Assembly: GCA_026706845.1 (NCBI GenBank)
Contig: JAPOXY010000057.1
Span: forward strand, 1 to 54,659
DNA: 54,659 nucleotides
Origin: Gemmatimonadota bacterium
GTDB lineage: Bacteria > Latescibacterota > UBA2968
Reading direction: 5' to 3'
The translations under genes were made by a program, and so were the position numbers. The notes beneath the pieces were generated by a model that saw nothing but the letters and a program-made list of their open reading frames with translations, was not told where the DNA came from and ran no database searches. Within the stretch, counting starts at the first letter, position 1, and the number at the start of each line of letters is the position of its first letter. Shown one piece after another: positions 1 through 54,659 of the stretch.

Positions 1-1031
1 ATCAGCGATGTGATGGCATTGAGTTCGATGCCGGGCAAGAGGCCGATAAACACGGGAATAATAATGATGATGTTGAGGGGCGCCATAATGCTCTGCGCTT
101 CTTTGAAAGATTTGGCAAAGATGGAGACGGACATTAAGGCGGCGGCAAAAAAGATGGTTAAGGGCAGACACAGAGAAAGGACCAGGAGGATGGATGATAT
201 TTCGAACATGCCCTGTAGCGCGTCGAGGATTCTTGCGACAATTTCTCGTTGTAACATAACGGCGATAAAAAAACCGATAAAACTATTGGCGATTGACGCA
301 AATCCCGATAGGACAATTACACCACATTTGCCCAGCAAGATCTGAATTTTGCTGACGGGAGCAACGAGTAGTGTTTCGAGGGTGGCGCGTTCTTTTTCTC
401 CTGCGCCCAGATCAAGGGCTGGATACATACATCCCATAAAACACATTATGACAAAAATATAGGGCAGAAAACCTCCCACGCTTTTTCCGATTCTTTCCCG
501 TTGAGAAGCAATATCGTGGCGTCTGACCTGCACGGGATCCACAATTGTGCGGTCGAGGGCAAGCCGTTGGAATCGGTCATTGATGATCTGGTTTTCGTAG
601 TCTCGAATCAGACTTGTCAGGCGATTGCGAGATGCGTCCATATCTCTGGAGGATTTGAAATAGAGATGGATCTGGCCGCGCTGTAAGTCGGCGATTTGGG
701 CATCGAATTGCTCGTCAACGCGAATGGCTGCATCTATGCTGTCGGAGCGGATGAGCTGAGGGATTATGTCTTCTGTTATGTCTTCTCGTATTTTCAGGTC
801 GTCGCGGTTGAGAAGGGTTTCGCGGAATGCCTCTGCATTGCCATTTGTGATCAGGGCAACTACAAGTGTTTTGGTTCTGACTTTTTGGGCCTGACGAGTA
901 GTAAAGACAGCCGCAATTGTAAATAACAGCGGGAATAACAGCATTGGTATGATGAACATCATCATCATCGAACGCCGGTCGCGCGTGATGTCCTTAAATT
1001 CTTTTTTGAAGATGGTGAAGATCGTTTTCAT
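1..1031 (-). CDS. ABC-2 type (NatB-like) exporter permease, partial
   Basis: Membrane subunit of an ABC exporter; the 3' end lies beyond the left edge, leaving about 343 codons. The start ATG follows AGAGGTCCCC. The protein opens with a short cytoplasmic stretch (MKTIFTIFKKEFKD) and a hydrophobic segment at about residues 22-42. A long extracytoplasmic domain follows (about 45-180), then a cluster of hydrophobic helices including the conserved GAGEKERATLETLL segment near residue 215. This order of one helix, a large outer loop, then a helix bundle is typical of NatB/DrrB-like ABC-2 permeases. It starts 20 bases after the stop of the ATPase gene, so the two form one operon. The exported substrate cannot be read from the sequence; NatB proteins are known for sodium export. 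Confidence 0.85.
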   Translation of the reverse strand, partial: MKTIFTIFKKEFKDITRDRRSMMMMFIIPMLLFPLLFTIAAVFTTRQAQKVRTKTLVVALITNGNAEAFRETLLNRDDLKIREDITEDIIPQLIRSDSIDAAIRVDEQFDAQIADLQRGQIHLYFKSSRDMDASRNRLTSLIRDYENQIINDRFQRLALDRTIVDPVQVRRHDIASQRERIGKSVGGFLPYIFVIMCFMGCMYPALDLGAGEKERATLETLLVAPVSKIQILLGKCGVIVLSGFASIANSFIGFFIAVMLQREIVARILDALQGMFEISSILLVLSLCLPLTIFFAAALMSVSIFAKSFKEAQSIMAPLNIIIIIPVFIGLLPGIELNAITSL

Positions 1032-1051
1032 GGGGACCTCTTATAGCAAAT

Positions 1052-1819
1052 CTATGCCTGTTCAACGATGCGGATAAATTCGTCTTCCAGCGTGGGGGTT
1101 TGCATCTGGTTGTGAAAGTCTTTTAGTGTGCCGTTAAACTGCAATTGGCCTTTGTGAATGATGGCGAGGTCGTCGCTGAGCAGGCTGACTTCACCCATGC
1201 GGTGTGTGGAAAAGATGACGGTTTTTCCCGCGTTTCGACAGTCGCGGATGAGATGTACGATATTGCGCGAGGTGACGACGTCGAGACCGTCGGTGGGTTC
1301 GTCGAATACAATGACATCGGGGTCGTGTATGATCGTGCGTACAATGGAGACTTTTTGTTTCATGCCCGTGGAGAGTTTGCCAATGCGGCGGTTTGCAAAG
1401 GCTTCCATGTCGAGGAGGGCAAAGAGGTGGTCGCGCCGCGTGTTGTAATCGGCACTGGTCATGCCGTGCAGGTCGGCAAAGTAGCGCACCATTTCATTGG
1501 GCGTCAGGCGATCGTACAATCCCGTGTTGCCGGTGAGAAAGCCGAGGTTTTCGCGTACGGCTTGACTTTGTGTTACAGTGTCGTATTCCGCGACAGATAT
1601 GCTGCCCGAAGTGGGTTTGAGCATGGTGGCAATCATGCGCAATGCGGTGGTTTTTCCCGCGCCATTGGGACCCAATAGCGCGAAGACGCGACCGGGCTGA
1701 CAGGTGAAACTGATGTCGCATACTGCGTCGATGGTGTTGCCCTGAAAACCATCTCCCATTTCGCGTTTTTGCTGCCGCGATAATTTGAAAGTTTTGACAA
1801 TATTTTTTGCGATAACCAT
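1052..1819 (-). CDS. ABC exporter ATPase (NatA/CcmA-like)
   Basis: ATP-binding subunit that would energise the adjacent NatB-like permease. The 255-residue protein has Walker A GPNGAGKTT (residues 50-58), signature LSTGMKQKV near 150, Walker B VIVFDEPT near 170 and the switch histidine in FSTHRMGEV. The single nucleotide-binding domain with a short C-terminal tail is the usual size for ABC-2 partners. GGAG lies six bases before the ATG. The 264 bases upstream to the next gene hold no gene I can support and no clear promoter. Operon partner identity is strong; the substrate is unknown. Confidence 0.9.
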   Translation of the reverse strand: MVIAKNIVKTFKLSRQQKREMGDGFQGNTIDAVCDISFTCQPGRVFALLGPNGAGKTTALRMIATMLKPTSGSISVAEYDTVTQSQAVRENLGFLTGNTGLYDRLTPNEMVRYFADLHGMTSADYNTRRDHLFALLDMEAFANRRIGKLSTGMKQKVSIVRTIIHDPDVIVFDEPTDGLDVVTSRNIVHLIRDCRNAGKTVIFSTHRMGEVSLLSDDLAIIHKGQLQFNGTLKDFHNQMQTPTLEDEFIRIVEQA

Positions 1820-2083
1820 AATGCACTCCGCGATTGCGGGTTGAATAGCGTATAGTCAGAAATCTCCCATTACTTTTTCATATTAGTGATAGAGTTACCC
1901 AATTTTGTTTCAAAATGCAAGAGGACATTTTTATATTGGGTTTTTTGTTTAAAACAGAAGCCTGCATCTATTCGTCCGTGAACTACAGGTATGGATTAGG
2001 AGTCATTGGGGGTGTTGAGCGTGGCGAGGTGTGTGGAGATTGAAGAGAGATTGCGTTGGGAATATAGATCCTTAGAAATACAT

Positions 2084-2689
2084 TTATACAGAGTGCAAAC
2101 TACTGATTCGGTCCAATGTTCTCTTTAAACTTGCAGATACAGAAGCAGCGCGTTCTAAATCCCAATGATCTCGTACAAATTCGGTAAAACGCGCATTAAA
2201 TCCAGTGCCTACTTTTGCGGTTGTCGCGCTAGGTACCGGAACCAGTTCTCGTCTTAATTTTCCCTTTCTACTTCTTCGTGCAAGCGAAACGAGAAACTCT
2301 TTGGGTTTTTCTATATTGTCGGTGTTGTATGGAATGCGATTGAGTGGTATTGATAGAAATTTTGCGATGCCCCTGCGATCCGCCATAATCCAGGATTCGA
2401 TTTCCATGACTGCAACGCGAAAGAAAAATCCAGAATTTAGAGGTGCTCCAATCCAGGACTGAATGAGCTTTGGCGGGCAATTTTGAGGAGAATCTAAATC
2501 TGTCAACAAAAAGACATTATAAAACCCTCTGGCTGCACGGTTGAGGTTACGGGCATTTTCTTTTAAGTAAGAATTGCCTTTATTTCCGATTCTTTGTACG
2601 ATTTCGAGGTCAAAGTATTCGAGAATTTTAGTCGAAACTGCATCGCTGAGTGTATCCTCAACAGCGAGGATTACTTTGTTTGATCTCAT
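2084..2689 (-). CDS. TOPRIM-like DUF4276-type protein
   Basis: A 201-residue protein whose start overlaps the stop of the upstream ATPase gene by four bases. It carries the three acidic motifs expected of a small TOPRIM-like nuclease fold: a glutamate after the first strand (VEDTLSD, E11), DxD (TDLD, D64 and D66) and a downstream ExESW (E96, E98, W100) followed by MADRRG. DUF4276 proteins commonly accompany RecF/AAA_21-type ATPases, and TOPRIM partners act as effectors in OLD- and PARIS-type anti-phage systems. Nuclease or other effector activity is therefore a reasonable inference, not something shown here. No phage genes or other defence genes lie nearby. Assignment to the family is by motif order only. 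Confidence 0.7.
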   Translation of the reverse strand: MRSNKVILAVEDTLSDAVSTKILEYFDLEIVQRIGNKGNSYLKENARNLNRAARGFYNVFLLTDLDSPQNCPPKLIQSWIGAPLNSGFFFRVAVMEIESWIMADRRGIAKFLSIPLNRIPYNTDNIEKPKEFLVSLARRSRKGKLRRELVPVPSATTAKVGTGFNARFTEFVRDHWDLERAASVSASLKRTLDRISSLHSV

Positions 2690-3840
2690 TCTAAAAAGCT
2701 CAACTGTTCGGCATGTTCAGGTCTGGTTCTTGGAAGCACGGCTTCACCAACTGTAAAACCAGCTTCGAGGAGCGTCTGTACTTCATCAATATCAGAGACT
2801 ATTTTAATCGCTGTTCCTTCCCGTGCTGGTGTAAGCAACAAAACTTCTCCGCCATCAATGCCTTTTTCTGTAAGCAATGCATCGCTATGTGTACTCACAA
2901 ATACCTGGGGGCGTCTGCTTCTTTGCATCCTGGAAATAAACGGTGCGAGTTGAGAGACAATGCCCGCATTTAATGACAACTCTGGCTCTTCCAATAAGAG
3001 TACGGAGTCACTCTCGAGAAGAGACCATAATAAGCCCAGGAGACGAAGCGTTCCATCGGAAAATTGATCTTCGCGTTGTAAGCCCGCATTCGGGCGCCAG
3101 TGGGAATAAAGGGCTTGTAAATGAGGTCTTCCCGTGTTTGCTTCGCGAATAAATTCCAATTGCTCAAGTTGGGGCACGGCAATTTTTAGGGCTTGTTCAA
3201 TTTTTTGCAACCGGGAACGGCGCGTTCTCTCAGGGACTGTAGCAATTCTTTCCAAAAATCCTTGCCCAAAGGGGTCATCTTCAACAACTCTGCCCTGAAT
3301 CGAATCGGCAAACCGCAAAAGTTGAGGAACCAGATGTAAATAGGTAATGTCTCGCAAGAAAAGCACAATCTCTCGAAAGTCTGCATTGACATTGATCTGC
3401 TCAAGAAAGGTTTGTGTAAGTCGCTGTGGGTCCCCTTCGTCGTCTGCATCTGGCCTATCAAGAATCTGTTGATCACCTTTCCACACGCGTTCATAAGTGA
3501 GAAAAGGCTGGCGATAACCTCGAGGTTCCTGCCTAATTCCTATCGCATATCGCCAGGTTTCGGGGGATTCTGCATTGTCTGCAAGGTGAATTTCGATTGC
3601 AATTTCCGGATCTTGTCGCGCCGCCAGGCTGCGGATTTTAGATACACCTCCGCGGTCTTTGACCGCTTTCTGCAATCCGCCGCCTTCTGCTTTTACAATA
3701 TCTCGAAGAAAGCGAAAAACATCGAGAAGATTAGACTTACCGGACGCATTTGCACCTACGACAAACTGACGCTCGCGCAATGGAACATCGAATTCTCGAA
3801 AATTGCGCCAGTTTTTTACAATAAGACGTTTGATCATCAT
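2686..3840 (-). CDS. RecF/OLD-like AAA_21 ATPase
   Basis: A 384-residue ABC-type ATPase of the SMC/RecF/OLD class. It has Walker A GANASGKSN (residues 29-37), an arginine-rich middle, the signature region QFSDGTLRLLGL, Walker B VLLLEEPELSLN and the H-loop VFVSTHSDALL. I start it at the ATG at 3840 because GGGAG lies eight bases upstream; an in-frame ATG at 3855 would add five residues but has no such site. It has no TOPRIM domain of its own, unlike full OLD proteins; that domain appears to be supplied by the overlapping downstream gene. The pair is divergent from the DUF418 gene. Role in defence is inferred from family and pairing. Confidence 0.85.
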   Translation of the reverse strand: MMIKRLIVKNWRNFREFDVPLRERQFVVGANASGKSNLLDVFRFLRDIVKAEGGGLQKAVKDRGGVSKIRSLAARQDPEIAIEIHLADNAESPETWRYAIGIRQEPRGYRQPFLTYERVWKGDQQILDRPDADDEGDPQRLTQTFLEQINVNADFREIVLFLRDITYLHLVPQLLRFADSIQGRVVEDDPFGQGFLERIATVPERTRRSRLQKIEQALKIAVPQLEQLEFIREANTGRPHLQALYSHWRPNAGLQREDQFSDGTLRLLGLLWSLLESDSVLLLEEPELSLNAGIVSQLAPFISRMQRSRRPQVFVSTHSDALLTEKGIDGGEVLLLTPAREGTAIKIVSDIDEVQTLLEAGFTVGEAVLPRTRPEHAEQLSFLE

Positions 3841-4043
3841 AACAATAACTCCCATGAAAATCTAAATGGCTCATCCATGGAAACATGATCTTTAGCAGTA
3901 GAAATAACAGCATTAATAAACTTATTCGAGATGGGTGTGTTGGGCAAGCATTTTGTAAGTGCGATGCGCGCGGTATCAGATATAGTGTGTTCAATTTTAA
4001 TAATGGCATATATTCCCTGTAAGCAAATCTATAAGGTGAAAAT

Positions 4044-5264
4044 ATGGACCAACGCGTTCTAAACAGCCCTGTTGAGGTTGCAGATCGCATTGAGAGTCTG
4101 GATGTGTTGCGCGGCTTTGCTGTGCTTGGTATCCTGGTCATGAACATCCAGTCATTTGCAATGCCTGGGGCGGCGTACCTGAACCCGACGGCTTACGGCG
4201 ATCTCAATGGTATCAACTTTTTTACCTGGCTGGTTAGCTACCTGCTCGTTGATCAGAAGTTTATGTCAATCTTTTCAATGCTCTTTGGTGCTGGGGTCTG
4301 CCTATTTGCCGATCGCGCCGAGGCTCGCAGTGGTCGCTCCGCTGGCTTGCACTACCGCCGCACATTCTATCTGCTCGTCTTCGGCCTTGTGCATGCCTAT
4401 TTTTTGTGGTCGGGCGATATATTGGTTGCCTACGCGCTTTGCGGCTCCGTCCTCTTTCTTTTTAGGAATCGTTCGCCGCGGACGCTGGTGGTCATTGGCC
4501 TCGTTGTTTTTGCAGTGGCGAGTGTGCTGTCCATTGGAATAGGTCTGACAACAGAGTTTATTCCCGAAAAAGATGTGGCTGATATCACCGCGACGTGGGC
4601 ACCAGATGCGGCCAAAATTGATGCGGAGTTGCTCGCTTATCGTAGCGGCTGGTTCGCACAGCAGGCACAACGGACTAGCGATACACTGGGAATGCACACG
4701 ACGGTCCTGCCAATTGAAGTGTTTTGGCAATCCGCAGGTATCATGCTGCTGGGCATGGCCCTCTACCGTTGGCACATCCTGAGTACGGCCCGCAATGACC
4801 GATTCTACTGCTGCCTCGCGCTCATCGGGTTCGGTGTGGGCGTGCCGATTGTTGCTGCTGGAGCCTGGTGGAATTTTGCGGCCGGATGGAACTGGGAGCG
4901 TTCGATGTTCCTTGGGTCGCAGTTCAACTACTGGGGTAGCCTCTCTATGGCATTTGGATACGTGGGTATTGTGATGTTGGCGGTTCGGCGCGGATGGTTC
5001 TCTGCGTTACAGATGCGCCTGGCAGCAGCCGGGCGAATGGCGTTTACCAATTATATCGCACAAACGCTGATCTGCACGACTATTTTTTATGGGCATGGAT
5101 TCGGGCTTTTCGGGCGGGTTGCACGCTGGCAACAGGCCATAGTTGTCATCGTTGTATGGGGCCTCCAACTCTGGTGGTCGCCGTTGCTGATGAGACGTTT
5201 TCGATATGGCCCGTTGGAATGGAGTTGGCGGGCACTGACCTACTGGCGGGTCCCGGGACGATAG
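4044..5264 (+). CDS. DUF418 (YeiB-family) integral membrane protein
   Basis: A 406-residue polytopic membrane protein. It starts with the family hallmark RIESLDVLRGFAVLGILVMN (residues 14-33), then several hydrophobic helices. The C-terminal DUF418 half contains AAAGRMAFTNYIAQT and ends with the typical PLEWSWRALTYWR motif. YeiB/DUF418 proteins are inner-membrane proteins of unknown transport or acyl-transfer role related to the acyltransferase-3/HGSNAT fold. AAGGTG precedes the ATG by five bases. The next gene begins 36 bases downstream on the same strand, so it may be co-transcribed with the oxidoreductase and cupin, although no functional link is evident. Confidence 0.85.
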   Translation: MDQRVLNSPVEVADRIESLDVLRGFAVLGILVMNIQSFAMPGAAYLNPTAYGDLNGINFFTWLVSYLLVDQKFMSIFSMLFGAGVCLFADRAEARSGRSAGLHYRRTFYLLVFGLVHAYFLWSGDILVAYALCGSVLFLFRNRSPRTLVVIGLVVFAVASVLSIGIGLTTEFIPEKDVADITATWAPDAAKIDAELLAYRSGWFAQQAQRTSDTLGMHTTVLPIEVFWQSAGIMLLGMALYRWHILSTARNDRFYCCLALIGFGVGVPIVAAGAWWNFAAGWNWERSMFLGSQFNYWGSLSMAFGYVGIVMLAVRRGWFSALQMRLAAAGRMAFTNYIAQTLICTTIFYGHGFGLFGRVARWQQAIVVIVVWGLQLWWSPLLMRRFRYGPLEWSWRALTYWRVPGR

Positions 5265-5300
5265 CGCGAATTTTGTTTCACACGATTCAAAGGAGAAGAT

Positions 5301-6542
5301 ATGGATAAACTCAAACTCGCTCTGATTGGTTGTGGCGGTATGGGGACGCGCCATTTGTATGGGTTGCGCGAACTGGCGAAGACGCCATTTAATAATATTG
5401 AATTGTGCGCTTTGTGCGATCTCAATCGAGACAATGCAGAAATGGCTGCGAGAGAGGCCGAGCAGTTGCTCGGTTCAAAACCTCCCGTATTTACGTCCAT
5501 AGAAGAGATGGTGCAGGCGATTCCCGATTTGATGGCGGTCGATGTGGTCACTGATCCGTCGGTGCATCACACGGTGGTGTGTGAGGCTCTGGATCTGGGG
5601 TTGCATGTGCTGGTTGAAAAACCTATGGCTATTTCTGTCAAAGCATGCCATGCTATGAATGAGGCGGCGGAGCGCAACGGGCGAAAACTGTCGGTTGCTG
5701 AAAATTATCGGCGCGATCCTTCGGCAAGGCTGACGCGCCATTTGTTGGATACCGGGCGGATCGGAACGCCTTATATGGCGACGCTCCACGCCTTGCGCGG
5801 CGGCAATGAAATTTTTATTACGCCCTGGCGGCATTTAAAAGACCGCGGGGGACCCTTGATCGATATGGGGGTACACTATGCGGATCTGATTCGGTATCAA
5901 CTCGGCGATGTGGTCGAGGTGTATGGCGATACGCGCCTGGTGGAGCCAGTGCGCAAAAAACAACAGTCTATCGGTGATCGGTATGAATTTTATCAGCAGC
6001 GTTTTCTCGCGATGCCCGATGAAGTGCCCGCTACGGCAGAAGATACGTCAATGGCGATGATGAAGATGGAAAGCGGCGTGATGGTGAGTTTTATTATGGG
6101 CATTGGGGGGCACGGCGCATGCCGCAGTCAGTTGATTTTAGGCGATAAAGGGTGTTTGCAGAGCTACGGGAGTCGCGGGAGTCAGGCGATATGGCAATCG
6201 GCAGATGGCGAGGTGAGAGATCAGAATGCGATTTTAGATGCTGTTGACGATTTTGAATTGCATCCTCTCTTAGATCATTTTTTTCCCACGAAAAACAGTG
6301 TGGGCGACCAGGCAGTGGATTGGAAATTGATCGCTTATGAACAATACGAACTCGCCTGTGCTGTTCTGAATGATGAACCGATTGAGGTCGATGGTATTGA
6401 GGGAATGAAGGATGTTGCGGCGATTTATGCGATTTGCGAGTCTGCTCGCGCAGGTCGCACTGTGACGGCAGCAGAGATCGAAAGCGGAGAGTTGTATGAA
6501 TATCAGGCGGAGATCGATGCGGCGTTGAACATCAACACTTAA
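5301..6542 (+). CDS. Gfo/Idh/MocA oxidoreductase, canonical type
   Basis: NAD(P)-dependent sugar or cyclitol dehydrogenase family protein, 413 residues. The N-terminal Rossmann fold has GCGGMG (10-15) and the acidic residue of CDLN that binds the ribose. The catalytic EKP motif is intact (residues 106-108). The second motif is also present: GPLIDMGVHYADL gives the aspartate and histidine of the DxxxH pattern. These intact motifs contrast with the three Gfo/Idh proteins of the large minus-strand block. AAAGGAG precedes the ATG. A cupin follows 16 bases downstream and probably shares the transcript. The exact substrate is unknown. Confidence 0.9.
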   Translation: MDKLKLALIGCGGMGTRHLYGLRELAKTPFNNIELCALCDLNRDNAEMAAREAEQLLGSKPPVFTSIEEMVQAIPDLMAVDVVTDPSVHHTVVCEALDLGLHVLVEKPMAISVKACHAMNEAAERNGRKLSVAENYRRDPSARLTRHLLDTGRIGTPYMATLHALRGGNEIFITPWRHLKDRGGPLIDMGVHYADLIRYQLGDVVEVYGDTRLVEPVRKKQQSIGDRYEFYQQRFLAMPDEVPATAEDTSMAMMKMESGVMVSFIMGIGGHGACRSQLILGDKGCLQSYGSRGSQAIWQSADGEVRDQNAILDAVDDFELHPLLDHFFPTKNSVGDQAVDWKLIAYEQYELACAVLNDEPIEVDGIEGMKDVAAIYAICESARAGRTVTAAEIESGELYEYQAEIDAALNINT

Positions 6543-6558
6543 AATGGAGGAAAGACAG

Positions 6559-6921
6559 ATGGTGATTCGCAATTGGCAAGATGCCACGCCCACAGTGGGC
6601 CATGAAACGGCGTTGATCTGGTCGATTTTCAGGCAGAAGGGGTCTGCTGGTTTGAGCGAGGAAGAAGCACCGATGTTGGCGGCGTCGGGATTTACCCTGC
6701 ATATGATGCAGAGCCGCAAGGCGGGCGATTATCACATGCACGATGACAAAGAACAGATTTATTATTTTACGCGCGGTCATGGCAAGATGAAGATCGATGA
6801 CGAGATTTATCCCGTTGAGCCAGGCGATGCCGTGCATTTACCGCCTTATACGTATCACCAGTTGATCAATGACAGCGACGATTGGATTGAACACATCCTG
6901 GTGACTGTGCCGGTGGGTTAA
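6559..6921 (+). CDS. Small cupin-domain protein
   Basis: A 120-residue single-domain cupin. The first cupin motif is DYHMHDDKEQIYYFTRGHGK (H, H, E ligands) and the second is PGDAVHLPPYTYHQL (final H). Together these form a metal site typical of small sugar-binding or isomerase-like cupins. I start it at 6559 because GGAGG lies eight bases before this ATG; an ATG 15 bases earlier would lie inside that ribosome-binding site. It follows the canonical Gfo/Idh gene and probably works on a related metabolite. Its 3' end overlaps the convergent alcohol dehydrogenase gene by four bases. Confidence 0.85.
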   Translation: MVIRNWQDATPTVGHETALIWSIFRQKGSAGLSEEEAPMLAASGFTLHMMQSRKAGDYHMHDDKEQIYYFTRGHGKMKIDDEIYPVEPGDAVHLPPYTYHQLINDSDDWIEHILVTVPVG

Positions 6922-7940
6922 GGGTAAAGGACGTATTTTAATCCCTCTTGTCGCTCTGCGCCATCAAATGCCTGTTCCCAATTTTCGAGTGGCAGCCTGT
7001 GGGATATGTATGCCGAGGGATCTATTGTTTTGTCGATGACCATTTCGAGGGCGCGTTGCCAACTGGGCCAGTTCTGGGCAATAGAACTGTTTATGGAGAG
7101 CTGTTTGTAGATGATTTTGCCCCAGTTCACTTCAACGGGGTGTTCGATCAGTGCTACCTGTGTGAATGTGCCGAGGGGACGCACAGCGTCGAGGCATTGA
7201 TTGATGGAGGCGGCAGCACCAGCACATTCGATGACAATATCGGCGCCGTCGCTGTTGAGCGAGCGGACACATTCGGATATATTTTCGCGCGTGACATCCA
7301 CGGTGTGTTCTGCACTTTTAGCCATAGCGAGGCGATGGGCGTCGCGGTCTGTTCCGCAGACTATAACGCGCCCGCCTGCGAGTCTGGCGAGGTCGGCACA
7401 CATCAGACCAATGGGACCGGGACCCGAAACGAGTACCAGGTCGCCGGGTACGATTTTTGCGTGAAAAAGAACGGCTTTGATGCAGCAGGCGAGGGGTTCA
7501 ACAAGCGCGGCGGTGTCATAGGAGACAGATTCGGGAAGCGGGAAGGCGAGGTTTTGGGGGATGACGCAGTATTCGGCAAATCCGCCGTCGCGCATGCTGC
7601 CAACGGATTTGCGCTGGGGGCAAAAGAAAAATTCGCTGGCCCGACAATAGCGACAGTACCCACACGCGCCATTTGCCGTGGGAAGGACTGTGATGCGATC
7701 GCCTATTTTGATGCGGGTAACATTGGCGCCGACTTTGACGACTTCACCCGAAAGTTCATGGCAAAGTGTGACAGGTGGGCGAGAGCCATAACCGCCGTGG
7801 CGGATGTGGAGATCGGTGCCGCAGAGTCCACCGAGCTGAACGGCGATTTTAATGTCGTCGGGGTGTTCGATATCCGGTTCTGGAATGTCGCATAAGGCGA
7901 TGTGTCCAGGGCCGGGTTTTAGTTTGCGTACAGCGCGCAT
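6918..7940 (-). CDS. Zinc-dependent medium-chain alcohol dehydrogenase
   Basis: A 340-residue medium-chain dehydrogenase of the sorbitol/threonine dehydrogenase type. The catalytic zinc residues sit in LCGTDLH (C) and CHELSGEV (H, E). The structural zinc loop has four cysteines in CGYCRYCRASEFFFC. The nucleotide-binding motif is SGPGPIGLM. It would oxidise a polyol or sugar alcohol with NAD(P). It is convergent with the cupin and lies 125 bases downstream of the DUF3604 gene, with a candidate promoter of its own in that gap, so it may be separate from the large block. Substrate not determinable. Confidence 0.9.
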   Translation of the reverse strand: MRAVRKLKPGPGHIALCDIPEPDIEHPDDIKIAVQLGGLCGTDLHIRHGGYGSRPPVTLCHELSGEVVKVGANVTRIKIGDRITVLPTANGACGYCRYCRASEFFFCPQRKSVGSMRDGGFAEYCVIPQNLAFPLPESVSYDTAALVEPLACCIKAVLFHAKIVPGDLVLVSGPGPIGLMCADLARLAGGRVIVCGTDRDAHRLAMAKSAEHTVDVTRENISECVRSLNSDGADIVIECAGAAASINQCLDAVRPLGTFTQVALIEHPVEVNWGKIIYKQLSINSSIAQNWPSWQRALEMVIDKTIDPSAYISHRLPLENWEQAFDGAERQEGLKYVLYP

Positions 7941-7987
7941 GGTATTTGTTCAGTATAGAGAATGTGTATTTTTTCGTTTACTTTGCT

Positions 7988-8016
7988 ATTATGCACAATC
8001 TTTACATGGTAGGCAA
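7988..8016 (-). promoter_or_regulatory. Candidate sigma70 promoter for the alcohol dehydrogenase
   Basis: On the minus strand TTGCCT (8016-8011), a 17-base spacer and CATAAT (7993-7988) lie about 50 bases before the dehydrogenase start. The -10 matches consensus at five of six positions, the -35 at four. Confidence 0.4.
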
Positions 8017-8065
8017 TCACTGTTTGTGTGGAGGAGACATCGGATGCGGTGCAAGGGCGACTTCT

Positions 8066-9991
8066 CTATACCCGCTCCACCCAGATCGGAGACGACCAGC
8101 CCATCTCGGCATCGGTCTGAATTACGCGGATGTAGTAATAGGCATTCGCCTCAAGTGCTGTGGTGTCCAGCCACTGCAAGCGATAGATATCCTGTCTATC
8201 CCGGTGGGGGGGCGTTCCAGTCTCAACGACCTTCCCGTTCTGCACGACCTCAACGCGATCAATCGCGTCTGTACCCCGGACGTAGGCATAGATTTCTCTC
8301 GGTACCTCGCCCCTCTCGACCTCCAGAATGCTCCCCATAGGCTGATCGTTGAGTGTGAAGTCCAGGATAATGCGAGCACCCGTAGTGCCGTAACAGCGAC
8401 GGCTTTTGAGCGCATCGAACAGCGCCTCCCGTGTTAACTCGGGCGCCCAGACCGCTGCAAGTCCCCCTGGAAAAGGCGTATGGGCCTGTCGGTCGTGCTG
8501 ATAGCTCCGTCCCGGCATGCCCACATGGTTGTCGCTGCTGGCGATCATACCCAGTCGGTAACCCCGTCTCAGTGCCTCCCATGCCCCAGCCCCCGGCGTC
8601 ATCCCCTTGTCCCACCGGTCCATTGAGGGATTTTCAGATTGTCCCCAGCACGAATAGATCTCCATCAAAGGCTCCAGGTCCGGATCGTGAAGTGACCAAT
8701 CCGTCCACGTCTTGACGTGATGCGGGATCAGCATCACATCCTTCCGTCCCCGATAGTACTCGTACAGAAAATCGGGCATATAGCTGAACGTCCCGGCATC
8801 CTGAGGCGGCTCAACCGCAACGTCCCGAAAATACACATTCCGATGGCCCACTGGAGAGCCGGCCTCATAGGACTTGAACGTCACAAATTCTCCCGGTCTG
8901 TAATACTCGATAGCCTTCTGCTGGAGAAGCTCCCAGCCCACGCCTGTAATCGCGCCCTGATCGGTAATGGCCACAAAATCGAGCAGCGACACATCCCGGG
9001 CGTACTGATACACATCGTCCGGCGTGCCGCAGGAAATGCCCTTGGACCAGCCCGGTTGGCGGGCGTCCTTTTTTTGCGAGTGCATCACGTGATATTCGCT
9101 CTGAGCGTGCAGATCCCCCCAGAAAAGCTGCAAATTTTTCTCATCCGAGTGAATGCACGGATTGGAAGTCCCCCATATCTGTTCTCCCTCCGAATCGGTC
9201 AGCGTCACGCCCTCAAAAACGGCTCCCGAATTTTCCAGTTCCACTTTAACCGGCTGCAATCCGGAAAATTGGATATTATCCACCTGGCGCCAGCGCGCGT
9301 CGCGCAGGACCAGGGACCTGGGCGGATCGTCCTTCGGACGGCAGTGACAGGCATCTGTCAGGGCAATCCGCACCGGGGGTACGGGCCCTGTAATCACTGA
9401 TGGGACTACTACGTTGGCCCGTGCAGGAGCGCCTGACACCACGTCCAGTTCAACCGGCGCCCCTCTGGGGCGCACCCAATTCCCATCGCCCGGATCCACA
9501 TATACCGAAATCGTTAGTTCTTCTTCCGGAAAGGTTTGAATCCGTACACCGCGTCTCACAAATCGGGGGTCACCGTAAGTCAACACAATCTGGTCTCCTC
9601 CGGCCAGAGGCCCATCCTCTACCGTCGCCGTGATCCACCATCGCCAATACGCCTCCGCCGGGTCTTCATCGGGAATCAACATGCGCTCCATCGTTTCCAG
9701 GTGCAGCACAGCGTCCCCCTGGGTGACCACCTCTGCTGTCGTGTTGACCGAATGAAAGGGGGCGTACTTTCGATCTTTTCCCCGCACCAATTCGTCCCAG
9801 TATCGGAGTTGGGGCACCACAACAGGCTCCCACCCGGTATTGGGCATCCCAACACGCAACCGCGCACCTTCAGCCAGGCCGTCCACGCCTGTTGTAAGCG
9901 TTAATGTCAAGGTCACATATGAGCCGGTGACAAAGGGTCCCTCTGGTGAAAGCGTCACTTGACCAGTCGCGTCGTCCTGAGAAAAAATCAT
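8066..9991 (-). CDS. DUF3604 family protein, PHP-like hydrolase fold
   Basis: A 641-residue protein. The first ~285 residues are beta-rich (FVTGSYVTLTLTLTTG and following) and look Ig-like. The second half has the DUF3604 hallmarks: FWGDLHAQSEYH (metal-binding DLH near residue 295), FVAITDQGA, IPHHVKTWTDW and IASSDNHVGMPG. This spread of H and D resembles a PHP-type metal-dependent hydrolase. A C-terminal beta domain ends at YYYIRVIQTD. No signal peptide is visible. The ATG at 9991 has GAGG eight bases upstream. It is the last gene of the large minus-strand block, 68 bases after the enolase-superfamily gene. DUF3604 proteins have no settled function. Confidence 0.75.
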   Translation of the reverse strand: MIFSQDDATGQVTLSPEGPFVTGSYVTLTLTLTTGVDGLAEGARLRVGMPNTGWEPVVVPQLRYWDELVRGKDRKYAPFHSVNTTAEVVTQGDAVLHLETMERMLIPDEDPAEAYWRWWITATVEDGPLAGGDQIVLTYGDPRFVRRGVRIQTFPEEELTISVYVDPGDGNWVRPRGAPVELDVVSGAPARANVVVPSVITGPVPPVRIALTDACHCRPKDDPPRSLVLRDARWRQVDNIQFSGLQPVKVELENSGAVFEGVTLTDSEGEQIWGTSNPCIHSDEKNLQLFWGDLHAQSEYHVMHSQKKDARQPGWSKGISCGTPDDVYQYARDVSLLDFVAITDQGAITGVGWELLQQKAIEYYRPGEFVTFKSYEAGSPVGHRNVYFRDVAVEPPQDAGTFSYMPDFLYEYYRGRKDVMLIPHHVKTWTDWSLHDPDLEPLMEIYSCWGQSENPSMDRWDKGMTPGAGAWEALRRGYRLGMIASSDNHVGMPGRSYQHDRQAHTPFPGGLAAVWAPELTREALFDALKSRRCYGTTGARIILDFTLNDQPMGSILEVERGEVPREIYAYVRGTDAIDRVEVVQNGKVVETGTPPHRDRQDIYRLQWLDTTALEANAYYYIRVIQTDAEMGWSSPIWVERV

Positions 9992-10059
9992 ACCCATCAC
10001 CTCGTTCAAGTCCGGCTATCGATCGCTCATTGATTGACGATCTCAACGGATATTACCTG

Positions 10060-11226
10060 TTATGGATAAATCACATATTGAGATAGGGCATCTTCATCCA
10101 TCTCAATCCCCAGCCCCGACCCTTCGGGCAGGTGGAAATGGCCCTCCTCACACACGATAGGCCGTTTCAAAAACTGGTTGGAAAGACCGAGCATCAGCGG
10201 TTGATACTCCTGGAAAATCAAATTTGGAATGGCCAATGCCACATGGATTGAAGCCGCGATACTGGGCGGCAGACAGATCCCTGCATGCAGCGCAATGGGG
10301 ATATTGAACGTCTCGGCCAGATCGGCAATTTTCCTGGTTTCCGTAATTCCGCAACGCCCCACATCGGGCTGTGCGATATCCAGCCCCCGCGCCTGAAACC
10401 AGTTGAGAAATTGGTACCGCGTTGTCTCGGTCTCTCCGGCTGCAACGAACATATCCAGTTCCCGAGCAATCTCCGCGTGGCCTTCAATATCCTCCGGGCT
10501 GGTCGGCGTTTCAAACCAGAACACCCCCAGCCGCTCCAGGTGCCGTCCCAATTGCAGGGCCGTCGGTGTGTCATAATTCCACAGTGCATCTACCATCAGC
10601 CGGACATTCGGCCCCACCGCATCTCGAATTCCCTCAACGTGTTTTAAATCTCTTTCAATTCCGAAGCCCAAAAACATCTTGAGTGCCCGGAAACCGTCCG
10701 ATATATGCCCGCGTGCCGTCTCTGCCATTTCCTCAATTGAGTTTCCCCGCACCCCCGAAACATAAACCGGTACTCGATCCCGAAAAGCCCCGCCGAGAAG
10801 TTCTACTACCGGCGCACCCAGCTTCTGCCCCTGGATATCCCACAGGGCGGAATCTACCGCTGCAAGGCCGTGTACCATAAACCCGGAGTAGTGTCCCCGC
10901 AGGTTCATCGCGTGATACATCTCGTGTTTCAATACTCCCCACTCGGCCGGGTCTCTTCCGATCAGAATCGGCCTTAGCACCTTGTCGATTACCATCGCCG
11001 TCACCTCCGGGCCGATTGGTGCCTGTCCCTCTCCCCACCCCACAATGCCACAGTCGGTCTCCACTTTGACCAGCGTCGTCTCGGTCTGGCGGGAATAGAG
11101 TCCGCGCCATCCCGGCTGCACATCGTAGGTCCGCTCCTTCGCCTGCTCTTCTTCCACTCCCTTTCCGCCAAAGGTATCTTCCCGGGGAATTTTAATCGCC
11201 ATCGGCTTGATATCGGTAATTTTCAT
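10060..11226 (-). CDS. Enolase-superfamily (mandelate racemase/MLE) dehydratase
   Basis: A 388-residue member of the mandelate racemase/muconate lactonizing group, whose enzymes abstract a proton alpha to a carboxylate. The three metal ligands are visible as MVDALWNY (D), WFETPTSPED (E) and AAGETETT (E). The barrel also carries ALKMF (acid/base lysine on strand 2), IAQPDVGRCG (D) and IALHAGICLPP (general-base H). The second lysine of the common KxK motif is replaced (KMF). Sugar-acid dehydratases such as galactonate or gluconate dehydratase share this layout. It starts 11 bases after the CRTAC1 gene. The order suggests dehydration of an aldonic or uronic acid, but the actual substrate is inference. 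Confidence 0.85.
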   Translation of the reverse strand: MKITDIKPMAIKIPREDTFGGKGVEEEQAKERTYDVQPGWRGLYSRQTETTLVKVETDCGIVGWGEGQAPIGPEVTAMVIDKVLRPILIGRDPAEWGVLKHEMYHAMNLRGHYSGFMVHGLAAVDSALWDIQGQKLGAPVVELLGGAFRDRVPVYVSGVRGNSIEEMAETARGHISDGFRALKMFLGFGIERDLKHVEGIRDAVGPNVRLMVDALWNYDTPTALQLGRHLERLGVFWFETPTSPEDIEGHAEIARELDMFVAAGETETTRYQFLNWFQARGLDIAQPDVGRCGITETRKIADLAETFNIPIALHAGICLPPSIAASIHVALAIPNLIFQEYQPLMLGLSNQFLKRPIVCEEGHFHLPEGSGLGIEMDEDALSQYVIYP

Positions 11227-11237
11227 CTTTTTATCCC

Positions 11238-12956
11238 TTATGGGCCTGTCTGTTCAGTCACAGTCCAAACCTGGTTGACGGGTATATTTTTCAGTACCTG
11301 TACCGTTCCGCTGGGCCACCGAATCATCAGGGTATCCACTGTTGAACGACTGCCCAACCCGAAGTGAACCCGGAGATCGTTCTGAGAGAGATAGCTGGAT
11401 CCGCTCCGCACCTCCTTCACCTGCCTCAACCTCCCGGAGACCACCCTTACTTTGGCGCCAATTCCATCCCGGTTGCTCACCGTCCCCACAGTTCGGACTG
11501 TCAGATAGTTGTTCTGATTTCCCCCGTCGTTGCGCAGCAGGTCCGCCCGCTCGTTGGAGTTGAGGACAAACAGATCGACATCCCCGTCGTTGTCATAATC
11601 CCCGAACGCCGTCCCCCGACTGGCTTTCACAAGGCGCATCCCATCTCCGGATTTCAGGGAAGCGTCGGCGAACGTCCCATCCCCGTTATTGCAAAAAAGG
11701 AGATTACGCTGTGGATAAGAGGTTGATCCGTCCAGCTTTTCGATGTTGTCCTGCACGTGACCGTTGGCCGCGAAGAGGTCGCTGTACCCGTCGTTGTTAT
11801 AATCGAAAAAACCGACTCCCCATCCGAGGTAAGGCCGGGTGACCCTGCCTGTACCGGAGGCAAATGACACATCGATGAATGTTCCATCCCCGTTGTTGCG
11901 GTAGAGGGTATAAGTCTCATGCTGGAAATTGGTGACAATCAGATCCATCCATCCGTCGTTGTCGTAATCGCCGGCAGCCACGCCCATGCCTCCCTCCTCC
12001 TGGCCGTTCTCGTTGTAACCGACCCCGGAGATCAATCCCACATCGGTGAATGTCCCGTCTCCGTTGTTCCGATAGAGGAAATTTCCAACCATATCGTTGG
12101 CCACATACAGATCGAGATCTCCATCGTCGTCGTAGTCTGTGACGACTACACCCAGGCTTTTCCCTTCGGTATTGGCTACACCCGCCGCATCGGCTACATC
12201 GGTGAATGTCCCATCCCCGTTGTTCCGATAGAGTCGGTCGGGCGCACCATTGAAGTTGTGCGGATGGGGATATGTCTTCAGGTCCGAGGCACCGGCGCCC
12301 TGATAATCGACGATATAGGGGATCAGATCAATTCGCGGATCGTCCAATGAGTAATCGAGGTAGTTGGCCACATAGAGGTCCAGATCCCCGTCGTTATCGT
12401 AGTCCAGAAACGAGCACCCCGATCCCCAGTGGCTGTCGCCCACGGCGGCGCGCTCCGTCACATCGGTGAATGTTCCATCCCCGTTGTTTCGATAGAGGAT
12501 GTTGGAACCGTAATTGGTCACATAGAGGTCTAGATCCCCGTCGTTGTCATAGTCGCCGGTGGCGCATCCCGTTCCGTATCCCGTGTCGCCCACGGCGGCG
12601 CGCTCCGTCACATCGGTGAATGTTCCATCCCCATTGTTCCGATAAAGCCTGTTCGTCGGCGTCTCATTTCCTACAAACTCCGGAAGTGGGGCACCATTGA
12701 CAGCATACAGGTCCAGGTCGCCATCGCCATCGCAGTCAAAAAAAGCGCAGCCTGCCCCCATCGTCTCTACAAAGTACTTTTGCCCACTCCCTCCGTGGAC
12801 GTGGTGGAATTCGACCCCCGCCTGAACCGTGATATCCACAAATCGAACGCCCTGTGCATCGCCTGGATCCCGTTTTGGGCTACAAGTCAGGCCAAATAAC
12901 GCGACGAGAATCATGAAACGGGTTGTCCACACTCGCGCTGATTGAAACCAGAACAT
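11238..12956 (-). CDS. CRTAC1 family FG-GAP/VCBS repeat protein with ASPIC/UnbV domain
   Basis: A 572-residue exported beta-propeller. Residues about 12-25 are a hydrophobic export signal ending near a cysteine (FGLTC), possibly a lipoprotein though the lipobox is poor. Six copies of an LYRNNGDGTFTDV-type unit alternate with calcium-binding DYDNDGDLDLYV loops. The C-terminal ASPIC/UnbV domain shows GIGAKVRV, YLSQNDLRVHFGLG and IRWPSG. Such proteins bind ligands or surfaces outside the cytoplasm. It follows the TPR gene by 56 bases. Two adjacent repeat units are nearly identical in DNA, pointing to recent duplication. Confidence 0.85.
   Translation of the reverse strand: MFWFQSARVWTTRFMILVALFGLTCSPKRDPGDAQGVRFVDITVQAGVEFHHVHGGSGQKYFVETMGAGCAFFDCDGDGDLDLYAVNGAPLPEFVGNETPTNRLYRNNGDGTFTDVTERAAVGDTGYGTGCATGDYDNDGDLDLYVTNYGSNILYRNNGDGTFTDVTERAAVGDSHWGSGCSFLDYDNDGDLDLYVANYLDYSLDDPRIDLIPYIVDYQGAGASDLKTYPHPHNFNGAPDRLYRNNGDGTFTDVADAAGVANTEGKSLGVVVTDYDDDGDLDLYVANDMVGNFLYRNNGDGTFTDVGLISGVGYNENGQEEGGMGVAAGDYDNDGWMDLIVTNFQHETYTLYRNNGDGTFIDVSFASGTGRVTRPYLGWGVGFFDYNNDGYSDLFAANGHVQDNIEKLDGSTSYPQRNLLFCNNGDGTFADASLKSGDGMRLVKASRGTAFGDYDNDGDVDLFVLNSNERADLLRNDGGNQNNYLTVRTVGTVSNRDGIGAKVRVVSGRLRQVKEVRSGSSYLSQNDLRVHFGLGSRSTVDTLMIRWPSGTVQVLKNIPVNQVWTVTEQTGP
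12435..12645 (-). repeat. Near-identical FG-GAP repeat units at 150-base spacing
   Basis: A stretch of about 60 bases beginning GTCGCCCACGGCGG at 12435 recurs at 12585 with only a few differences. It encodes successive copies of TFTDVTERAAVGD. The spacing is 150 bases, or 50 codons, one propeller unit. Confidence 0.85.
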
Positions 12957-13012
12957 CCTGAACGATCCTTTCTATCCACCTTGCAGGTCCCAACACATCC
13001 GTAACGCCACCT

Positions 13013-14356
13013 TTAGGGCGTTTTGCGTGCGATCTCTTCTGCCTCTTCCAAATTTCTTTTCGTTTCGGGATCGGTCGGGTCGATCGCAAGCGCCGCCTTC
13101 CAGGCCGCCACTGCTTCCAGCAATCGCCCTTGCGCTGCATAGATGACCCCGAGGTTGTTATGGGCTTTCAACAGATGGGGATCCAGCGCAATCGCCCGTT
13201 GATATTCGGCCATCGCCTTATCCAGCACCCCCTGCTTCTGATGTACTGCACCCAACTCAACATGTGCTGGCGCAAACTCGGCGTTCAGCGCAATCGCCCG
13301 TTGAAACGCCGTTTCGGCCTCCCGATATTTGTCCTGCTGTGCATAGACCAGGCCCAGATTGTGATGTGCATCTACTGAAACCGAGTCCAGCCCGATCGCC
13401 TTCTGAAATGCTGTTTCGGCCTCCCGATACATGCCTTGCTGTGCATAGACCAGGCCCAGATTGTGATGTGCATCTACCGAAACTGAGTCCAGCGCAATCG
13501 CCCGTTGAAACGTCCTGGCAGCCCGCTCAAACCTTTCGTAGCGCGCGTGGATCACTCCCAACTCAACGTAAACAGAGGGATCATTGGGACTTTGTCGAAG
13601 GACGGTTTCCGCCTGTTCTACCTCTTCCATATACGCATACAGCCGTTTGAATATCTCCAACTCCCGCTCTCCCTCGTCGGTTTTTCCCTGTCTCATGTAG
13701 GCCATACCCAAACCGTAGTGGGACTTCGCGTGTTCCGGATCGATCTCCAGAGTTCGTTCGTACGCCTGAATGGCCTCCGAATACTTGCGCTGTTTTGAAT
13801 AAGCATTTCCCAGCGCGTAGTGGGCATCTCGATAGTCTGGATCGCGCTGTATCGCCTTTTTGTATTCCGCTATGGCCCGGGCATACTCCTTTCCCTCCAT
13901 GTAGATTTCTCCCAGATTGTAATATACCTGGGTCAGATCCGGGTTGATCGCGACCACCTTTTCATAGGCCCGAATTGCCTCCGTGTACTCGCCCTGCTGT
14001 GCAAGAACCCGGCCGAGGTTATAGGAGGCCTCCACAAAATCTGGCCTCAGACCGATCACCTTGCGGAAGGCCTCCACCGCCTCATCATATTTGCCATGGG
14101 ATGTGTGAACAAGGCCCAAACCAAAGTAGGGCATCGGAGAATCCGGATCTAATTCGACTGCTTTTTGGAAGACCTCCATTGCCTTGTCGCGGTCGCCTTG
14201 GTTTAAGTGAACCATCCCTAAATGATACCTTATCTCCCCCCTGGACATGCCCTTCTCCTTTTCGGGATACGGCCAGAGGTAGATGATAAGCCCGATCAAC
14301 AGGAGGAGTACAGCGTATATCCAACCTTTTTTCCATTTTTTTAAGCTGGCATTCAC
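13013..14356 (-). CDS. Membrane-anchored TPR protein
   Basis: A 447-residue protein with one N-terminal transmembrane segment (residues about 11-29, WIYAVLLLLIGLIIYLWPY) followed by roughly a dozen 34-residue tetratricopeptide repeats to the C-terminus (AYYNLG/A-type helices such as YYNLGEIYMEGKEYARAI). TPRs are protein-protein scaffolds; the domain would face the periplasm or cytoplasm depending on topology. The start is GTG at 14356, overlapping the upstream TGA in a GTGA junction, with AGGAG seven bases upstream. It lies between two CRTAC1-type genes, the first of which has its own TPRs, so the three probably form one envelope complex. Two repeats are almost identical at the DNA level. Confidence 0.9.
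   Translation of the reverse strand: MNASLKKWKKGWIYAVLLLLIGLIIYLWPYPEKEKGMSRGEIRYHLGMVHLNQGDRDKAMEVFQKAVELDPDSPMPYFGLGLVHTSHGKYDEAVEAFRKVIGLRPDFVEASYNLGRVLAQQGEYTEAIRAYEKVVAINPDLTQVYYNLGEIYMEGKEYARAIAEYKKAIQRDPDYRDAHYALGNAYSKQRKYSEAIQAYERTLEIDPEHAKSHYGLGMAYMRQGKTDEGERELEIFKRLYAYMEEVEQAETVLRQSPNDPSVYVELGVIHARYERFERAARTFQRAIALDSVSVDAHHNLGLVYAQQGMYREAETAFQKAIGLDSVSVDAHHNLGLVYAQQDKYREAETAFQRAIALNAEFAPAHVELGAVHQKQGVLDKAMAEYQRAIALDPHLLKAHNNLGVIYAAQGRLLEAVAAWKAALAIDPTDPETKRNLEEAEEIARKTP
13335..13538 (-). repeat. Tandem 102-base TPR unit duplication
   Basis: The segments 13335-13436 and 13437-13538 are near-identical over the first two thirds and in phase with the 34-residue TPR. They encode the repeated phrase DSVSVDAHHNLGLVYAQQ. 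This indicates recent in-frame expansion. Confidence 0.85.
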
Positions 14357-16635
14357 AATTCCTCTCCTTCCGTCACCGTGAGGACCTGATTTACCTGGAG
14401 ATTCTCAAATCGTTGAACCACACCGCTCGGCCATCGAATCTCCAGAAGGTCCACGCGCTTGTTGGACCCCAACCCGAACTCCAGCGGAAGGCTATTCGTA
14501 GATCCGAAGCCGCATCCCCCGCTGACCTCTGCGTACAATAACAGCGACCCCGCACGCACGGTCACCGCCGCCCCAATTCCATCCCGGTTGCTCTGAGTTC
14601 CAACCGTTTTAACCACCAGCCAGGTGTTGGAATTCCCTTCGTTGCGATATAAGCGATTCACCCATTGATCCCCTATGAACGCCCCCCCAACAGGGACGTA
14701 AATATCCAAATCACCGTCACCATCATAATCTGCAAGGGTCACACCATGCCCCTTTCCGACCTGTTCGACTACGGCGGTAGCCGCGGTCACATCCGTAAAG
14801 GTCCCATCCCCGTTGTTGCGGTAAAGGGCATCGGGTTCTAACCGCCCCATCTCCGGGCCCCCGTTGGCCAGATAGAGGTCCTGATATCCATCCTGGTCAA
14901 TATCGCCAAAGTTGGCCCCCATCGACCCGAAGGCCTTGTTCAGCCCCGCCTGGATAGTCACATCCGCAAAGGTTCCATCCCCGTTATTGCGGTAGAGCAC
15001 AGGCGTGCTATAATAAGCGTCCGGACCTGTTTCTCCGTCAACCTGACTCTGGATATAATCGGTGAAATCGGCCATAGATGAAAAGAAAAGATCGAGATCC
15101 GCATCGTTGTCATAGTCCAAAAAAAACGTCACAAATCCCTTCCGTCTTGAGGCGACTCCGGCTCGCTCGCTCACATCTGTAAAGGTCCCATCCCCATTGT
15201 TGTGATAAAGGACATTGGGCTCCGTATGATTGACGACATACAGATCCAGGTAACCATCTTTATCGTAATCTCCAAAGGCTGTCCCGATAGCTGATCGGGT
15301 GTCTGCAACACCTGCTTGAGCGGCAACATTGGTGAAACTGCCGTCGCCATTGTTGTGATAGAGCACGTTGGGTGACGCATCTCCGACCACACCGTTGGCG
15401 ATGTAAAGGTCGAGAGCCCCGTCATTGTTGTAATCCCCCCAGGCAGCGCCAAAGCTCGACCCGGAATCTCCTGCGCCAGCACTCGCCGTCACATCGGTGA
15501 AGGTTCCATCCCCATTGTTCCGATAGAGCGAATTCGACTTCTTACCAAACCAGCCGTCCCGAGTTACGTAGAGATCCAGGTCCCCGTCGTTATCGTAGTC
15601 GGCAAACAGAGACGCGAAACCGCCCGGCATATCGGCCAATCCCGCCTGGACAGCCACATCAGTGAAGTTGCCATCTCCGTTGTTTCGATAGAGAGCCTGA
15701 GGCGCATAATGTCCCAGGGCGAAAATATCCAGGTCCCCATCGTTGTCATAGTCTCCCCAGGCACTGCCTCGTCCGCCATCCACCTTCGCGACTCCCACCC
15801 GGGAAGCGATATCGGTAAACAGAGGGAGAGAAACTCCGAAATCCTCGTGGAAAAGCCTGAGTCTATATCTCTCCTCCAAATCCTCTGGATATCCGCCTTC
15901 CCGATCGTAGGCGAGTTTAAGGGCCCATTTGGCCTCCAGGCTGCCCGGCCTGATTTTAAGGGCCTCTTTCAAAGCGGGAATAGCCTTGCGGTAATCCTGG
16001 CTTCGGAGATGGGCAACCCCGAGTTGATATTGGGCTTCAAAATGTTGGGGATAATGCGGGGTAATTGATGCGAAGCGCTCTGCGGCTTTAGAAAATTGAC
16101 CGAGTCTGAGTTCGACGATACCCAGCTGAAAGGAAGCGCCTACATGATCGGGATTCACTTCCAGCACCTTCTCAAATTGCCTCTTGGCCTCCTCCAGGTT
16201 GGGAAGCATCCCTCCCGCGATCCCCAGGAGGTAGCCAACCTTCATCCGTGCATCCGCAGGGATACCGTCTGGATCGGTCAAAAGCACCTGCTGGATCTCC
16301 TGTCGGGAGTCGAAGAACCGCCCCTCAGTCGCCAGAACCTCCGCAAGCACAAGACGGGCTTCGACCCGATCCGGCTCGATCTTGATTGCCTGGTGGAGCA
16401 CATCGGCCGCTCGCCCCAACATCGGCTGCCGCAGATATATCTCTGCCAGCCGCACGCGGGCATCGTAGTGGGAGGCGTCGAGTTCCAGACAGCGCCGGAA
16501 TGCCTGGACCGCCTGCTTGTGCTGGCTCTGATCCATAGATTTGACTCCGCGCCGATAATGCGCCTCGACCTCTTCCTGATCCGAAGTTAGAGCCCAGACC
16601 GGAACCGCGATCAGCAACAACAAGAAAACCCGCAT
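14353..16635 (-). CDS. Exported TPR plus FG-GAP (CRTAC1/ASPIC-UnbV) protein
   Basis: A 760-residue secreted protein. The signal peptide is MRVFLLLLIAVPVWA. Residues about 20-240 are tetratricopeptide repeats. From about 265 onward an FG-GAP/VCBS propeller carries six LYRNNGDGTFTDV-type units and calcium-binding DYDNDGDLDLYV loops. The ASPIC/UnbV C-terminal domain has GIGAAVTVRAG, LEFGLGS and IRWPSGVV. I chose the ATG at 16635 because GGAGG sits six bases before it; an ATG two codons earlier abuts that site. It starts 36 bases after the ABC ATPase gene and overlaps the following TPR gene, so it is in the sugar-importer transcript. The protein may bind or organise substrate at the cell surface; this is inference. 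Confidence 0.9.
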   Translation of the reverse strand: MRVFLLLLIAVPVWALTSDQEEVEAHYRRGVKSMDQSQHKQAVQAFRRCLELDASHYDARVRLAEIYLRQPMLGRAADVLHQAIKIEPDRVEARLVLAEVLATEGRFFDSRQEIQQVLLTDPDGIPADARMKVGYLLGIAGGMLPNLEEAKRQFEKVLEVNPDHVGASFQLGIVELRLGQFSKAAERFASITPHYPQHFEAQYQLGVAHLRSQDYRKAIPALKEALKIRPGSLEAKWALKLAYDREGGYPEDLEERYRLRLFHEDFGVSLPLFTDIASRVGVAKVDGGRGSAWGDYDNDGDLDIFALGHYAPQALYRNNGDGNFTDVAVQAGLADMPGGFASLFADYDNDGDLDLYVTRDGWFGKKSNSLYRNNGDGTFTDVTASAGAGDSGSSFGAAWGDYNNDGALDLYIANGVVGDASPNVLYHNNGDGSFTNVAAQAGVADTRSAIGTAFGDYDKDGYLDLYVVNHTEPNVLYHNNGDGTFTDVSERAGVASRRKGFVTFFLDYDNDADLDLFFSSMADFTDYIQSQVDGETGPDAYYSTPVLYRNNGDGTFADVTIQAGLNKAFGSMGANFGDIDQDGYQDLYLANGGPEMGRLEPDALYRNNGDGTFTDVTAATAVVEQVGKGHGVTLADYDGDGDLDIYVPVGGAFIGDQWVNRLYRNEGNSNTWLVVKTVGTQSNRDGIGAAVTVRAGSLLLYAEVSGGCGFGSTNSLPLEFGLGSNKRVDLLEIRWPSGVVQRFENLQVNQVLTVTEGEEL

Positions 16636-16671
16636 TTCCATCCTCCATCTCTATTCAGGTTGAAACAGATT

Positions 16672-17790
16672 TCAGCCATCCCTTCCGTTCGAAATCAGGG
16701 CTACTCCCGTCTCCTTGTCGAAAAAGTGCATTTCGGTCAGATTGAACGCCAGGTGAACCGTTTCACCGACTGCCGGAATCCAATCCGTATAGATACGGGC
16801 GACAAACCGCGCATCTTCCGCCCTCAGGTAGAGATAGGTCTCGTTTCCCATCGGTTCTACCACCTCAACGCTGGCGCGGACCTCCCCTCGTTCCCGGGGT
16901 CCGTAGGGTGCAGACGCCTCGATAATATGTTCCGGCCTGATGCCCAGTACCAGATCCCGGCCGATATAGGCTTGCAGGCAACCGACACATCGCTCTGGAA
17001 TGGGGAAGCAGATGGCACCGCTGGAAAAGGCCACACCCTCGTTTCGAATCAGCCTGCCCTCCAGAAAATTCATCGATGGGCTGCCGATAAAACCGGCCAC
17101 AAACCGGTTGACCGGATGCCGATAGAGATCGATAGGGGAACCAATCTGCTGGATTCGTCCCTCTCGCATTGCTACAATCCGGTCCCCCATCGTCATCGCC
17201 TCGACCTGATCGTGGGTGACATAGATCATCGTCGCGTCCAGATGCATATGCAGCTTGCTGATCTCTGTGCGCATCTGGACGCGCAGCCCGGCATCCAGGT
17301 TCGACAGCGGCTCGTCGAACAGAAAGACCTTCGGTTTCCGAACGATAGCCCGCCCTACCGCCACGCGCTGTCGCTGTCCACCCGACAGCGCCTTCGGCTT
17401 CCGGCCAAGCAGGTCGCCGATTCCCAGAATATCTGCCGCCTCCCGTACCCGGGCGTCGATCTCCTCCTTCCGGTATTTCCGCAGCTTCAACCCGAAGGCC
17501 ATATTCTGGTAAACGGTCATGTGGGGGTAGAGGGCGTAATTCTGGAAGACCATAGCAATATCCCGATCTTTGGGCAGGAGATTGTTTGCCAGGACCCCCC
17601 CGATATAGATCTCTCCTCTGGTCACCTCTTCCAGGCCGGCGATCATCCGGAGGATTGTCGACTTCCCGCATCCGGATGGACCTACCAGGACCACAAACTC
17701 TCCATCTTCCACCTGGAGATCGACATCCTCCACTGCCACTACTGCTTTGTCGAACACCTTTCGCACACGCTTCAGAGTCACGCTCGCCAT
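16672..17790 (-). CDS. Carbohydrate ABC importer ATPase (MalK/UgpC-like)
   Basis: A 372-residue ATPase of the CUT1 sugar-import family. Walker A is GPSGCGKST (37-45), signature LSGGQRQRVAVGRAI near 134, Walker B VFLFDEPLSNLD near 157 and H-loop YVTHDQVEAMTMG. The C-terminal TOBE region includes VLGIRPEHI, typical of MalK/UgpC. The start at 17790 (MASVTLKRV) matches the family N-terminus and has GAGG upstream; an upstream in-frame start would add 23 residues that look like untranslated leader. It completes the importer with the two permeases and the binding protein. The sugar is not identifiable. Confidence 0.93.
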   Translation of the reverse strand: MASVTLKRVRKVFDKAVVAVEDVDLQVEDGEFVVLVGPSGCGKSTILRMIAGLEEVTRGEIYIGGVLANNLLPKDRDIAMVFQNYALYPHMTVYQNMAFGLKLRKYRKEEIDARVREAADILGIGDLLGRKPKALSGGQRQRVAVGRAIVRKPKVFLFDEPLSNLDAGLRVQMRTEISKLHMHLDATMIYVTHDQVEAMTMGDRIVAMREGRIQQIGSPIDLYRHPVNRFVAGFIGSPSMNFLEGRLIRNEGVAFSSGAICFPIPERCVGCLQAYIGRDLVLGIRPEHIIEASAPYGPRERGEVRASVEVVEPMGNETYLYLRAEDARFVARIYTDWIPAVGETVHLAFNLTEMHFFDKETGVALISNGRDG

Positions 17791-17855
17791 CGCTACCTCT
17801 TCTTTTCGGTAACACGCATCTCTCTCCTGAGTTTCCGTCCGCCATCCGCTGGCTG

Positions 17856-18686
17856 TCATTCACCTTTGAGCGAACCGACCATCAGGCCGGAAACAAAATA
17901 GCGCAGACCACTGAGGTACAAAAGAAGCATCGGAAAAACGGCTACGAGCAATCCCGCCATCGTCACCGGCACATTGACGCCGAATCGATCCCGAAAAACA
18001 GTGATCCCCACCATAAGCGTGCGCATATCGTCGGCCTGCAGGAGCACCAGGGAGATGAGCAACTCATTCCAGACCCACAGCGCGTTGACGACGGCCAGGG
18101 TGGCGATCGCCGGAAGAGACAGCGGCAGCACGAATTTGCGCAACAGCAACCCGTGCGAACACCCATCGATCAGGGCTGCGTCGAATATCCCCTGGGGCAA
18201 CCGGCTGAAGAAGCCAGTCAAAAAAAACGTGGTATAGGGCAACATAAACCCGCAATACACCGCAATGGCCGCCGGATAGGTGTTCACCAGGCCGACCTTC
18301 ACCATAAAGACAAACAGCGGCACGATCATGGCGATGACCGGAACGGCCATCAGCGCCGAGGTCAGCCGGAAGAGCACGTGCCGACCCGTGAAAGGGATCC
18401 GGGCGAAGGCATAAGCTGCAAAGCACGAGATACCGAGCGTCAAACCGACCGACGCGATTGTGAGAACAGCGCTGTTCAAAATCCACCGCGCAAATTTCGA
18501 CTGGCCAAAGACAACGGCAAAATTGTCCAGCACAGGCGAAGAGGGCAATCCCACCGGATCCTGGAAAAACGCCATCTGCTCTTTAAGAGCAGAAACCACC
18601 ATAAAGTAGAGGGGGACGAGGGCCACGATGCACAGCCCGAGAAGAACAAAGTGGCACACGGCCGACCGAAAAAATCTTTGGACCAT
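17856..18686 (-). CDS. Carbohydrate ABC importer permease (MalG-like)
   Basis: A 276-residue inner-membrane permease with six predicted helices. The EAA-type coupling loop is DGCSHGLLLRKFVLPLSLPA, where the ATPase docks. FVPLYFMVVSALK-type sequence opens the first periplasmic loop as in MalG. The ATG at 18686 has GAGG nine bases upstream; an ATG three codons earlier would touch that site. It starts 12 bases after the companion permease. Confidence 0.93.
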   Translation of the reverse strand: MVQRFFRSAVCHFVLLGLCIVALVPLYFMVVSALKEQMAFFQDPVGLPSSPVLDNFAVVFGQSKFARWILNSAVLTIASVGLTLGISCFAAYAFARIPFTGRHVLFRLTSALMAVPVIAMIVPLFVFMVKVGLVNTYPAAIAVYCGFMLPYTTFFLTGFFSRLPQGIFDAALIDGCSHGLLLRKFVLPLSLPAIATLAVVNALWVWNELLISLVLLQADDMRTLMVGITVFRDRFGVNVPVTMAGLLVAVFPMLLLYLSGLRYFVSGLMVGSLKGE

Positions 18687-18698
18687 CGCGAGCATCCT

Positions 18699-19562
18699 CT
18701 ACTCGAAGATTTCCACCCGGCGCAGCAGGCTGAAAAGGCCGGTCAGGCCCACAGCGACGAGCAACACCACGACAAACGAACAGGCGGAGGCAACGCCGAT
18801 CTCGTCGTAGCTGAAAGCCCGCTGGTAGATATAAAATTCACTCACGTAAGTGGTGAAGCCGGGCCCGCCCCGGGTCAGTACAAAGATATAATTGAATACC
18901 CAGCTAAATAGCTGAATCATCATAACACTCGTGTAAAACAGAATCACCGTACTCAGCTGCGGAACCGTGATGTAATAAAGCGTCTGCCACCAGCCCGCCC
19001 CATCGATACGCGCACTTTCGTAGAGTTCGCCCGGAACCTGCATCAGGCGGGCCAGGAAAAGGACTATGCCCAACCCCAATTCCCGCCAGACGATCACACC
19101 CCCTACGGTAAAAAAAGCGAGCTGAGGATCTCCCAGCCAATCCTGGCGCAGTCCGCCCAGTCCGGCGAAATCGAGGACCCTGTTGACCAGACCGCGATAC
19201 TGAAGGATATAACCAAACGCGATGCCGGTAACCACAACCGGTATCATGTACGGGAGAAAGATGAAAAACCTGTACACCTGCCAGCCTCTGATCCGCTCGT
19301 ACAGAAGAGACGAAAAAACCAGAGACAGAACAACGAGAATCGGTATTAGAAAGAACAACCCAACATTGTTCCACAACGCCTGCCAGAAGATCGGATCGCC
19401 CAGCAAGCGCTGGTAGTTGTCCAGCGCCGTCCACACACCGGTCCCTCTATGCCGCAGGCTGAATTCGATAACCTTTGCCATAGGGTATGCATACACGAAG
19501 GCGAGAATGGCAAGGGCGGGAACGAGAAAGGTGTACCCCGCACGATTTGACCACTGTATCAT
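18699..19562 (-). CDS. Carbohydrate ABC importer permease (MalF/UgpA-like)
   Basis: A 287-residue permease with six hydrophobic segments. The coupling loop ESARIDGAGWWQTLYYITVP near residue 195 is the classic EAA motif of CUT1 permeases. It pairs with the MalG-like gene 12 bases downstream. I start at the ATG at 19562, preceded by AGGAG, giving MIQWSNRAGYTFLVPAL, which fits the family N-terminus; an ATG eight codons earlier precedes that site. It follows the binding-protein gene by 27 bases. Confidence 0.93.
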   Translation of the reverse strand: MIQWSNRAGYTFLVPALAILAFVYAYPMAKVIEFSLRHRGTGVWTALDNYQRLLGDPIFWQALWNNVGLFFLIPILVVLSLVFSSLLYERIRGWQVYRFFIFLPYMIPVVVTGIAFGYILQYRGLVNRVLDFAGLGGLRQDWLGDPQLAFFTVGGVIVWRELGLGIVLFLARLMQVPGELYESARIDGAGWWQTLYYITVPQLSTVILFYTSVMMIQLFSWVFNYIFVLTRGGPGFTTYVSEFYIYQRAFSYDEIGVASACSFVVVLLVAVGLTGLFSLLRRVEIFE

Positions 19563-19589
19563 CACACGCTGTCTCCTGACCTGCATACG

Positions 19590-20951
19590 CTACCTGGTCT
19601 CAGAAGCCCAGGTCGTGAGTTCTTCAACCATATCCACGTTCGAATCCCGCCACCGGTTGAGGAACTCGTCCACCTGCCCTGCAGCCCGATCTGCAGATAG
19701 TGCTCCGGCGAACAGGGACTGCACCGCCGGAAAAAGATTTTCCCGATCCATCTGAGGCGGCCAGTAGTTCTGGTAATTCGTCATGCTCTCGCTCTCCATC
19801 CACGCGGCAATTGTGCGATCCTGCGACCGCACAAGCCTGCTGCGATCAAAGCGCCCGTCGGGTGGAATTGCTCCCGACAGGGCATGCATCCTATCCAGTC
19901 GTTCAGGGGTATGAAAGTAACAAAGCAGATCGGCCGCTTCTTCCTTGTAATCCGACCACGAAGTCACAAGCAACTGCTGTGCCGTATTCGGCATCCTACC
20001 CGCCAGCCTGCCGCTCCCGAACCTGGGAGGCAGCATGACACCCACGTTCTCCTCTCCCAGCATCTTGCTGAAGTAACTCACCTTGGTCTGGCCAGCAACG
20101 GCCATCGCCGCTTCTCCAGCCAGAAACAGGTTTTGAGCCTGATAGTATTCCAGCGAAGAGACATCCCGGTTGAAAACGCCCTTTCGAATCATCTCCTCCA
20201 CGCGGTGTAGCCAGCCTGAATACAGAGGATCGATAAACGGAACCTCGCCGGTAGCGGCCTTGAGAATATCGATAGAATCGTCCAATTCTTGCAAAATGAA
20301 GAGGCTGCTAAAATTTCCAATACCGCTCAGACCCTTCACACCATATCCCCACGGCACAAAACCGGCAGCCCGCAGGCGATCTGCTGCCGACAGGAACGCA
20401 TCCCAGGTGCGAGGCGGATGATCGGGATCCAGGCCCGCCCGGGCAAAAGCTGGCTTGCTGTAAACGAGCAGGAAGGGAAGCGCATACCAGGGAAGCCCGT
20501 AGATTTTCCCCTGAAAGGCGGTCTCTCGCAGACTGTCGGGAAAAACAGGCTCCAGGTCGTCCTTGCTCAGCAGGTCGCTGATCGGATGTACATACCCCCG
20601 CCAGACGAACTGCATCGTGGATACCCCACCCCACATATACTGAATATCGGGGCCCTGTCGGGCCTGTCCGGCGGAGGCGAATGACGGATAGAGCGATTCC
20701 GTAGCCTGCAGCACGGTTGCAATCTCAACGCCCGGATGCACCGCCTTGTATCGGTGAACGGTCTCTCGCACCCACTGCTGCAGACCCGGCGTCTCCTGTT
20801 CGCCCCACCACCAGACGGTGAGATGAACCCCCGGTGCGGCCCGGACACTGCCGGGCGTCAGCCAGACAACCAGAGACAGACCTGCCAAGTCGGCAGTTGC
20901 TCGACCGCTCCTTGCAAGGAACTCCCGCCGTGTCACTCCTCCATTACTCAC
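19590..20951 (-). CDS. Sugar-binding protein of an ABC importer, Tat-exported
   Basis: A 453-residue family-1 extracellular solute-binding protein. The N-terminus has a twin-arginine signal (TRREFLARSG, then a hydrophobic stretch ending VRAA), implying folded export through Tat. The mature part begins HLTVWWWGEQE and contains the family features YKAVHPGVEI, GPDIQYMWGG, GLPWYALPFLLVYSKPAF and RTWDAFLSAADRL. The start is GTG at 20951 with AAGGAG nine bases upstream; longer in-frame versions would overlap the upstream Gfo/Idh gene and are arginine-rich and implausible. It begins 13 bases after that gene. It delivers the sugar to the following permeases. Confidence 0.92.
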   Translation of the reverse strand: MSNGGVTRREFLARSGRATADLAGLSLVVWLTPGSVRAAPGVHLTVWWWGEQETPGLQQWVRETVHRYKAVHPGVEIATVLQATESLYPSFASAGQARQGPDIQYMWGGVSTMQFVWRGYVHPISDLLSKDDLEPVFPDSLRETAFQGKIYGLPWYALPFLLVYSKPAFARAGLDPDHPPRTWDAFLSAADRLRAAGFVPWGYGVKGLSGIGNFSSLFILQELDDSIDILKAATGEVPFIDPLYSGWLHRVEEMIRKGVFNRDVSSLEYYQAQNLFLAGEAAMAVAGQTKVSYFSKMLGEENVGVMLPPRFGSGRLAGRMPNTAQQLLVTSWSDYKEEAADLLCYFHTPERLDRMHALSGAIPPDGRFDRSRLVRSQDRTIAAWMESESMTNYQNYWPPQMDRENLFPAVQSLFAGALSADRAAGQVDEFLNRWRDSNVDMVEELTTWASETR

Positions 20952-20964
20952 TGGCTCAATCTCC

Positions 20965-22203
20965 TTATAGCTCGTCTGAGTTCTGGTGTGCAGTCGGTAG
21001 CGGTCCAAATCGCTTGACGGCGTCGCTTCTATCCACGATATCCGGCACCTGGACCGGCCTGCCCTCGTAGATCGACTGCACCGCACAGATCGCCCCGGCG
21101 CAGGACCGGGCGCTCTCATAGACGTTGCACGGCGGCTGATAGTCCTCCAGGATGGCATTCACCAGATCGAGGTCGGCCAGGTACTCTGTGCCGCCGTGGC
21201 CCACCCTCCTGGAGATATCCTCATCCACAATCAGCGGCGGCACTTCGATTTTCACCATCCCGTGTTCCGACTGCTCCTTTGAAGCCTCATCCTCCTGTTT
21301 GACGGACATCGTGTACATCCACCCATAAACGCCCCTGCTATAATTCGGATCTTCGTCGACAAAGCAACCATAGACACCCGGTCCATCGGGAGGAGGGGGC
21401 ACACGGCCAGAGGTCTCCAGCGTGCCCTTCGTCCCGTACACGGCGGCATACTCTATCGTGGGCCGCTTTGGCCCCTTTGAACAGACGCATCGGGCAATTG
21501 CACCGCTCGCCGTTTTGAAAAGCGCTACTTCGTGATCGTACACCTGTCGATAGGGCATATTCTTCTTGTTCCCGTACCCGAACACCTCGACGAATTGTTC
21601 TCCCATCAACCAGTACGCATTATCCACGGCGTACAGACCACCGCCGGCGCTGATCGATCCCTGAGCCAGTTCTCCCAACCCCCATCGGAAGGTCGGAGAA
21701 CCATCCTGCCGGATGGTAATTCCCTCAATGTCATGGACATATTCCGTCTCTACATAGTAGATTTCTCCAAGCTTCCCCTGTTCGATCAACCGCTTCATAT
21801 GCACCGTAGGTGCCATCCACCGGAGCTGATTGTCCATCTGGACCTTCAGATTGCGCCTTTCAGACATATACACAATCTTCCAGAGCGTCTCCAGGGACTG
21901 GTTCTCCATTGGCACCTCAACCATAACGTGCTTCCAGTGGTCCAGTGCTGCCAGGGTGTGCTGCCCGTGCAAGTGGCAGGGTGTGCAGAGGGCCACCAGG
22001 TCCACATCCTTTTCGGCGAGTACATCGGCGTATCGAGTGGTCCACTTGCCAATGCCGTGTTCCTCTGCTGCGGACCTGGCCCGCTCCTCAACGACGTCGC
22101 AGACCATCACCACTTCCGTCTGGTCGATGTACTCGTTGAACACCCGAACGTGTGACCTTCCATGGCCCATCCCGACCACAGCAACCTTCAATGTCTTTGC
22201 CAT
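20965..22203 (-). CDS. Gfo/Idh/MocA-family protein lacking EKP and DxxxH (paralogue A)
   Basis: A 412-residue protein with an N-terminal Rossmann fold (VVGMGHGRSHVR, 9-20; acidic CDV at 35-37) and the Gfo/Idh C-terminal domain. At the usual EKP position it reads EVP (96-98), so the conserved lysine is a valine. Where family members have DxGxH it reads SAGGGLYAVD, with no aspartate and tyrosine for histidine. The first 30 residues, the CSPCH/CTPCH loop and the PMEN motif are shared with the protein at 28167-29363. It is directly upstream of the sugar-binding protein gene (13 bases), in the importer transcript. It may be a dehydrogenase using different residues, or a non-redox enzyme or sensor. 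Confidence 0.88.
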   Translation of the reverse strand: MAKTLKVAVVGMGHGRSHVRVFNEYIDQTEVVMVCDVVEERARSAAEEHGIGKWTTRYADVLAEKDVDLVALCTPCHLHGQHTLAALDHWKHVMVEVPMENQSLETLWKIVYMSERRNLKVQMDNQLRWMAPTVHMKRLIEQGKLGEIYYVETEYVHDIEGITIRQDGSPTFRWGLGELAQGSISAGGGLYAVDNAYWLMGEQFVEVFGYGNKKNMPYRQVYDHEVALFKTASGAIARCVCSKGPKRPTIEYAAVYGTKGTLETSGRVPPPPDGPGVYGCFVDEDPNYSRGVYGWMYTMSVKQEDEASKEQSEHGMVKIEVPPLIVDEDISRRVGHGGTEYLADLDLVNAILEDYQPPCNVYESARSCAGAICAVQSIYEGRPVQVPDIVDRSDAVKRFGPLPTAHQNSDEL

Positions 22204-22256
22204 CGCCTGTTTCTCCTTTGATCAAGGTCAACCGCCCAAGCGCGTGCCATATAGCT

Positions 22257-24272
22257 TTAGTCTGCGTGGATATGGTGGCCGCTACCGGGAAACCAGATCG
22301 CATCCACGAGAATTGTCAGGGCGACTCCCAGCGCCCAGCCGACCAGGATGCCGATAAAAAACGGCCTGGACCGCCTGTAGAGCGCCGCGTCCCCGATCTT
22401 CATAAAGATCCATTTAAACGCCCAGGCCAGAAAGATGGAAAAGGTCATTCGGTAGCTGAAATAGGTGGATGAAATCGCAAATCCAATCGGATGGATCGGC
22501 CAGCCCGGAAACCGGTACCGCAGGAACGTCATCACTGCCATAACCCCGGCGCCGATCCAGAAGAATTGCAGCTTCTCCCAATCGGTCGGGAATGGCGATT
22601 GCATATACACGACCACGTCGTTGAGGACCTTCGGCGCAGCGGAATTGATCTTCCAGGAGTTAAAGTTGTAGGCCCCGTGGGCATACCCCAGATAAAGGGT
22701 TCCCCACACCGAGCAGAGCAGAGAAACAAATAGCGCCAGGCCGGTGCAGACCAGAATTCCCTTGCGGGAACGTGCGGCCACATCCGCCACCTTCCCCACA
22801 TGCGTCAGCACCGGCATGAACAGCCCCGTCCCACGGGCCACTAAAGAGTATGTGAAGGCCAGGGCGGTCAGGCTGGCCCCCGAGGTTGTCTCGGTCCCCA
22901 GCACATACAGCGTGGAATACTGCGCCGTCATGGGTGCTCGCACATAAGCCAGGCCGGTCTCGACCACGATCCTCGACACTCCGATGTATATGACGAGAGT
23001 AGAAACCGTCAACACCAGGGCCATCTTGTAGCTCATTCCCGCGCTGTGCAGCCATAAGAGAATGAATACTATACCCAGAATAAATCCAAAGACGGCGGTC
23101 CGATAAGACATCATCTCGTCGCTGTTCCCGGCGAGACGTGCATCTCCGAAGGCACTGCGCACCATATTCCTCAGGTGGTGCCGCGCCGTCCACAGCACCC
23201 AGAACACCATACACCAGAATGCCCCCCAGCACTGCCAGCCGGTGGCCGCGCTGTAGGACGACCAGTACGCCCCCTCCCCAGCGCTGTAGCCGATGCGGTT
23301 GAAGATGGAGGCCTCGACAATAAAGATCAGAAAGAAGAACCAGATACTGAACAGCACCTCTAAGTTCGCAAAAAAACCGAACGCCATCGCAAAAAAGTGG
23401 ATGTTCAGGTTTATACCCGGCGCACCCGGGTAAAGAACGACGTTTCCCCCACCCAGGGGAATGGCCGGGAGGCCCGGGACAAGATAGGTCAGGATGTTCC
23501 AGCAGACGATCCCGAACGGAATCACCGCCCCGGCCCAGAACAGCTTTCCACGCATAAATTCCGGCTTGAAGCCAACTGCTCCAGATTTTGTCGCCATCTC
23601 GATTCCGACACTCACCAGGGGGTAGCCCAGTTTCTCGTGATGGATCCACTGTCTTCTCAATGCCACCACGATGCACGCCGAAACCAGCGTCACCGCCGCG
23701 ATGAAACAGACCCACCAGAATAGGGGGATCACCCACACTTCCCAGGGAATACGTTCCCCTGTTGGCAAACCCTCGAAAAACCACGTCATCGCACCGGTCT
23801 GGTCGGATGGGGCCAGCCAGTCAGAGATGTAGTTGTGAAAATATGGCTCCCATCGGTTCTCCGGCGAGGCAAAGTAGTACGGAGAGGAAATGATCGCCAG
23901 CCAAAAGCCCGTCAGTTGCCATGTCGGCAACACGCTTCCGGCCATCACCATCGCCAGGATGATCAGCAGTTCGAAGGGCGAAAGCGGGCGCACAAAACCC
24001 AGACGACCCAGAACGACGTTCAAAATAACCAGGACCAGGAAGCACAGAAAGGCAATCAAAGGAAAATGACTCAAGTTGAGATACGAGGAGCGAATCACGT
24101 ACTCATCATAGGTCAGAAACAGACTGGCGAAGGCCGCGAAGAGAACGCCCAGAATCACCGATCTGGTTGTAATTCCCTCCTTCTTCGCGGGTGAGGACAG
24201 GTGCGCCTCATCTACGGCAGTCGATTCAATCGTCGCCCTGGAGGGAACAAAAACTGGTTCTCGGCTATTCAT
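22257..24272 (-). CDS. Large polytopic membrane protein, DUF6785/DUF6784-like
   Basis: A 671-residue inner-membrane protein with about 12 or more hydrophobic helices, a polar N-terminal tail of about 35 residues, and sequence such as LTYDEYVIRSSYLNLSHFPL and SRIVVETGLAYVRAPMT. I recognise the general pattern of the DUF6785/DUF6784 proteins, which are frequent in Planctomycetes and related metagenomes beside sugar catabolism genes and resemble oligopeptide transporters in size. Function is unknown. It lies 49 bases after the RraA-like gene and 53 before a Gfo/Idh gene, so it may be a second transporter in the block beside the ABC importer. Only a weak ribosome-binding site (AGGTT) precedes the ATG. 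Confidence 0.65.
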   Translation of the reverse strand: MNSREPVFVPSRATIESTAVDEAHLSSPAKKEGITTRSVILGVLFAAFASLFLTYDEYVIRSSYLNLSHFPLIAFLCFLVLVILNVVLGRLGFVRPLSPFELLIILAMVMAGSVLPTWQLTGFWLAIISSPYYFASPENRWEPYFHNYISDWLAPSDQTGAMTWFFEGLPTGERIPWEVWVIPLFWWVCFIAAVTLVSACIVVALRRQWIHHEKLGYPLVSVGIEMATKSGAVGFKPEFMRGKLFWAGAVIPFGIVCWNILTYLVPGLPAIPLGGGNVVLYPGAPGINLNIHFFAMAFGFFANLEVLFSIWFFFLIFIVEASIFNRIGYSAGEGAYWSSYSAATGWQCWGAFWCMVFWVLWTARHHLRNMVRSAFGDARLAGNSDEMMSYRTAVFGFILGIVFILLWLHSAGMSYKMALVLTVSTLVIYIGVSRIVVETGLAYVRAPMTAQYSTLYVLGTETTSGASLTALAFTYSLVARGTGLFMPVLTHVGKVADVAARSRKGILVCTGLALFVSLLCSVWGTLYLGYAHGAYNFNSWKINSAAPKVLNDVVVYMQSPFPTDWEKLQFFWIGAGVMAVMTFLRYRFPGWPIHPIGFAISSTYFSYRMTFSIFLAWAFKWIFMKIGDAALYRRSRPFFIGILVGWALGVALTILVDAIWFPGSGHHIHAD

Positions 24273-24321
24273 AACCTATCTGCCCTAATGTCCATTTTTT
24301 TTCATCGTGGGCGGTAATAAC

Positions 24322-24981
24322 TCAAACGATAAACTTCAACTCGCTCTCTTTTCCAGCACCCACCTTCGCAGAATGTTCCTCAAAATTCAACATGTCAAGC
24401 AGGCTCACCCCCTCTTCCATCTTTGTGAGCAACAGCCCTTCCTTTTTCTGGATATCCTCGGCAATCGGAATAGCCTTTGACAATTCAGCGGTGGTTGCCA
24501 CAACAACACCATCGTCGTCGCCGAAAAGAATATCACCCGGATGCACGATCACGCCTCCACACGAGATTGGTATTTGTGTCTCGAATATCTTGGAAGTGGT
24601 ACCGGCAACGGGATAGATTGAACGGGCATAATACGGAATAGGTAAGGTGCGTATCTTTGCCGTATCCCGGCAGGGACCGTCGATGACGACGCCAGCCAGT
24701 TGCTTGCGCATGGCCTCAGTCGGAAACAATTCGCCCGTCAGCGCCCTGCGACTGCCCTGGGAATCGATGACAAGAACCTCATCCTGCTCGGCGTCTCTCA
24801 GCGCTTTGACGACCGTAAGAAAGTCTTCGTGGCAGGTCACAGTGTGTGCACGTCCGATGAGCTTGAGGCCAGTGGTGATTGGACGAATGGCAGAATCGAC
24901 AGCCCTGAGGTCCTTATTGGCATCACATATGCACGCGGTATCGAGAAGGGACAGACGCCGCTTGATCTCTTCAAAATCCAT
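24322..24981 (-). CDS. RraA-like aldolase/decarboxylase family protein
   Basis: A 219-residue RraA/HMG-aldolase family protein. These are metal-dependent class II enzymes that cleave 4-hydroxy-4-methyl-2-oxoglutarate or decarboxylate oxaloacetate; the plain RraA members regulate RNase E. The signature is GELFPTEA followed by GVVIDGPCRDTAKI (R105, D106), and the C-terminal DILFGDDDGVVV motif is present. The ATG at 24981 has AGGAGG eight bases upstream. Position between PhyH and a membrane protein, in a catabolic block, favours an enzymatic aldolase/lyase role. Confidence 0.85.
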   Translation of the reverse strand: MDFEEIKRRLSLLDTACICDANKDLRAVDSAIRPITTGLKLIGRAHTVTCHEDFLTVVKALRDAEQDEVLVIDSQGSRRALTGELFPTEAMRKQLAGVVIDGPCRDTAKIRTLPIPYYARSIYPVAGTTSKIFETQIPISCGGVIVHPGDILFGDDDGVVVATTAELSKAIPIAEDIQKKEGLLLTKMEEGVSLLDMLNFEEHSAKVGAGKESELKFIV

Positions 24982-25010
24982 CAAATTGACCTCCTATTTT
25001 ATTTTTTTCT

Positions 25011-25853
25011 TCAATTGTCTTCCCATAGATCAAGACCTAATAGTGTTCGTCCCAGGGGAGACAATTTTGCTGTCAGGCCAAGTTCGTGTTCCTTTTCTTT
25101 CCGGAGTTCCCAGCGCTTACCGGTTACTTCGATAACCAGACCCGCCAGGCGATCTCGCCAGGCCTCAATCCGATGGTCCCGTGCTTCTTCATCTTCTTCT
25201 TGAGCGGGATACATAGTGATGTATTGCGCTACTCTCGGAAGATCGGCCGTATTTGGACTGCTTCCATGAGGCAACGCACTGTGCCAGATAATGAGATCTC
25301 CCGCCCTGCCTGGAATTGACCGCACGCCCAGACTTTCGATATCCTGCTGCCGGGGGTCGGCATCCGGCGGCAGGTCCTTCAGCCACGCCTTGATCTTTCG
25401 GTGAAAGCCGGGCACACAGGAGAACGCCCCCTGGTTGGGGGCAGTATCCGTTAGATAGAGCACACCCTGTACCCAAAATTCGATCGGCAAATCCAACGAC
25501 GTATCCCAATGGAACCTGCCGGAGTATTTCCAGTCGTCCCGTTCCGGTGGATTCATACTGGCTCTATCGATGCTAACCCACAGCTTCTTCGTCCCAAAAA
25601 TCTCGGCGAACGCCCGATAGACGCGGGGATTCTGGCGGTTGTTCCAGAGGGTCTGATCCTGGTACATTTCGACCATAATACTCGCGCGGGGAGGATTCGG
25701 GTACCAGCTTTCTGGATGATCGGGACTCATCCCCAGAAAATCCCAGACTTTTTGTTCGGCTGCTTTGACCTGATCTGGGGGAACGGCATTGGGAATAACA
25801 ACATAACCGTTCTCTTCCCAAAAGGTTCGGTCTCCTGTGCTTAAGATGGACAT
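25011..25853 (-). CDS. Phytanoyl-CoA dioxygenase (PhyH) family protein
   Basis: A 280-residue Fe(II)/2-oxoglutarate-dependent hydroxylase family member. The iron facial triad is HWD (H115, D117) and the distal H196 in WHSALPHGSS, with R207 placed to bind 2-oxoglutarate. The N-terminus FWEENGYVVIPNAV is typical of PhyH. I use the ATG at 25853, which has AAGGAG nine bases upstream; an earlier start at 25907 overlapping the M20 stop would add 18 residues of low similarity to the family. Bacterial PhyH proteins hydroxylate diverse small molecules; the substrate here is unknown. Confidence 0.88.
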   Translation of the reverse strand: MSILSTGDRTFWEENGYVVIPNAVPPDQVKAAEQKVWDFLGMSPDHPESWYPNPPRASIMVEMYQDQTLWNNRQNPRVYRAFAEIFGTKKLWVSIDRASMNPPERDDWKYSGRFHWDTSLDLPIEFWVQGVLYLTDTAPNQGAFSCVPGFHRKIKAWLKDLPPDADPRQQDIESLGVRSIPGRAGDLIIWHSALPHGSSPNTADLPRVAQYITMYPAQEEDEEARDHRIEAWRDRLAGLVIEVTGKRWELRKEKEHELGLTAKLSPLGRTLLGLDLWEDN

Positions 25854-25903
25854 TCCCTCAATCTCCTTCACTGTGGCGGCCGACGACTCTTCCGCCACAA
25901 CCA

Positions 25904-27277
25904 TCAAGCATCTGCAAATTCATACAGAAGCGCAACCGCCGACTTTTCGCATGCCCGCAGGCCCTCCACTTCGAAATACTCGTTAGGGGCGTGCAATAAC
26001 CAGCCGTGACCGAGTCCCGACATCACAAAGGGCATGTTCAACGGGGGCTCGCTGAACAACACTTGCGGAGCCGTTCCAGGTAATATAGGCACAACTCCAG
26101 GCTCGGCGTCTAATCTTCTGAGGGCTCTGACAGCGGCTTGCGCGATATGCTCTTTCGGCGATGTCCTGGCCGGATCGTATCCGGTCACAAATCTCAGTTC
26201 GATGTCGCCATACCCATGCCGGTCCAGGTGGGCGCGTACCTTGTCCAAAATCTCCTGGACAGTCATATCCGGCACCAGCCGGATGTCTATCTTGCACATC
26301 GCCGAAGCAGGCACAATCGCCTTGGGTCCGGGCCCAGTGTAGCCGGACAGAAAGCCGTCGATATTCAGGCCAGGCGCAAAAATCGCTTCTCTGACAAGAT
26401 CCAGGCCATCAAGCCCTTCACGGAATTCCGTAATACCGTACATCTCCTTGAAGGCACGAGGGCCCCAGATATCGAGCAGATCGGTGAGCAGGCGCTCATC
26501 ATCCTCAGTGGGAAGCCGTACATTCTCATAAAAACCATCAATCACAATTCGATCGTCGGCCCCGCGCATAGAATTAAGTGCCCAGATCAGTCGCCACACC
26601 GGGCTGTTGACCACAGGCCCGACCATGGAATGCGCATCAGTCGGCAGTGTTTTGACTGCCAGCTCAAAATAGGCAATGCCTTTGAACCCCAGACTTACCT
26701 GCGGATGGCCTTTAACGGTCTCCAATGGGAGATGGTAGTACATCGCATCGGCCGTCTTCAACTCATCTGTGTACTGCTCAATAAACTGAGGCAGATGCCG
26801 ACTGCCCAATTCCTCCTCACCGTCTATGAGAAAAATGAGGTTGACGGGCACATCACCCGTGACAGCCTGAATAGAATGGACGGCGTGAATAAAAGCCATC
26901 AGCGGTCCCTTGGTGTTTATGGCACCTCGGGCAATGATACGGCCATCCACAATCCTGGCCTCAAAGGGCGGCGAATCCCAGGCCTCCAGCGGATCTACCG
27001 GTTGGACGTCATACATGCCATAGACCAGAAGGGTGCGATCGCTATTGCTGGACATCAAATGGCCGTACACTACGGGATGACCGCCTTTCAGAGGGACCAG
27101 CCTCGCGTCTGCACCCAGGTCTCGCAGCATCTCTGCGGTCATTTCGGCACACTTCTGTATCCCCAAATTCTCCGTTGAGATGCTGGGTTGGCGAAGATAG
27201 CGTTGCGTAGCTGCCAGATGATCGTCGAAATGTTGATCAACATATTCGAAAATCTGTTTAAGTGTATCCTCTGCCAT
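25904..27277 (-). CDS. M20 family dipeptidase-like protein with altered metal ligands
   Basis: A 457-residue protein with the overall M20 (ArgE/DapE/CPG2) layout: catalytic domain with an inserted dimerisation domain. The catalytic glutamates are in IDGEEELGS (E154, E155), and the C-terminal metal histidine region is LLHAPNEY. Several usual ligands differ. The first HxD motif reads GMYDVQP with M88 in place of histidine. The bridging aspartate segment reads RGAINTKG with N121. The region usually ending ISD reads ADAMYYHLP. These changes may define a divergent subfamily or an inactive or differently metallated enzyme. It starts 22 bases after the SDR gene with AGGAGG upstream. Confidence 0.82.
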   Translation of the reverse strand: MAEDTLKQIFEYVDQHFDDHLAATQRYLRQPSISTENLGIQKCAEMTAEMLRDLGADARLVPLKGGHPVVYGHLMSSNSDRTLLVYGMYDVQPVDPLEAWDSPPFEARIVDGRIIARGAINTKGPLMAFIHAVHSIQAVTGDVPVNLIFLIDGEEELGSRHLPQFIEQYTDELKTADAMYYHLPLETVKGHPQVSLGFKGIAYFELAVKTLPTDAHSMVGPVVNSPVWRLIWALNSMRGADDRIVIDGFYENVRLPTEDDERLLTDLLDIWGPRAFKEMYGITEFREGLDGLDLVREAIFAPGLNIDGFLSGYTGPGPKAIVPASAMCKIDIRLVPDMTVQEILDKVRAHLDRHGYGDIELRFVTGYDPARTSPKEHIAQAAVRALRRLDAEPGVVPILPGTAPQVLFSEPPLNMPFVMSGLGHGWLLHAPNEYFEVEGLRACEKSAVALLYEFADA

Positions 27278-27299
27278 TTTAACGCCCTCCTGATCAAAT

Positions 27300-28127
27300 C
27301 TACGGATACATTTTGTCCTCTAATGCATGCTCTGTCGGCAGGTAATCGCATGTCCCCCGGCCACCATCCACCAGGATAACCTCGCCGGTGATAAAGCGCG
27401 CGGCTGAGGATGCCAGAAATACAACGATCCCTGCGACATCCTCCGGCTCTCCGATGTGCCCGAGGGCAACGCGCTCGGCCTGTGCCTTTTCAACGCCGGG
27501 CGTGAGCGCATCGCCCCAAATGTCGGTCCGAATCGCACCGGGTGCCACGGCGTTGACTGTAATCCCATACTGTCCCAGATCCCGGGCACAACACCGGGTA
27601 AAGGCCTCCATCGCACCCTTGGAGGCGCTGTAGGCGGCTCTCGCAATCCAGCCCAGGCGGGCGTTGAGCGAACTGATATTGATGATCCGTCCACCGTCCC
27701 CAACATCGACCATAACCCGAGCCGCGATTTGCGTGCAAAGAAAGCACCCCCGGGCATTCACCGCAAAAATCCGCTCCCAATCGGCATCGGTTGTATCGAG
27801 AACGGATACGGCGACATCTATACCGGCGTTGTTGACCAGAATATCGATACCGCCAAAACGTTGAACCGCTGCATGGACCATGGCCTCCACCGCTGTGCGA
27901 TCCGACACATCGGCCTGGATCGCCATAGCCTGTCCTCCATCCCGCTCAATCTCGATCACAGCACTTTCGGCCGCCTGAGCATGGGCGGCGTAGTTGACCA
28001 CCACCGCCGCACCCTGGCGCGCCAGTTCTCGGGAGATCGCCCGGCCGATTCCTCGTCCCCCGCCGGTCACCACGGCAACGCGATCTTCCAGACCTTGAAG
28101 AGGGAATGGTTTTGTATCGTTCTCCAT
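27300..28127 (-). CDS. SDR family oxidoreductase (FabG-like)
   Basis: A 275-residue classical short-chain dehydrogenase/reductase. The nucleotide motif is VVTGGGRGIGRAI, followed by NNAGIDVA. The catalytic serine (NISSLNARLG) and the YxxxK pair (AAYSASKGA) are intact. The C-terminal FLASSAARFITGEVILVDGG is typical. It would oxidise or reduce a hydroxyl or keto group of the block's substrate with NAD(P)H. GGAGG precedes the ATG. It is 39 bases downstream of the Gfo/Idh paralogue B gene. Confidence 0.93.
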   Translation of the reverse strand: MENDTKPFPLQGLEDRVAVVTGGGRGIGRAISRELARQGAAVVVNYAAHAQAAESAVIEIERDGGQAMAIQADVSDRTAVEAMVHAAVQRFGGIDILVNNAGIDVAVSVLDTTDADWERIFAVNARGCFLCTQIAARVMVDVGDGGRIINISSLNARLGWIARAAYSASKGAMEAFTRCCARDLGQYGITVNAVAPGAIRTDIWGDALTPGVEKAQAERVALGHIGEPEDVAGIVVFLASSAARFITGEVILVDGGRGTCDYLPTEHALEDKMYP

Positions 28128-28166
28128 AATTCCGGCCTCCAGGACAATTTATGAAAAATCGGCACC

Positions 28167-29363
28167 TCAAAGCTCCGCACTCGACGCTTCCCCATAGGGC
28201 AGTGGATAGAGCGGTTTCATCTCATCGTGTCGATCCGCAATCTGTGGGATAGAGATCGGTCGATGCGCCACCTTCGACTCGTTGACCGCAACTGCTCCGG
28301 CACATGTGCGCGCCGCTTCATAGACATTGATTTCCGACATACAATCGTTCTCGATCGAGTGGATCAAGTCCATCCAACTGAAGAATTCCACACCGCCATG
28401 CCCCACCTTCCTGACCATATCTTGGGTGATCCACTCCGGTAGTGGAACTGGCGGCACCTCAATCGGACGCATCTCGTAAGGCCCGGTATAAGGCTTGGGT
28501 CCGGCGCCGTCCTCCACCAGACATCCGTAAAGTCCCGTACTGTCCGGGGGCGCAGGCAGATACCCCGTAGATTCGATCGTGCCCTTCGTACCCCACACCG
28601 ATTTTGTAATTTCCTTGTAGGGACGCCTCGCTGCCTTTGAACACTGGACCCGTGCAATCGCCCCGGAGGCCGTCCGAAACAGAGCCACATCGTGGTCGTC
28701 CACGTTCCGGCTGGGCAGATTCTTGCGATTGCCGTAGGCAAAAACCTCCGTGAAGTCCTCTCCCAGAAACCACCGGGCCGTGTCCACAGCATAGATACCC
28801 GCTCCGGCAGACACAGATTCCTGTGCCTTCACCCCGTAGCCCATCCGAAAACCCTCTTTTTTCATGAGTCCGCCTCCGCCCTGCTGCCGAATATCCTGTA
28901 AATATTCGCAGATCACGTAATAGATTTCCCCCACATGGCCATCGTCGATCAACTGCTTCATCTTCACTGACTCCGGGATCCACCGGTCCGGGCAGTCCAT
29001 CTGGACCTTCAGATGCCGGCGTTCGGCCATCGTGATAATTTTCCAGAGCCGTTCCATGGACTCGTTTTCCATCGGCGTCTCAACCATCACATGCTTGCCG
29101 GCATCCAGCGCTGCCAGCACCATCTGCCCGTGGATATGACAGGGCGAACAGATACACAGAATGTCCAGGTCCGTGTCCGAAAGCAAGTCCGCGTAATGCG
29201 TGGTTGTCTTGCCTATGTCCAGTTCTTTAGCCGTGTTCTGCAGCCGCTCCTCGTTCACATCACAGATCACAGCGCACTCGGTCTGCTCAAGGTATTCGTG
29301 GGTTAGACGAACATGGCTTCTTCCGTGACCGAGCCCGACCACACCGACCTTGTAAGTCTTCAT
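28167..29363 (-). CDS. Gfo/Idh/MocA-family protein lacking EKP and DxxxH (paralogue B)
   Basis: A 398-residue protein with Rossmann motif VVGLGHGRSHVR (8-19) and CDV (34-36). The EKP position reads ETP (95-97), threonine replacing lysine, and the DxGxH region reads SAGAGIYAVD with tyrosine for histidine. It shares the GHGRSHVR, SPCHIHGQ and PMENES motifs with paralogue A, indicating duplication. The ATG at 29363 has GGGAG eight bases upstream; a GTG five codons earlier overlaps that site. It is the first gene after two hairpins at 29396-29534, so its expression could be controlled by readthrough. Confidence 0.88.
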   Translation of the reverse strand: MKTYKVGVVGLGHGRSHVRLTHEYLEQTECAVICDVNEERLQNTAKELDIGKTTTHYADLLSDTDLDILCICSPCHIHGQMVLAALDAGKHVMVETPMENESMERLWKIITMAERRHLKVQMDCPDRWIPESVKMKQLIDDGHVGEIYYVICEYLQDIRQQGGGGLMKKEGFRMGYGVKAQESVSAGAGIYAVDTARWFLGEDFTEVFAYGNRKNLPSRNVDDHDVALFRTASGAIARVQCSKAARRPYKEITKSVWGTKGTIESTGYLPAPPDSTGLYGCLVEDGAGPKPYTGPYEMRPIEVPPVPLPEWITQDMVRKVGHGGVEFFSWMDLIHSIENDCMSEINVYEAARTCAGAVAVNESKVAHRPISIPQIADRHDEMKPLYPLPYGEASSAEL

Positions 29364-29395
29364 TTCCAGCACTCCCACCTTTAAATGAATTCCTC

Positions 29396-29456
29396 AAAAA
29401 AAACTGGTGTCCCTTGGATATCCGTTTGATTCAAGAATACGGTCAAGGACCACCAG
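29396..29456 (-). terminator. Hairpin plus U-run just before the Gfo/Idh B gene, terminator or attenuator
   Basis: On the minus strand CTGGTGGTCCTTG (29456-29444) pairs with CAAGGGACACCAG (29416-29404) at 11 of 13 positions across a 27-base loop. Eight T follow at 29403-29396. The run ends only 32 bases before the ATG at 29363, leaving no room for a separate promoter downstream. Confidence 0.5.
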
Positions 29457-29491
29457 AAAAAAATGAGGACAGAAATACGAGAACAGTCCGC

Positions 29492-29534
29492 AAAATCAAC
29501 ACCGGGGGTTTGGATCTCTCCATGCCCCCGGCGT
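29492..29534 (-). terminator. GC-rich hairpin after the PorV/PorQ gene
   Basis: ACGCCGGGGG (29534-29525, minus strand) pairs with CCCCCGGTGT (29508-29499) with one wobble pair. A modest T-rich tail (TGATTTT) follows. It lies 23 bases past the PorV/PorQ stop. The weak U-run suggests partial termination. Confidence 0.5.
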
Positions 29535-29556
29535 TAGGCATACCATTACAGACGCC

Positions 29557-30495
29557 TCAGAACGTCCCGTTCACCGTGAATCTCAAAGGTGCGTTGAAGA
29601 ATTTGCTATGGGTGTAAGCGATATCTACACTGAGCGACGCCGCACCGAAAGCCCGCTTGAGCCCGGCGCCGACGCTGAAATCCTCGGCGTCGTAATTCCA
29701 CTTGTATCCCCCCCTCAGTGCCAGTGTATTGGCCAACCACAGTTCAGCACCCATGTGAACGCGTCCTTCGTAATCAATCGCAAACACGTTCTCTGCTGAA
29801 AGTGTTAGATAAGTGGGATCTCCCACCTTCCCGATCACCTCCATGGCCCCGGCGATTGTGTAAACCACCGGCATAAAAGAGCTCTCTGCGATAACGGTGT
29901 TGTCCTGCCCAAAGTTCTTCAGGGTCATCGCTAACCGGAAAGACTGGAAACCAGTGTAGAAAAGCGTACCGACGCTGGCGTCAAAAGTCGTATTCGAATC
30001 TTCGAACAGAGACTCTTGAAGGTACCTGAAGTTTGCACCGAAAGAGAGCCTATCGGTGAACTGGTAGGCATAGGCAACACCAAACGCGATGTCGTCCCCC
30101 TCTACCATCTTGCCGGTGCCCATGGGTTCGAAAATGGTCGTCTCCTCAAATGGCTTCGTCCGAAACGACACCATGCTGATCCCGAAGACCGAAGCACCGA
30201 AACGATAAGCCACGGCACCCGAGTAGAGTTTTGAATCGGCAAACCAGCGATTGTAAGAAAAGGTATATGCAGCCCTCTCGATGTGGGTCAGGCCAGCCGG
30301 ATTCCAGAAGATGCTATTGATATCGTTAGAAATAGCCATATACGCAGATCCCATCGCCACAGGGCGAGCCGATTGGCCAATTTTCACAAAGTAGAACCCG
30401 GTCGTGCCCAGTTTCTTGAAGATGGCCTCTGCATCCACGGCCAGAAGCGGCCCCATCAGTGCGGCCAAAGTGGCTATCAACAGACTGCGTCTCAT
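29557..30495 (-). CDS. PorV/PorQ family outer-membrane beta-barrel
   Basis: A 312-residue protein with signal peptide MRRSLLIATLAALMGPLLAVDA followed by the PorV/PorQ opening GTTGFYFVKIGQSARPVAMG, then AISNDINSIFWNPAGL, which is strongly characteristic of the family. The rest alternates hydrophobic and polar residues as in a 14-strand barrel and ends with a phenylalanine (NGTF), as many BAM substrates do. In Bacteroidetes PorV shuttles type IX secretion substrates; PorV/PorQ-like barrels also occur without that system. The ATG at 30495 has AAAGGAGG seven bases upstream. It lies 28 bases after a large secreted protein with a T9SS-like tail, which could be its client. Confidence 0.85.
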   Translation of the reverse strand: MRRSLLIATLAALMGPLLAVDAEAIFKKLGTTGFYFVKIGQSARPVAMGSAYMAISNDINSIFWNPAGLTHIERAAYTFSYNRWFADSKLYSGAVAYRFGASVFGISMVSFRTKPFEETTIFEPMGTGKMVEGDDIAFGVAYAYQFTDRLSFGANFRYLQESLFEDSNTTFDASVGTLFYTGFQSFRLAMTLKNFGQDNTVIAESSFMPVVYTIAGAMEVIGKVGDPTYLTLSAENVFAIDYEGRVHMGAELWLANTLALRGGYKWNYDAEDFSVGAGLKRAFGAASLSVDIAYTHSKFFNAPLRFTVNGTF

Positions 30496-30523
30496 TTTTA
30501 TGCCTCCTTTCATGGTCGCACGG

Positions 30524-32740
30524 TTATTTGACAATCATAAATGTCCCTGTCTTCTTCTCGCCCTCGCTCCCCGGCATCAGCGACTCCACCACGAAGAAAT
30601 ACTTTCCCGTCGAGACCTTCGACGCGAAATTCAGTACCACCTGATTCCAACTCGTCTCTCCCCGAATCGGGGACCTTGTCCGCACCGGGTTATCGACCAC
30701 CGCGACCAGATCTCCAGAGACGGTAAAGATCGAGATCTTGCACCTTCGGGGCACATTCACAAATCGGATCTCTTCGCTACCGCCCGGGTAGCGGTGGATG
30801 TCGTCGAGTCTGAATGGGTTGGGCACCACAATCACCGGATCCTCGAATCGGTCTTTCTTATCGGAGGCCACCACAAAGGGTATGCTTTGCAGGTGCGTCC
30901 TCGTTTCGGGCGCGCCGTGACCACTCTCCAGGGAGGGAATCGCCATTCCTGTGCCGTTCCAGTCGGTGTGCCCAGTGTCGTAGCTTCGGACAGAGTACCA
31001 ATAACTGAACCCCGCGAGCGAGGAGGCATCCTTATAGCTGTGCGTGCCGGTCTGGAGGTCCACCAGAAGCTCCCAGGGTCCCATAGATGTGAGTTCTGAC
31101 CGGTAAATCCGATAGCCAGCTACATCCCGCGCCTCGGCGGTCCCCATATAGTCGGGGTCTTCAGCGGCCTCTGCGTCGGCAGACCAGGACAGCAGGTTGT
31201 TCCCGTCCTCGTCGCTTTCCACCGTGAATCTGATGTCGGGCGGCGCGTCGGGGATATCGTAGTTGTTGGCGTAGGCAAACCGGGCCCGATCCAGGTGCTG
31301 GGCCAGTGCCCGTTCACCGTCGGGCACCTGAGCCTGAGCTCCCGGCTGTCTACTCCATCCAAAAATGTCCACTGTTTCTCCTGAGCTTGCAAATTCGGCT
31401 CCGGTGCCAGCTACCCAGGCCACCACGACCTTGGCTTTGTCGCCGGGGCCCAGATCGTAGGGACCATAGGTCTGAGCGAAGCCCATGTTCATAAGCTCTG
31501 TGGGATTGTCCTGGGGGTGCTTTGGCGAGATGGGGCGCATTCCCTGCCCGGTCATCTCCAGGTAGATCTCCTCGTCGGACATAGGATGCTCCGGCGTATC
31601 GATGTCGTCCAGGCTGCGGATTTGCCACCAGAAGGGGAAGGCTGGCTGGTCGGGATTCTTCGGTGCTACATAGACCTCGTCGTCCTGGGCGAACCCGTCG
31701 GTCGGATCGGCGTCTAACAGGGCCAGCCCGATATACTGAAATGCCCGGAGCTGCCCTTCCTTGAGGAGGCCGGAGTTTCGGACATTGCCCGGGGCCTCGG
31801 CCAGCCGGGCAGGCTCACCCGTGTCATCGGCCTGGTCAAAGGGGTAGTCGCCGTCATAGACGTACTGGATCTTTTTTCCTCTCAGATCCGCGTGGCCATC
31901 GAAATTGGGCGCTTCGCTGTACTTGAACCAGTCGTCCTGCACCCGGGGGCTCACATCCTCCCAGCCGCTGGTCCAGCCCGTCCACATATGCCCTGCCCGG
32001 GAGACTCTGGGCAGATTGAAAAATGAAAGGTATGTATCGTTCAACTGCTTCGTCCCGGTATTCTCCAGAATGACCTCTTGAATGATGAAGTCGTCGTAGT
32101 CCGGGTAGCCCCACGCTTTGGCCTTTCGAGTCACGACAATCCCGGTTTCGGTGCCCCACTGCGTAATCAGGATTTCTTCGGGTTGGGTGTCGTTGGGAAT
32201 GTACCGGTTGTAGTCGAAGTTGTGGATCTCCGTCACATCGTTGACCACCGGCGGTGCTCCTGGCCAGTAGTTGGCCGTCACTGCTCCAGTCGCCGGAGAG
32301 ACCGTCCGTACGCCCAGGTCTTTCTCAGGACCGGCGGAGGCATCGTAGGTCATCGGCACGATATCCTCTGTGACTATCCGGGGATTGGACATCGACACAT
32401 TGTAGAAGCCGTTCTCGTCCTTTGTCAGCACATAGATCCCCTCTCCCTGGCTGGTGTGGGTCGAACGGTCCGCAAAGTCGATGCTCTCCTTAACTCCCCA
32501 GTAGTCTTCAAAGTCTCCCTCCAAAATGGGAGCACCGGGGTACATCAAGCCCGCGTCCCACAGTCTCGTCCAGCTCCTGGTCATGCCCTCGGTCTTACCC
32601 TGGATGCCGTTGCTGCGATAGCCCGACCAGAGCAGTCCCCGGGTCAGGTTCCGCATCGGCGCAGCCTGGGCCCAAAGGCTACACGGCAGGAACAACAGCG
32701 ACAGCACCACAGGCCAGAAGCCTATTCTCACTATTCGCAT
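30524..32740 (-). CDS. Large secreted protein with T9SS-like C-terminal domain
   Basis: A 738-residue exported protein with a clear signal peptide (MRIVRIGFWPVVLSLLFLPC...AQA). I do not recognise the first ~480 residues. A fibronectin-like segment follows (VAGYRIYRSELTSMGPW ... YWYSVRSYDTG). The C-terminal ~90 residues begin VVPNPF and include ISIFTVSGDLV and STGKYFFVVE, ending MIVK. That pattern matches type IX secretion or FlgD-like sorting domains (NP...G.....G.Y). AAGGAGG precedes the ATG. It lies between the TonB receptor and PorV/PorQ genes, so it may be a surface-displayed partner of the receptor in place of a SusD lipoprotein. This role is inference. Confidence 0.75.
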   Translation of the reverse strand: MRIVRIGFWPVVLSLLFLPCSLWAQAAPMRNLTRGLLWSGYRSNGIQGKTEGMTRSWTRLWDAGLMYPGAPILEGDFEDYWGVKESIDFADRSTHTSQGEGIYVLTKDENGFYNVSMSNPRIVTEDIVPMTYDASAGPEKDLGVRTVSPATGAVTANYWPGAPPVVNDVTEIHNFDYNRYIPNDTQPEEILITQWGTETGIVVTRKAKAWGYPDYDDFIIQEVILENTGTKQLNDTYLSFFNLPRVSRAGHMWTGWTSGWEDVSPRVQDDWFKYSEAPNFDGHADLRGKKIQYVYDGDYPFDQADDTGEPARLAEAPGNVRNSGLLKEGQLRAFQYIGLALLDADPTDGFAQDDEVYVAPKNPDQPAFPFWWQIRSLDDIDTPEHPMSDEEIYLEMTGQGMRPISPKHPQDNPTELMNMGFAQTYGPYDLGPGDKAKVVVAWVAGTGAEFASSGETVDIFGWSRQPGAQAQVPDGERALAQHLDRARFAYANNYDIPDAPPDIRFTVESDEDGNNLLSWSADAEAAEDPDYMGTAEARDVAGYRIYRSELTSMGPWELLVDLQTGTHSYKDASSLAGFSYWYSVRSYDTGHTDWNGTGMAIPSLESGHGAPETRTHLQSIPFVVASDKKDRFEDPVIVVPNPFRLDDIHRYPGGSEEIRFVNVPRRCKISIFTVSGDLVAVVDNPVRTRSPIRGETSWNQVVLNFASKVSTGKYFFVVESLMPGSEGEKKTGTFMIVK

Positions 32741-32839
32741 CTTGAAACCTCCTTGTGATAATAAGGAGCGCCTGGGATCGGGCCACAGCCTGTGTCCGCC
32801 TCAATCCCAAGCCCTGAGATATAAAACAGAGTTGACCTG

Positions 32840-35800
32840 TCAGAAGGACACCATCACTCCCAGCTCGATCTCTCTTGGAAACCCGGCATATCGGCTCAGT
32901 TCTCCGGTATCGCCGAACTGTTTGTACGTGCCGCTGTCGGGCCTTGGCCGATCCAGACCGTTTTTCCACCAGTCCTCAGCCGGCCTGGGCTGTAGATCGC
33001 GCTGGTTAAACAGGTTCCTGACGTTGAAATAGAATGTAGAGCGCACCTGGTTGCGGATCTGGAACCGCTTCACAAAGGCCAGGTCGGTCCGGGTATGCAT
33101 AGGTCCGAACCACCACTTCGGTGGCTCGCCAGGCAGTGCGAACCGCCTAGCCCTCCCCTCCTGCATCCGATAGACCATCGTGACGCTGATGTCGCCCCAC
33201 ACCGGTCCATAGTCCGTCGGCGAGTGATAAACAAACACCACCGATCCGAAACCCGGCCGTTCGGTCCCAAAAGTCCCCTGTGCTGTGTTCCGTCCCCGGG
33301 GGTTTACGTTAAACTGTTTGTAGGACCACATGCCTGGCCAATCCTCCATTTCTTTGATCTCGGATTCCTTGAGCGGGTCGTAGTCCGCCGCGGTGCCATT
33401 CTGTATGGCCCGGAGCCGTTCGTTGGCCCGATGGCCGAATTCCTGGATCTCCTCAGCGGTCAGCAGCACCGGTACTTCCGCTCCGGAATCGCTGCTGTTC
33501 ACCTGCCCGTCGCCGTTGGTGTCCCGGGAGTGCGTCACATAGTAGTTGGATCCGGTGGCGACCCAGTTCGAGTCGGGCACAAAGTAGGTCCTCCACCACC
33601 CGGACTGGCGTGCGGCCGACACCCACTGCTTATTGTACGAAACCAGGAATGAGAACCCGTGGCTGAGATTCTTCCTCAGCGACAGTTCGATGCCCCGGAC
33701 GTCCTCATAGGAGTTATTCCTCCAGTCGGCCCCACCGCGTTGGGGAGCCTGCTTCTGCGGGTCCCACCAGTAGCTATTGCCGTAGAAGAACTGATCCGTC
33801 CCACTCTTGTAGAAGACCGTCAGAGAACTTATGTAGTCCCCGACAAAGTTCCAGTCGGTCCCGACCTCGAAGCTGGTGGTCGTTTCATACTTAATGTGGT
33901 TCCAGAATCCGGACCAGTCCCGCGAGTCCGACTGGTTCCCGACCTCTGTCGGGTCGATCTGTCCGTTGTTGTTGAAATCCGCTGCCCGGGCTCGACTAAC
34001 CCATCCGTATTGAGCGATGTACCATGTGGAGGGCAACTGGCGGAACACTCCGAAAGAGTAGCGGATCGTAGCTCTGTCGGTGATCGGGTGTGAGACTCCA
34101 ACCCGGGGACTCCAGGCCTGCAGGGCCTTGGCATCCACCAGAGGGATGAGCTGTTGGCGCGTCCACGATTTGGTCATCGGCGCCATCGACCAGAGTCCGT
34201 GTTCGCCCTGAGGCACCTGGGTGCCCCAATCCAGTCGGTCATAGCGAGCGCCCACGTTCAGGACCAGCCCGTGAAACTCCATCTTGTCCTGGATGTACCA
34301 GGACGACTGGATGGGTTCCCACGGCGTATCCCTGGTATATGGCTTCCCGGCCACGCGCAGGGCAAAACTCGTCATACTTCGCCAGCGTTCCCATACGGTC
34401 AGCACCTTGTCGAACGCGACCTCAAACCCACTTTTGACGAAGTGCCCCTTTGTGATCTGGCTGGAGAAATCGAGCTTGAAGTTGACCCGTTCTCGCTTCG
34501 TAAGCTGATACTCGGTTCTCGTCGAGGGAGCGGCCGTGAAGTAGCCGTCCGCGTCCCGGCGAATGTCCTCGGTAATGCCTTCTCCGTATTGATCTACCGG
34601 TACGTTGGTGGTGTCCTGGTTATCTCGGAAAAAGGAAAGCTTCGCCTCGTAAAATGTCTTGGGCGTCAGGATGTGGGTCAGCGATACATAGACCAGGTCG
34701 TTTTTATACTTGACCTGCCCGGCCCCACTCCCCTCAGGGAGAAAGATGTCGCGGCCCAACTGCCTTCTGGCGCCTGAGCCTCCCCAGTAGCTTCCTGAAC
34801 GGCCGTAGATGCCCCCCACGCCCACCTTGAATTTTGAGCGCGCGATCCCGGTCAGTTTGTAGGAGGTCTCAATGTTGCCAGGAGAGGCAATCCAACCCGA
34901 TTTTCGGTCTGGGTAGAGGTAGAAGCCGCGCTGTTTGCCCTCTGGAAATATCGCCGCCAACCCCCGATACCTGGCCGAGGTAAAAAAGGAGGCATTTTCG
35001 ATCACCGGTCCGGATAGAGTCCCCTCTATGCGGTGGCCGATCACGCCGGTGTAGTCGATCCGCTCGTGCACCCTCCGTCCGGTCACCGGATCGGTTTCGC
35101 CCGTCCAGTTCGAATCGTTCCACTTCATCTTATCTTGATAATAGGGGCTGTCATAGACATTGCTGCCCCAGTGCTTTTTCCCGGCCGGATTCAACAGGTA
35201 ATCCAGGCTGCCGTGGAAGTCCCTGCTCCCTTCTTTTGTCACAATGTTGACAACACCCGCCTGGGCGTTGCCGAACTCAGCCTCCATCCCGCCTGTAACC
35301 ACAGCGAGTTCCTGAACAGCACTGGAGTTGACGCTCTGAAAATTTCGGCTGGCGTGCGACCGCCGCTCCACATTGACTGCAGACATGGGTACTCCATCGA
35401 CGTAGTAAACCACGTCACTGCTCCCAGAGCCAGATGACGACGTGTCTCCACCCCGGATCGACGTGTCTCCGTCCAGACCGACCCCGGCCAAGAGCTCAAG
35501 CACCTGTTCGGTGTCCTTGACGATGGGAGCGACCTCCTCGACGTTGGAGTTGTCCAGGATGTATTTGGTGGTTGTCCTATCCGGCTCTACTGGAGGCCGC
35601 TCAGCAACGACCACGATTGCGGTCATCTCCAGGGCGGTCTCCTTCAGGGTAAAATCTACAGTTGTCGTGAAGTCAGCGATGGCCTGGACGTCCGTCTTGG
35701 AAATCTGATCGTAGCCGATCATGGACGCTGTCAGCGTGTAGGTCCCCGGATTCACCAGCAAGATCAAGTAGTCCCCATCTGGCCCTGTGGTGGTACCCTG

Positions 35801-35965
35801 TGAGGTGCCCTCGATGATCACATTTGCCCCGGGCAACGCCTGACCGTTGCTGTCCACGATCTGACCTTTGATCTTTCCCGTGGTTCCGGCAACTGCCTGC
35901 TCAGAGGTCACCGAGAACAGCAGCAGAAAGGCGAATACAATCCAGAAAACACGATCACTCTTCAT
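32840..35965 (-). CDS. SusC-like TonB-dependent receptor
   Basis: A 1041-residue outer-membrane receptor for energised uptake. The signal peptide ends near AVA. A carboxypeptidase-regulatory-like domain (GQIVDSNGQALPGANVIIEG) spans about 30-110. The plug follows, with LAGVGLDGDTSIRGGDTSS and VVYYVDGVPM, then a long beta-barrel ending with aromatic residue F (GVMVSF). Domain order is that of SusC/CirA receptors. No SusD homologue is adjacent. AAAGGAG precedes the ATG. It is 30 bases after a small barrel-protein gene. Together with the PorV/PorQ and secreted proteins it forms the outer-membrane part of the block; the ABC importer supplies the inner-membrane step. Substrate unknown. Confidence 0.92.
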   Translation of the reverse strand: MKSDRVFWIVFAFLLLFSVTSEQAVAGTTGKIKGQIVDSNGQALPGANVIIEGTSQGTTTGPDGDYLILLVNPGTYTLTASMIGYDQISKTDVQAIADFTTTVDFTLKETALEMTAIVVVAERPPVEPDRTTTKYILDNSNVEEVAPIVKDTEQVLELLAGVGLDGDTSIRGGDTSSSGSGSSDVVYYVDGVPMSAVNVERRSHASRNFQSVNSSAVQELAVVTGGMEAEFGNAQAGVVNIVTKEGSRDFHGSLDYLLNPAGKKHWGSNVYDSPYYQDKMKWNDSNWTGETDPVTGRRVHERIDYTGVIGHRIEGTLSGPVIENASFFTSARYRGLAAIFPEGKQRGFYLYPDRKSGWIASPGNIETSYKLTGIARSKFKVGVGGIYGRSGSYWGGSGARRQLGRDIFLPEGSGAGQVKYKNDLVYVSLTHILTPKTFYEAKLSFFRDNQDTTNVPVDQYGEGITEDIRRDADGYFTAAPSTRTEYQLTKRERVNFKLDFSSQITKGHFVKSGFEVAFDKVLTVWERWRSMTSFALRVAGKPYTRDTPWEPIQSSWYIQDKMEFHGLVLNVGARYDRLDWGTQVPQGEHGLWSMAPMTKSWTRQQLIPLVDAKALQAWSPRVGVSHPITDRATIRYSFGVFRQLPSTWYIAQYGWVSRARAADFNNNGQIDPTEVGNQSDSRDWSGFWNHIKYETTTSFEVGTDWNFVGDYISSLTVFYKSGTDQFFYGNSYWWDPQKQAPQRGGADWRNNSYEDVRGIELSLRKNLSHGFSFLVSYNKQWVSAARQSGWWRTYFVPDSNWVATGSNYYVTHSRDTNGDGQVNSSDSGAEVPVLLTAEEIQEFGHRANERLRAIQNGTAADYDPLKESEIKEMEDWPGMWSYKQFNVNPRGRNTAQGTFGTERPGFGSVVFVYHSPTDYGPVWGDISVTMVYRMQEGRARRFALPGEPPKWWFGPMHTRTDLAFVKRFQIRNQVRSTFYFNVRNLFNQRDLQPRPAEDWWKNGLDRPRPDSGTYKQFGDTGELSRYAGFPREIELGVMVSF

Positions 35966-35995
35966 ATTCTTCTCCTTTTATTAACAGGTTCCGGA

Positions 35996-36691
35996 TCACA
36001 TATAAAACTTCACTCCAGCCCCGATGTCGAACAAGTGAAACGGATGGGTCTTTTTCACACCCCAGTTCAGGAAAGGCCTGAGTTCCCCAACGATCACATT
36101 GTAACTCACACGCAGGTCCAGGGCAGCCTTCGGTCCCAGGAAGATCTGCATCCCAGCCCCACCGCTTACACCCAGCGCTGTCCGCGTATCGTCGATCGCC
36201 TCCAGGAGCAGGGTCTGATCCAGCGTAGCTCCCCCTTGTTCGGGAAAGATGAGTCCGCTCACCTTAGAATGGTAGTTGTGGAACCCGGCTCCAACGGTAA
36301 GATAGGGAATGCTTCCTTCGCCTTCGAACTTCTTATCCTTTAAGGCGAAAAGCCAGTTGACCACCAGGCAGTTAAAGGTCATATCGGACTTGGCCTGTGG
36401 ACTTGTGTAGTCCCTTCCATCCTTGAACCGAAACGTCCGCTCTTCGAGACTGCCGCCCGCAAACTTCGAGTAATAATACTCCACTTCCACGATCCGTGCC
36501 GGACTGGTTACAAAGTGCGCAGCAGCCCCAAGCTTGAATCCCTCGGTGTACATATCCCTGAAGTTAAACAGCGGCGAATAAAGCTCGGCGAATACGCCGA
36601 ACCCCCCTCTGTGGCCCTCTTCCTGAGCCACAGCAAAAGCCGTGGGCGATAATACCCACAAAAGAATCCATAAACCCATGATCCTTCTCAT
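35996..36691 (-). CDS. Outer-membrane beta-barrel protein of unknown function
   Basis: A 231-residue exported protein: signal peptide MRRIMGLWILLWVLSPTAFA cleaved near VAQEE, then alternating beta strands such as GVFAELYSPLFNFRDM, RIVEVEYYYSKFAGG and ALDLRVSYNVIVG. It ends AGVKFYM. The pattern fits an eight-strand OmpA/OmpW-like barrel. I start at the ATG at 36691 after AGGTGTTT; a GTG two codons earlier is less likely. It lies between Gfo/Idh C (50 bases upstream) and the TonB receptor. Function is not recognisable. Confidence 0.75.
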   Translation of the reverse strand: MRRIMGLWILLWVLSPTAFAVAQEEGHRGGFGVFAELYSPLFNFRDMYTEGFKLGAAAHFVTSPARIVEVEYYYSKFAGGSLEERTFRFKDGRDYTSPQAKSDMTFNCLVVNWLFALKDKKFEGEGSIPYLTVGAGFHNYHSKVSGLIFPEQGGATLDQTLLLEAIDDTRTALGVSGGAGMQIFLGPKAALDLRVSYNVIVGELRPFLNWGVKKTHPFHLFDIGAGVKFYM

Positions 36692-36741
36692 AAACACCTA
36701 CTTTGAAAACACGCAGTCATTTTTCGATCAACCCACTCGTC

Positions 36742-37860
36742 TCAGATGATCTCCCTTTCCGGACCCAGCCGATTGTAAAACTGGGGGATATAGACCTTCC
36801 GGCCTCCCTCGTTGATCGAGATTAGCGAACTGATTGCCGCAGCGCAGCTCTTTGCCGCCTCATAGACGTTGATAAATGGCAGTCTGTCGTCTAATATCGC
36901 GTCCACGAAGTCGCGGCAGTTGTGGTACGTCCCGCCGCCGTGACCGGTTCTTTTGGCAACCTCGGCATCCAGTTCGAGCCCCACCAACTCCAGGGGCTCA
37001 ATCTCTCCGGGAAGCCCGCTCTCCTCCTGTGCATGTGCAATACCGAGCACTCCATTATGCCGATCTCCCTCAACGGCCGCCCTGGTGCCGTATAGCGACT
37101 TGTAGAGGTTGCAGCCGGGCCAGGCCATCGCCTTGCAACAGGCAATCTTTACCGTCACTCCACCGGTTGTCCTGAAAATTGCCGTCTCCCAGTCGTTGAC
37201 TGTCCGATATGGCGAGTAAATGCGGTTTCCCAACCCGACCACCTCGGTGAAATCCTGCCCGATGATCCAGCGGATGTCGTCGATCGCGTGAATGCCGCCG
37301 CCGGAAGAGATGCTCTCCTGCGTCGTCGTACCGAACCCATCCCGCCAGGTCTTTTTCCCATCTCTTACAAACAGGTACACCAGGCTGTGTGTATATTCAG
37401 ACTCGGCGTAGCATACCTCGCCGATTGTGCCATCTTTTACCAGCCGCCTCAGGGTGATCGTGCGTGGATCCCACCGGCTGTTCTGCTCCATGGCCAGCTT
37501 CAGGCCCGTTCGCTCTACCGCCTTGACGATTTCCATGCACTGGTGCAGCTTGTCGGCATTCTCCACCATCGGAATGGTCGTCAGGATGTGCTTTCCCGCC
37601 TCCAGGGCCGCCAGACACTCATCTCCGTGGCGAAATCCCGGCGTGCCCGTGCATATGAAGTCCACGTCCTGGTCAGCCAGCAGGTCTCCGTAGTCTGTAT
37701 AGACTCGGGGCACCCCGTATTCCCTGGCCAATTGGTTCGCTTTTTCCTCGTCTATATCGCATACCGCAGCGACATCCACTTCGTCGATGTATTCGTGGAA
37801 TGTCCTCAGATGCGACTGCCCGAATCCAAGCCCCACGATCCCCGCCTTCAAGGTAGCCAT
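36742..37860 (-). CDS. Gfo/Idh/MocA-family protein lacking EKP (paralogue C)
   Basis: A 372-residue Rossmann-fold protein (IVGLGFGQSHLR, 8-19; CDID 34-37). The EKP position reads TIP (95-97). The second motif reads SSGGGIHAIDDIRW, keeping a histidine but not the preceding aspartate. It shares the HEYI...CD opening and PM.EN motif with paralogues A and B but is more distant. Its ATG has GGAGG six bases upstream. It is the first gene of the minus-strand block, downstream of an intergenic region of 307 bases and the GntR gene, so it is likely the first target of regulation. Confidence 0.88.
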   Translation of the reverse strand: MATLKAGIVGLGFGQSHLRTFHEYIDEVDVAAVCDIDEEKANQLAREYGVPRVYTDYGDLLADQDVDFICTGTPGFRHGDECLAALEAGKHILTTIPMVENADKLHQCMEIVKAVERTGLKLAMEQNSRWDPRTITLRRLVKDGTIGEVCYAESEYTHSLVYLFVRDGKKTWRDGFGTTTQESISSGGGIHAIDDIRWIIGQDFTEVVGLGNRIYSPYRTVNDWETAIFRTTGGVTVKIACCKAMAWPGCNLYKSLYGTRAAVEGDRHNGVLGIAHAQEESGLPGEIEPLELVGLELDAEVAKRTGHGGGTYHNCRDFVDAILDDRLPFINVYEAAKSCAAAISSLISINEGGRKVYIPQFYNRLGPEREII

Positions 37861-38025
37861 CGATTCCCTCCGACAGATAACAATCTCAAGTCACGCAAAT
37901 GAAAACGTTACAACAAATGAGCCTCAGGCAATACGATTTCTTTCTAAAACGCACCAACCGTTCTATTCTATATTTCGTTAAGTTTCGCTAATCTTCACAT
38001 TTAATTAAGTTTTTCTAATTTCTAC

Positions 38026-38082
38026 TTGACATAAAAATCTATCTTTCTGATATTGAAAGGCGCAATGAAGAGAAATTATAAT
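38026..38082 (+). promoter_or_regulatory. Two tandem sigma70-like promoters reading away from the catabolic block
   Basis: P1 is TTGACA (38026-38031), a 17-base spacer and GATATT (38049-38054). P2 is TTGAAA (38053-38058), an 18-base spacer and TATAAT (38077-38082). Both point toward the convergent GntR gene, and no plus-strand open frame follows. Predicted starts are about 38061 and 38089. Confidence 0.45.
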
Positions 38083-38147
38083 ATTTCCTCACATTGTTCT
38101 GGCCATTAGCTCCTCCGTCCAAGGTTTGGTAGCTAATGGCTTTTTTA
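38061..38147 (+). ncRNA. Candidate small RNA ending in an intrinsic terminator
   Basis: Tandem promoter-like sequences are followed within 60-90 bases by a perfect 10-base-pair stem, a 19-base loop and six T (38141-38146), the layout of an independent sRNA gene. The loop starts CCTCCGTCC, so together with the end of the stem it shows CTCCTCC, an anti-Shine-Dalgarno motif. No coding frame of note is present. Ends are predicted only, and a mobile hairpin element is the alternative. Confidence 0.35.
38102..38146 (+). terminator. Intrinsic terminator, plus strand
   Basis: Stem GCCATTAGCT/AGCTAATGGC of ten pairs, loop 38112-38130, then TTTTTT. On the opposite strand the hairpin lacks a T-run, so it does not serve the GntR gene in the same way. 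Confidence 0.65.
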
Positions 38148-38167
38148 TATGCGCCTTTCGGCTGAGC

Positions 38168-38860
38168 TTACTGCGTGCGTTTTACCCATTGCCTCATGCC
38201 GGTATCGAAGTGATCCCACACTGCCTGCCGCATCCCATTAGGATCACGCGCCTTCAGGGCGAGGAAGATCCGCTCGTGGTTCTGGAAGTGTTCCAGGTCA
38301 ATGCTCTCCCAGTCCCACCACTCGCGGTGCGCCGTAACGAAAAATTCACTCAGTACTCGTCCAAGAGCCTGAGTCGCCAGGTTCCCCGTTGCTTCGTAGG
38401 TCGCAAAGTGAAACGCCCAGTCGTGCGTGTAAAACTCGACAGGACGCTCTAACGCCTCCCGCATCGCTTCCAGGTGATGCTCCATCGCTTCCAACAGATC
38501 TTCAGTTACGCGCTCTATTACCATCTCCACTATTCCAATATCCACCGCCCGCCGCAATTCGTACATCTCTATAATCGTCTTTTTATTTATAGATGGAACA
38601 AAGCTCAGATACTTAAACAAAGCCTGCGGGTCGAACTCTCTGACACTGATCCCATGCTTGGGACGAGCTTCCAGAACGCCTATTGCCTCTAAGATCTTGA
38701 CCGCTTCTCGAACGGAGGCACGACTCACACCAAACGCTTCTGCCATCTCTCGCTCTGTGGCCAACCTGTCTCCGGGCATCAATCCATTCTGCAAAATATG
38801 GTTCTTGATTGCACCGATGATCCTCTTACTCAGATTTTCTTTTTCAATGCTATTAAACAA
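38168..38860 (-). CDS. GntR-family transcriptional regulator, FadR/FCD type
   Basis: A 230-residue regulator. The N-terminal winged helix contains MPGDRLATEREMAEAFGVSR followed by SVREAVKILEAIGVLE. The C-terminal FCD domain is all-helical, with ligand or metal histidines in DWAFHFATYEATGN and DHFDTG. FCD regulators commonly sense sugar acids and other carboxylates. I start it at TTG 38860, which has GGGAG eight bases upstream and gives the typical opening FNSIEKENLSKRI. A longer frame from TTG 38980 would overlap its own promoter. It lies upstream of the catabolic block in the same orientation, 307 bases away, and is its likely regulator. Confidence 0.9.
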   Translation of the reverse strand: MFNSIEKENLSKRIIGAIKNHILQNGLMPGDRLATEREMAEAFGVSRASVREAVKILEAIGVLEARPKHGISVREFDPQALFKYLSFVPSINKKTIIEMYELRRAVDIGIVEMVIERVTEDLLEAMEHHLEAMREALERPVEFYTHDWAFHFATYEATGNLATQALGRVLSEFFVTAHREWWDWESIDLEHFQNHERIFLALKARDPNGMRQAVWDHFDTGMRQWVKRTQ

Positions 38861-38894
38861 ATCCCATTCTCCCGACCTTTCATTGTACAGATAT

Positions 38895-38944
38895 TGGTTT
38901 ACAAAACCAGCTATATCATTATATGGTATAATGGTCAGACCATT
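38895..38944. promoter_or_regulatory. Cluster of palindromic operators in the GntR leader
   Basis: Three perfect palindromes lie in the predicted leader. AATGGTCAGACCATT (38930-38944) contains TGGTCnGACCA, the core known for FadR-type operators, and would cover +1 to +15. CATTATATGGTATAATG (38917-38933) overlaps it. TGGTTT-ACA-AAACCA lies at 38895-38909. Autoregulation by the GntR protein is the natural reading. Confidence 0.65.
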
Positions 38945-38951
38945 AGTAAAA

Positions 38952-38980
38952 ATAATACACTCATTCACATCCTCTGTCAA
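38952..38980 (-). promoter_or_regulatory. Strong sigma70 promoter of the GntR gene
   Basis: TTGACA (38980-38975), a 17-base spacer and TATTAT (38957-38952), near-consensus. The predicted start is about 38945, right at the TGGTCnGACCA palindrome, leaving an 85-base leader before the TTG start at 38860. Confidence 0.7.
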
Positions 38981-39086
38981 GGATTTTTTGATTCATATAG
39001 GCTTCGGGATGAAATGTTTGAGGAGAAGGTATAAACAGTTGACCTCTTGTGAATTGGTGAACCTTACTCTTTGGAAAGGTCTGGCA

Positions 39087-40763
39087 TCAGGTTGCCGGAA
39101 TGACGGGAAATACGATGTGAGACGGATACTGTCTCGAGTGATGTACGGTCTGACGAGCCGGGCGCATCTCTGTATCGGTGCCGAATTCGTGGCCGGTATT
39201 TGGGTTGCGGTCAAAGCGCGGGAAGTTGGACGAAGAAATTTCGACACGGATGCAGTGGCCTTTCCGAAACACGTTGCCGGTGACACTGAGGTCGATTTCG
39301 TATTCGTAGATCTGGTTGGGTTCGAGCAGGGTTGGGTTGGTAAGGCTTTCGCGGTAGCGAGCACGCAAGATGCCGTCGCAGAGGTTTTTGGCGTAACCTG
39401 CGGGGGAGACATCTACCAGCTTGGCCGTCCAGTCGGTGTCCGGGCCGTCGGTGGCGGCGTAGAGCACGGCTTTGATTGGTCCGGTGACTTCCATGTCGGC
39501 TTCCAGGGGGGCCGAGGTGTAACAGAGTACATCGCCGCGCATCTCGACCGGGCGCTGATCATAGGGCCCCCAGGGCACGATGTGGGGCGAGCAGCAGTTG
39601 TTGCCACCCAGGGTCTGGACGGGGTACCGTGGGTCGTAGATAAAGTGGTCCAGAGTCTCTCCTTCTGTGAGGGTGGGAGACAGGCTCCCGTCGCCGAGCA
39701 GGGTGTTGGCACTACCGCGGGAATGGAGGTACCATTTCTGCCACCGGGTGCGCGCCAGGGGCCATTCGTTTTCATCGCGCCATTCGTTGGTGCCCATGAT
39801 GAAGATACGCAGGGGCGGTTCATCTACGATGCCGTTGTCGATGCCTTTGAGCCAGTAGTCGAACCAGCGCAGTTCCAGAGCCTCTAAGTCCACCATTGAG
39901 TGGTCGCCGAAGTCGATGTCGCCTGTTCGGGGGGAGGCGCTCAAGACGTGGGGCCACGGCCCGACGATGAGCTTACTTTGCCGGGCTTCGGGGGTGCGGC
40001 CGTGCTGCCGCAGACCGTTGAAGTTGGTGAAGGTGTTTGCGGCGTAGAGGTCATACCAGCCGCCCATGTTGAATGCGGGGACAGCGATGTCACCCCACCG
40101 TTTTTCGTCATTGATTTCGTCCCAGTAATCGTCGTAGGTAGCGTGTTGAATCCAGTCTTTCCAGAAGCCGAGGTTGCGCCCAGCCTGTTCGTCCATTTCT
40201 ATGAGGGGGAGATAACGAAAGGCTTCAGTCCAGTTGTGGTATTCGATGCTCTGGGCAGTGCGAGCGGTAGTACGCATGCCCCAGGTCATGAGGACGTTGA
40301 GTTGAAGGGCACCACCGGGATAGACCAGCCCGCTGAAGTAGTCACAGCAGATGACGCGAGGGGCAATGCAGGTGAGATACTGGCTTCTGTGCGGCGCGCT
40401 TTGCCACTGGACCAGGCCCAGGTACGAAGCACCGGACATGCCAATTTTGCCGTTGCTCCATTCCCGGCGACCGATCCATTCCTGGGTGTCGTAGCCGTCT
40501 TTGTCTTCCCGGAAAGGATAGTCGTTGCCCTCCGAGTCCCAGCGACCGCGACAGTCCTGCATTACACAGGCGTAGCCGCAGTTGGCCAGCCGCCGAGCTT
40601 TTTCGATCATGATATCGGTGTTATTGCTGTAGGGAGTACGCATCAAGACAGTGGGGAATTTTCCCGTGGCTCTGGGGAGGTAGATATCGGCGGATAGGTT
40701 AACTCTGTCCCGCATCGGGACTTTTACGTCCAGTTGCATATCTACGTCGTAATTGGGTTCCAT
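39087..40763 (-). CDS. CocE/NonD family serine hydrolase
   Basis: A 558-residue alpha/beta hydrolase of the X-Pro dipeptidyl-peptidase/cocaine-esterase family. The opening VPMRDRVNLSADIYLPR and FPTVLMRTPYSN are typical. The nucleophile elbow is GMSGASYLG, and the C-terminal jelly-roll domain (MEVTGPIKAVLYAATDGPDTDW) is present, ending with VHHSRQYPSHIVFPVIP. No signal peptide is visible, so it acts in the cytoplasm. ATG 40763 has AGAAGGAG five bases upstream; an ATG six codons earlier lacks one. It may hydrolyse an ester or amide of the imported compound, but its link to the block is only proximity. Confidence 0.9.
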   Translation of the reverse strand: MEPNYDVDMQLDVKVPMRDRVNLSADIYLPRATGKFPTVLMRTPYSNNTDIMIEKARRLANCGYACVMQDCRGRWDSEGNDYPFREDKDGYDTQEWIGRREWSNGKIGMSGASYLGLVQWQSAPHRSQYLTCIAPRVICCDYFSGLVYPGGALQLNVLMTWGMRTTARTAQSIEYHNWTEAFRYLPLIEMDEQAGRNLGFWKDWIQHATYDDYWDEINDEKRWGDIAVPAFNMGGWYDLYAANTFTNFNGLRQHGRTPEARQSKLIVGPWPHVLSASPRTGDIDFGDHSMVDLEALELRWFDYWLKGIDNGIVDEPPLRIFIMGTNEWRDENEWPLARTRWQKWYLHSRGSANTLLGDGSLSPTLTEGETLDHFIYDPRYPVQTLGGNNCCSPHIVPWGPYDQRPVEMRGDVLCYTSAPLEADMEVTGPIKAVLYAATDGPDTDWTAKLVDVSPAGYAKNLCDGILRARYRESLTNPTLLEPNQIYEYEIDLSVTGNVFRKGHCIRVEISSSNFPRFDRNPNTGHEFGTDTEMRPARQTVHHSRQYPSHIVFPVIPAT

Positions 40764-40798
40764 GGGGGCTCCTTCTGACATGTATCCATTATCTGTGT

Positions 40799-40825
40799 AA
40801 AACGCTCAAATCACTCGCGTTTTTT
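40799..40825. terminator. Weak bidirectional hairpin between GWxTD and CocE genes
   Basis: AAAACGC (40799-40805) pairs with GCGTTTT (40817-40823) around an 11-base loop. The T-run is better on the plus strand, though both neighbours are on the minus strand. Confidence 0.25.
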
Positions 40826-40862
40826 CTATTTCCATCGGTGGTTGCTTTATGAATCATCCAGG

Positions 40863-43397
40863 CTAATGCTCCTTTGAAGCAGGCTTGTTTTTCGACCGTC
40901 TTCCATAGTGGAAGCCGATCTCGCGTGTGGCCGTCTCACCACTCACCAGGTCCGTGATTGTCACTTCCAGGACGTTGATACCGGGTTTGGTCTTGCTCAA
41001 ATCCAGCTCTACATACTCATTTTCACTCGATTCCGATCCGACCTGCTCGTAGGTCACTGAGACCTGAGGTTTCTTGCTCCTGAGGAGGGATCGGAACCCT
41101 GAGGCAACCATTCCGACAATCCCCACCGAACCTTCGGGGCTAAACCGAACCAGATATTGCATCTTGTAGCGGGTCTGACCGAAAGCGTCTTTATTCAGGT
41201 TGTAGATCTCGAAATAGGCATAGACCTTCTGATCCGATTTGTAGGCACGGGAGGGCATCGGCACCACCCAGATATTGCCCTTCCGAAATCTGTCATTCGA
41301 TCCTTTATCGCCAATGGTAGAAGCGAGCTCAATGTCGCTCATCTGGAGCGTCATCGACCGGTAGTCCTCAATCTCCAGCGACTGTTTATAGACCCCGACG
41401 TGTCCTGCGATCAGGTCCTTGAGTTGAACCTGAAGTTCGTATTTTCCCGGTGGCACCTGGACCTGAAGCACGTCGGGGACAAACGTCCCCTTCGCCCAGT
41501 CGGATTCTCCGGTATTTCGATAGGAAAACGTATCTGTCGTTCGGTAGATGTTGGTGTGGCCTTCGTCCGCCAGAGCCAGTGCGGCCTGCACATGGACCAT
41601 CGAACCCGTGTCCTTTTCGACGAATTCTAATTGTTTGGGTGAAATGCCGTAATAGACTTCGAGCGTGGTCTGCCCATCGGGGCCTCGGAAGTCGGCCAGG
41701 TCGTAGTAGAAATGGAGAGCAGAGCCTCGGAGGCTGGGACGGTAATAGTCCGGGGTTGCGCCAACAGTCCTTTCAAAGACGAGTTTGGGCGCATATTCGA
41801 GCATTCGCGCCGTGTATTTCAATTGTCTTTGTCCCGCAGGAATCGGGGGAAGCGGAGCAAAGTCGTAAGTGCGGTTGCCCAGTTCGTCGGTAAAGGTAAA
41901 CTCGATGCCGTTCTGGATCTGTGTATAAGTCCAGGTCTCCCAGGGGACTGTATTGATCTCGTTGTCGATTGTGAGGGGCGTATAGCCCTGGAAATTGAGA
42001 CGAGTCTTTATATCCAGGATATCATCGGAAAGGCTCCCGAGTTCATCTTCTTCTTGTGGGGTGGGAATATTCTGCAACATAAGGCGATCCAGATACGAAT
42101 CCGTCGATCCCGAAAGCGCTTCAACATTCTCATCATCCAGGGTGGGATCTCCAACGGCTGTCCCTTCAGCCATCTGACGAGGGTCAACGGTGATGTCATC
42201 GGACAGAGCGTCACGGCGCGTCCGGACCGGGAAGACCGGTCCGGTAAAAGTCAAATAGTTGGCCTCGGGTCCATACATATCCACCGCCATCCGGGTGCGC
42301 ACGGCCTCAACTTCGGCACTCACACTGAGTTGCCTCAGGTCGGACCGCGACCTGAAGTCGGGTTCCCCATAGCGGATATAGACCTCTCCCCGCCGGTCCC
42401 AGGGATAGGGTCCCGCAGCGAAGAAGCTGCGGGCATACCACACCCGGCGATAGTGCTCGATGATACGCTCGTTGACAGGGGTCAGGATATCGGAATCCCG
42501 ACGCATCCAGAACCGTTCCAGATAGGCCTGGCGCTTCGCAGCTTCAGCGATAGCCCGATAATCGTCGAGTTCCTTCCTGGAGGCCACGAGTGAAATGTCC
42601 GTATAGATATGGCGTTCCCCTTCGTCCAGATTCTGTAGATAGCGTTCGAAGTATTCCAGGGCGGATTCGAAGCGCTCATGGAAGAAATAGCCCTGGGCCA
42701 CCAGGGGGAGGAGCCGGAACTCCTGGGGATTGGCCTCAAGGTAAGGGATGAGGTAGGTGTTAATCTTGTCATATTGCCTGGCCCGCACGCAGGAAAGCCC
42801 GAATGCGTAGAGGCCATCCGGGTCATCGGACACCAGTTTGACGTATTTTAAATAGTATCCAATTGCCTTTTGGTGATCCCCCCGAAAGTTTTCGTAGGCC
42901 TCTCCGAGAAGCAAGTAGGCCGGGGCGTAAGCCGAATCGATCTTGGCCGCCCGCTTACCCTCGCCCACAGCACGTCGGAAATTGTAAAAGGCCGCCAGTC
43001 CTTTGCCAGGCATCTTGACGTGAGTCAGCCCCAAACCCACGCGGGCATCGGGGAGGTTGGGATTGAGTTCCATGGCCGCGGAGAAGGCATCTTTGGCTAC
43101 CTCGAAGTCTTCCTTCTTGAGGGCTGCGTAGCCGAGCCGGATCTGAAGGGCGGCGTCTTTCGGGTATGCCTCGGCCAGGCGGGCAAATGTATCAACGGCC
43201 TTGCCCAACTCGCGCGCTCGCACCTGCTGCTCCCCCAGGGTGATCATAGAGTCCCGCTCGGCTTTGGAGAGGACTTGTGGTGCCGCCTCGGACGGTAGAT
43301 CCTGGGCAGAGATGGCAAGTGTGAGGATCCAGATTGACGTCCAAAAGGGGACCCAAAAAGAGAAAGTAAAACGCCGAAATCCGACAGAAATTCCCAT
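40863..43397 (-). CDS. Exported TPR/GWxTD-domain protein
   Basis: An 844-residue protein. An N-terminal hydrophobic segment (FTFSFWVPFWTSIWILTLAIS) gives export or anchoring. Tetratricopeptide-like repeats run from about 45 to 280. The GWxTD domain then shows FWMRRDSDILTPVNERIIEHYRRV and PWDRRGEVYIRYGEPDF; the hallmark itself is degenerate (YPWDRRG rather than GWxTDRG). The C-terminal third is beta-rich. GWxTD proteins are common in FCB and acidobacterial genomes with no settled role. GGAGG precedes the ATG, and a good promoter lies 90 bases upstream. It is divergent from the sialidase-like gene. Confidence 0.82.
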   Translation of the reverse strand: MGISVGFRRFTFSFWVPFWTSIWILTLAISAQDLPSEAAPQVLSKAERDSMITLGEQQVRARELGKAVDTFARLAEAYPKDAALQIRLGYAALKKEDFEVAKDAFSAAMELNPNLPDARVGLGLTHVKMPGKGLAAFYNFRRAVGEGKRAAKIDSAYAPAYLLLGEAYENFRGDHQKAIGYYLKYVKLVSDDPDGLYAFGLSCVRARQYDKINTYLIPYLEANPQEFRLLPLVAQGYFFHERFESALEYFERYLQNLDEGERHIYTDISLVASRKELDDYRAIAEAAKRQAYLERFWMRRDSDILTPVNERIIEHYRRVWYARSFFAAGPYPWDRRGEVYIRYGEPDFRSRSDLRQLSVSAEVEAVRTRMAVDMYGPEANYLTFTGPVFPVRTRRDALSDDITVDPRQMAEGTAVGDPTLDDENVEALSGSTDSYLDRLMLQNIPTPQEEDELGSLSDDILDIKTRLNFQGYTPLTIDNEINTVPWETWTYTQIQNGIEFTFTDELGNRTYDFAPLPPIPAGQRQLKYTARMLEYAPKLVFERTVGATPDYYRPSLRGSALHFYYDLADFRGPDGQTTLEVYYGISPKQLEFVEKDTGSMVHVQAALALADEGHTNIYRTTDTFSYRNTGESDWAKGTFVPDVLQVQVPPGKYELQVQLKDLIAGHVGVYKQSLEIEDYRSMTLQMSDIELASTIGDKGSNDRFRKGNIWVVPMPSRAYKSDQKVYAYFEIYNLNKDAFGQTRYKMQYLVRFSPEGSVGIVGMVASGFRSLLRSKKPQVSVTYEQVGSESSENEYVELDLSKTKPGINVLEVTITDLVSGETATREIGFHYGRRSKNKPASKEH

Positions 43398-43489
43398 CGT
43401 ACACCTCCAGTCTCTCTAAAACCACCAGGATTTTGACTGTAAAGGTGGATCCTTCTCTGACTATCATCACATTTACAGAGCTTCAGAAT

Positions 43490-43519
43490 AATATAAGGTT
43501 TGCTAACAGGGGAAGTCAA
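43490..43519 (-). promoter_or_regulatory. Sigma70-like promoter for the GWxTD gene
   Basis: TTGACT (43519-43514), an 18-base spacer and TATATT (43495-43490), each five of six to consensus. The predicted start at about 43483 leaves an 86-base leader. Confidence 0.55.
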
Positions 43520-43679
43520 GCGGCAGGTACAATCCGGTCTCGTTATATTGCTGTGTTCTCGTGAAGTTTTGGATGAAAAAACTCCTTTTGAAATTTTTTA
43601 AAAAAAGCTAACTTAAACCGAAGACTGTCAGGTAGGGTTTTCCAGGTACACTTGGACATTGGTGAAGAGGAGGAGGGCT

Positions 43680-44870
43680 ATGCAGAAGCTCACTGTTTCA
43701 CGAGATGACGAAGTCTATGAGGCTTTTGCCGACATTGCCCGGACGCCGGACGGCATTCTCGTCTGCACTTACCGCGAGAGCATGGCTCATGGCCCCTGGC
43801 CCTTCTCGCGGATCGTAGTGCGCCACAGCGAGGACGGTGGCTACACCTGGCAGCCCAGGCAGGTAGTCATTGAGAAGGATGGCGAGAAGGGGGAAGGGCG
43901 ACTGAACTGTTCCCGCATCACAGTCTGCCGGGATGGAACCCTGTTGCTGATCGTAGATTTCTACGTGCCCGGTCGAGACCGATTGGTGAATCCGGTCGAG
44001 AACCTGCTGTTCTGGAGCAGTGATTCGGGCCGGACATGGGAGGGTCCTGTGGAGACGGGCATCACCGATGGGATCGTGCCTTCCATCAAGGAGCTCTCCA
44101 ATGGCGACCTGCTCGTCGGTGTGACCCGCCAGCGTTCTACGGACGGGAGACTCTCCGGCCTGAAGGAAGAGCAGACAATCTATCGTTCCGGCGACGGTGG
44201 TCGAACCTGGGAGGGACCCTCAGTAGTTCCAGCCCCGCCTTACCTGCGGCTAAATGAAGGCGATTTTGCCGAACTGGACGATGGCACGGTGGTCTGCTAC
44301 ATGCGTGAAGATGGGGAGCGGTTCACGGGTTGGAAGAGTACTTCGGACGACGGTGGCCGCACATGGTCTAAGGCCTTTCGCAGCCAGATGTACTCCTGCC
44401 TGGGCCGTCCATCGGTCGGCCGGGTTCGGTCTGGCGAGATCGTTGTCACCTACCGCTTCTGCTCTGCTGTATCCACCAGCCTGGCCCTGTATGTAGAGAC
44501 TCCTGCCGAGGCGGTTCGCCGAGACGATCCGAACCCGGATGATTACGCGACCGACTATCGCCAGGCCAGGTTCGCCTTTCTGGACAATGACCGCAGTCTT
44601 CACCCCGATAGCGGCTATTCCGGATGGGTGCAACTCCCCAGCGGCGATCTGTACGTGGTCAATTACATTACCGATGACGCCCCCCGGGCTTTTATTCGGG
44701 GCTACATTGTCTCTCGCCATGATTGGTTTTTGTTCCCGGAAGGCGCTATGCCGTGGCTGCCCCCATCATCCTCTCAGCCCTATGTGGAGTTGTCCGCCGA
44801 GTGGACACGGAAGCAGCATGAGCGCAACCGGACGCAGGACTGGTCGCGCTACGTGCCAACACAGAAGTAA
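43680..44870 (+). CDS. Sialidase-like (BNR/Asp-box) protein
   Basis: A 396-residue six-bladed propeller of the sialidase superfamily. Four Asp-box motifs are visible: SEDGGYTW, SSDSGRTW, SGDGGRTW and SDDGGRTW, at roughly 55-residue spacing. The first arginine region differs from the FRIP motif of true sialidases, so another glycosidase or sugar-binding role is possible. No signal peptide is present, suggesting a cytoplasmic location. ATG 43680 follows GGAGGAGGGCT; an in-frame ATG 21 bases earlier overlaps this site. It is divergent from the GWxTD gene and followed by a solute-binding protein gene. Confidence 0.85.
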   Translation: MQKLTVSRDDEVYEAFADIARTPDGILVCTYRESMAHGPWPFSRIVVRHSEDGGYTWQPRQVVIEKDGEKGEGRLNCSRITVCRDGTLLLIVDFYVPGRDRLVNPVENLLFWSSDSGRTWEGPVETGITDGIVPSIKELSNGDLLVGVTRQRSTDGRLSGLKEEQTIYRSGDGGRTWEGPSVVPAPPYLRLNEGDFAELDDGTVVCYMREDGERFTGWKSTSDDGGRTWSKAFRSQMYSCLGRPSVGRVRSGEIVVTYRFCSAVSTSLALYVETPAEAVRRDDPNPDDYATDYRQARFAFLDNDRSLHPDSGYSGWVQLPSGDLYVVNYITDDAPRAFIRGYIVSRHDWFLFPEGAMPWLPPSSSQPYVELSAEWTRKQHERNRTQDWSRYVPTQK

Positions 44871-44971
44871 GGAATGTTAGCACTTGATTTGCCATTATCT
44901 ATGTTTTGCAATGCAGGTCCCCATCAGTTGCGCTATCTGGCGGGGATTTTCTATACATGTGGTGGAGAATA

Positions 44972-47044
44972 ATGATCCGGAATATTCTGCATATAGGAAT
45001 GGGTGTGGTCGTGGTCTTTTTAGGGCTGATCGCCCTGGTGGAGTTACTGGGATATGTGACCTGGTACCTGATGCCCAGAGATGCGGAGTCGATGCAACAG
45101 GCGTCCGAGTTTGAGGCGATTATGGGCAGGCTGGTGCAAAGTCCTGCAGAGAGAGCTATACAGGTTGTGGTGCCAGACCGACATCCGAAGACCGCAAAAG
45201 CCGTGCATCGGGTGATGGAATGGCCGGAAAGAAGGGGACGGCAGTTTCGGGAAGCTCCAATGCTTCAAAAAAGGGTGGCGGCAGGTGAGTTGCCGCCGGT
45301 TGGGGAACGGTTGCCGGAAAATCCGCTGGTGATCGTGCCGCCCCATCAGAATGGGCCTTATGGAGGCACCTGGACGCGGTTTGCAACGGGACCGAGAGAT
45401 ATAGGCATTGTTGAAGCGCGATTTGCTTATGAGGGACTGGTGAGATGGGATCCGATGGGGCAGAAAATTCTTCCCAATCTGGCAACGCACTGGGAGATAG
45501 CCGATGGGGGACGGACTTACACATTCTGGTTGCGAAAAGGGGTGCGCTGGTCAGATGGACATCCCTTTACGGTAGAGGATATTTTCTTCTGGCATGAAAA
45601 TGTGTTGAGTAACGAGGAGTTGACACCGGTGGTTGCGCGGGATTTTCAGCGGGGAGACGAGGTGATGGCGATAGAAAAAGTCGATGCGCACACCGTGCGT
45701 TTTCGCTTCAAGCGACCCAATGGTCTTTTCCTGAAATTGTTGGCATGGGGGCGCGGATACGAAATGCTGCGGTATCCAGCGCATTATATGGCGCAGTTTC
45801 ATCCGCGGTATGTGCCAGTGGAGAAATTAGAAGCGATGGCTCGGGAGCACGGTTTTGATTTCTGGCACCAGCTTTTTCAAGATAAGCGGGATTGGCGAAA
45901 TCCGGATATTCCCAGGCTGTGGCCGTGGGTGGTCGTGGCGCCGCCACCGGCCCGTCCTTCTGTGTTCGAGCGCAATCCCTATTATTGGAAGGTGGATCCA
46001 GAGGGGAACCAGCTTCCCTATATTGATCGTATGACTTTTGAGATTTACGACCGCGAGACGATCAATCTCAAAGCGATTAATGGAGAAATTGGGATGCAGG
46101 GGAGGCACATTCTGATCGAAAATTATTCTTTATTTATGGAGAATCAGTCGCGCGGAGGGTACCGGGTGTTGCACTGGATTACCGGGGGAACCGGCGGAGA
46201 GAGCGTTGCGTTGAATTTGAACCACAAGGATCCCGTGATGCGCGAAATCATATGGGATCGTCGGTTCCGCATCGCGCTGTCACACGCGATTGATCGGGAG
46301 GCGATTAACGAGGTCGGTGGGTTTGGTATCGGTCAGCCGAGGCAACCGGCGCCTTTGCAAACGTCGGTGCATTATTCAGAGGCATTTGAAAAAGCATATA
46401 TCGAATATGAGCCGGATAAGGCCAACGCGCTTTTGGATGAGATGGGATTGGTGGAGAAAGACCCGTCCGGCATGCGACTGCGTCCGGATGGCAAGCCGAT
46501 CAGGGTGGCAATTGAGACGATGTCGATCAACAACCGGGTGCTGGAATTGGTGGCGAACTATTGGACGGCGGTGGGGGTGAAGACGGAGATTAAAGAGGAA
46601 GCCCGACAGCTTTATTACGAGCGAAGAAAGGCGCTGATACACGATGCGGCAACTGCGGGGGGAGAAGTTCAGAACCCGCTTTTGGAGCCGCGCCTGTTTG
46701 TCCCCTATAATGTGGGATCGAGCCACGCGATTGGGTTCACGCATTGGCTTTTGACCAATGGAAAACGCGGGGAGACGCCCACGGGAGATATGCGGCGCTG
46801 CATTGAACTGTTCTGGCAGATTGAGGAGACGCCGGACGAGGCCGAACAGGTTCGGCTGTTTGGAGAGATTATAGAACTGAACCGGAAAAATCTCTGGGTA
46901 ATCGGAACAATCGGGAGTATGCCTTCGATTATGCTGGTACACAATACATTTCGGAATGTGCCGGAGGTCGCCATGGCTTCATGGTCGGTTCGCACACCCG
47001 CAAATACTGCGGTTGAGTGTTATGCGATTGAGCCATATAGGTGA
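44972..47044 (+). CDS. Membrane-anchored family-5 solute-binding protein (orphan)
   Basis: A 690-residue extracellular solute-binding protein of the peptide/nickel (SBP_bac_5) family. An N-terminal transmembrane anchor (IGMGVVVVFLGLIALVELLG) is followed by about 90 residues of linker. The family core then reads GLVRWDPMGQKILPNLATHW, TYTFWLRKGVRWSDGHPF, then FRIALSHAIDREAINEV. It is longer than the usual 500-550 residues, mainly from the anchor and linker. ATG 44972 has GGTGGAG four bases upstream. No permease or ATPase genes are adjacent: the next gene is convergent and 3 bases away. It may serve a transporter elsewhere. Confidence 0.88.
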   Translation: MIRNILHIGMGVVVVFLGLIALVELLGYVTWYLMPRDAESMQQASEFEAIMGRLVQSPAERAIQVVVPDRHPKTAKAVHRVMEWPERRGRQFREAPMLQKRVAAGELPPVGERLPENPLVIVPPHQNGPYGGTWTRFATGPRDIGIVEARFAYEGLVRWDPMGQKILPNLATHWEIADGGRTYTFWLRKGVRWSDGHPFTVEDIFFWHENVLSNEELTPVVARDFQRGDEVMAIEKVDAHTVRFRFKRPNGLFLKLLAWGRGYEMLRYPAHYMAQFHPRYVPVEKLEAMAREHGFDFWHQLFQDKRDWRNPDIPRLWPWVVVAPPPARPSVFERNPYYWKVDPEGNQLPYIDRMTFEIYDRETINLKAINGEIGMQGRHILIENYSLFMENQSRGGYRVLHWITGGTGGESVALNLNHKDPVMREIIWDRRFRIALSHAIDREAINEVGGFGIGQPRQPAPLQTSVHYSEAFEKAYIEYEPDKANALLDEMGLVEKDPSGMRLRPDGKPIRVAIETMSINNRVLELVANYWTAVGVKTEIKEEARQLYYERRKALIHDAATAGGEVQNPLLEPRLFVPYNVGSSHAIGFTHWLLTNGKRGETPTGDMRRCIELFWQIEETPDEAEQVRLFGEIIELNRKNLWVIGTIGSMPSIMLVHNTFRNVPEVAMASWSVRTPANTAVECYAIEPYR

Positions 47045-47047
47045 TGA

Positions 47048-48820
47048 TTACTCTTTCAGTGCCGAAAGTTGAGCGGTTTGTTCAACCTTGCCATCGACAA
47101 TGCCCATGTATCCAATTAGCATTTCGTCAAAACTTTGCTCACCCCAGCGAACCGTTGCGGATGGGTCGGGGTTGAGTTTGTTTTTTGCCGAGTTGTCAAA
47201 GACGGCATGGCTGACTATGCGCGTTCCTGTGGGCAGGTGTTTAGGGGTTGAGAGGGCGTAGAACCGCTGCCAGTTGAACGTGTAATTTGGCACAGAGAGC
47301 AGGGTCTCGCGGGTTCCGTCGGGATAATGTGCAACATAGCGGAAGCCCGCGCCCCGGAAGTGCATGTGGGGGAAGAGGGTGTAGAGCGTTGCGTCCTGTT
47401 CGAAGATTTTTACGGATGAATCGCGATGGGCACTGGCATATGGTGGAATTTTAATTTTCGGATTGGCGGGACCGACCACGCGGTGTTCGAGCAGGTTTTG
47501 TGCGTCGGTGAAATACAACCCCAGTTTGCTTTCATCCACTTCGGGACGTCCAGTGGTCGTGTAGTGGATTTGAAACTGGATTCTGCTTCCTTTGGGGAGT
47601 AGTTGCGCCGTGCCTTTGGGCAGCATGACACCGTCCATGCCCGGTACATAAGAGGCAAAGATGCCGTCTAACCAGCGGTTCTTTTTGACGGTTTTCATTT
47701 TGTGCCCTTTGGGATAGATCACGCGCGCCAGTGCGTGGTGCATGGCCGCGCGATTTCCCGGCAGAAATTCGGTGCCTCGCACTCGCACATCGCGGTCTAT
47801 GGGCACTGTAATTTTGAGATAGCGATAGTCAACAATGCCGGTTGCGGGGATTTCCTGCCGTTCCAATGCGATGACCAGATCGGGCTCTCCGTAAGCCCAG
47901 GTTGTGGCTTGTGTCGGGTTTTCGGATAGGGGGTCAGGGCCTTCACCGCGGGGCGATCCGGCTTCGATCCAGTGAACGAGGGTTTGTTCTTCTTGTCGTG
48001 TGAGAGACAGGTCGTTGCTGAATGTGCCTATGTGTGGGTCTGCATGCCAGGGGGGCATGCGGCGTGTGCGCACGACTTCGCGCATCATTGGAGACCAGCC
48101 CGCGACTTCTTTGTAATCGGTCATGTCAAAGGGGGCTATGCCGCCGGTTTGGTGACAGGTGACGCATTTGTTTTGCAGAATGGGCGCGATTTCTCTGGCA
48201 TAAGAGATCTGTTTGTGTCGTGCGCGGTCTTTGCCCGGCAGGGCAATCAGGCAGCCGGGTGATGCGACGGCTTTGACGGCGATTTCTTCACCTTTGAGAT
48301 GGGCGAGGAGTGCATCGGCGAGATAATGGTTGGATGCACTGGGTTTTTGCGCTTCGTAATTCAGGCGATCGTCGATGGGACCCCGGTAGAGGATGTGCCA
48401 CGTTTTGGGATCGATGACAAGTGCTTCAGCCGTGCGGTGCAGGTCGAGCGATTCGGCGACGAGTTGTGTTTCGTCAATGAGGATGGGATAGCCGATGGAG
48501 AAGGCATCGGCTTCTTCGCGTACGCTTTCGCGGTCGTCTTGTAAGTTGGCATTGAGCATTAAAAATTGCACGCCTTTGGGCGCGTATTCATCGCGTATTG
48601 CGTTGAGGTCATGCACTGCATTGCGCACAATCGGGCAACCATTGCCTTGGATGAATAAGACGATGGCAGATGCGTCTGAGTGTTCGTGGAGTGTGTGGAA
48701 TTCGCCGTTCTGGTCATAAAGGCCAAAATCATCCACGACAATATCTACGGATTGTGGTGTTTCGAGAATGGCAGAGCAGCCAATGAAGAGACAGGAGAGG
48801 ATGTACAATAGGTGTTTCAT
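47048..48820 (-). CDS. Thioredoxin-cytochrome c-copper monooxygenase-like fusion lipoprotein
   Basis: A 590-residue three-part exported protein. The signal ends in a lipobox-like LFIGC (cysteine near 15). Residues about 25-190 are redoxin-like (IVLFIQGNGCPIVRNAV, one cysteine). Then YAREIAPILQNKCVTCHQ gives a haem c CxxCH site and RRMPPWHADP its region. The C-terminal ~270 residues resemble the copper type II ascorbate-dependent monooxygenase (PHM) fold, with AAMHHALARV (HH), IHYTTTG and the FPHMHFRG HxH copper motif. It is convergent with the solute-binding protein gene and lies upstream of nothing related. An oxidative envelope enzyme is likely; the substrate is unknown. Confidence 0.8.
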   Translation of the reverse strand: MKHLLYILSCLFIGCSAILETPQSVDIVVDDFGLYDQNGEFHTLHEHSDASAIVLFIQGNGCPIVRNAVHDLNAIRDEYAPKGVQFLMLNANLQDDRESVREEADAFSIGYPILIDETQLVAESLDLHRTAEALVIDPKTWHILYRGPIDDRLNYEAQKPSASNHYLADALLAHLKGEEIAVKAVASPGCLIALPGKDRARHKQISYAREIAPILQNKCVTCHQTGGIAPFDMTDYKEVAGWSPMMREVVRTRRMPPWHADPHIGTFSNDLSLTRQEEQTLVHWIEAGSPRGEGPDPLSENPTQATTWAYGEPDLVIALERQEIPATGIVDYRYLKITVPIDRDVRVRGTEFLPGNRAAMHHALARVIYPKGHKMKTVKKNRWLDGIFASYVPGMDGVMLPKGTAQLLPKGSRIQFQIHYTTTGRPEVDESKLGLYFTDAQNLLEHRVVGPANPKIKIPPYASAHRDSSVKIFEQDATLYTLFPHMHFRGAGFRYVAHYPDGTRETLLSVPNYTFNWQRFYALSTPKHLPTGTRIVSHAVFDNSAKNKLNPDPSATVRWGEQSFDEMLIGYMGIVDGKVEQTAQLSALKE

Positions 48821-48841
48821 TCGGGGATACCTTTACAAGAG

Positions 48842-49744
48842 TTAAAATTCTCTGCTTCGCAACAATTCCAGCACGCGTTCGAGGTCGTCATTGCTGTAAA
48901 ATTCGATTTCGATTTTGCCTTTGGAGCCTCTGCGGCTGATGTTGACCGCTGTGCCAAAATAACGCTGGAGGTCTTCTTCGAGAAATAGCAGGTTGGGGTC
49001 TTTGGGCGGCGTGGTTTTTTTTGGTGCGGTGTCTTCTTTGAGTGCTTTGACGAGGGCTTCTGTGCGGCGAACCGATAATTCCTGTGCAATAATCCGCTGG
49101 CATAAGGCAATTTGTTGATCCGCGTTGTCAAGACCAAGCAGTGCGCGGGCGTGACCTGCAGATATCTGCCCGGCTTGTAGTGCGTCGAGTGCTTCGGGTG
49201 CCAATGCGAGGAGGCGCAAGGTGTTGGCAATGGTCGAGCGGTTTTTGCCCACGTGTTCGGCAACTTCTTCCTGTGTGAGAAAACACTCCTCTATGAGCAT
49301 GCGATAGGCTTTGGCTTCTTCAATGGGGTTGAGATTTTCTCGCTGGATGTTTTCAATCAGCGAGAGTTCCATCATTTCCTGGTCTGTTCCCACGTCCATA
49401 ACAATCGCCGGTACGACCGTGAGTTCGGCCTGACGCGCGGCGCGAAAACGACGTTCGCCTGCGATCAGTTGATAGCCCGAGCCAAAGCGGCGCACGGAAA
49501 CAGGCTGTATGATGCCTTTTTCGCGGATTGATTGCGCCAGTTCGCCCACGGCTTTGGGATCAAATTCCGTGCGTGGCTGGTGGGGGTTAGGTTCAATATC
49601 GTCAATAGATATTTCGATGATTTGCCGTTGGGTCTGCCCCGTGGGCGAAGGGGCAATTTCCGATGTGATTTTTTCGGCAGGAGCTGTATCGGCACCGGGA
49701 ATCAGGGCGCCCAAACCTTTGCCGAGGGCATTGCGTTTAGCCAT
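48842..49744 (-). CDS. parB: Chromosome partitioning protein ParB
   Basis: A 300-residue ParB/Spo0J DNA-binding CTPase. The N-terminal domain has [10 protein letters not shown], then the CTP-binding GERRFRAAR and [17 protein letters not shown]. The helix-turn-helix [19 protein letters not shown] recognises parS. A short C-terminal dimerisation domain ends LLRSREF. The N-terminal tail ([15 protein letters not shown]) is typical and likely contacts ParA. The gene overlaps parA by eight bases. I saw no full parS in the window. Confidence 0.97.
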
Positions 49745-50498
49745 TGATGACCTCCCCGGCTAAGTTCATATAGTTTTGCGCGCCGGTAGATATGATATCG
49801 TAGAGGATGATGGGTTTGCCAAAGCTGGGTGCTTCGCCGAGTTTGACGTTGCGAGTGATAATTGTATTATAGACGCGGTCGCCAAAATGCAATTTGGTCT
49901 CTTCAGCAACTTGGCGCGCTAAATTGAGACGTCCGTCGTACATGGTGAGCAGTACGCCTTCAATGGCGAGGCGAGGGTTGAGGTGTTGCTGCACGAGGCG
50001 CAGGGTGTTGAGCAATTTGCTCAGGCCCTCGAGTGCGTAGTATTCGCATTGTATGGGGATGAGCACGGAGTCGGCTGCTGTCAGCGCGTTGAGCGTGAGT
50101 AATCCCAGTGAGGGGGGGCAGTCGATGATGATAAAGTCGTGGGATTCTCGCGCTTGCGAGAGGGCATTTTTGAGTCGTTGTTCGCGCGAAATGATGGAGA
50201 CCATTTCCACTTCGGCACCAGTGAGACGAATGTGAGATGGCGCAATGCTGAGAAAGGGCAGATCGCTCTGATAGATGACTTCCATTAAGGGTACGTCTTC
50301 GAGGAGTACTTCGTACACACAGGGCGTTTGTTCATCTATCTCAATGCCACATCCGCTGGACGCGTTGGCCTGCGGGTCTATGTCGAGCAGCAGGGTTTTC
50401 TTTTCTGCAGTAGCCAGACACGCAGATAAGTTGACGGCTGTGGTGGTTTTGCCCACGCCGCCTTTTTGATTGGCTATGGCAATGACCCGTGCAGACAT
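49737..50498 (-). CDS. parA: Chromosome partitioning ATPase ParA
   Basis: A 253-residue deviant Walker-type ATPase. It shows [18 protein letters not shown] (deviant Walker A with two lysines), [14 protein letters not shown] and [15 protein letters not shown]. Start at ATG 50498 (MSARVIAI) after GGGGTTTGAG; an upstream in-frame start would add 13 residues not expected in the family. It lies just downstream of a strong ppdK terminator and has its own promoter. With parB it forms the chromosome segregation operon, usual near the replication origin. Confidence 0.97.
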
Positions 50499-50545
50499 CT
50501 CAAACCCCGTAAATTCAAGTATAACAGAGATATTCAAGCCTTCGA

Positions 50546-50574
50546 AATATAGGGTAAGAAAAAAAGAAAATCAA
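50546..50574 (-). promoter_or_regulatory. Sigma70-like promoter of parAB
   Basis: TTGATT (50574-50569), a 17-base spacer and TATATT (50551-50546), about 48 bases before the parA start and immediately beyond the ppdK terminator. Confidence 0.55.
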
Positions 50575-50606
50575 GCACGGGCGTTTGTGGGGGCAGGATA
50601 GCGGAC

Positions 50607-50650
50607 AAAAAACGAGCACCCGCTTCTCAGTTGAAGAAGCGGGTGCTCGT
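50607..50650 (-). terminator. Strong intrinsic terminator of ppdK
   Basis: A perfect 15-base-pair stem (CGAGCACCCGCTTCT at 50649-50635 or its complement at 50613-50627), seven-base loop and six T on the minus strand (50612-50607), starting 29 bases past the ppdK stop. Confidence 0.95.
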
Positions 50651-50678
50651 GTGTTAATCTCTATTCAAGAATAGGAGA

Positions 50679-53324
50679 TTACTCTTCCAGTGCAGCGTGG
50701 GCGGCTGCGAGACGGGCGATGGGTACGCGGAAGGGCGAACAGGATACGTAGTCCATGCCGATGTTGTGGCAGAAGTGCACGGAGGACGGATCGCCGCCGT
50801 GTTCGCCGCAGATGCCCACTTTGAGATCGCCGCGGGCGTCGCGTCCGTTTTTGGTGCCGAGTTCGACGAGTTGCCCCACGCCGGTCTGGTCGAGGGTCTG
50901 GAAGGGATCGTTTTCGAGGATGCCCTTTTCGACGTATTCGCCCAGGAATTTGCCGGCGTCATCGCGCGAGTAACCATAGGTCATTTGCGTGAGGTCATTG
51001 GTGCCAAACGAGAAAAATTCTGCGTGTTCGGCAATTTCGGCAGCGGTGAGGGCAGCGCGGGGAATTTCGATCATGGTGCCGATGAGATACGCGACGCGCT
51101 TGCCGGTTTCACTTTCCACTGCGCGAGCCACGCGGTCTGTCATGATTTTGAGTTCGGTAAATTCTTTGACCGCGCCCACGAGTGGGATCATGATTTCGGG
51201 AACAGCTTTGGATCCCACATTTGCGGCAGCTTCGAGGATGGCACGCACCTGCATTTCGTAAATTTCTGGATAGGTGATGCCCAGCCGGCAGCCGCGGTGC
51301 CCGAGCATGGGATTAAATTCGTTGAGGGATTCGACCTTGTCCTGAATTACGCGCAATGAGGTATCGAGTCGCCTTGCCATTTCCTCTTGCTGGTCGCTCT
51401 CGTGTGGGAGAAACTCGTGCAGGGGAGGATCGAGCAGGCGAACGGTTACGGGCAGCCCTGCCATGGCATTGAAAATGCCTTCAAAGTCGCCGCGCTGGAT
51501 GGGCAACAGCTTTTCGAGGGCGCGACGGCGGCCCTGTTCGTCATCGGCGAGAATCATTTCGCGCACGATATTGATGCGGTCGCCTTCAAAGAACATGTGT
51601 TCCGTGCGACACAGGCCAATGCCTTCGGCGCCAAAGTCGCGCGCAACAGCCGAATCGTGTGGTGTGTCCGCATTGGTGCGCACATTGAGCGTGCGAATCT
51701 CGTCAGCCCAGGCCATCAAGGTGGCAAAATCGCCCGAGAGTTCGGGTTCCTGTGTGGGGACCTGACCGAGCATGACTTCACCCGTAGAGCCGTCAATGGA
51801 GACCCAGTCGCCGCCTTTGACAACTGTATCGCCAACGGAGAATTGATTCGCTGTGTAGTCGATGGCCAGATCACCACAACCGGCCACACAGCATTTGCCC
51901 ATACCGCGGGCAACCACAGCGGCGTGTGAGGTCATGCCCCCGCGTGCGGTGAGAATGCCCTGTGCGGCGTTCATGCCGCCGATATCTTCGGGCGAGGTTT
52001 CAAGACGCACCAGCAGAACCTGTTCGCCCTGTTCGGCGGCTTCTTCGGCTTCTTCGGCGAGAAAGACGACCTTTCCCGATGCAGCACCCGGTGAAGCGGG
52101 CAATCCCGTAGCCAACACACTGCGTTCAACTGAGGGATCGAAAGTGGGGTGCAGGAGCTGGTCGAGTTGTTCTGGTTCCACGCGCTGTACGGCTTCGCTC
52201 CGGGTGATCAGTCCTTCGTTGACCATGTCAACGGCAATTTTGACGGCGGCAGCGGCGGTGCGTTTGCCATTGCGGGTTTGCAGCATCCAGAGTTTGCTCT
52301 GTTGCACTGTAAATTCGATGTCCTGCATGTCTCGATAGTGCTTTTCGAGGGTTTGATAGATGCCTTCGAGTGTTTGATAGGCTTCGGGAAGTCTGCCCGC
52401 CAGGAGATCTACGGGTTCGGGCGTGCGCACGCCTGCAACCACGTCTTCGCCCTGCGCGTTGGTGAGAAATTCGCCGTAAAATGTGTTTTCACCCGTGGAG
52501 GGGTCGCGCGTAAATGCAACGCCTGTGGCGCAGTCGTCACCCATGTTGCCATAGACCATGGACTGTACGTTGACGGCTGTTCCCCAGTCTCCAGGGATAT
52601 TTTCCAGACGCCGATATGTGATGGCGCGATCCGCCTGCCATGAGCCAAATACCGCGCCAATACCGCCCCAGAGTTGCTCGATGGGGTCGGTGGGGAAATT
52701 TTGTCCCGTGCGTGTTTTGACGATGTCTTTGAACATATCGACGAGGGTTTTGAGGTCCTCTACGGTCATGTCGAGGTCGTCTTCGATGCCGCGCTTTTCT
52801 TTGACCTCTTCGATAGCGGCTTCAAAGGGGTCTATTTCGAGGCCCTCGGGAGTCACGCCCATTACCACATCGCCATAGGTCTGGATGAAGCGGCGATAAG
52901 AGTCCCATCCAAAACGCGGGTTGTTACTCTTGGCAATAAGACCTTCTGTGATTTCATCGTTGAGGCCGAGGTTGAGTACGGTTTCCATCATGCCGGGCAT
53001 GGAGACGCGCGCTCCCGAGCGCACGGAAAGGAGCAATGGGTTTGTCGCATCGCCGAATTTGCCTCCCATAACAGTTTCGAGTTTGGCAACGTTGTCCATT
53101 ACCTGTTTTTCAAGTGCGTCGGGATATTGTTTGTCGTGATCGTAATAATACGTGCAAACCTCGGTGGTGATGGTAAATCCAGCGGGCACGGGAATACCCA
53201 GGCCCGACATTTCTGCGAGATTTGCGCCTTTGCCACCGAGCAAGTTGCGCATTTCTGCAGAGCCTTCGGCGTTGCCATCGCCAAAGAAATAGACGTATTT
53301 TTCTTCTTGTTTTGCTGTCGCCAT
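50679..53324 (-). CDS. ppdK: Pyruvate, phosphate dikinase
   Basis: An 881-residue enzyme interconverting pyruvate, ATP and phosphate with PEP, AMP and pyrophosphate. The N-terminal ATP-grasp part opens YVYFFGDGNAEGSAEMRN and includes GGKGANLAEMSGLG. The phosphohistidine loop is GGMTSHAAVVARGMGKCCV. The C-terminal PEP/pyruvate barrel ends with GICGEHGGDPSSVHFCH and DYVSCSPFRVPIARLAAAHA. The length is normal. ATG 53324 has GGAGG five bases upstream. It has its own strong terminator. It supports gluconeogenesis or reversible glycolysis in this organism. Confidence 0.98.
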   Translation of the reverse strand: MATAKQEEKYVYFFGDGNAEGSAEMRNLLGGKGANLAEMSGLGIPVPAGFTITTEVCTYYYDHDKQYPDALEKQVMDNVAKLETVMGGKFGDATNPLLLSVRSGARVSMPGMMETVLNLGLNDEITEGLIAKSNNPRFGWDSYRRFIQTYGDVVMGVTPEGLEIDPFEAAIEEVKEKRGIEDDLDMTVEDLKTLVDMFKDIVKTRTGQNFPTDPIEQLWGGIGAVFGSWQADRAITYRRLENIPGDWGTAVNVQSMVYGNMGDDCATGVAFTRDPSTGENTFYGEFLTNAQGEDVVAGVRTPEPVDLLAGRLPEAYQTLEGIYQTLEKHYRDMQDIEFTVQQSKLWMLQTRNGKRTAAAAVKIAVDMVNEGLITRSEAVQRVEPEQLDQLLHPTFDPSVERSVLATGLPASPGAASGKVVFLAEEAEEAAEQGEQVLLVRLETSPEDIGGMNAAQGILTARGGMTSHAAVVARGMGKCCVAGCGDLAIDYTANQFSVGDTVVKGGDWVSIDGSTGEVMLGQVPTQEPELSGDFATLMAWADEIRTLNVRTNADTPHDSAVARDFGAEGIGLCRTEHMFFEGDRINIVREMILADDEQGRRRALEKLLPIQRGDFEGIFNAMAGLPVTVRLLDPPLHEFLPHESDQQEEMARRLDTSLRVIQDKVESLNEFNPMLGHRGCRLGITYPEIYEMQVRAILEAAANVGSKAVPEIMIPLVGAVKEFTELKIMTDRVARAVESETGKRVAYLIGTMIEIPRAALTAAEIAEHAEFFSFGTNDLTQMTYGYSRDDAGKFLGEYVEKGILENDPFQTLDQTGVGQLVELGTKNGRDARGDLKVGICGEHGGDPSSVHFCHNIGMDYVSCSPFRVPIARLAAAHAALEE

Positions 53325-53464
53325 TGCGTCCTCCAAAGGGGTTCAAATCGGGGCACGACAGTGTGCTCCCGGGATATTTTGGCAGGAAAAAATATAACAG
53401 GGCAAAAAAACGAGCAAGGATTTTGTTTGAATTGGGAAGGGAAGGTGGGTAGTGGGTGGGCTGA

Positions 53465-54631
53465 CTACTGACTACTGATGGTATCGGGTTGTTGGGTATT
53501 GATGGTGTTGGGCTGTAAGGTTTGAACTGAATCAATCAATGATTTTACCTGATTGAACTGGGTGTTGCTTTCCCAGCCGAGGATGGTTTGCAGAATGCTG
53601 CGACGTCCCACATAAATACGCAAATCAGCGGTAGATCCAAAGCTCAGGGCAATGGGGGTTTGATTGACGGCGACTTCCAGGCCAAAGGTGCGAACATTGC
53701 CTTCGTGGATGGCGTACCCGTGGACTTCTGACACTTCGCCATGACCGACAAAACCCTCGCGGTCAGTAAATAGATTGCTCAATATTTCAACGGGTTGACC
53801 GGGACGCACCTTCCACGCACTGGTTTCGGGCATCCAGGCACCGATAACTGTACCTTCGCCTTCTCCCGCGATGATCATGACAATGGCTCCCTGACTGGCC
53901 TGCATGCCAGGATAGAGATCCTGGCGGGCTACCACGCCACTGACTGGCGCGCGCAAGGTGGCGCGTTCGAGGGCTTCGCGCGCGGCTTCGAGATTGTGTT
54001 TTGCCTTGTCCAGAGATGCCTGGGTTTGGCGCACTGCAGCTTCGGCCTGTTGAATTTCAGCGGGCAGGGGACCGCGTCTCACCAGGTTGAGATTTTCGAG
54101 TTCGACTTTTAAGCTGGCTTCAGCGAGGTCGTAATTGGTTTTGGCGCGTTCGTAGTCTTCCTGGCTGAAGAGCCGCTGGCCTTCATAAAGGGCCTGGGCG
54201 CGTTTGAGGTCCTGTTGCCGAGCCGTGAGGTTAATGCGCGCTTGCTCAACGCGCGATTCGGCTATTTTGAGTTCTTCGGGGGTTGGCTGTGCGCGCAGCA
54301 GGGCAAGCCGCGCCTGTGCGGCTTCGAGGTTGGCGATTTCCCGTTTGATTTCTTGTTCGGCGGTTGCCGCTGCCGCTCTCAAATTGCCGTCGTAGAGTCG
54401 GGCGACGGGTTGACCGGCTGTGACGGAGTCGCCGGGTTCTGCGAGGATTTCGTGGATGTCCTGGCTCATGGGCGAATTGATATATATTTTGTCTCCTGGT
54501 TCTACAATGCCTTGAGCCATCACAATATCGTCAATCTGGATCAGTGCAAGGGCGAGTGCAATGGCCCCAATCACACCGAAGACCCAGAGTAGCCATTTGA
54601 CGATTCTGCCTTTTCGGCGACGGCGCATCAT
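53465..54631 (-). CDS. HlyD-family periplasmic adaptor subunit
   Basis: A 388-residue membrane-fusion protein. One N-terminal transmembrane helix (IVKWLLWVFGVIGAIALALALIQ) is followed by a biotinyl-lipoyl half (GIVEPGDKIYINSPMSQDI), a long coiled coil (about 90-220) and the second lipoyl half (ERATLRAPVSGVVARQDLYPG), then a beta-barrel. It would link an inner-membrane exporter to an outer-membrane channel; the partners are probably outside the window on the right. The C-terminus is a low-complexity tail (TINTQQPDTISSQ). The 140 bases between it and ppdK hold no gene. Confidence 0.9.
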   Translation of the reverse strand: MMRRRRKGRIVKWLLWVFGVIGAIALALALIQIDDIVMAQGIVEPGDKIYINSPMSQDIHEILAEPGDSVTAGQPVARLYDGNLRAAAATAEQEIKREIANLEAAQARLALLRAQPTPEELKIAESRVEQARINLTARQQDLKRAQALYEGQRLFSQEDYERAKTNYDLAEASLKVELENLNLVRRGPLPAEIQQAEAAVRQTQASLDKAKHNLEAAREALERATLRAPVSGVVARQDLYPGMQASQGAIVMIIAGEGEGTVIGAWMPETSAWKVRPGQPVEILSNLFTDREGFVGHGEVSEVHGYAIHEGNVRTFGLEVAVNQTPIALSFGSTADLRIYVGRRSILQTILGWESNTQFNQVKSLIDSVQTLQPNTINTQQPDTISSQ

Positions 54632-54659
54632 GGGATTATTTTTTTCCTTGTGCTTGACA

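Follow-up and report, generated by a model that had tools for sequence, protein, structure and literature searches.

Three Gfo/Idh paralogues without the EKP lysine whose loop histidine and tyrosine align with catalytic residues of GH109 glycosidases

A gene block with three divergent Gfo/Idh paralogues

The DNA analyzed here (the window, 54,659 nucleotides in all) belongs to a Latescibacteria genome with an unusually large Gfo/Idh set, amounting to about 110 PF01408 matches. Three Gfo/Idh paralogues, referred to as A, B and C, lie in one block of the window, and a canonical member is found elsewhere in it. An earlier note on this DNA had reported these four genes. All were found where it had placed them, including the EKP and DMGVH motifs of the canonical protein, and B extends further upstream to a GTG start. 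The genes are listed below.

5301..6542, plus strand: P0001, canonical Gfo/Idh control with EKP (residues 106-108) and DMGVH, outside the system
16672..20900, minus strand: ABC sugar importer beside A (MalK-type ATPase, two permeases, solute-binding protein)
20965..22203, minus strand: gene A (P0002), GHGG-clade Gfo/Idh protein, 412 aa
22257..24272, minus strand: DUF6785/DUF6784 large membrane protein, accompanying the trio in three genomes
24322..28127, minus strand: RraA-like aldolase, PhyH dioxygenase, M20 peptidase and SDR
28167..29378, minus strand: gene B (P0003), GHGG-clade Gfo/Idh protein, 403 aa, GTG start; an in-frame ATG has its first base at 29363
29557..36697, minus strand: PorV-like protein, secreted protein, TonB-dependent receptor and outer-membrane barrel, between B and C
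36742..37860, minus strand: gene C (P0004), GHGG-clade Gfo/Idh protein, 372 aa
38168..38980, minus strand: GntR/FCD (FadR-type) regulator, upstream of C

The order within the block is the FadR-type regulator, C, the outer-membrane barrel, the TonB receptor, the secreted protein, the PorV-like protein, B, the SDR, M20, PhyH, RraA, DUF6785, A and the ABC sugar importer. The DUF6785/DUF6784 protein next to A is possibly a substrate transporter. An ARAGORN call of a tRNA-Thr at 17627-17719 on the minus strand falls inside the gene of the MalK-type ABC ATPase and is probably false; the Rfam search matched nothing.

At A, B and C the plus strand has no open frame, and the proteins are all read from the minus strand. 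Both domains of the Gfo/Idh/MocA superfamily, PF01408 and PF22725, scored over the Pfam cut-off in each of the three proteins; in the NCBIfam search of the trio, no model came near its cut-off. A shares 53% identity with B, and 42% with C over 261 residues. No leader peptide was seen ahead of the first Rossmann strand of A, B or C, and a cytoplasmic location is therefore likely for all three. An acidic residue follows beta-2 of the Rossmann domain in each protein (D36 in A, D40 in B and D35 in C); an acidic residue at this place favours NAD over NADP.

The order of the block is conserved in two other genomes of the same genus, G029 and G037. Eight further genomes of the genus were searched, and none gave a match at the threshold applied. 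In G037 (also L022), the trio stays together with the SDR, M20, DUF6785 and TonB genes; the ABC genes and PhyH were not found beside the trio there, and RraA matches only as a fragment. The motifs of A-C are kept in the orthologues of both genomes, and the dN/dS of the trio versus its orthologues is 0.05-0.18, indicating purifying selection. The divergence of A-C is therefore not decay, as the earlier note had argued, nor is it chance, and pseudogene decay is ruled out by the dN/dS values. In one Planctomycetota genome, an orthologue of A with 76% identity is found on its own, close to a GH109-type gene. A scan of genome contigs for relatives found two and no more. Among the Planctomycetota genomes sampled, 2 of 294 matched at E 1e-60, which suggests that the gene was transferred.

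Active-site residues and their counterparts in GH109

The residues of A-C at the sites discussed below are as follows.

21901..21921, minus strand: EKP site of A, VEVPMEN (V97)
29064..29084, minus strand: EKP site of B, VETPMEN (T101)
37558..37581, minus strand: EKP site of C, TTIPMVEN (I96)
21730..21747, minus strand: Tyr motif of A, TEYVHD (Y155), aligned with AmGH109A Tyr226
28893..28910, minus strand: Tyr motif of B, CEYLQD (Y159)
37384..37401, minus strand: Tyr motif of C, SEYTHS (Y156)
21622..21651, minus strand: DxxxH site of A, SAGGGLYAVD (Y191)
28782..28811, minus strand: DxxxH site of B, SAGAGIYAVD (Y196)
37279..37308, minus strand: DxxxH site of C, SSGGGIHAID (H191, His kept)
21190..21204, minus strand: GHGG loop of A, VGHGG (H336), aligned with AmGH109A His404
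28392..28406, minus strand: GHGG loop of B, VGHGG (H327)
36934..36948, minus strand: GHGG loop of C, TGHGG (H307)

The EKP lysine is absent from all three proteins, as had been noted before, and C (TIP) has lost the glutamate of this site as well. The register at the DxxxH site was fixed by the AxD just after it. In this register, the Asp is replaced by Gly in A, B and C, and the His position is occupied by Tyr, Tyr and His, respectively; none of the three has the canonical pair of Asp with His or Tyr. The loss of the DxxxH motif that had been claimed for the whole trio thus holds for the Asp, and for the His in A and B, but not for the His of C. Tyr in place of this His is a documented substitution in the Gfo/Idh family (PMC7535918). 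GxGxSHxR, CD and PM(x)EN were likewise confirmed as motifs common to all three. When A-C were aligned with characterized Gfo/Idh enzymes, the loss of EKP stood, but the GHGG loop and the EY motif, both missed earlier, were found to match catalytic residues of GH109.

At the EKP site, the GH109 glycosidases of known structure have EVP (6T2B) and EVS (2IXA), and their loops are GGHGG or AGHGG. A profile of A-C aligned with these two proteins by hhalign with 99.5% probability over 345 columns; EVP was paired with EVP, the Tyr of A-C with that of AAYIH (the Tyr226 motif), and GHGG with GGHGG. According to the title of a 2020 paper by Teze, His404 is said to sit in the GGHGG loop. Counting residues along the alignment with a constant offset of 25 gives 404 for the loop His, 226 for the AAYIH Tyr and 259 for the YPTH His. 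In AmGH109A, His404 is the proposed base at C3, Tyr226 the proposed base at C2, and His259 the proposed acid/base at the glycosidic bond (PMC10755693). A-C have the GH109-type loop with its histidine and a tyrosine at the Tyr226 position; YPTHG, with its His at the His259 position, is not found (GGGLY, GAGIY and GGGIH instead), and C alone has a His there. By superposition, AmGH109A His259 lies on SqgA His193 and His404 on SqgA His321 (PMC10755693). At this third site the register varies between direct alignments, and the equivalence was therefore derived by transitivity, through the canonical DxxxH site and SqgA. At the level of the alignment, the correspondence with the GH109 active site, with the EKP lysine gone and the loop His and the Tyr matched, is well supported. 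The earlier note had held that its reading would fall if a lysine and a histidine were supplied from other parts of the chain; this is largely the case for the histidine at the sequence level, with the GHGG His, together with the Tyr, in the aligned position. The combination of a missing EKP lysine with a GHGG loop is itself already known from GH109.

When the profile was built from A-C only and searched against the PDB, EKP dehydrogenases ranked above GH109. The AlphaFold model of A (7 sequences) had a pLDDT of 73 and a pTM of 0.75, with weak loops, and that of C a pLDDT of 52. A Foldseek search with the moderate model of A returned generic Gfo/Idh folds, and GH109 was absent among the best 50 matches listed. 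The three-dimensional position of the GHGG histidine in A-C is accordingly presumed from homology.

Phylogeny and distribution of the motifs

Trees were built from alignments stripped of the motif columns, in which the rows for PDB proteins had been copied from printed alignments. All the GHGG proteins and both GH109 structures formed one clade (support of 100/98 and 100/97 in the two trees). Within it, the YPTH-type proteins and GH109 formed one branch that excluded A-C (99/96), and A-C with the Planctomycetota orthologue formed a separate one (99/96). This second branch joins with L025-L030, proteins of other Latescibacterota (98/95). A-C therefore stand beside GH109 and not inside it; membership in GH109 proper is ruled out by this placement and by the lack of YPTH in A-C. 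A grouping of A-C with DgpA was rejected by the AU test.

The closest characterized systems differ from the trio in distinct ways. The GH109 alpha-N-acetylgalactosaminidases (AmGH109A, 6T2B, and the Elizabethkingia enzyme, 2IXA) share with A-C the missing lysine, the Tyr of an xxYxH motif, the GGHGG/AGHGG loop and the clade, but have YPTHG at the DxxxH site where A-C have GGG(L/I)(Y/H) followed by AxD. The NAD-dependent GH188 sulfoquinovosidases, such as SqgA, carry out C3-oxidation chemistry in a Gfo/Idh fold, and it is their C-terminal His321 that superposes on GH109 His404 (PMC10755693). However, SqgA keeps Lys107 at EKP and a Glu at the Asp site, and A-C have neither; the GH188 combination of EKP lysine, C-terminal His and DxxxH-site His is not found in the trio since the lysine is absent in all three. 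The DgpA-type glycoside 3-dehydrogenases (7XR9, 9M3D) were the top single-sequence and fold matches, but they keep EKP and DIGTH and have no GHGG loop. The nearest relatives of the A-C branch are the uncharacterized L025-L031 of other Latescibacterota, which lack the lysine, keep the Tyr and the loop His, and have GGGPH or AAVH at the DxxxH site; they differ from A-C in their loops (GHGS, GHQG) and in being single genes in other genera.

The association between these residues was then surveyed in 101 Gfo/Idh proteins of the window's genome (most of its Gfo/Idh genes), classed by alignment column. The EKP lysine was missing from 16 of the 101, among which 9 had both the Tyr and the loop His and 7 had neither. 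Among the 85 proteins with the lysine, 73 had neither residue, 10 had the Tyr without the His, 2 had the His without the Tyr, and none had both. The Fisher p value for lysine loss versus Tyr plus loop His was 5e-9, a figure that overstates independence because the 101 proteins are kin. In a Planctomycetota genome, from which 44 proteins were sampled with a bias toward best matches, all 7 Lys-less members had both residues; 3/37 Lys-bearing members had both by column, two of which look like true intermediates (KP, xY, GHG). The tyrosine at the position of the GH109 C2 base is kept in all GHGG members, and at least six other genes of the window's genome are of this GH109 (GHGG) type.

Several other paralogues stood out in the survey. 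L006 from the same genome, and the second gene of L166 and L177 from genome G064, keep KP yet have the xYxHD motif and a GHG-like loop; they may stand midway between the EKP enzymes and the GHGG clade. Four proteins of the window's genome (L092, L091, L122 and L111) form a second Lys-less group (ETP/EIP) without the GHGG loop; they have WENP in common and, at the DxxxH site, read (G)xYHG. Also Lys-less and without the loop in this genome are the pair L104 and L105, which read QARMAMN at the EKP site, and L051, which reads EYPAARN.

Proposed function of the trio

We consider it reasonably likely that A-C are a cytoplasmic, NAD(H)-using lineage of redox-neutral eliminative glycosidases or lyases beside GH109, within the GHGG clade; the reaction is deduced from the kinship and residues described above, and the sugar-uptake setting of the block also speaks for it, although the neighbouring genes did not point to a particular substrate. 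In such a reaction, bound NAD+ would transiently oxidize the sugar at C3, with the GHGG His as the base replacing the EKP lysine, and the Tyr (Y155, Y159 or Y156) would take the C2 proton. The group at C1 would then leave by elimination, aided by the third-site Tyr in A and B or His in C, and either water would add or the enone would be released. Re-reduction of C3 by NADH would leave the bond cleaved with no net redox change. A route of C3 oxidation, elimination and re-reduction has been described for GH4, GH109 and GH188 (PMC10628242, PMC10755693). Counting against a GH109-like reading are the PDB ranking and the Foldseek result given above, the absence of the YPTH motif, the position of A-C outside the GH109 branch and the Tyr of A and B at the third catalytic site. 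This Tyr may point to a substrate with a better leaving group or of another anomeric form, or to a reaction that stops at elimination and skips rehydration. The three paralogues would probably use different linkages or sugars brought in by the TonB and ABC systems of the cluster.

Other functions were weighed against this proposal. One alternative is net oxidation of sugars or glycosides: A-C could be dehydrogenases, such as C3 oxidases whose 3-keto-glycosides go on to a separate eliminase, and the GHGG His would do no more than take the place of the EKP lysine as base. Their best sequence and fold matches outside GH109 are indeed dehydrogenases like DgpA, which oxidize glycosides at C3, and they are accompanied by an SDR and, further along, a Zn-ADH, the usual company of stepwise sugar oxidation. 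However, DgpA itself retains EKP and DIGTH and does not group with A-C, and the invariant Tyr aligned with the GH109 C2 base goes beyond the needs of plain oxidation; we regard this alternative as unlikely. Another redox-neutral reaction via a keto intermediate, such as epimerization or the opening of an anhydro-sugar, would resemble that of RgNanOx on 2,7-anhydro-Neu5Ac. The Gfo/Idh family does include redox-neutral enzymes whose DxxxH is altered (PMC7535918), and having Tyr instead of His might serve another kind of proton transfer in A and B. RgNanOx, however, retains the EKP lysine (Lys-93) and both His of its HxxH motif (PMC7535918), and A-C instead cluster with GH109, which makes such a reaction quite improbable here.

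The lack of both the EKP Lys and the DxxxH Asp from all three proteins could also point to non-catalytic NAD-binding sensors or structural partners. Against this, another catalytic pair, one that works in GH109, is strictly co-conserved, the genes are under purifying selection, and C retains the DxxxH His, so that we give this option hardly any weight. Simple loss of catalysis was rejected on the basis of the conserved GHGG His and Tyr. The earlier suggestion of a duplicated Rossmann-fold subfamily, probably with another chemistry and possibly without net redox turnover, was therefore upheld, but not in the sense that the catalytic function was simply lost. Probably, the trio represents a divergent, uncharacterized branch beside GH109 rather than dead enzymes or a wholly new chemistry.

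Going beyond the eliminative assignment, we tentatively propose, at somewhat less than even chances, that A-C represent a new family next to GH109 that cleaves carbohydrates with NAD and without net redox change. In A and B, a Tyr would take over from the general acid/base His at the DxxxH site, and the trio, with complementary specificities, would make up a cytoplasmic set that degrades a single imported glycan by elimination.

The trio shows how readily a Gfo/Idh protein can be misjudged from its seemingly "missing" catalytic residues. Both here and in the sample from another phylum, proteins without the EKP lysine that pair the Tyr with the loop His fall into a single clade together with GH109. 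The combination "no EKP lysine + xY + GHGG" offers a testable rule for picking candidate NAD-dependent redox glycosidases from among the many proteins annotated as dehydrogenases. A-C are well suited to such tests: the set is compact and conserved, and its third active-site position occurs in two states (Tyr in A and B, His in C).

Follow-up and report, generated by a model that had tools for sequence, protein, structure and literature searches.

A contig of a Gemmatimonadota bacterium (GTDB phylum Latescibacterota, which belongs to the FCB group) carries a short stretch of nested inverted repeats and promoter-like sequences between two genes, one for a GntR-type regulator and one for an oxidoreductase of the Gfo/Idh/MocA type. 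The question raised by this locus is what the stretch at 38026-38159 is. The initial annotation offered two answers: an independent small RNA (sRNA) gene, or a small mobile hairpin element that brings a terminator with it. The window, i.e., the whole stretch of DNA that was analyzed, is 54,659 nucleotides long.

Elements of the locus and their conservation

The features of the locus are collected in Table 1. The motifs described from the letters alone are present. There are two promoter-like pairs on the plus strand: the first is composed of TTGACA and GATATT, and the second of TTGAAA (38053-38058) and TATAAT (38077-38082) with an 18-nt spacer. The 10-pair stem is perfect, has 19 nt between its arms, and is followed directly by T6. 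It was missed by the terminator scanner because the loop exceeds 8 nt. The outer inverted repeat has two perfect 10-nt arms, and the downstream neighbor is a convergent gene. The stretch was also said to lack a coding frame. In agreement, a short frame from ATG 38065 is not conserved, as the alignment shows that the G006 orthologue has lost one base within it.

Table 1. Features of the predicted sRNA gene and its neighbors, in window coordinates
Feature	Position	Strand	Basis or remark
-35 hexamer TTGACA, likely sRNA promoter	38026-38031	+	invariant in 3/3 type A copies
-10 hexamer GATATT, likely sRNA promoter	38049-38054	+	17-nt spacer
Predicted sRNA, ~86 nt	38061-38146	+	R2 match 38059-38150, E 5.8e-14 per genome
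5' hairpin of sRNA, outer helix GCAAUG/CAUUGU	38062-38097	+	fold; both-side changes over 18 members
Terminator hairpin	38101-38141	+	perfect arms 38102-38111/38131-38140; loop 38112-38130 with CCUCCG
T6 tract of intrinsic terminator	38141-38146	+	plus strand only
Outer inverted repeat, left arm GAAAGGCGCA	38055-38064	+	seen in type A only
Outer inverted repeat, right arm TGCGCCTTTC	38150-38159	+	beyond T tract
Two 21-nt direct repeats, 27 nt apart	37972-38019	.	directly upstream of sRNA -35, within divergent operon leader
Gfo/Idh/MocA oxidoreductase, divergent operon gene 1	36742-37860	-	orthologues in G006 and G007
Small outer-membrane beta-barrel protein, operon gene 2	35996-36697	-	OMP_b-brl E 4e-5, below curated cut-off
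TonB-dependent-receptor-like protein	32840-35965	-	CarboxypepD_reg and Plug; homologue at 15/18 member loci
738-aa protein, next operon gene	30524-32740	-	without Pfam match
PorV-like outer-membrane protein, next operon gene	29557-30534	-	judged on partial translation, 258 aa
GntR/FCD-family transcriptional regulator	38168-38980	-	convergent with sRNA, co-directional with operon

Taken one by one, the promoter and hairpin motifs are not remarkable. A 1201-base scan found 3 promoter-like sites, against 1.2 +/- 1.0 in shuffles. They are remarkable in combination, as measured by fold stability against shuffled sequence. The folding z is -5.93 for 38055-38165 and -4.61 for 38088-38150, and 0 of 200 shuffles were equally stable in either case.

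The unit at 38026-38146, made up of promoter, 5' hairpin, terminator hairpin, and T6, is syntenic in two of the ten other genomes of the genus that were searched, G006 and G007. Both orthologues are 93-94% identical to the window element and, as in the window, have a GntR/FCD gene on one side and a Gfo/Idh gene on the other. The alignment of these three copies (type A) is strongly conserved from approximately 38019 to 38157 and then drops sharply. Identity between the window and G007 is 0.932 for the RNA, 0.900 for the promoter, and 0.747 for the adjoining leader; the values for G006 are 0.932, 1.000, and 0.892. In the window-G006 pair alone, the RNA (0.932) is not set apart from third codon positions (0.91-0.96). 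The conservation of type A in three close species is insufficient by itself to prove function.

Two further observations concern the surrounding genes. The G007 locus, although syntenic in other respects, lacks the S15/CocE-like peptidase gene that the window has at 39087-40781, between the GntR gene and a GWxTD/TPR gene. The window encodes at least three Gfo/Idh/MocA paralogues (21415-22194, 28230-29363, and 36742-37860), each with G006 and G007 counterparts.

Not every motif belongs to the conserved unit. The outer repeat was described as enclosing all of it. Eight core pairs of this repeat are kept in all three type A copies, 10 pairs are found only in the window, and the right arm reads TGCGCCTTGC in both orthologues. 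On inspection, no counterpart was seen in the other types of the family described below, so the repeat is special to the type A locus. The second promoter is probably spurious: the TATAAT forms the loop of the 5' hairpin, and inspection of the other types showed nothing corresponding to it.

The two 21-nt direct repeats beside the -35 hexamer are more alike in G006 than in the window. They may be operator sites, perhaps for the GntR regulator.

A family of two-hairpin RNAs

A covariance model, R1, was built from the three type A copies and run over 64 Latescibacterota genomes, blind to gene context. It gave 15 matches in 11 genomes, of which 13 were kept on inspection, 10 of them beyond the starting three. 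The matches left out are G014:C454 and one on the opposite strand of the type A locus in G006. A second model, R2, was built from the RNA part only of those 13 copies, and matches at E <= 1 were considered. R2 gave 26 matches in 20 of the 64 genomes, and 18 were kept at E <= 0.0033. The family thus numbers 18 copies. They are spread over 15 of the 64 genomes, and each of the 11 genus genomes has at least one; 13 of the copies went into building R2, and five are new to it. The eight R2 matches left out have E values of 0.016 to 0.92 and include G012 (inside an ORF) and G021. The G021 match (L085 867-958, E 0.186) possesses TTGACA, two hairpins, and a GCCGUUAGCC stem, but its T tract is poor; it may be a genuine member of the family that has degenerated. 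In L022, the genome of a bacterium outside the phylum, the best model match reached 22.8 bits (E 0.94).

Nine types are distinguished. Type A, that of the window, has three copies, type B three, and type C six. The others are single copies: D in G019, E in G014, F in G008, H in G025, and I and J both in G013.

Each of the 18 copies is predicted by folding to form a 5' hairpin and a terminator hairpin. Covariance analysis in related genomes had been proposed as a check, and the two-hairpin structure covaries over the 18 copies. In the R2-fitted alignment (A5, 18 copies), 96.2% of cells are paired, 13 of 19 pairs are changed on both sides, and 0 of 500 shuffles reach the observed covariation. 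Because A5 is fitted to R2, the count is also given for an unfitted MAFFT alignment (A4, 13 copies). Here, 95.1% of cells are paired and 8 of 19 pairs are changed on both sides, a count reached by 16 of 500 shuffles; the covariation score is reached by none of the 500. The measure of "further pair types" does not rise above shuffles in either the fitted (56/500) or the unfitted alignment (475/500).

The two hairpins differ in how they vary. Helix 1, in the 5' hairpin, has both-side changes at all six pairs over the 18 members. Helix 2, in the terminator hairpin, has such changes at 5 of 11 pairs, with 99% of cells paired. Among the six type C species, the 5' hairpin varies, and the terminator hairpin, loop included, hardly changes. 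The core of the terminator loop is C-rich, CUCCUCGCC-like, and nearly invariant across paralogous types; types B and C have the loop sequence UCUCGCCAAAG in common.

The promoter is conserved as well. In 15 of 18 copies, TTGACA occurs without mismatch at a nearly fixed distance of 31-37 nt upstream of the model start, and a -10-like hexamer follows after 16-17 nt. The exceptions are E (TTGATT), I (TTGACT), and H, which has none. This hexamer is separate evidence because the promoter is not part of the R2 model.

The reading of the element as an independent sRNA gene is borne out by its conservation, the family-wide covariation, the conserved promoter, and the plus-strand terminator. Positions 38061-38146 very probably encode a stand-alone sRNA, its start estimated from the position of the -10 hexamer and its 3' end from the T tract. 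The predicted RNA represents a new, previously unlisted family of Latescibacterota. A literature search for Latescibacteria with small RNAs or covarying RNA motifs had none on sRNAs of the phylum among the matches listed. For a phylum without cultured members, it would be an early example of an sRNA family, recognized purely from sequence and supported by covariation.

Linked importer operons and the proposed role

The sRNA is divergent from an operon with a TonB-dependent-receptor-like protein in 15 of 18 copies and six of nine types. These 15 are all 13 copies of the first context comparison plus the G002 and G008 copies. The linked operons usually also encode a small barrel protein (homologues at 11 of 13 member loci compared), a protein of 738-796 aa, and a PorV-like protein. 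Receptors of types A-E are mutually only 26-41% identical; the operons are therefore paralogous and are not a single inherited locus. The three copies that are not next to this receptor are of types H, I, and J. The gene beside H encodes a 341-aa protein and has T9SS-type neighbors, the gene beside I encodes a 345-aa protein and is followed by one for a 351-aa protein, and the gene beside J encodes an Omp85-domain protein.

G007 has 22 receptor loci (24 matches merged), and an sRNA copy is found at two of them, types A and B. Searches upstream of the other 20 gave nothing convincing (best 13.3 bits, E 1.4; best E 1 in the other search).

The gene on the far side of the sRNA lies on the operon strand in all six receptor-linked types, with copies C_G009 and C_G002 left out. 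This neighbor encodes GntR in A, DUF6785 in B and E, a xylose-isomerase-like protein in C, LacI in D, and a ceramidase-like protein in F. The sRNA is therefore antisense within the gap between two co-directional genes. The distance to the end of the upstream gene is 22-30 nt in the window, in D, and in most type C copies, and the sRNA promoter sits within the operon leader.

Types B, C, D, F, H, and I have one or more extra Shine-Dalgarno-like sites, AAAGGAGG or AGGGGGT, in their leaders (L042, L039, L047, L079, L078, and L080). These are far from the start of the first gene and without long frames, and those in types B and C are conserved among species.

Because most copies stand back-to-back with importer operons, the arrangement suggests that sRNAs of this family help control nutrient uptake. 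It is rather probable that the sRNA regulates its linked outer-membrane importer operon, and it would most likely do so as a repressor in the manner of Bacteroides DonS. Repression through antisense pairing is put forward tentatively. The sRNA would be made from the sigma-70-like promoter at 38026-38054, would have a short linker between its 5' and terminator hairpins, and would end at the intrinsic terminator with its large conserved loop. Operon transcripts that read through from the co-directional upstream gene (GntR here) would carry the complement of the whole sRNA, this overlap being assumed. The sRNA would then pair with the leader of the read-through importer mRNA, with the conserved terminator loop as the starting contact. 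A regulator bound at the tandem repeats beside the -35 hexamer could set sRNA and operon against each other. Outside the overlap, the sRNA pairs no better with the leader of its own operon (mean z 0.66, n=15) than with foreign leaders (0.10, n=106), in what is a weak test of unconstrained duplexes covering 11 of 18 members.

The sRNA could instead act in trans, its C-rich terminator loop pairing with distant ribosome-binding sites and the operon linkage reflecting only shared regulation or co-inheritance. That the loop core stays nearly constant across paralogous types, down to the shared sequence of B and C, while the 5' hairpin diverges is consistent with such a role, as are the extra Shine-Dalgarno-like sites in the divergent leaders. 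Yet the terminator loops (10 loops) did not pair clearly better than shuffled loops with 232 translation-start regions, the fraction of equally strong shuffles ranging from 0.05 to 0.93. Sites complementary to the B/C loop number 91 in 11 genomes, versus 51 for a reversed control, and none of the 30 inspected is 30 nt or less from an ORF start or presents a target. Searches of the 11 genus genomes found neither Hfq (PF17209) nor RRM proteins (PF00076), the latter search being positive in a Bacteroides control. A trans-acting role also fails to account for the receptor-operon link that 15 of 18 copies have, and we regard it as unlikely. With the pairing tests negative and Hfq and RRM not found, antisense pairing with the read-through leader would be the simplest scheme remaining.

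The act of transcription, and not the RNA, might tune the importer operon, the divergent promoter and early terminator working by promoter competition or collision. The short distance to the upstream gene's end and the placement of the promoter inside the operon leader would suit this. However, it predicts neither the compensatory changes at all six pairs of the 5' hairpin nor the invariant terminator loop, which makes it improbable.

It is very unlikely that the element does no more than terminate transcription of a neighboring gene or serve in its leader: the 3' hairpin with its T6 makes a good plus-strand intrinsic terminator, but no plus-strand gene of note begins or ends there, the T tract is confined to that strand, and the element has its own promoter and a covarying 5' hairpin.

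The mobile hairpin of the initial annotation has next to no probability despite its perfect nested inverted repeats, since a search of the source genome (5.46 Mb, 279 contigs) for further copies gave only the self match and a 20-base chance match, the other two type A copies occupy the same gene context, the outer repeat was not seen in other types, and the paralogues diverged jointly with their receptor operons. A REP/MITE-like element was likewise rejected, as the source genome holds one real copy and not several dispersed, near-identical ones.

Comparison with known small RNAs

No Rfam family was found in the window at the gathering threshold. The best match of the element is RybB (RF00110), which scores 26.2 bits where the gathering threshold is 40, and RybB has no match among six other member loci. 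RybB is an outer-membrane-protein regulator in enterobacteria, and the likeness is in the two-part layout with a terminator hairpin. Spy779816 has a sub-threshold match in the window and another among these six loci. Both candidates were rejected.

FopS is a family of sRNAs in Bacteroides thetaiotaomicron (FopS/GibS). It is reported to comprise 14 paralogues that act as translational repressors of SusC-like transporters, an activity antagonized by the RNA-binding protein RbpB (PMC11697453). Both families are multicopy and tied to SusC-type importers. They differ in that FopS, as far as described there, act via the 5' end, whereas the best-conserved single-stranded stretch here is the terminator loop. 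FopS are bound by RbpB, an RRM protein, whereas no RRM protein was found in the 11 genomes here. No trans target was found among the 232 start regions and the 30 of 91 loop-complementary sites.

The DonS family of Bacteroides is composed of cis-antisense sRNAs of 78-128 nt associated with PULs. They are reported to be divergent to susC homologues and to lower their expression (PMC7366714, PMC11697453). The Latescibacterota family has the same size, orientation, and kind of neighbor, and several paralogous operons per clade, as far as DonS is described there. It belongs to another phylum, however; the first gene of its operons encodes Gfo/Idh, a small barrel protein, or the receptor, and SusD was not noted among the annotated genes of the linked operons. 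The family is DonS-like in layout, a likeness of arrangement.

A role in the control of nutrient importers is an attractive proposal. The receptor-operon link yields a concrete prediction on nutrient-uptake control in Latescibacterota, and the family tests whether DonS-like control reaches beyond Bacteroidota. A broader idea, which we hold to be doubtful, is that of operon-bound "guard" RNAs. Each paralogous importer operon would be accompanied by a divergent sRNA of its own, built of two hairpins. The recognition loop would be common to these RNAs, the 5' hairpin would evolve fast, and neither Hfq nor RRM chaperones would take part. If this is true, then together with DonS it would suggest that importer-linked sRNA control in the FCB group is either ancient or has arisen more than once.
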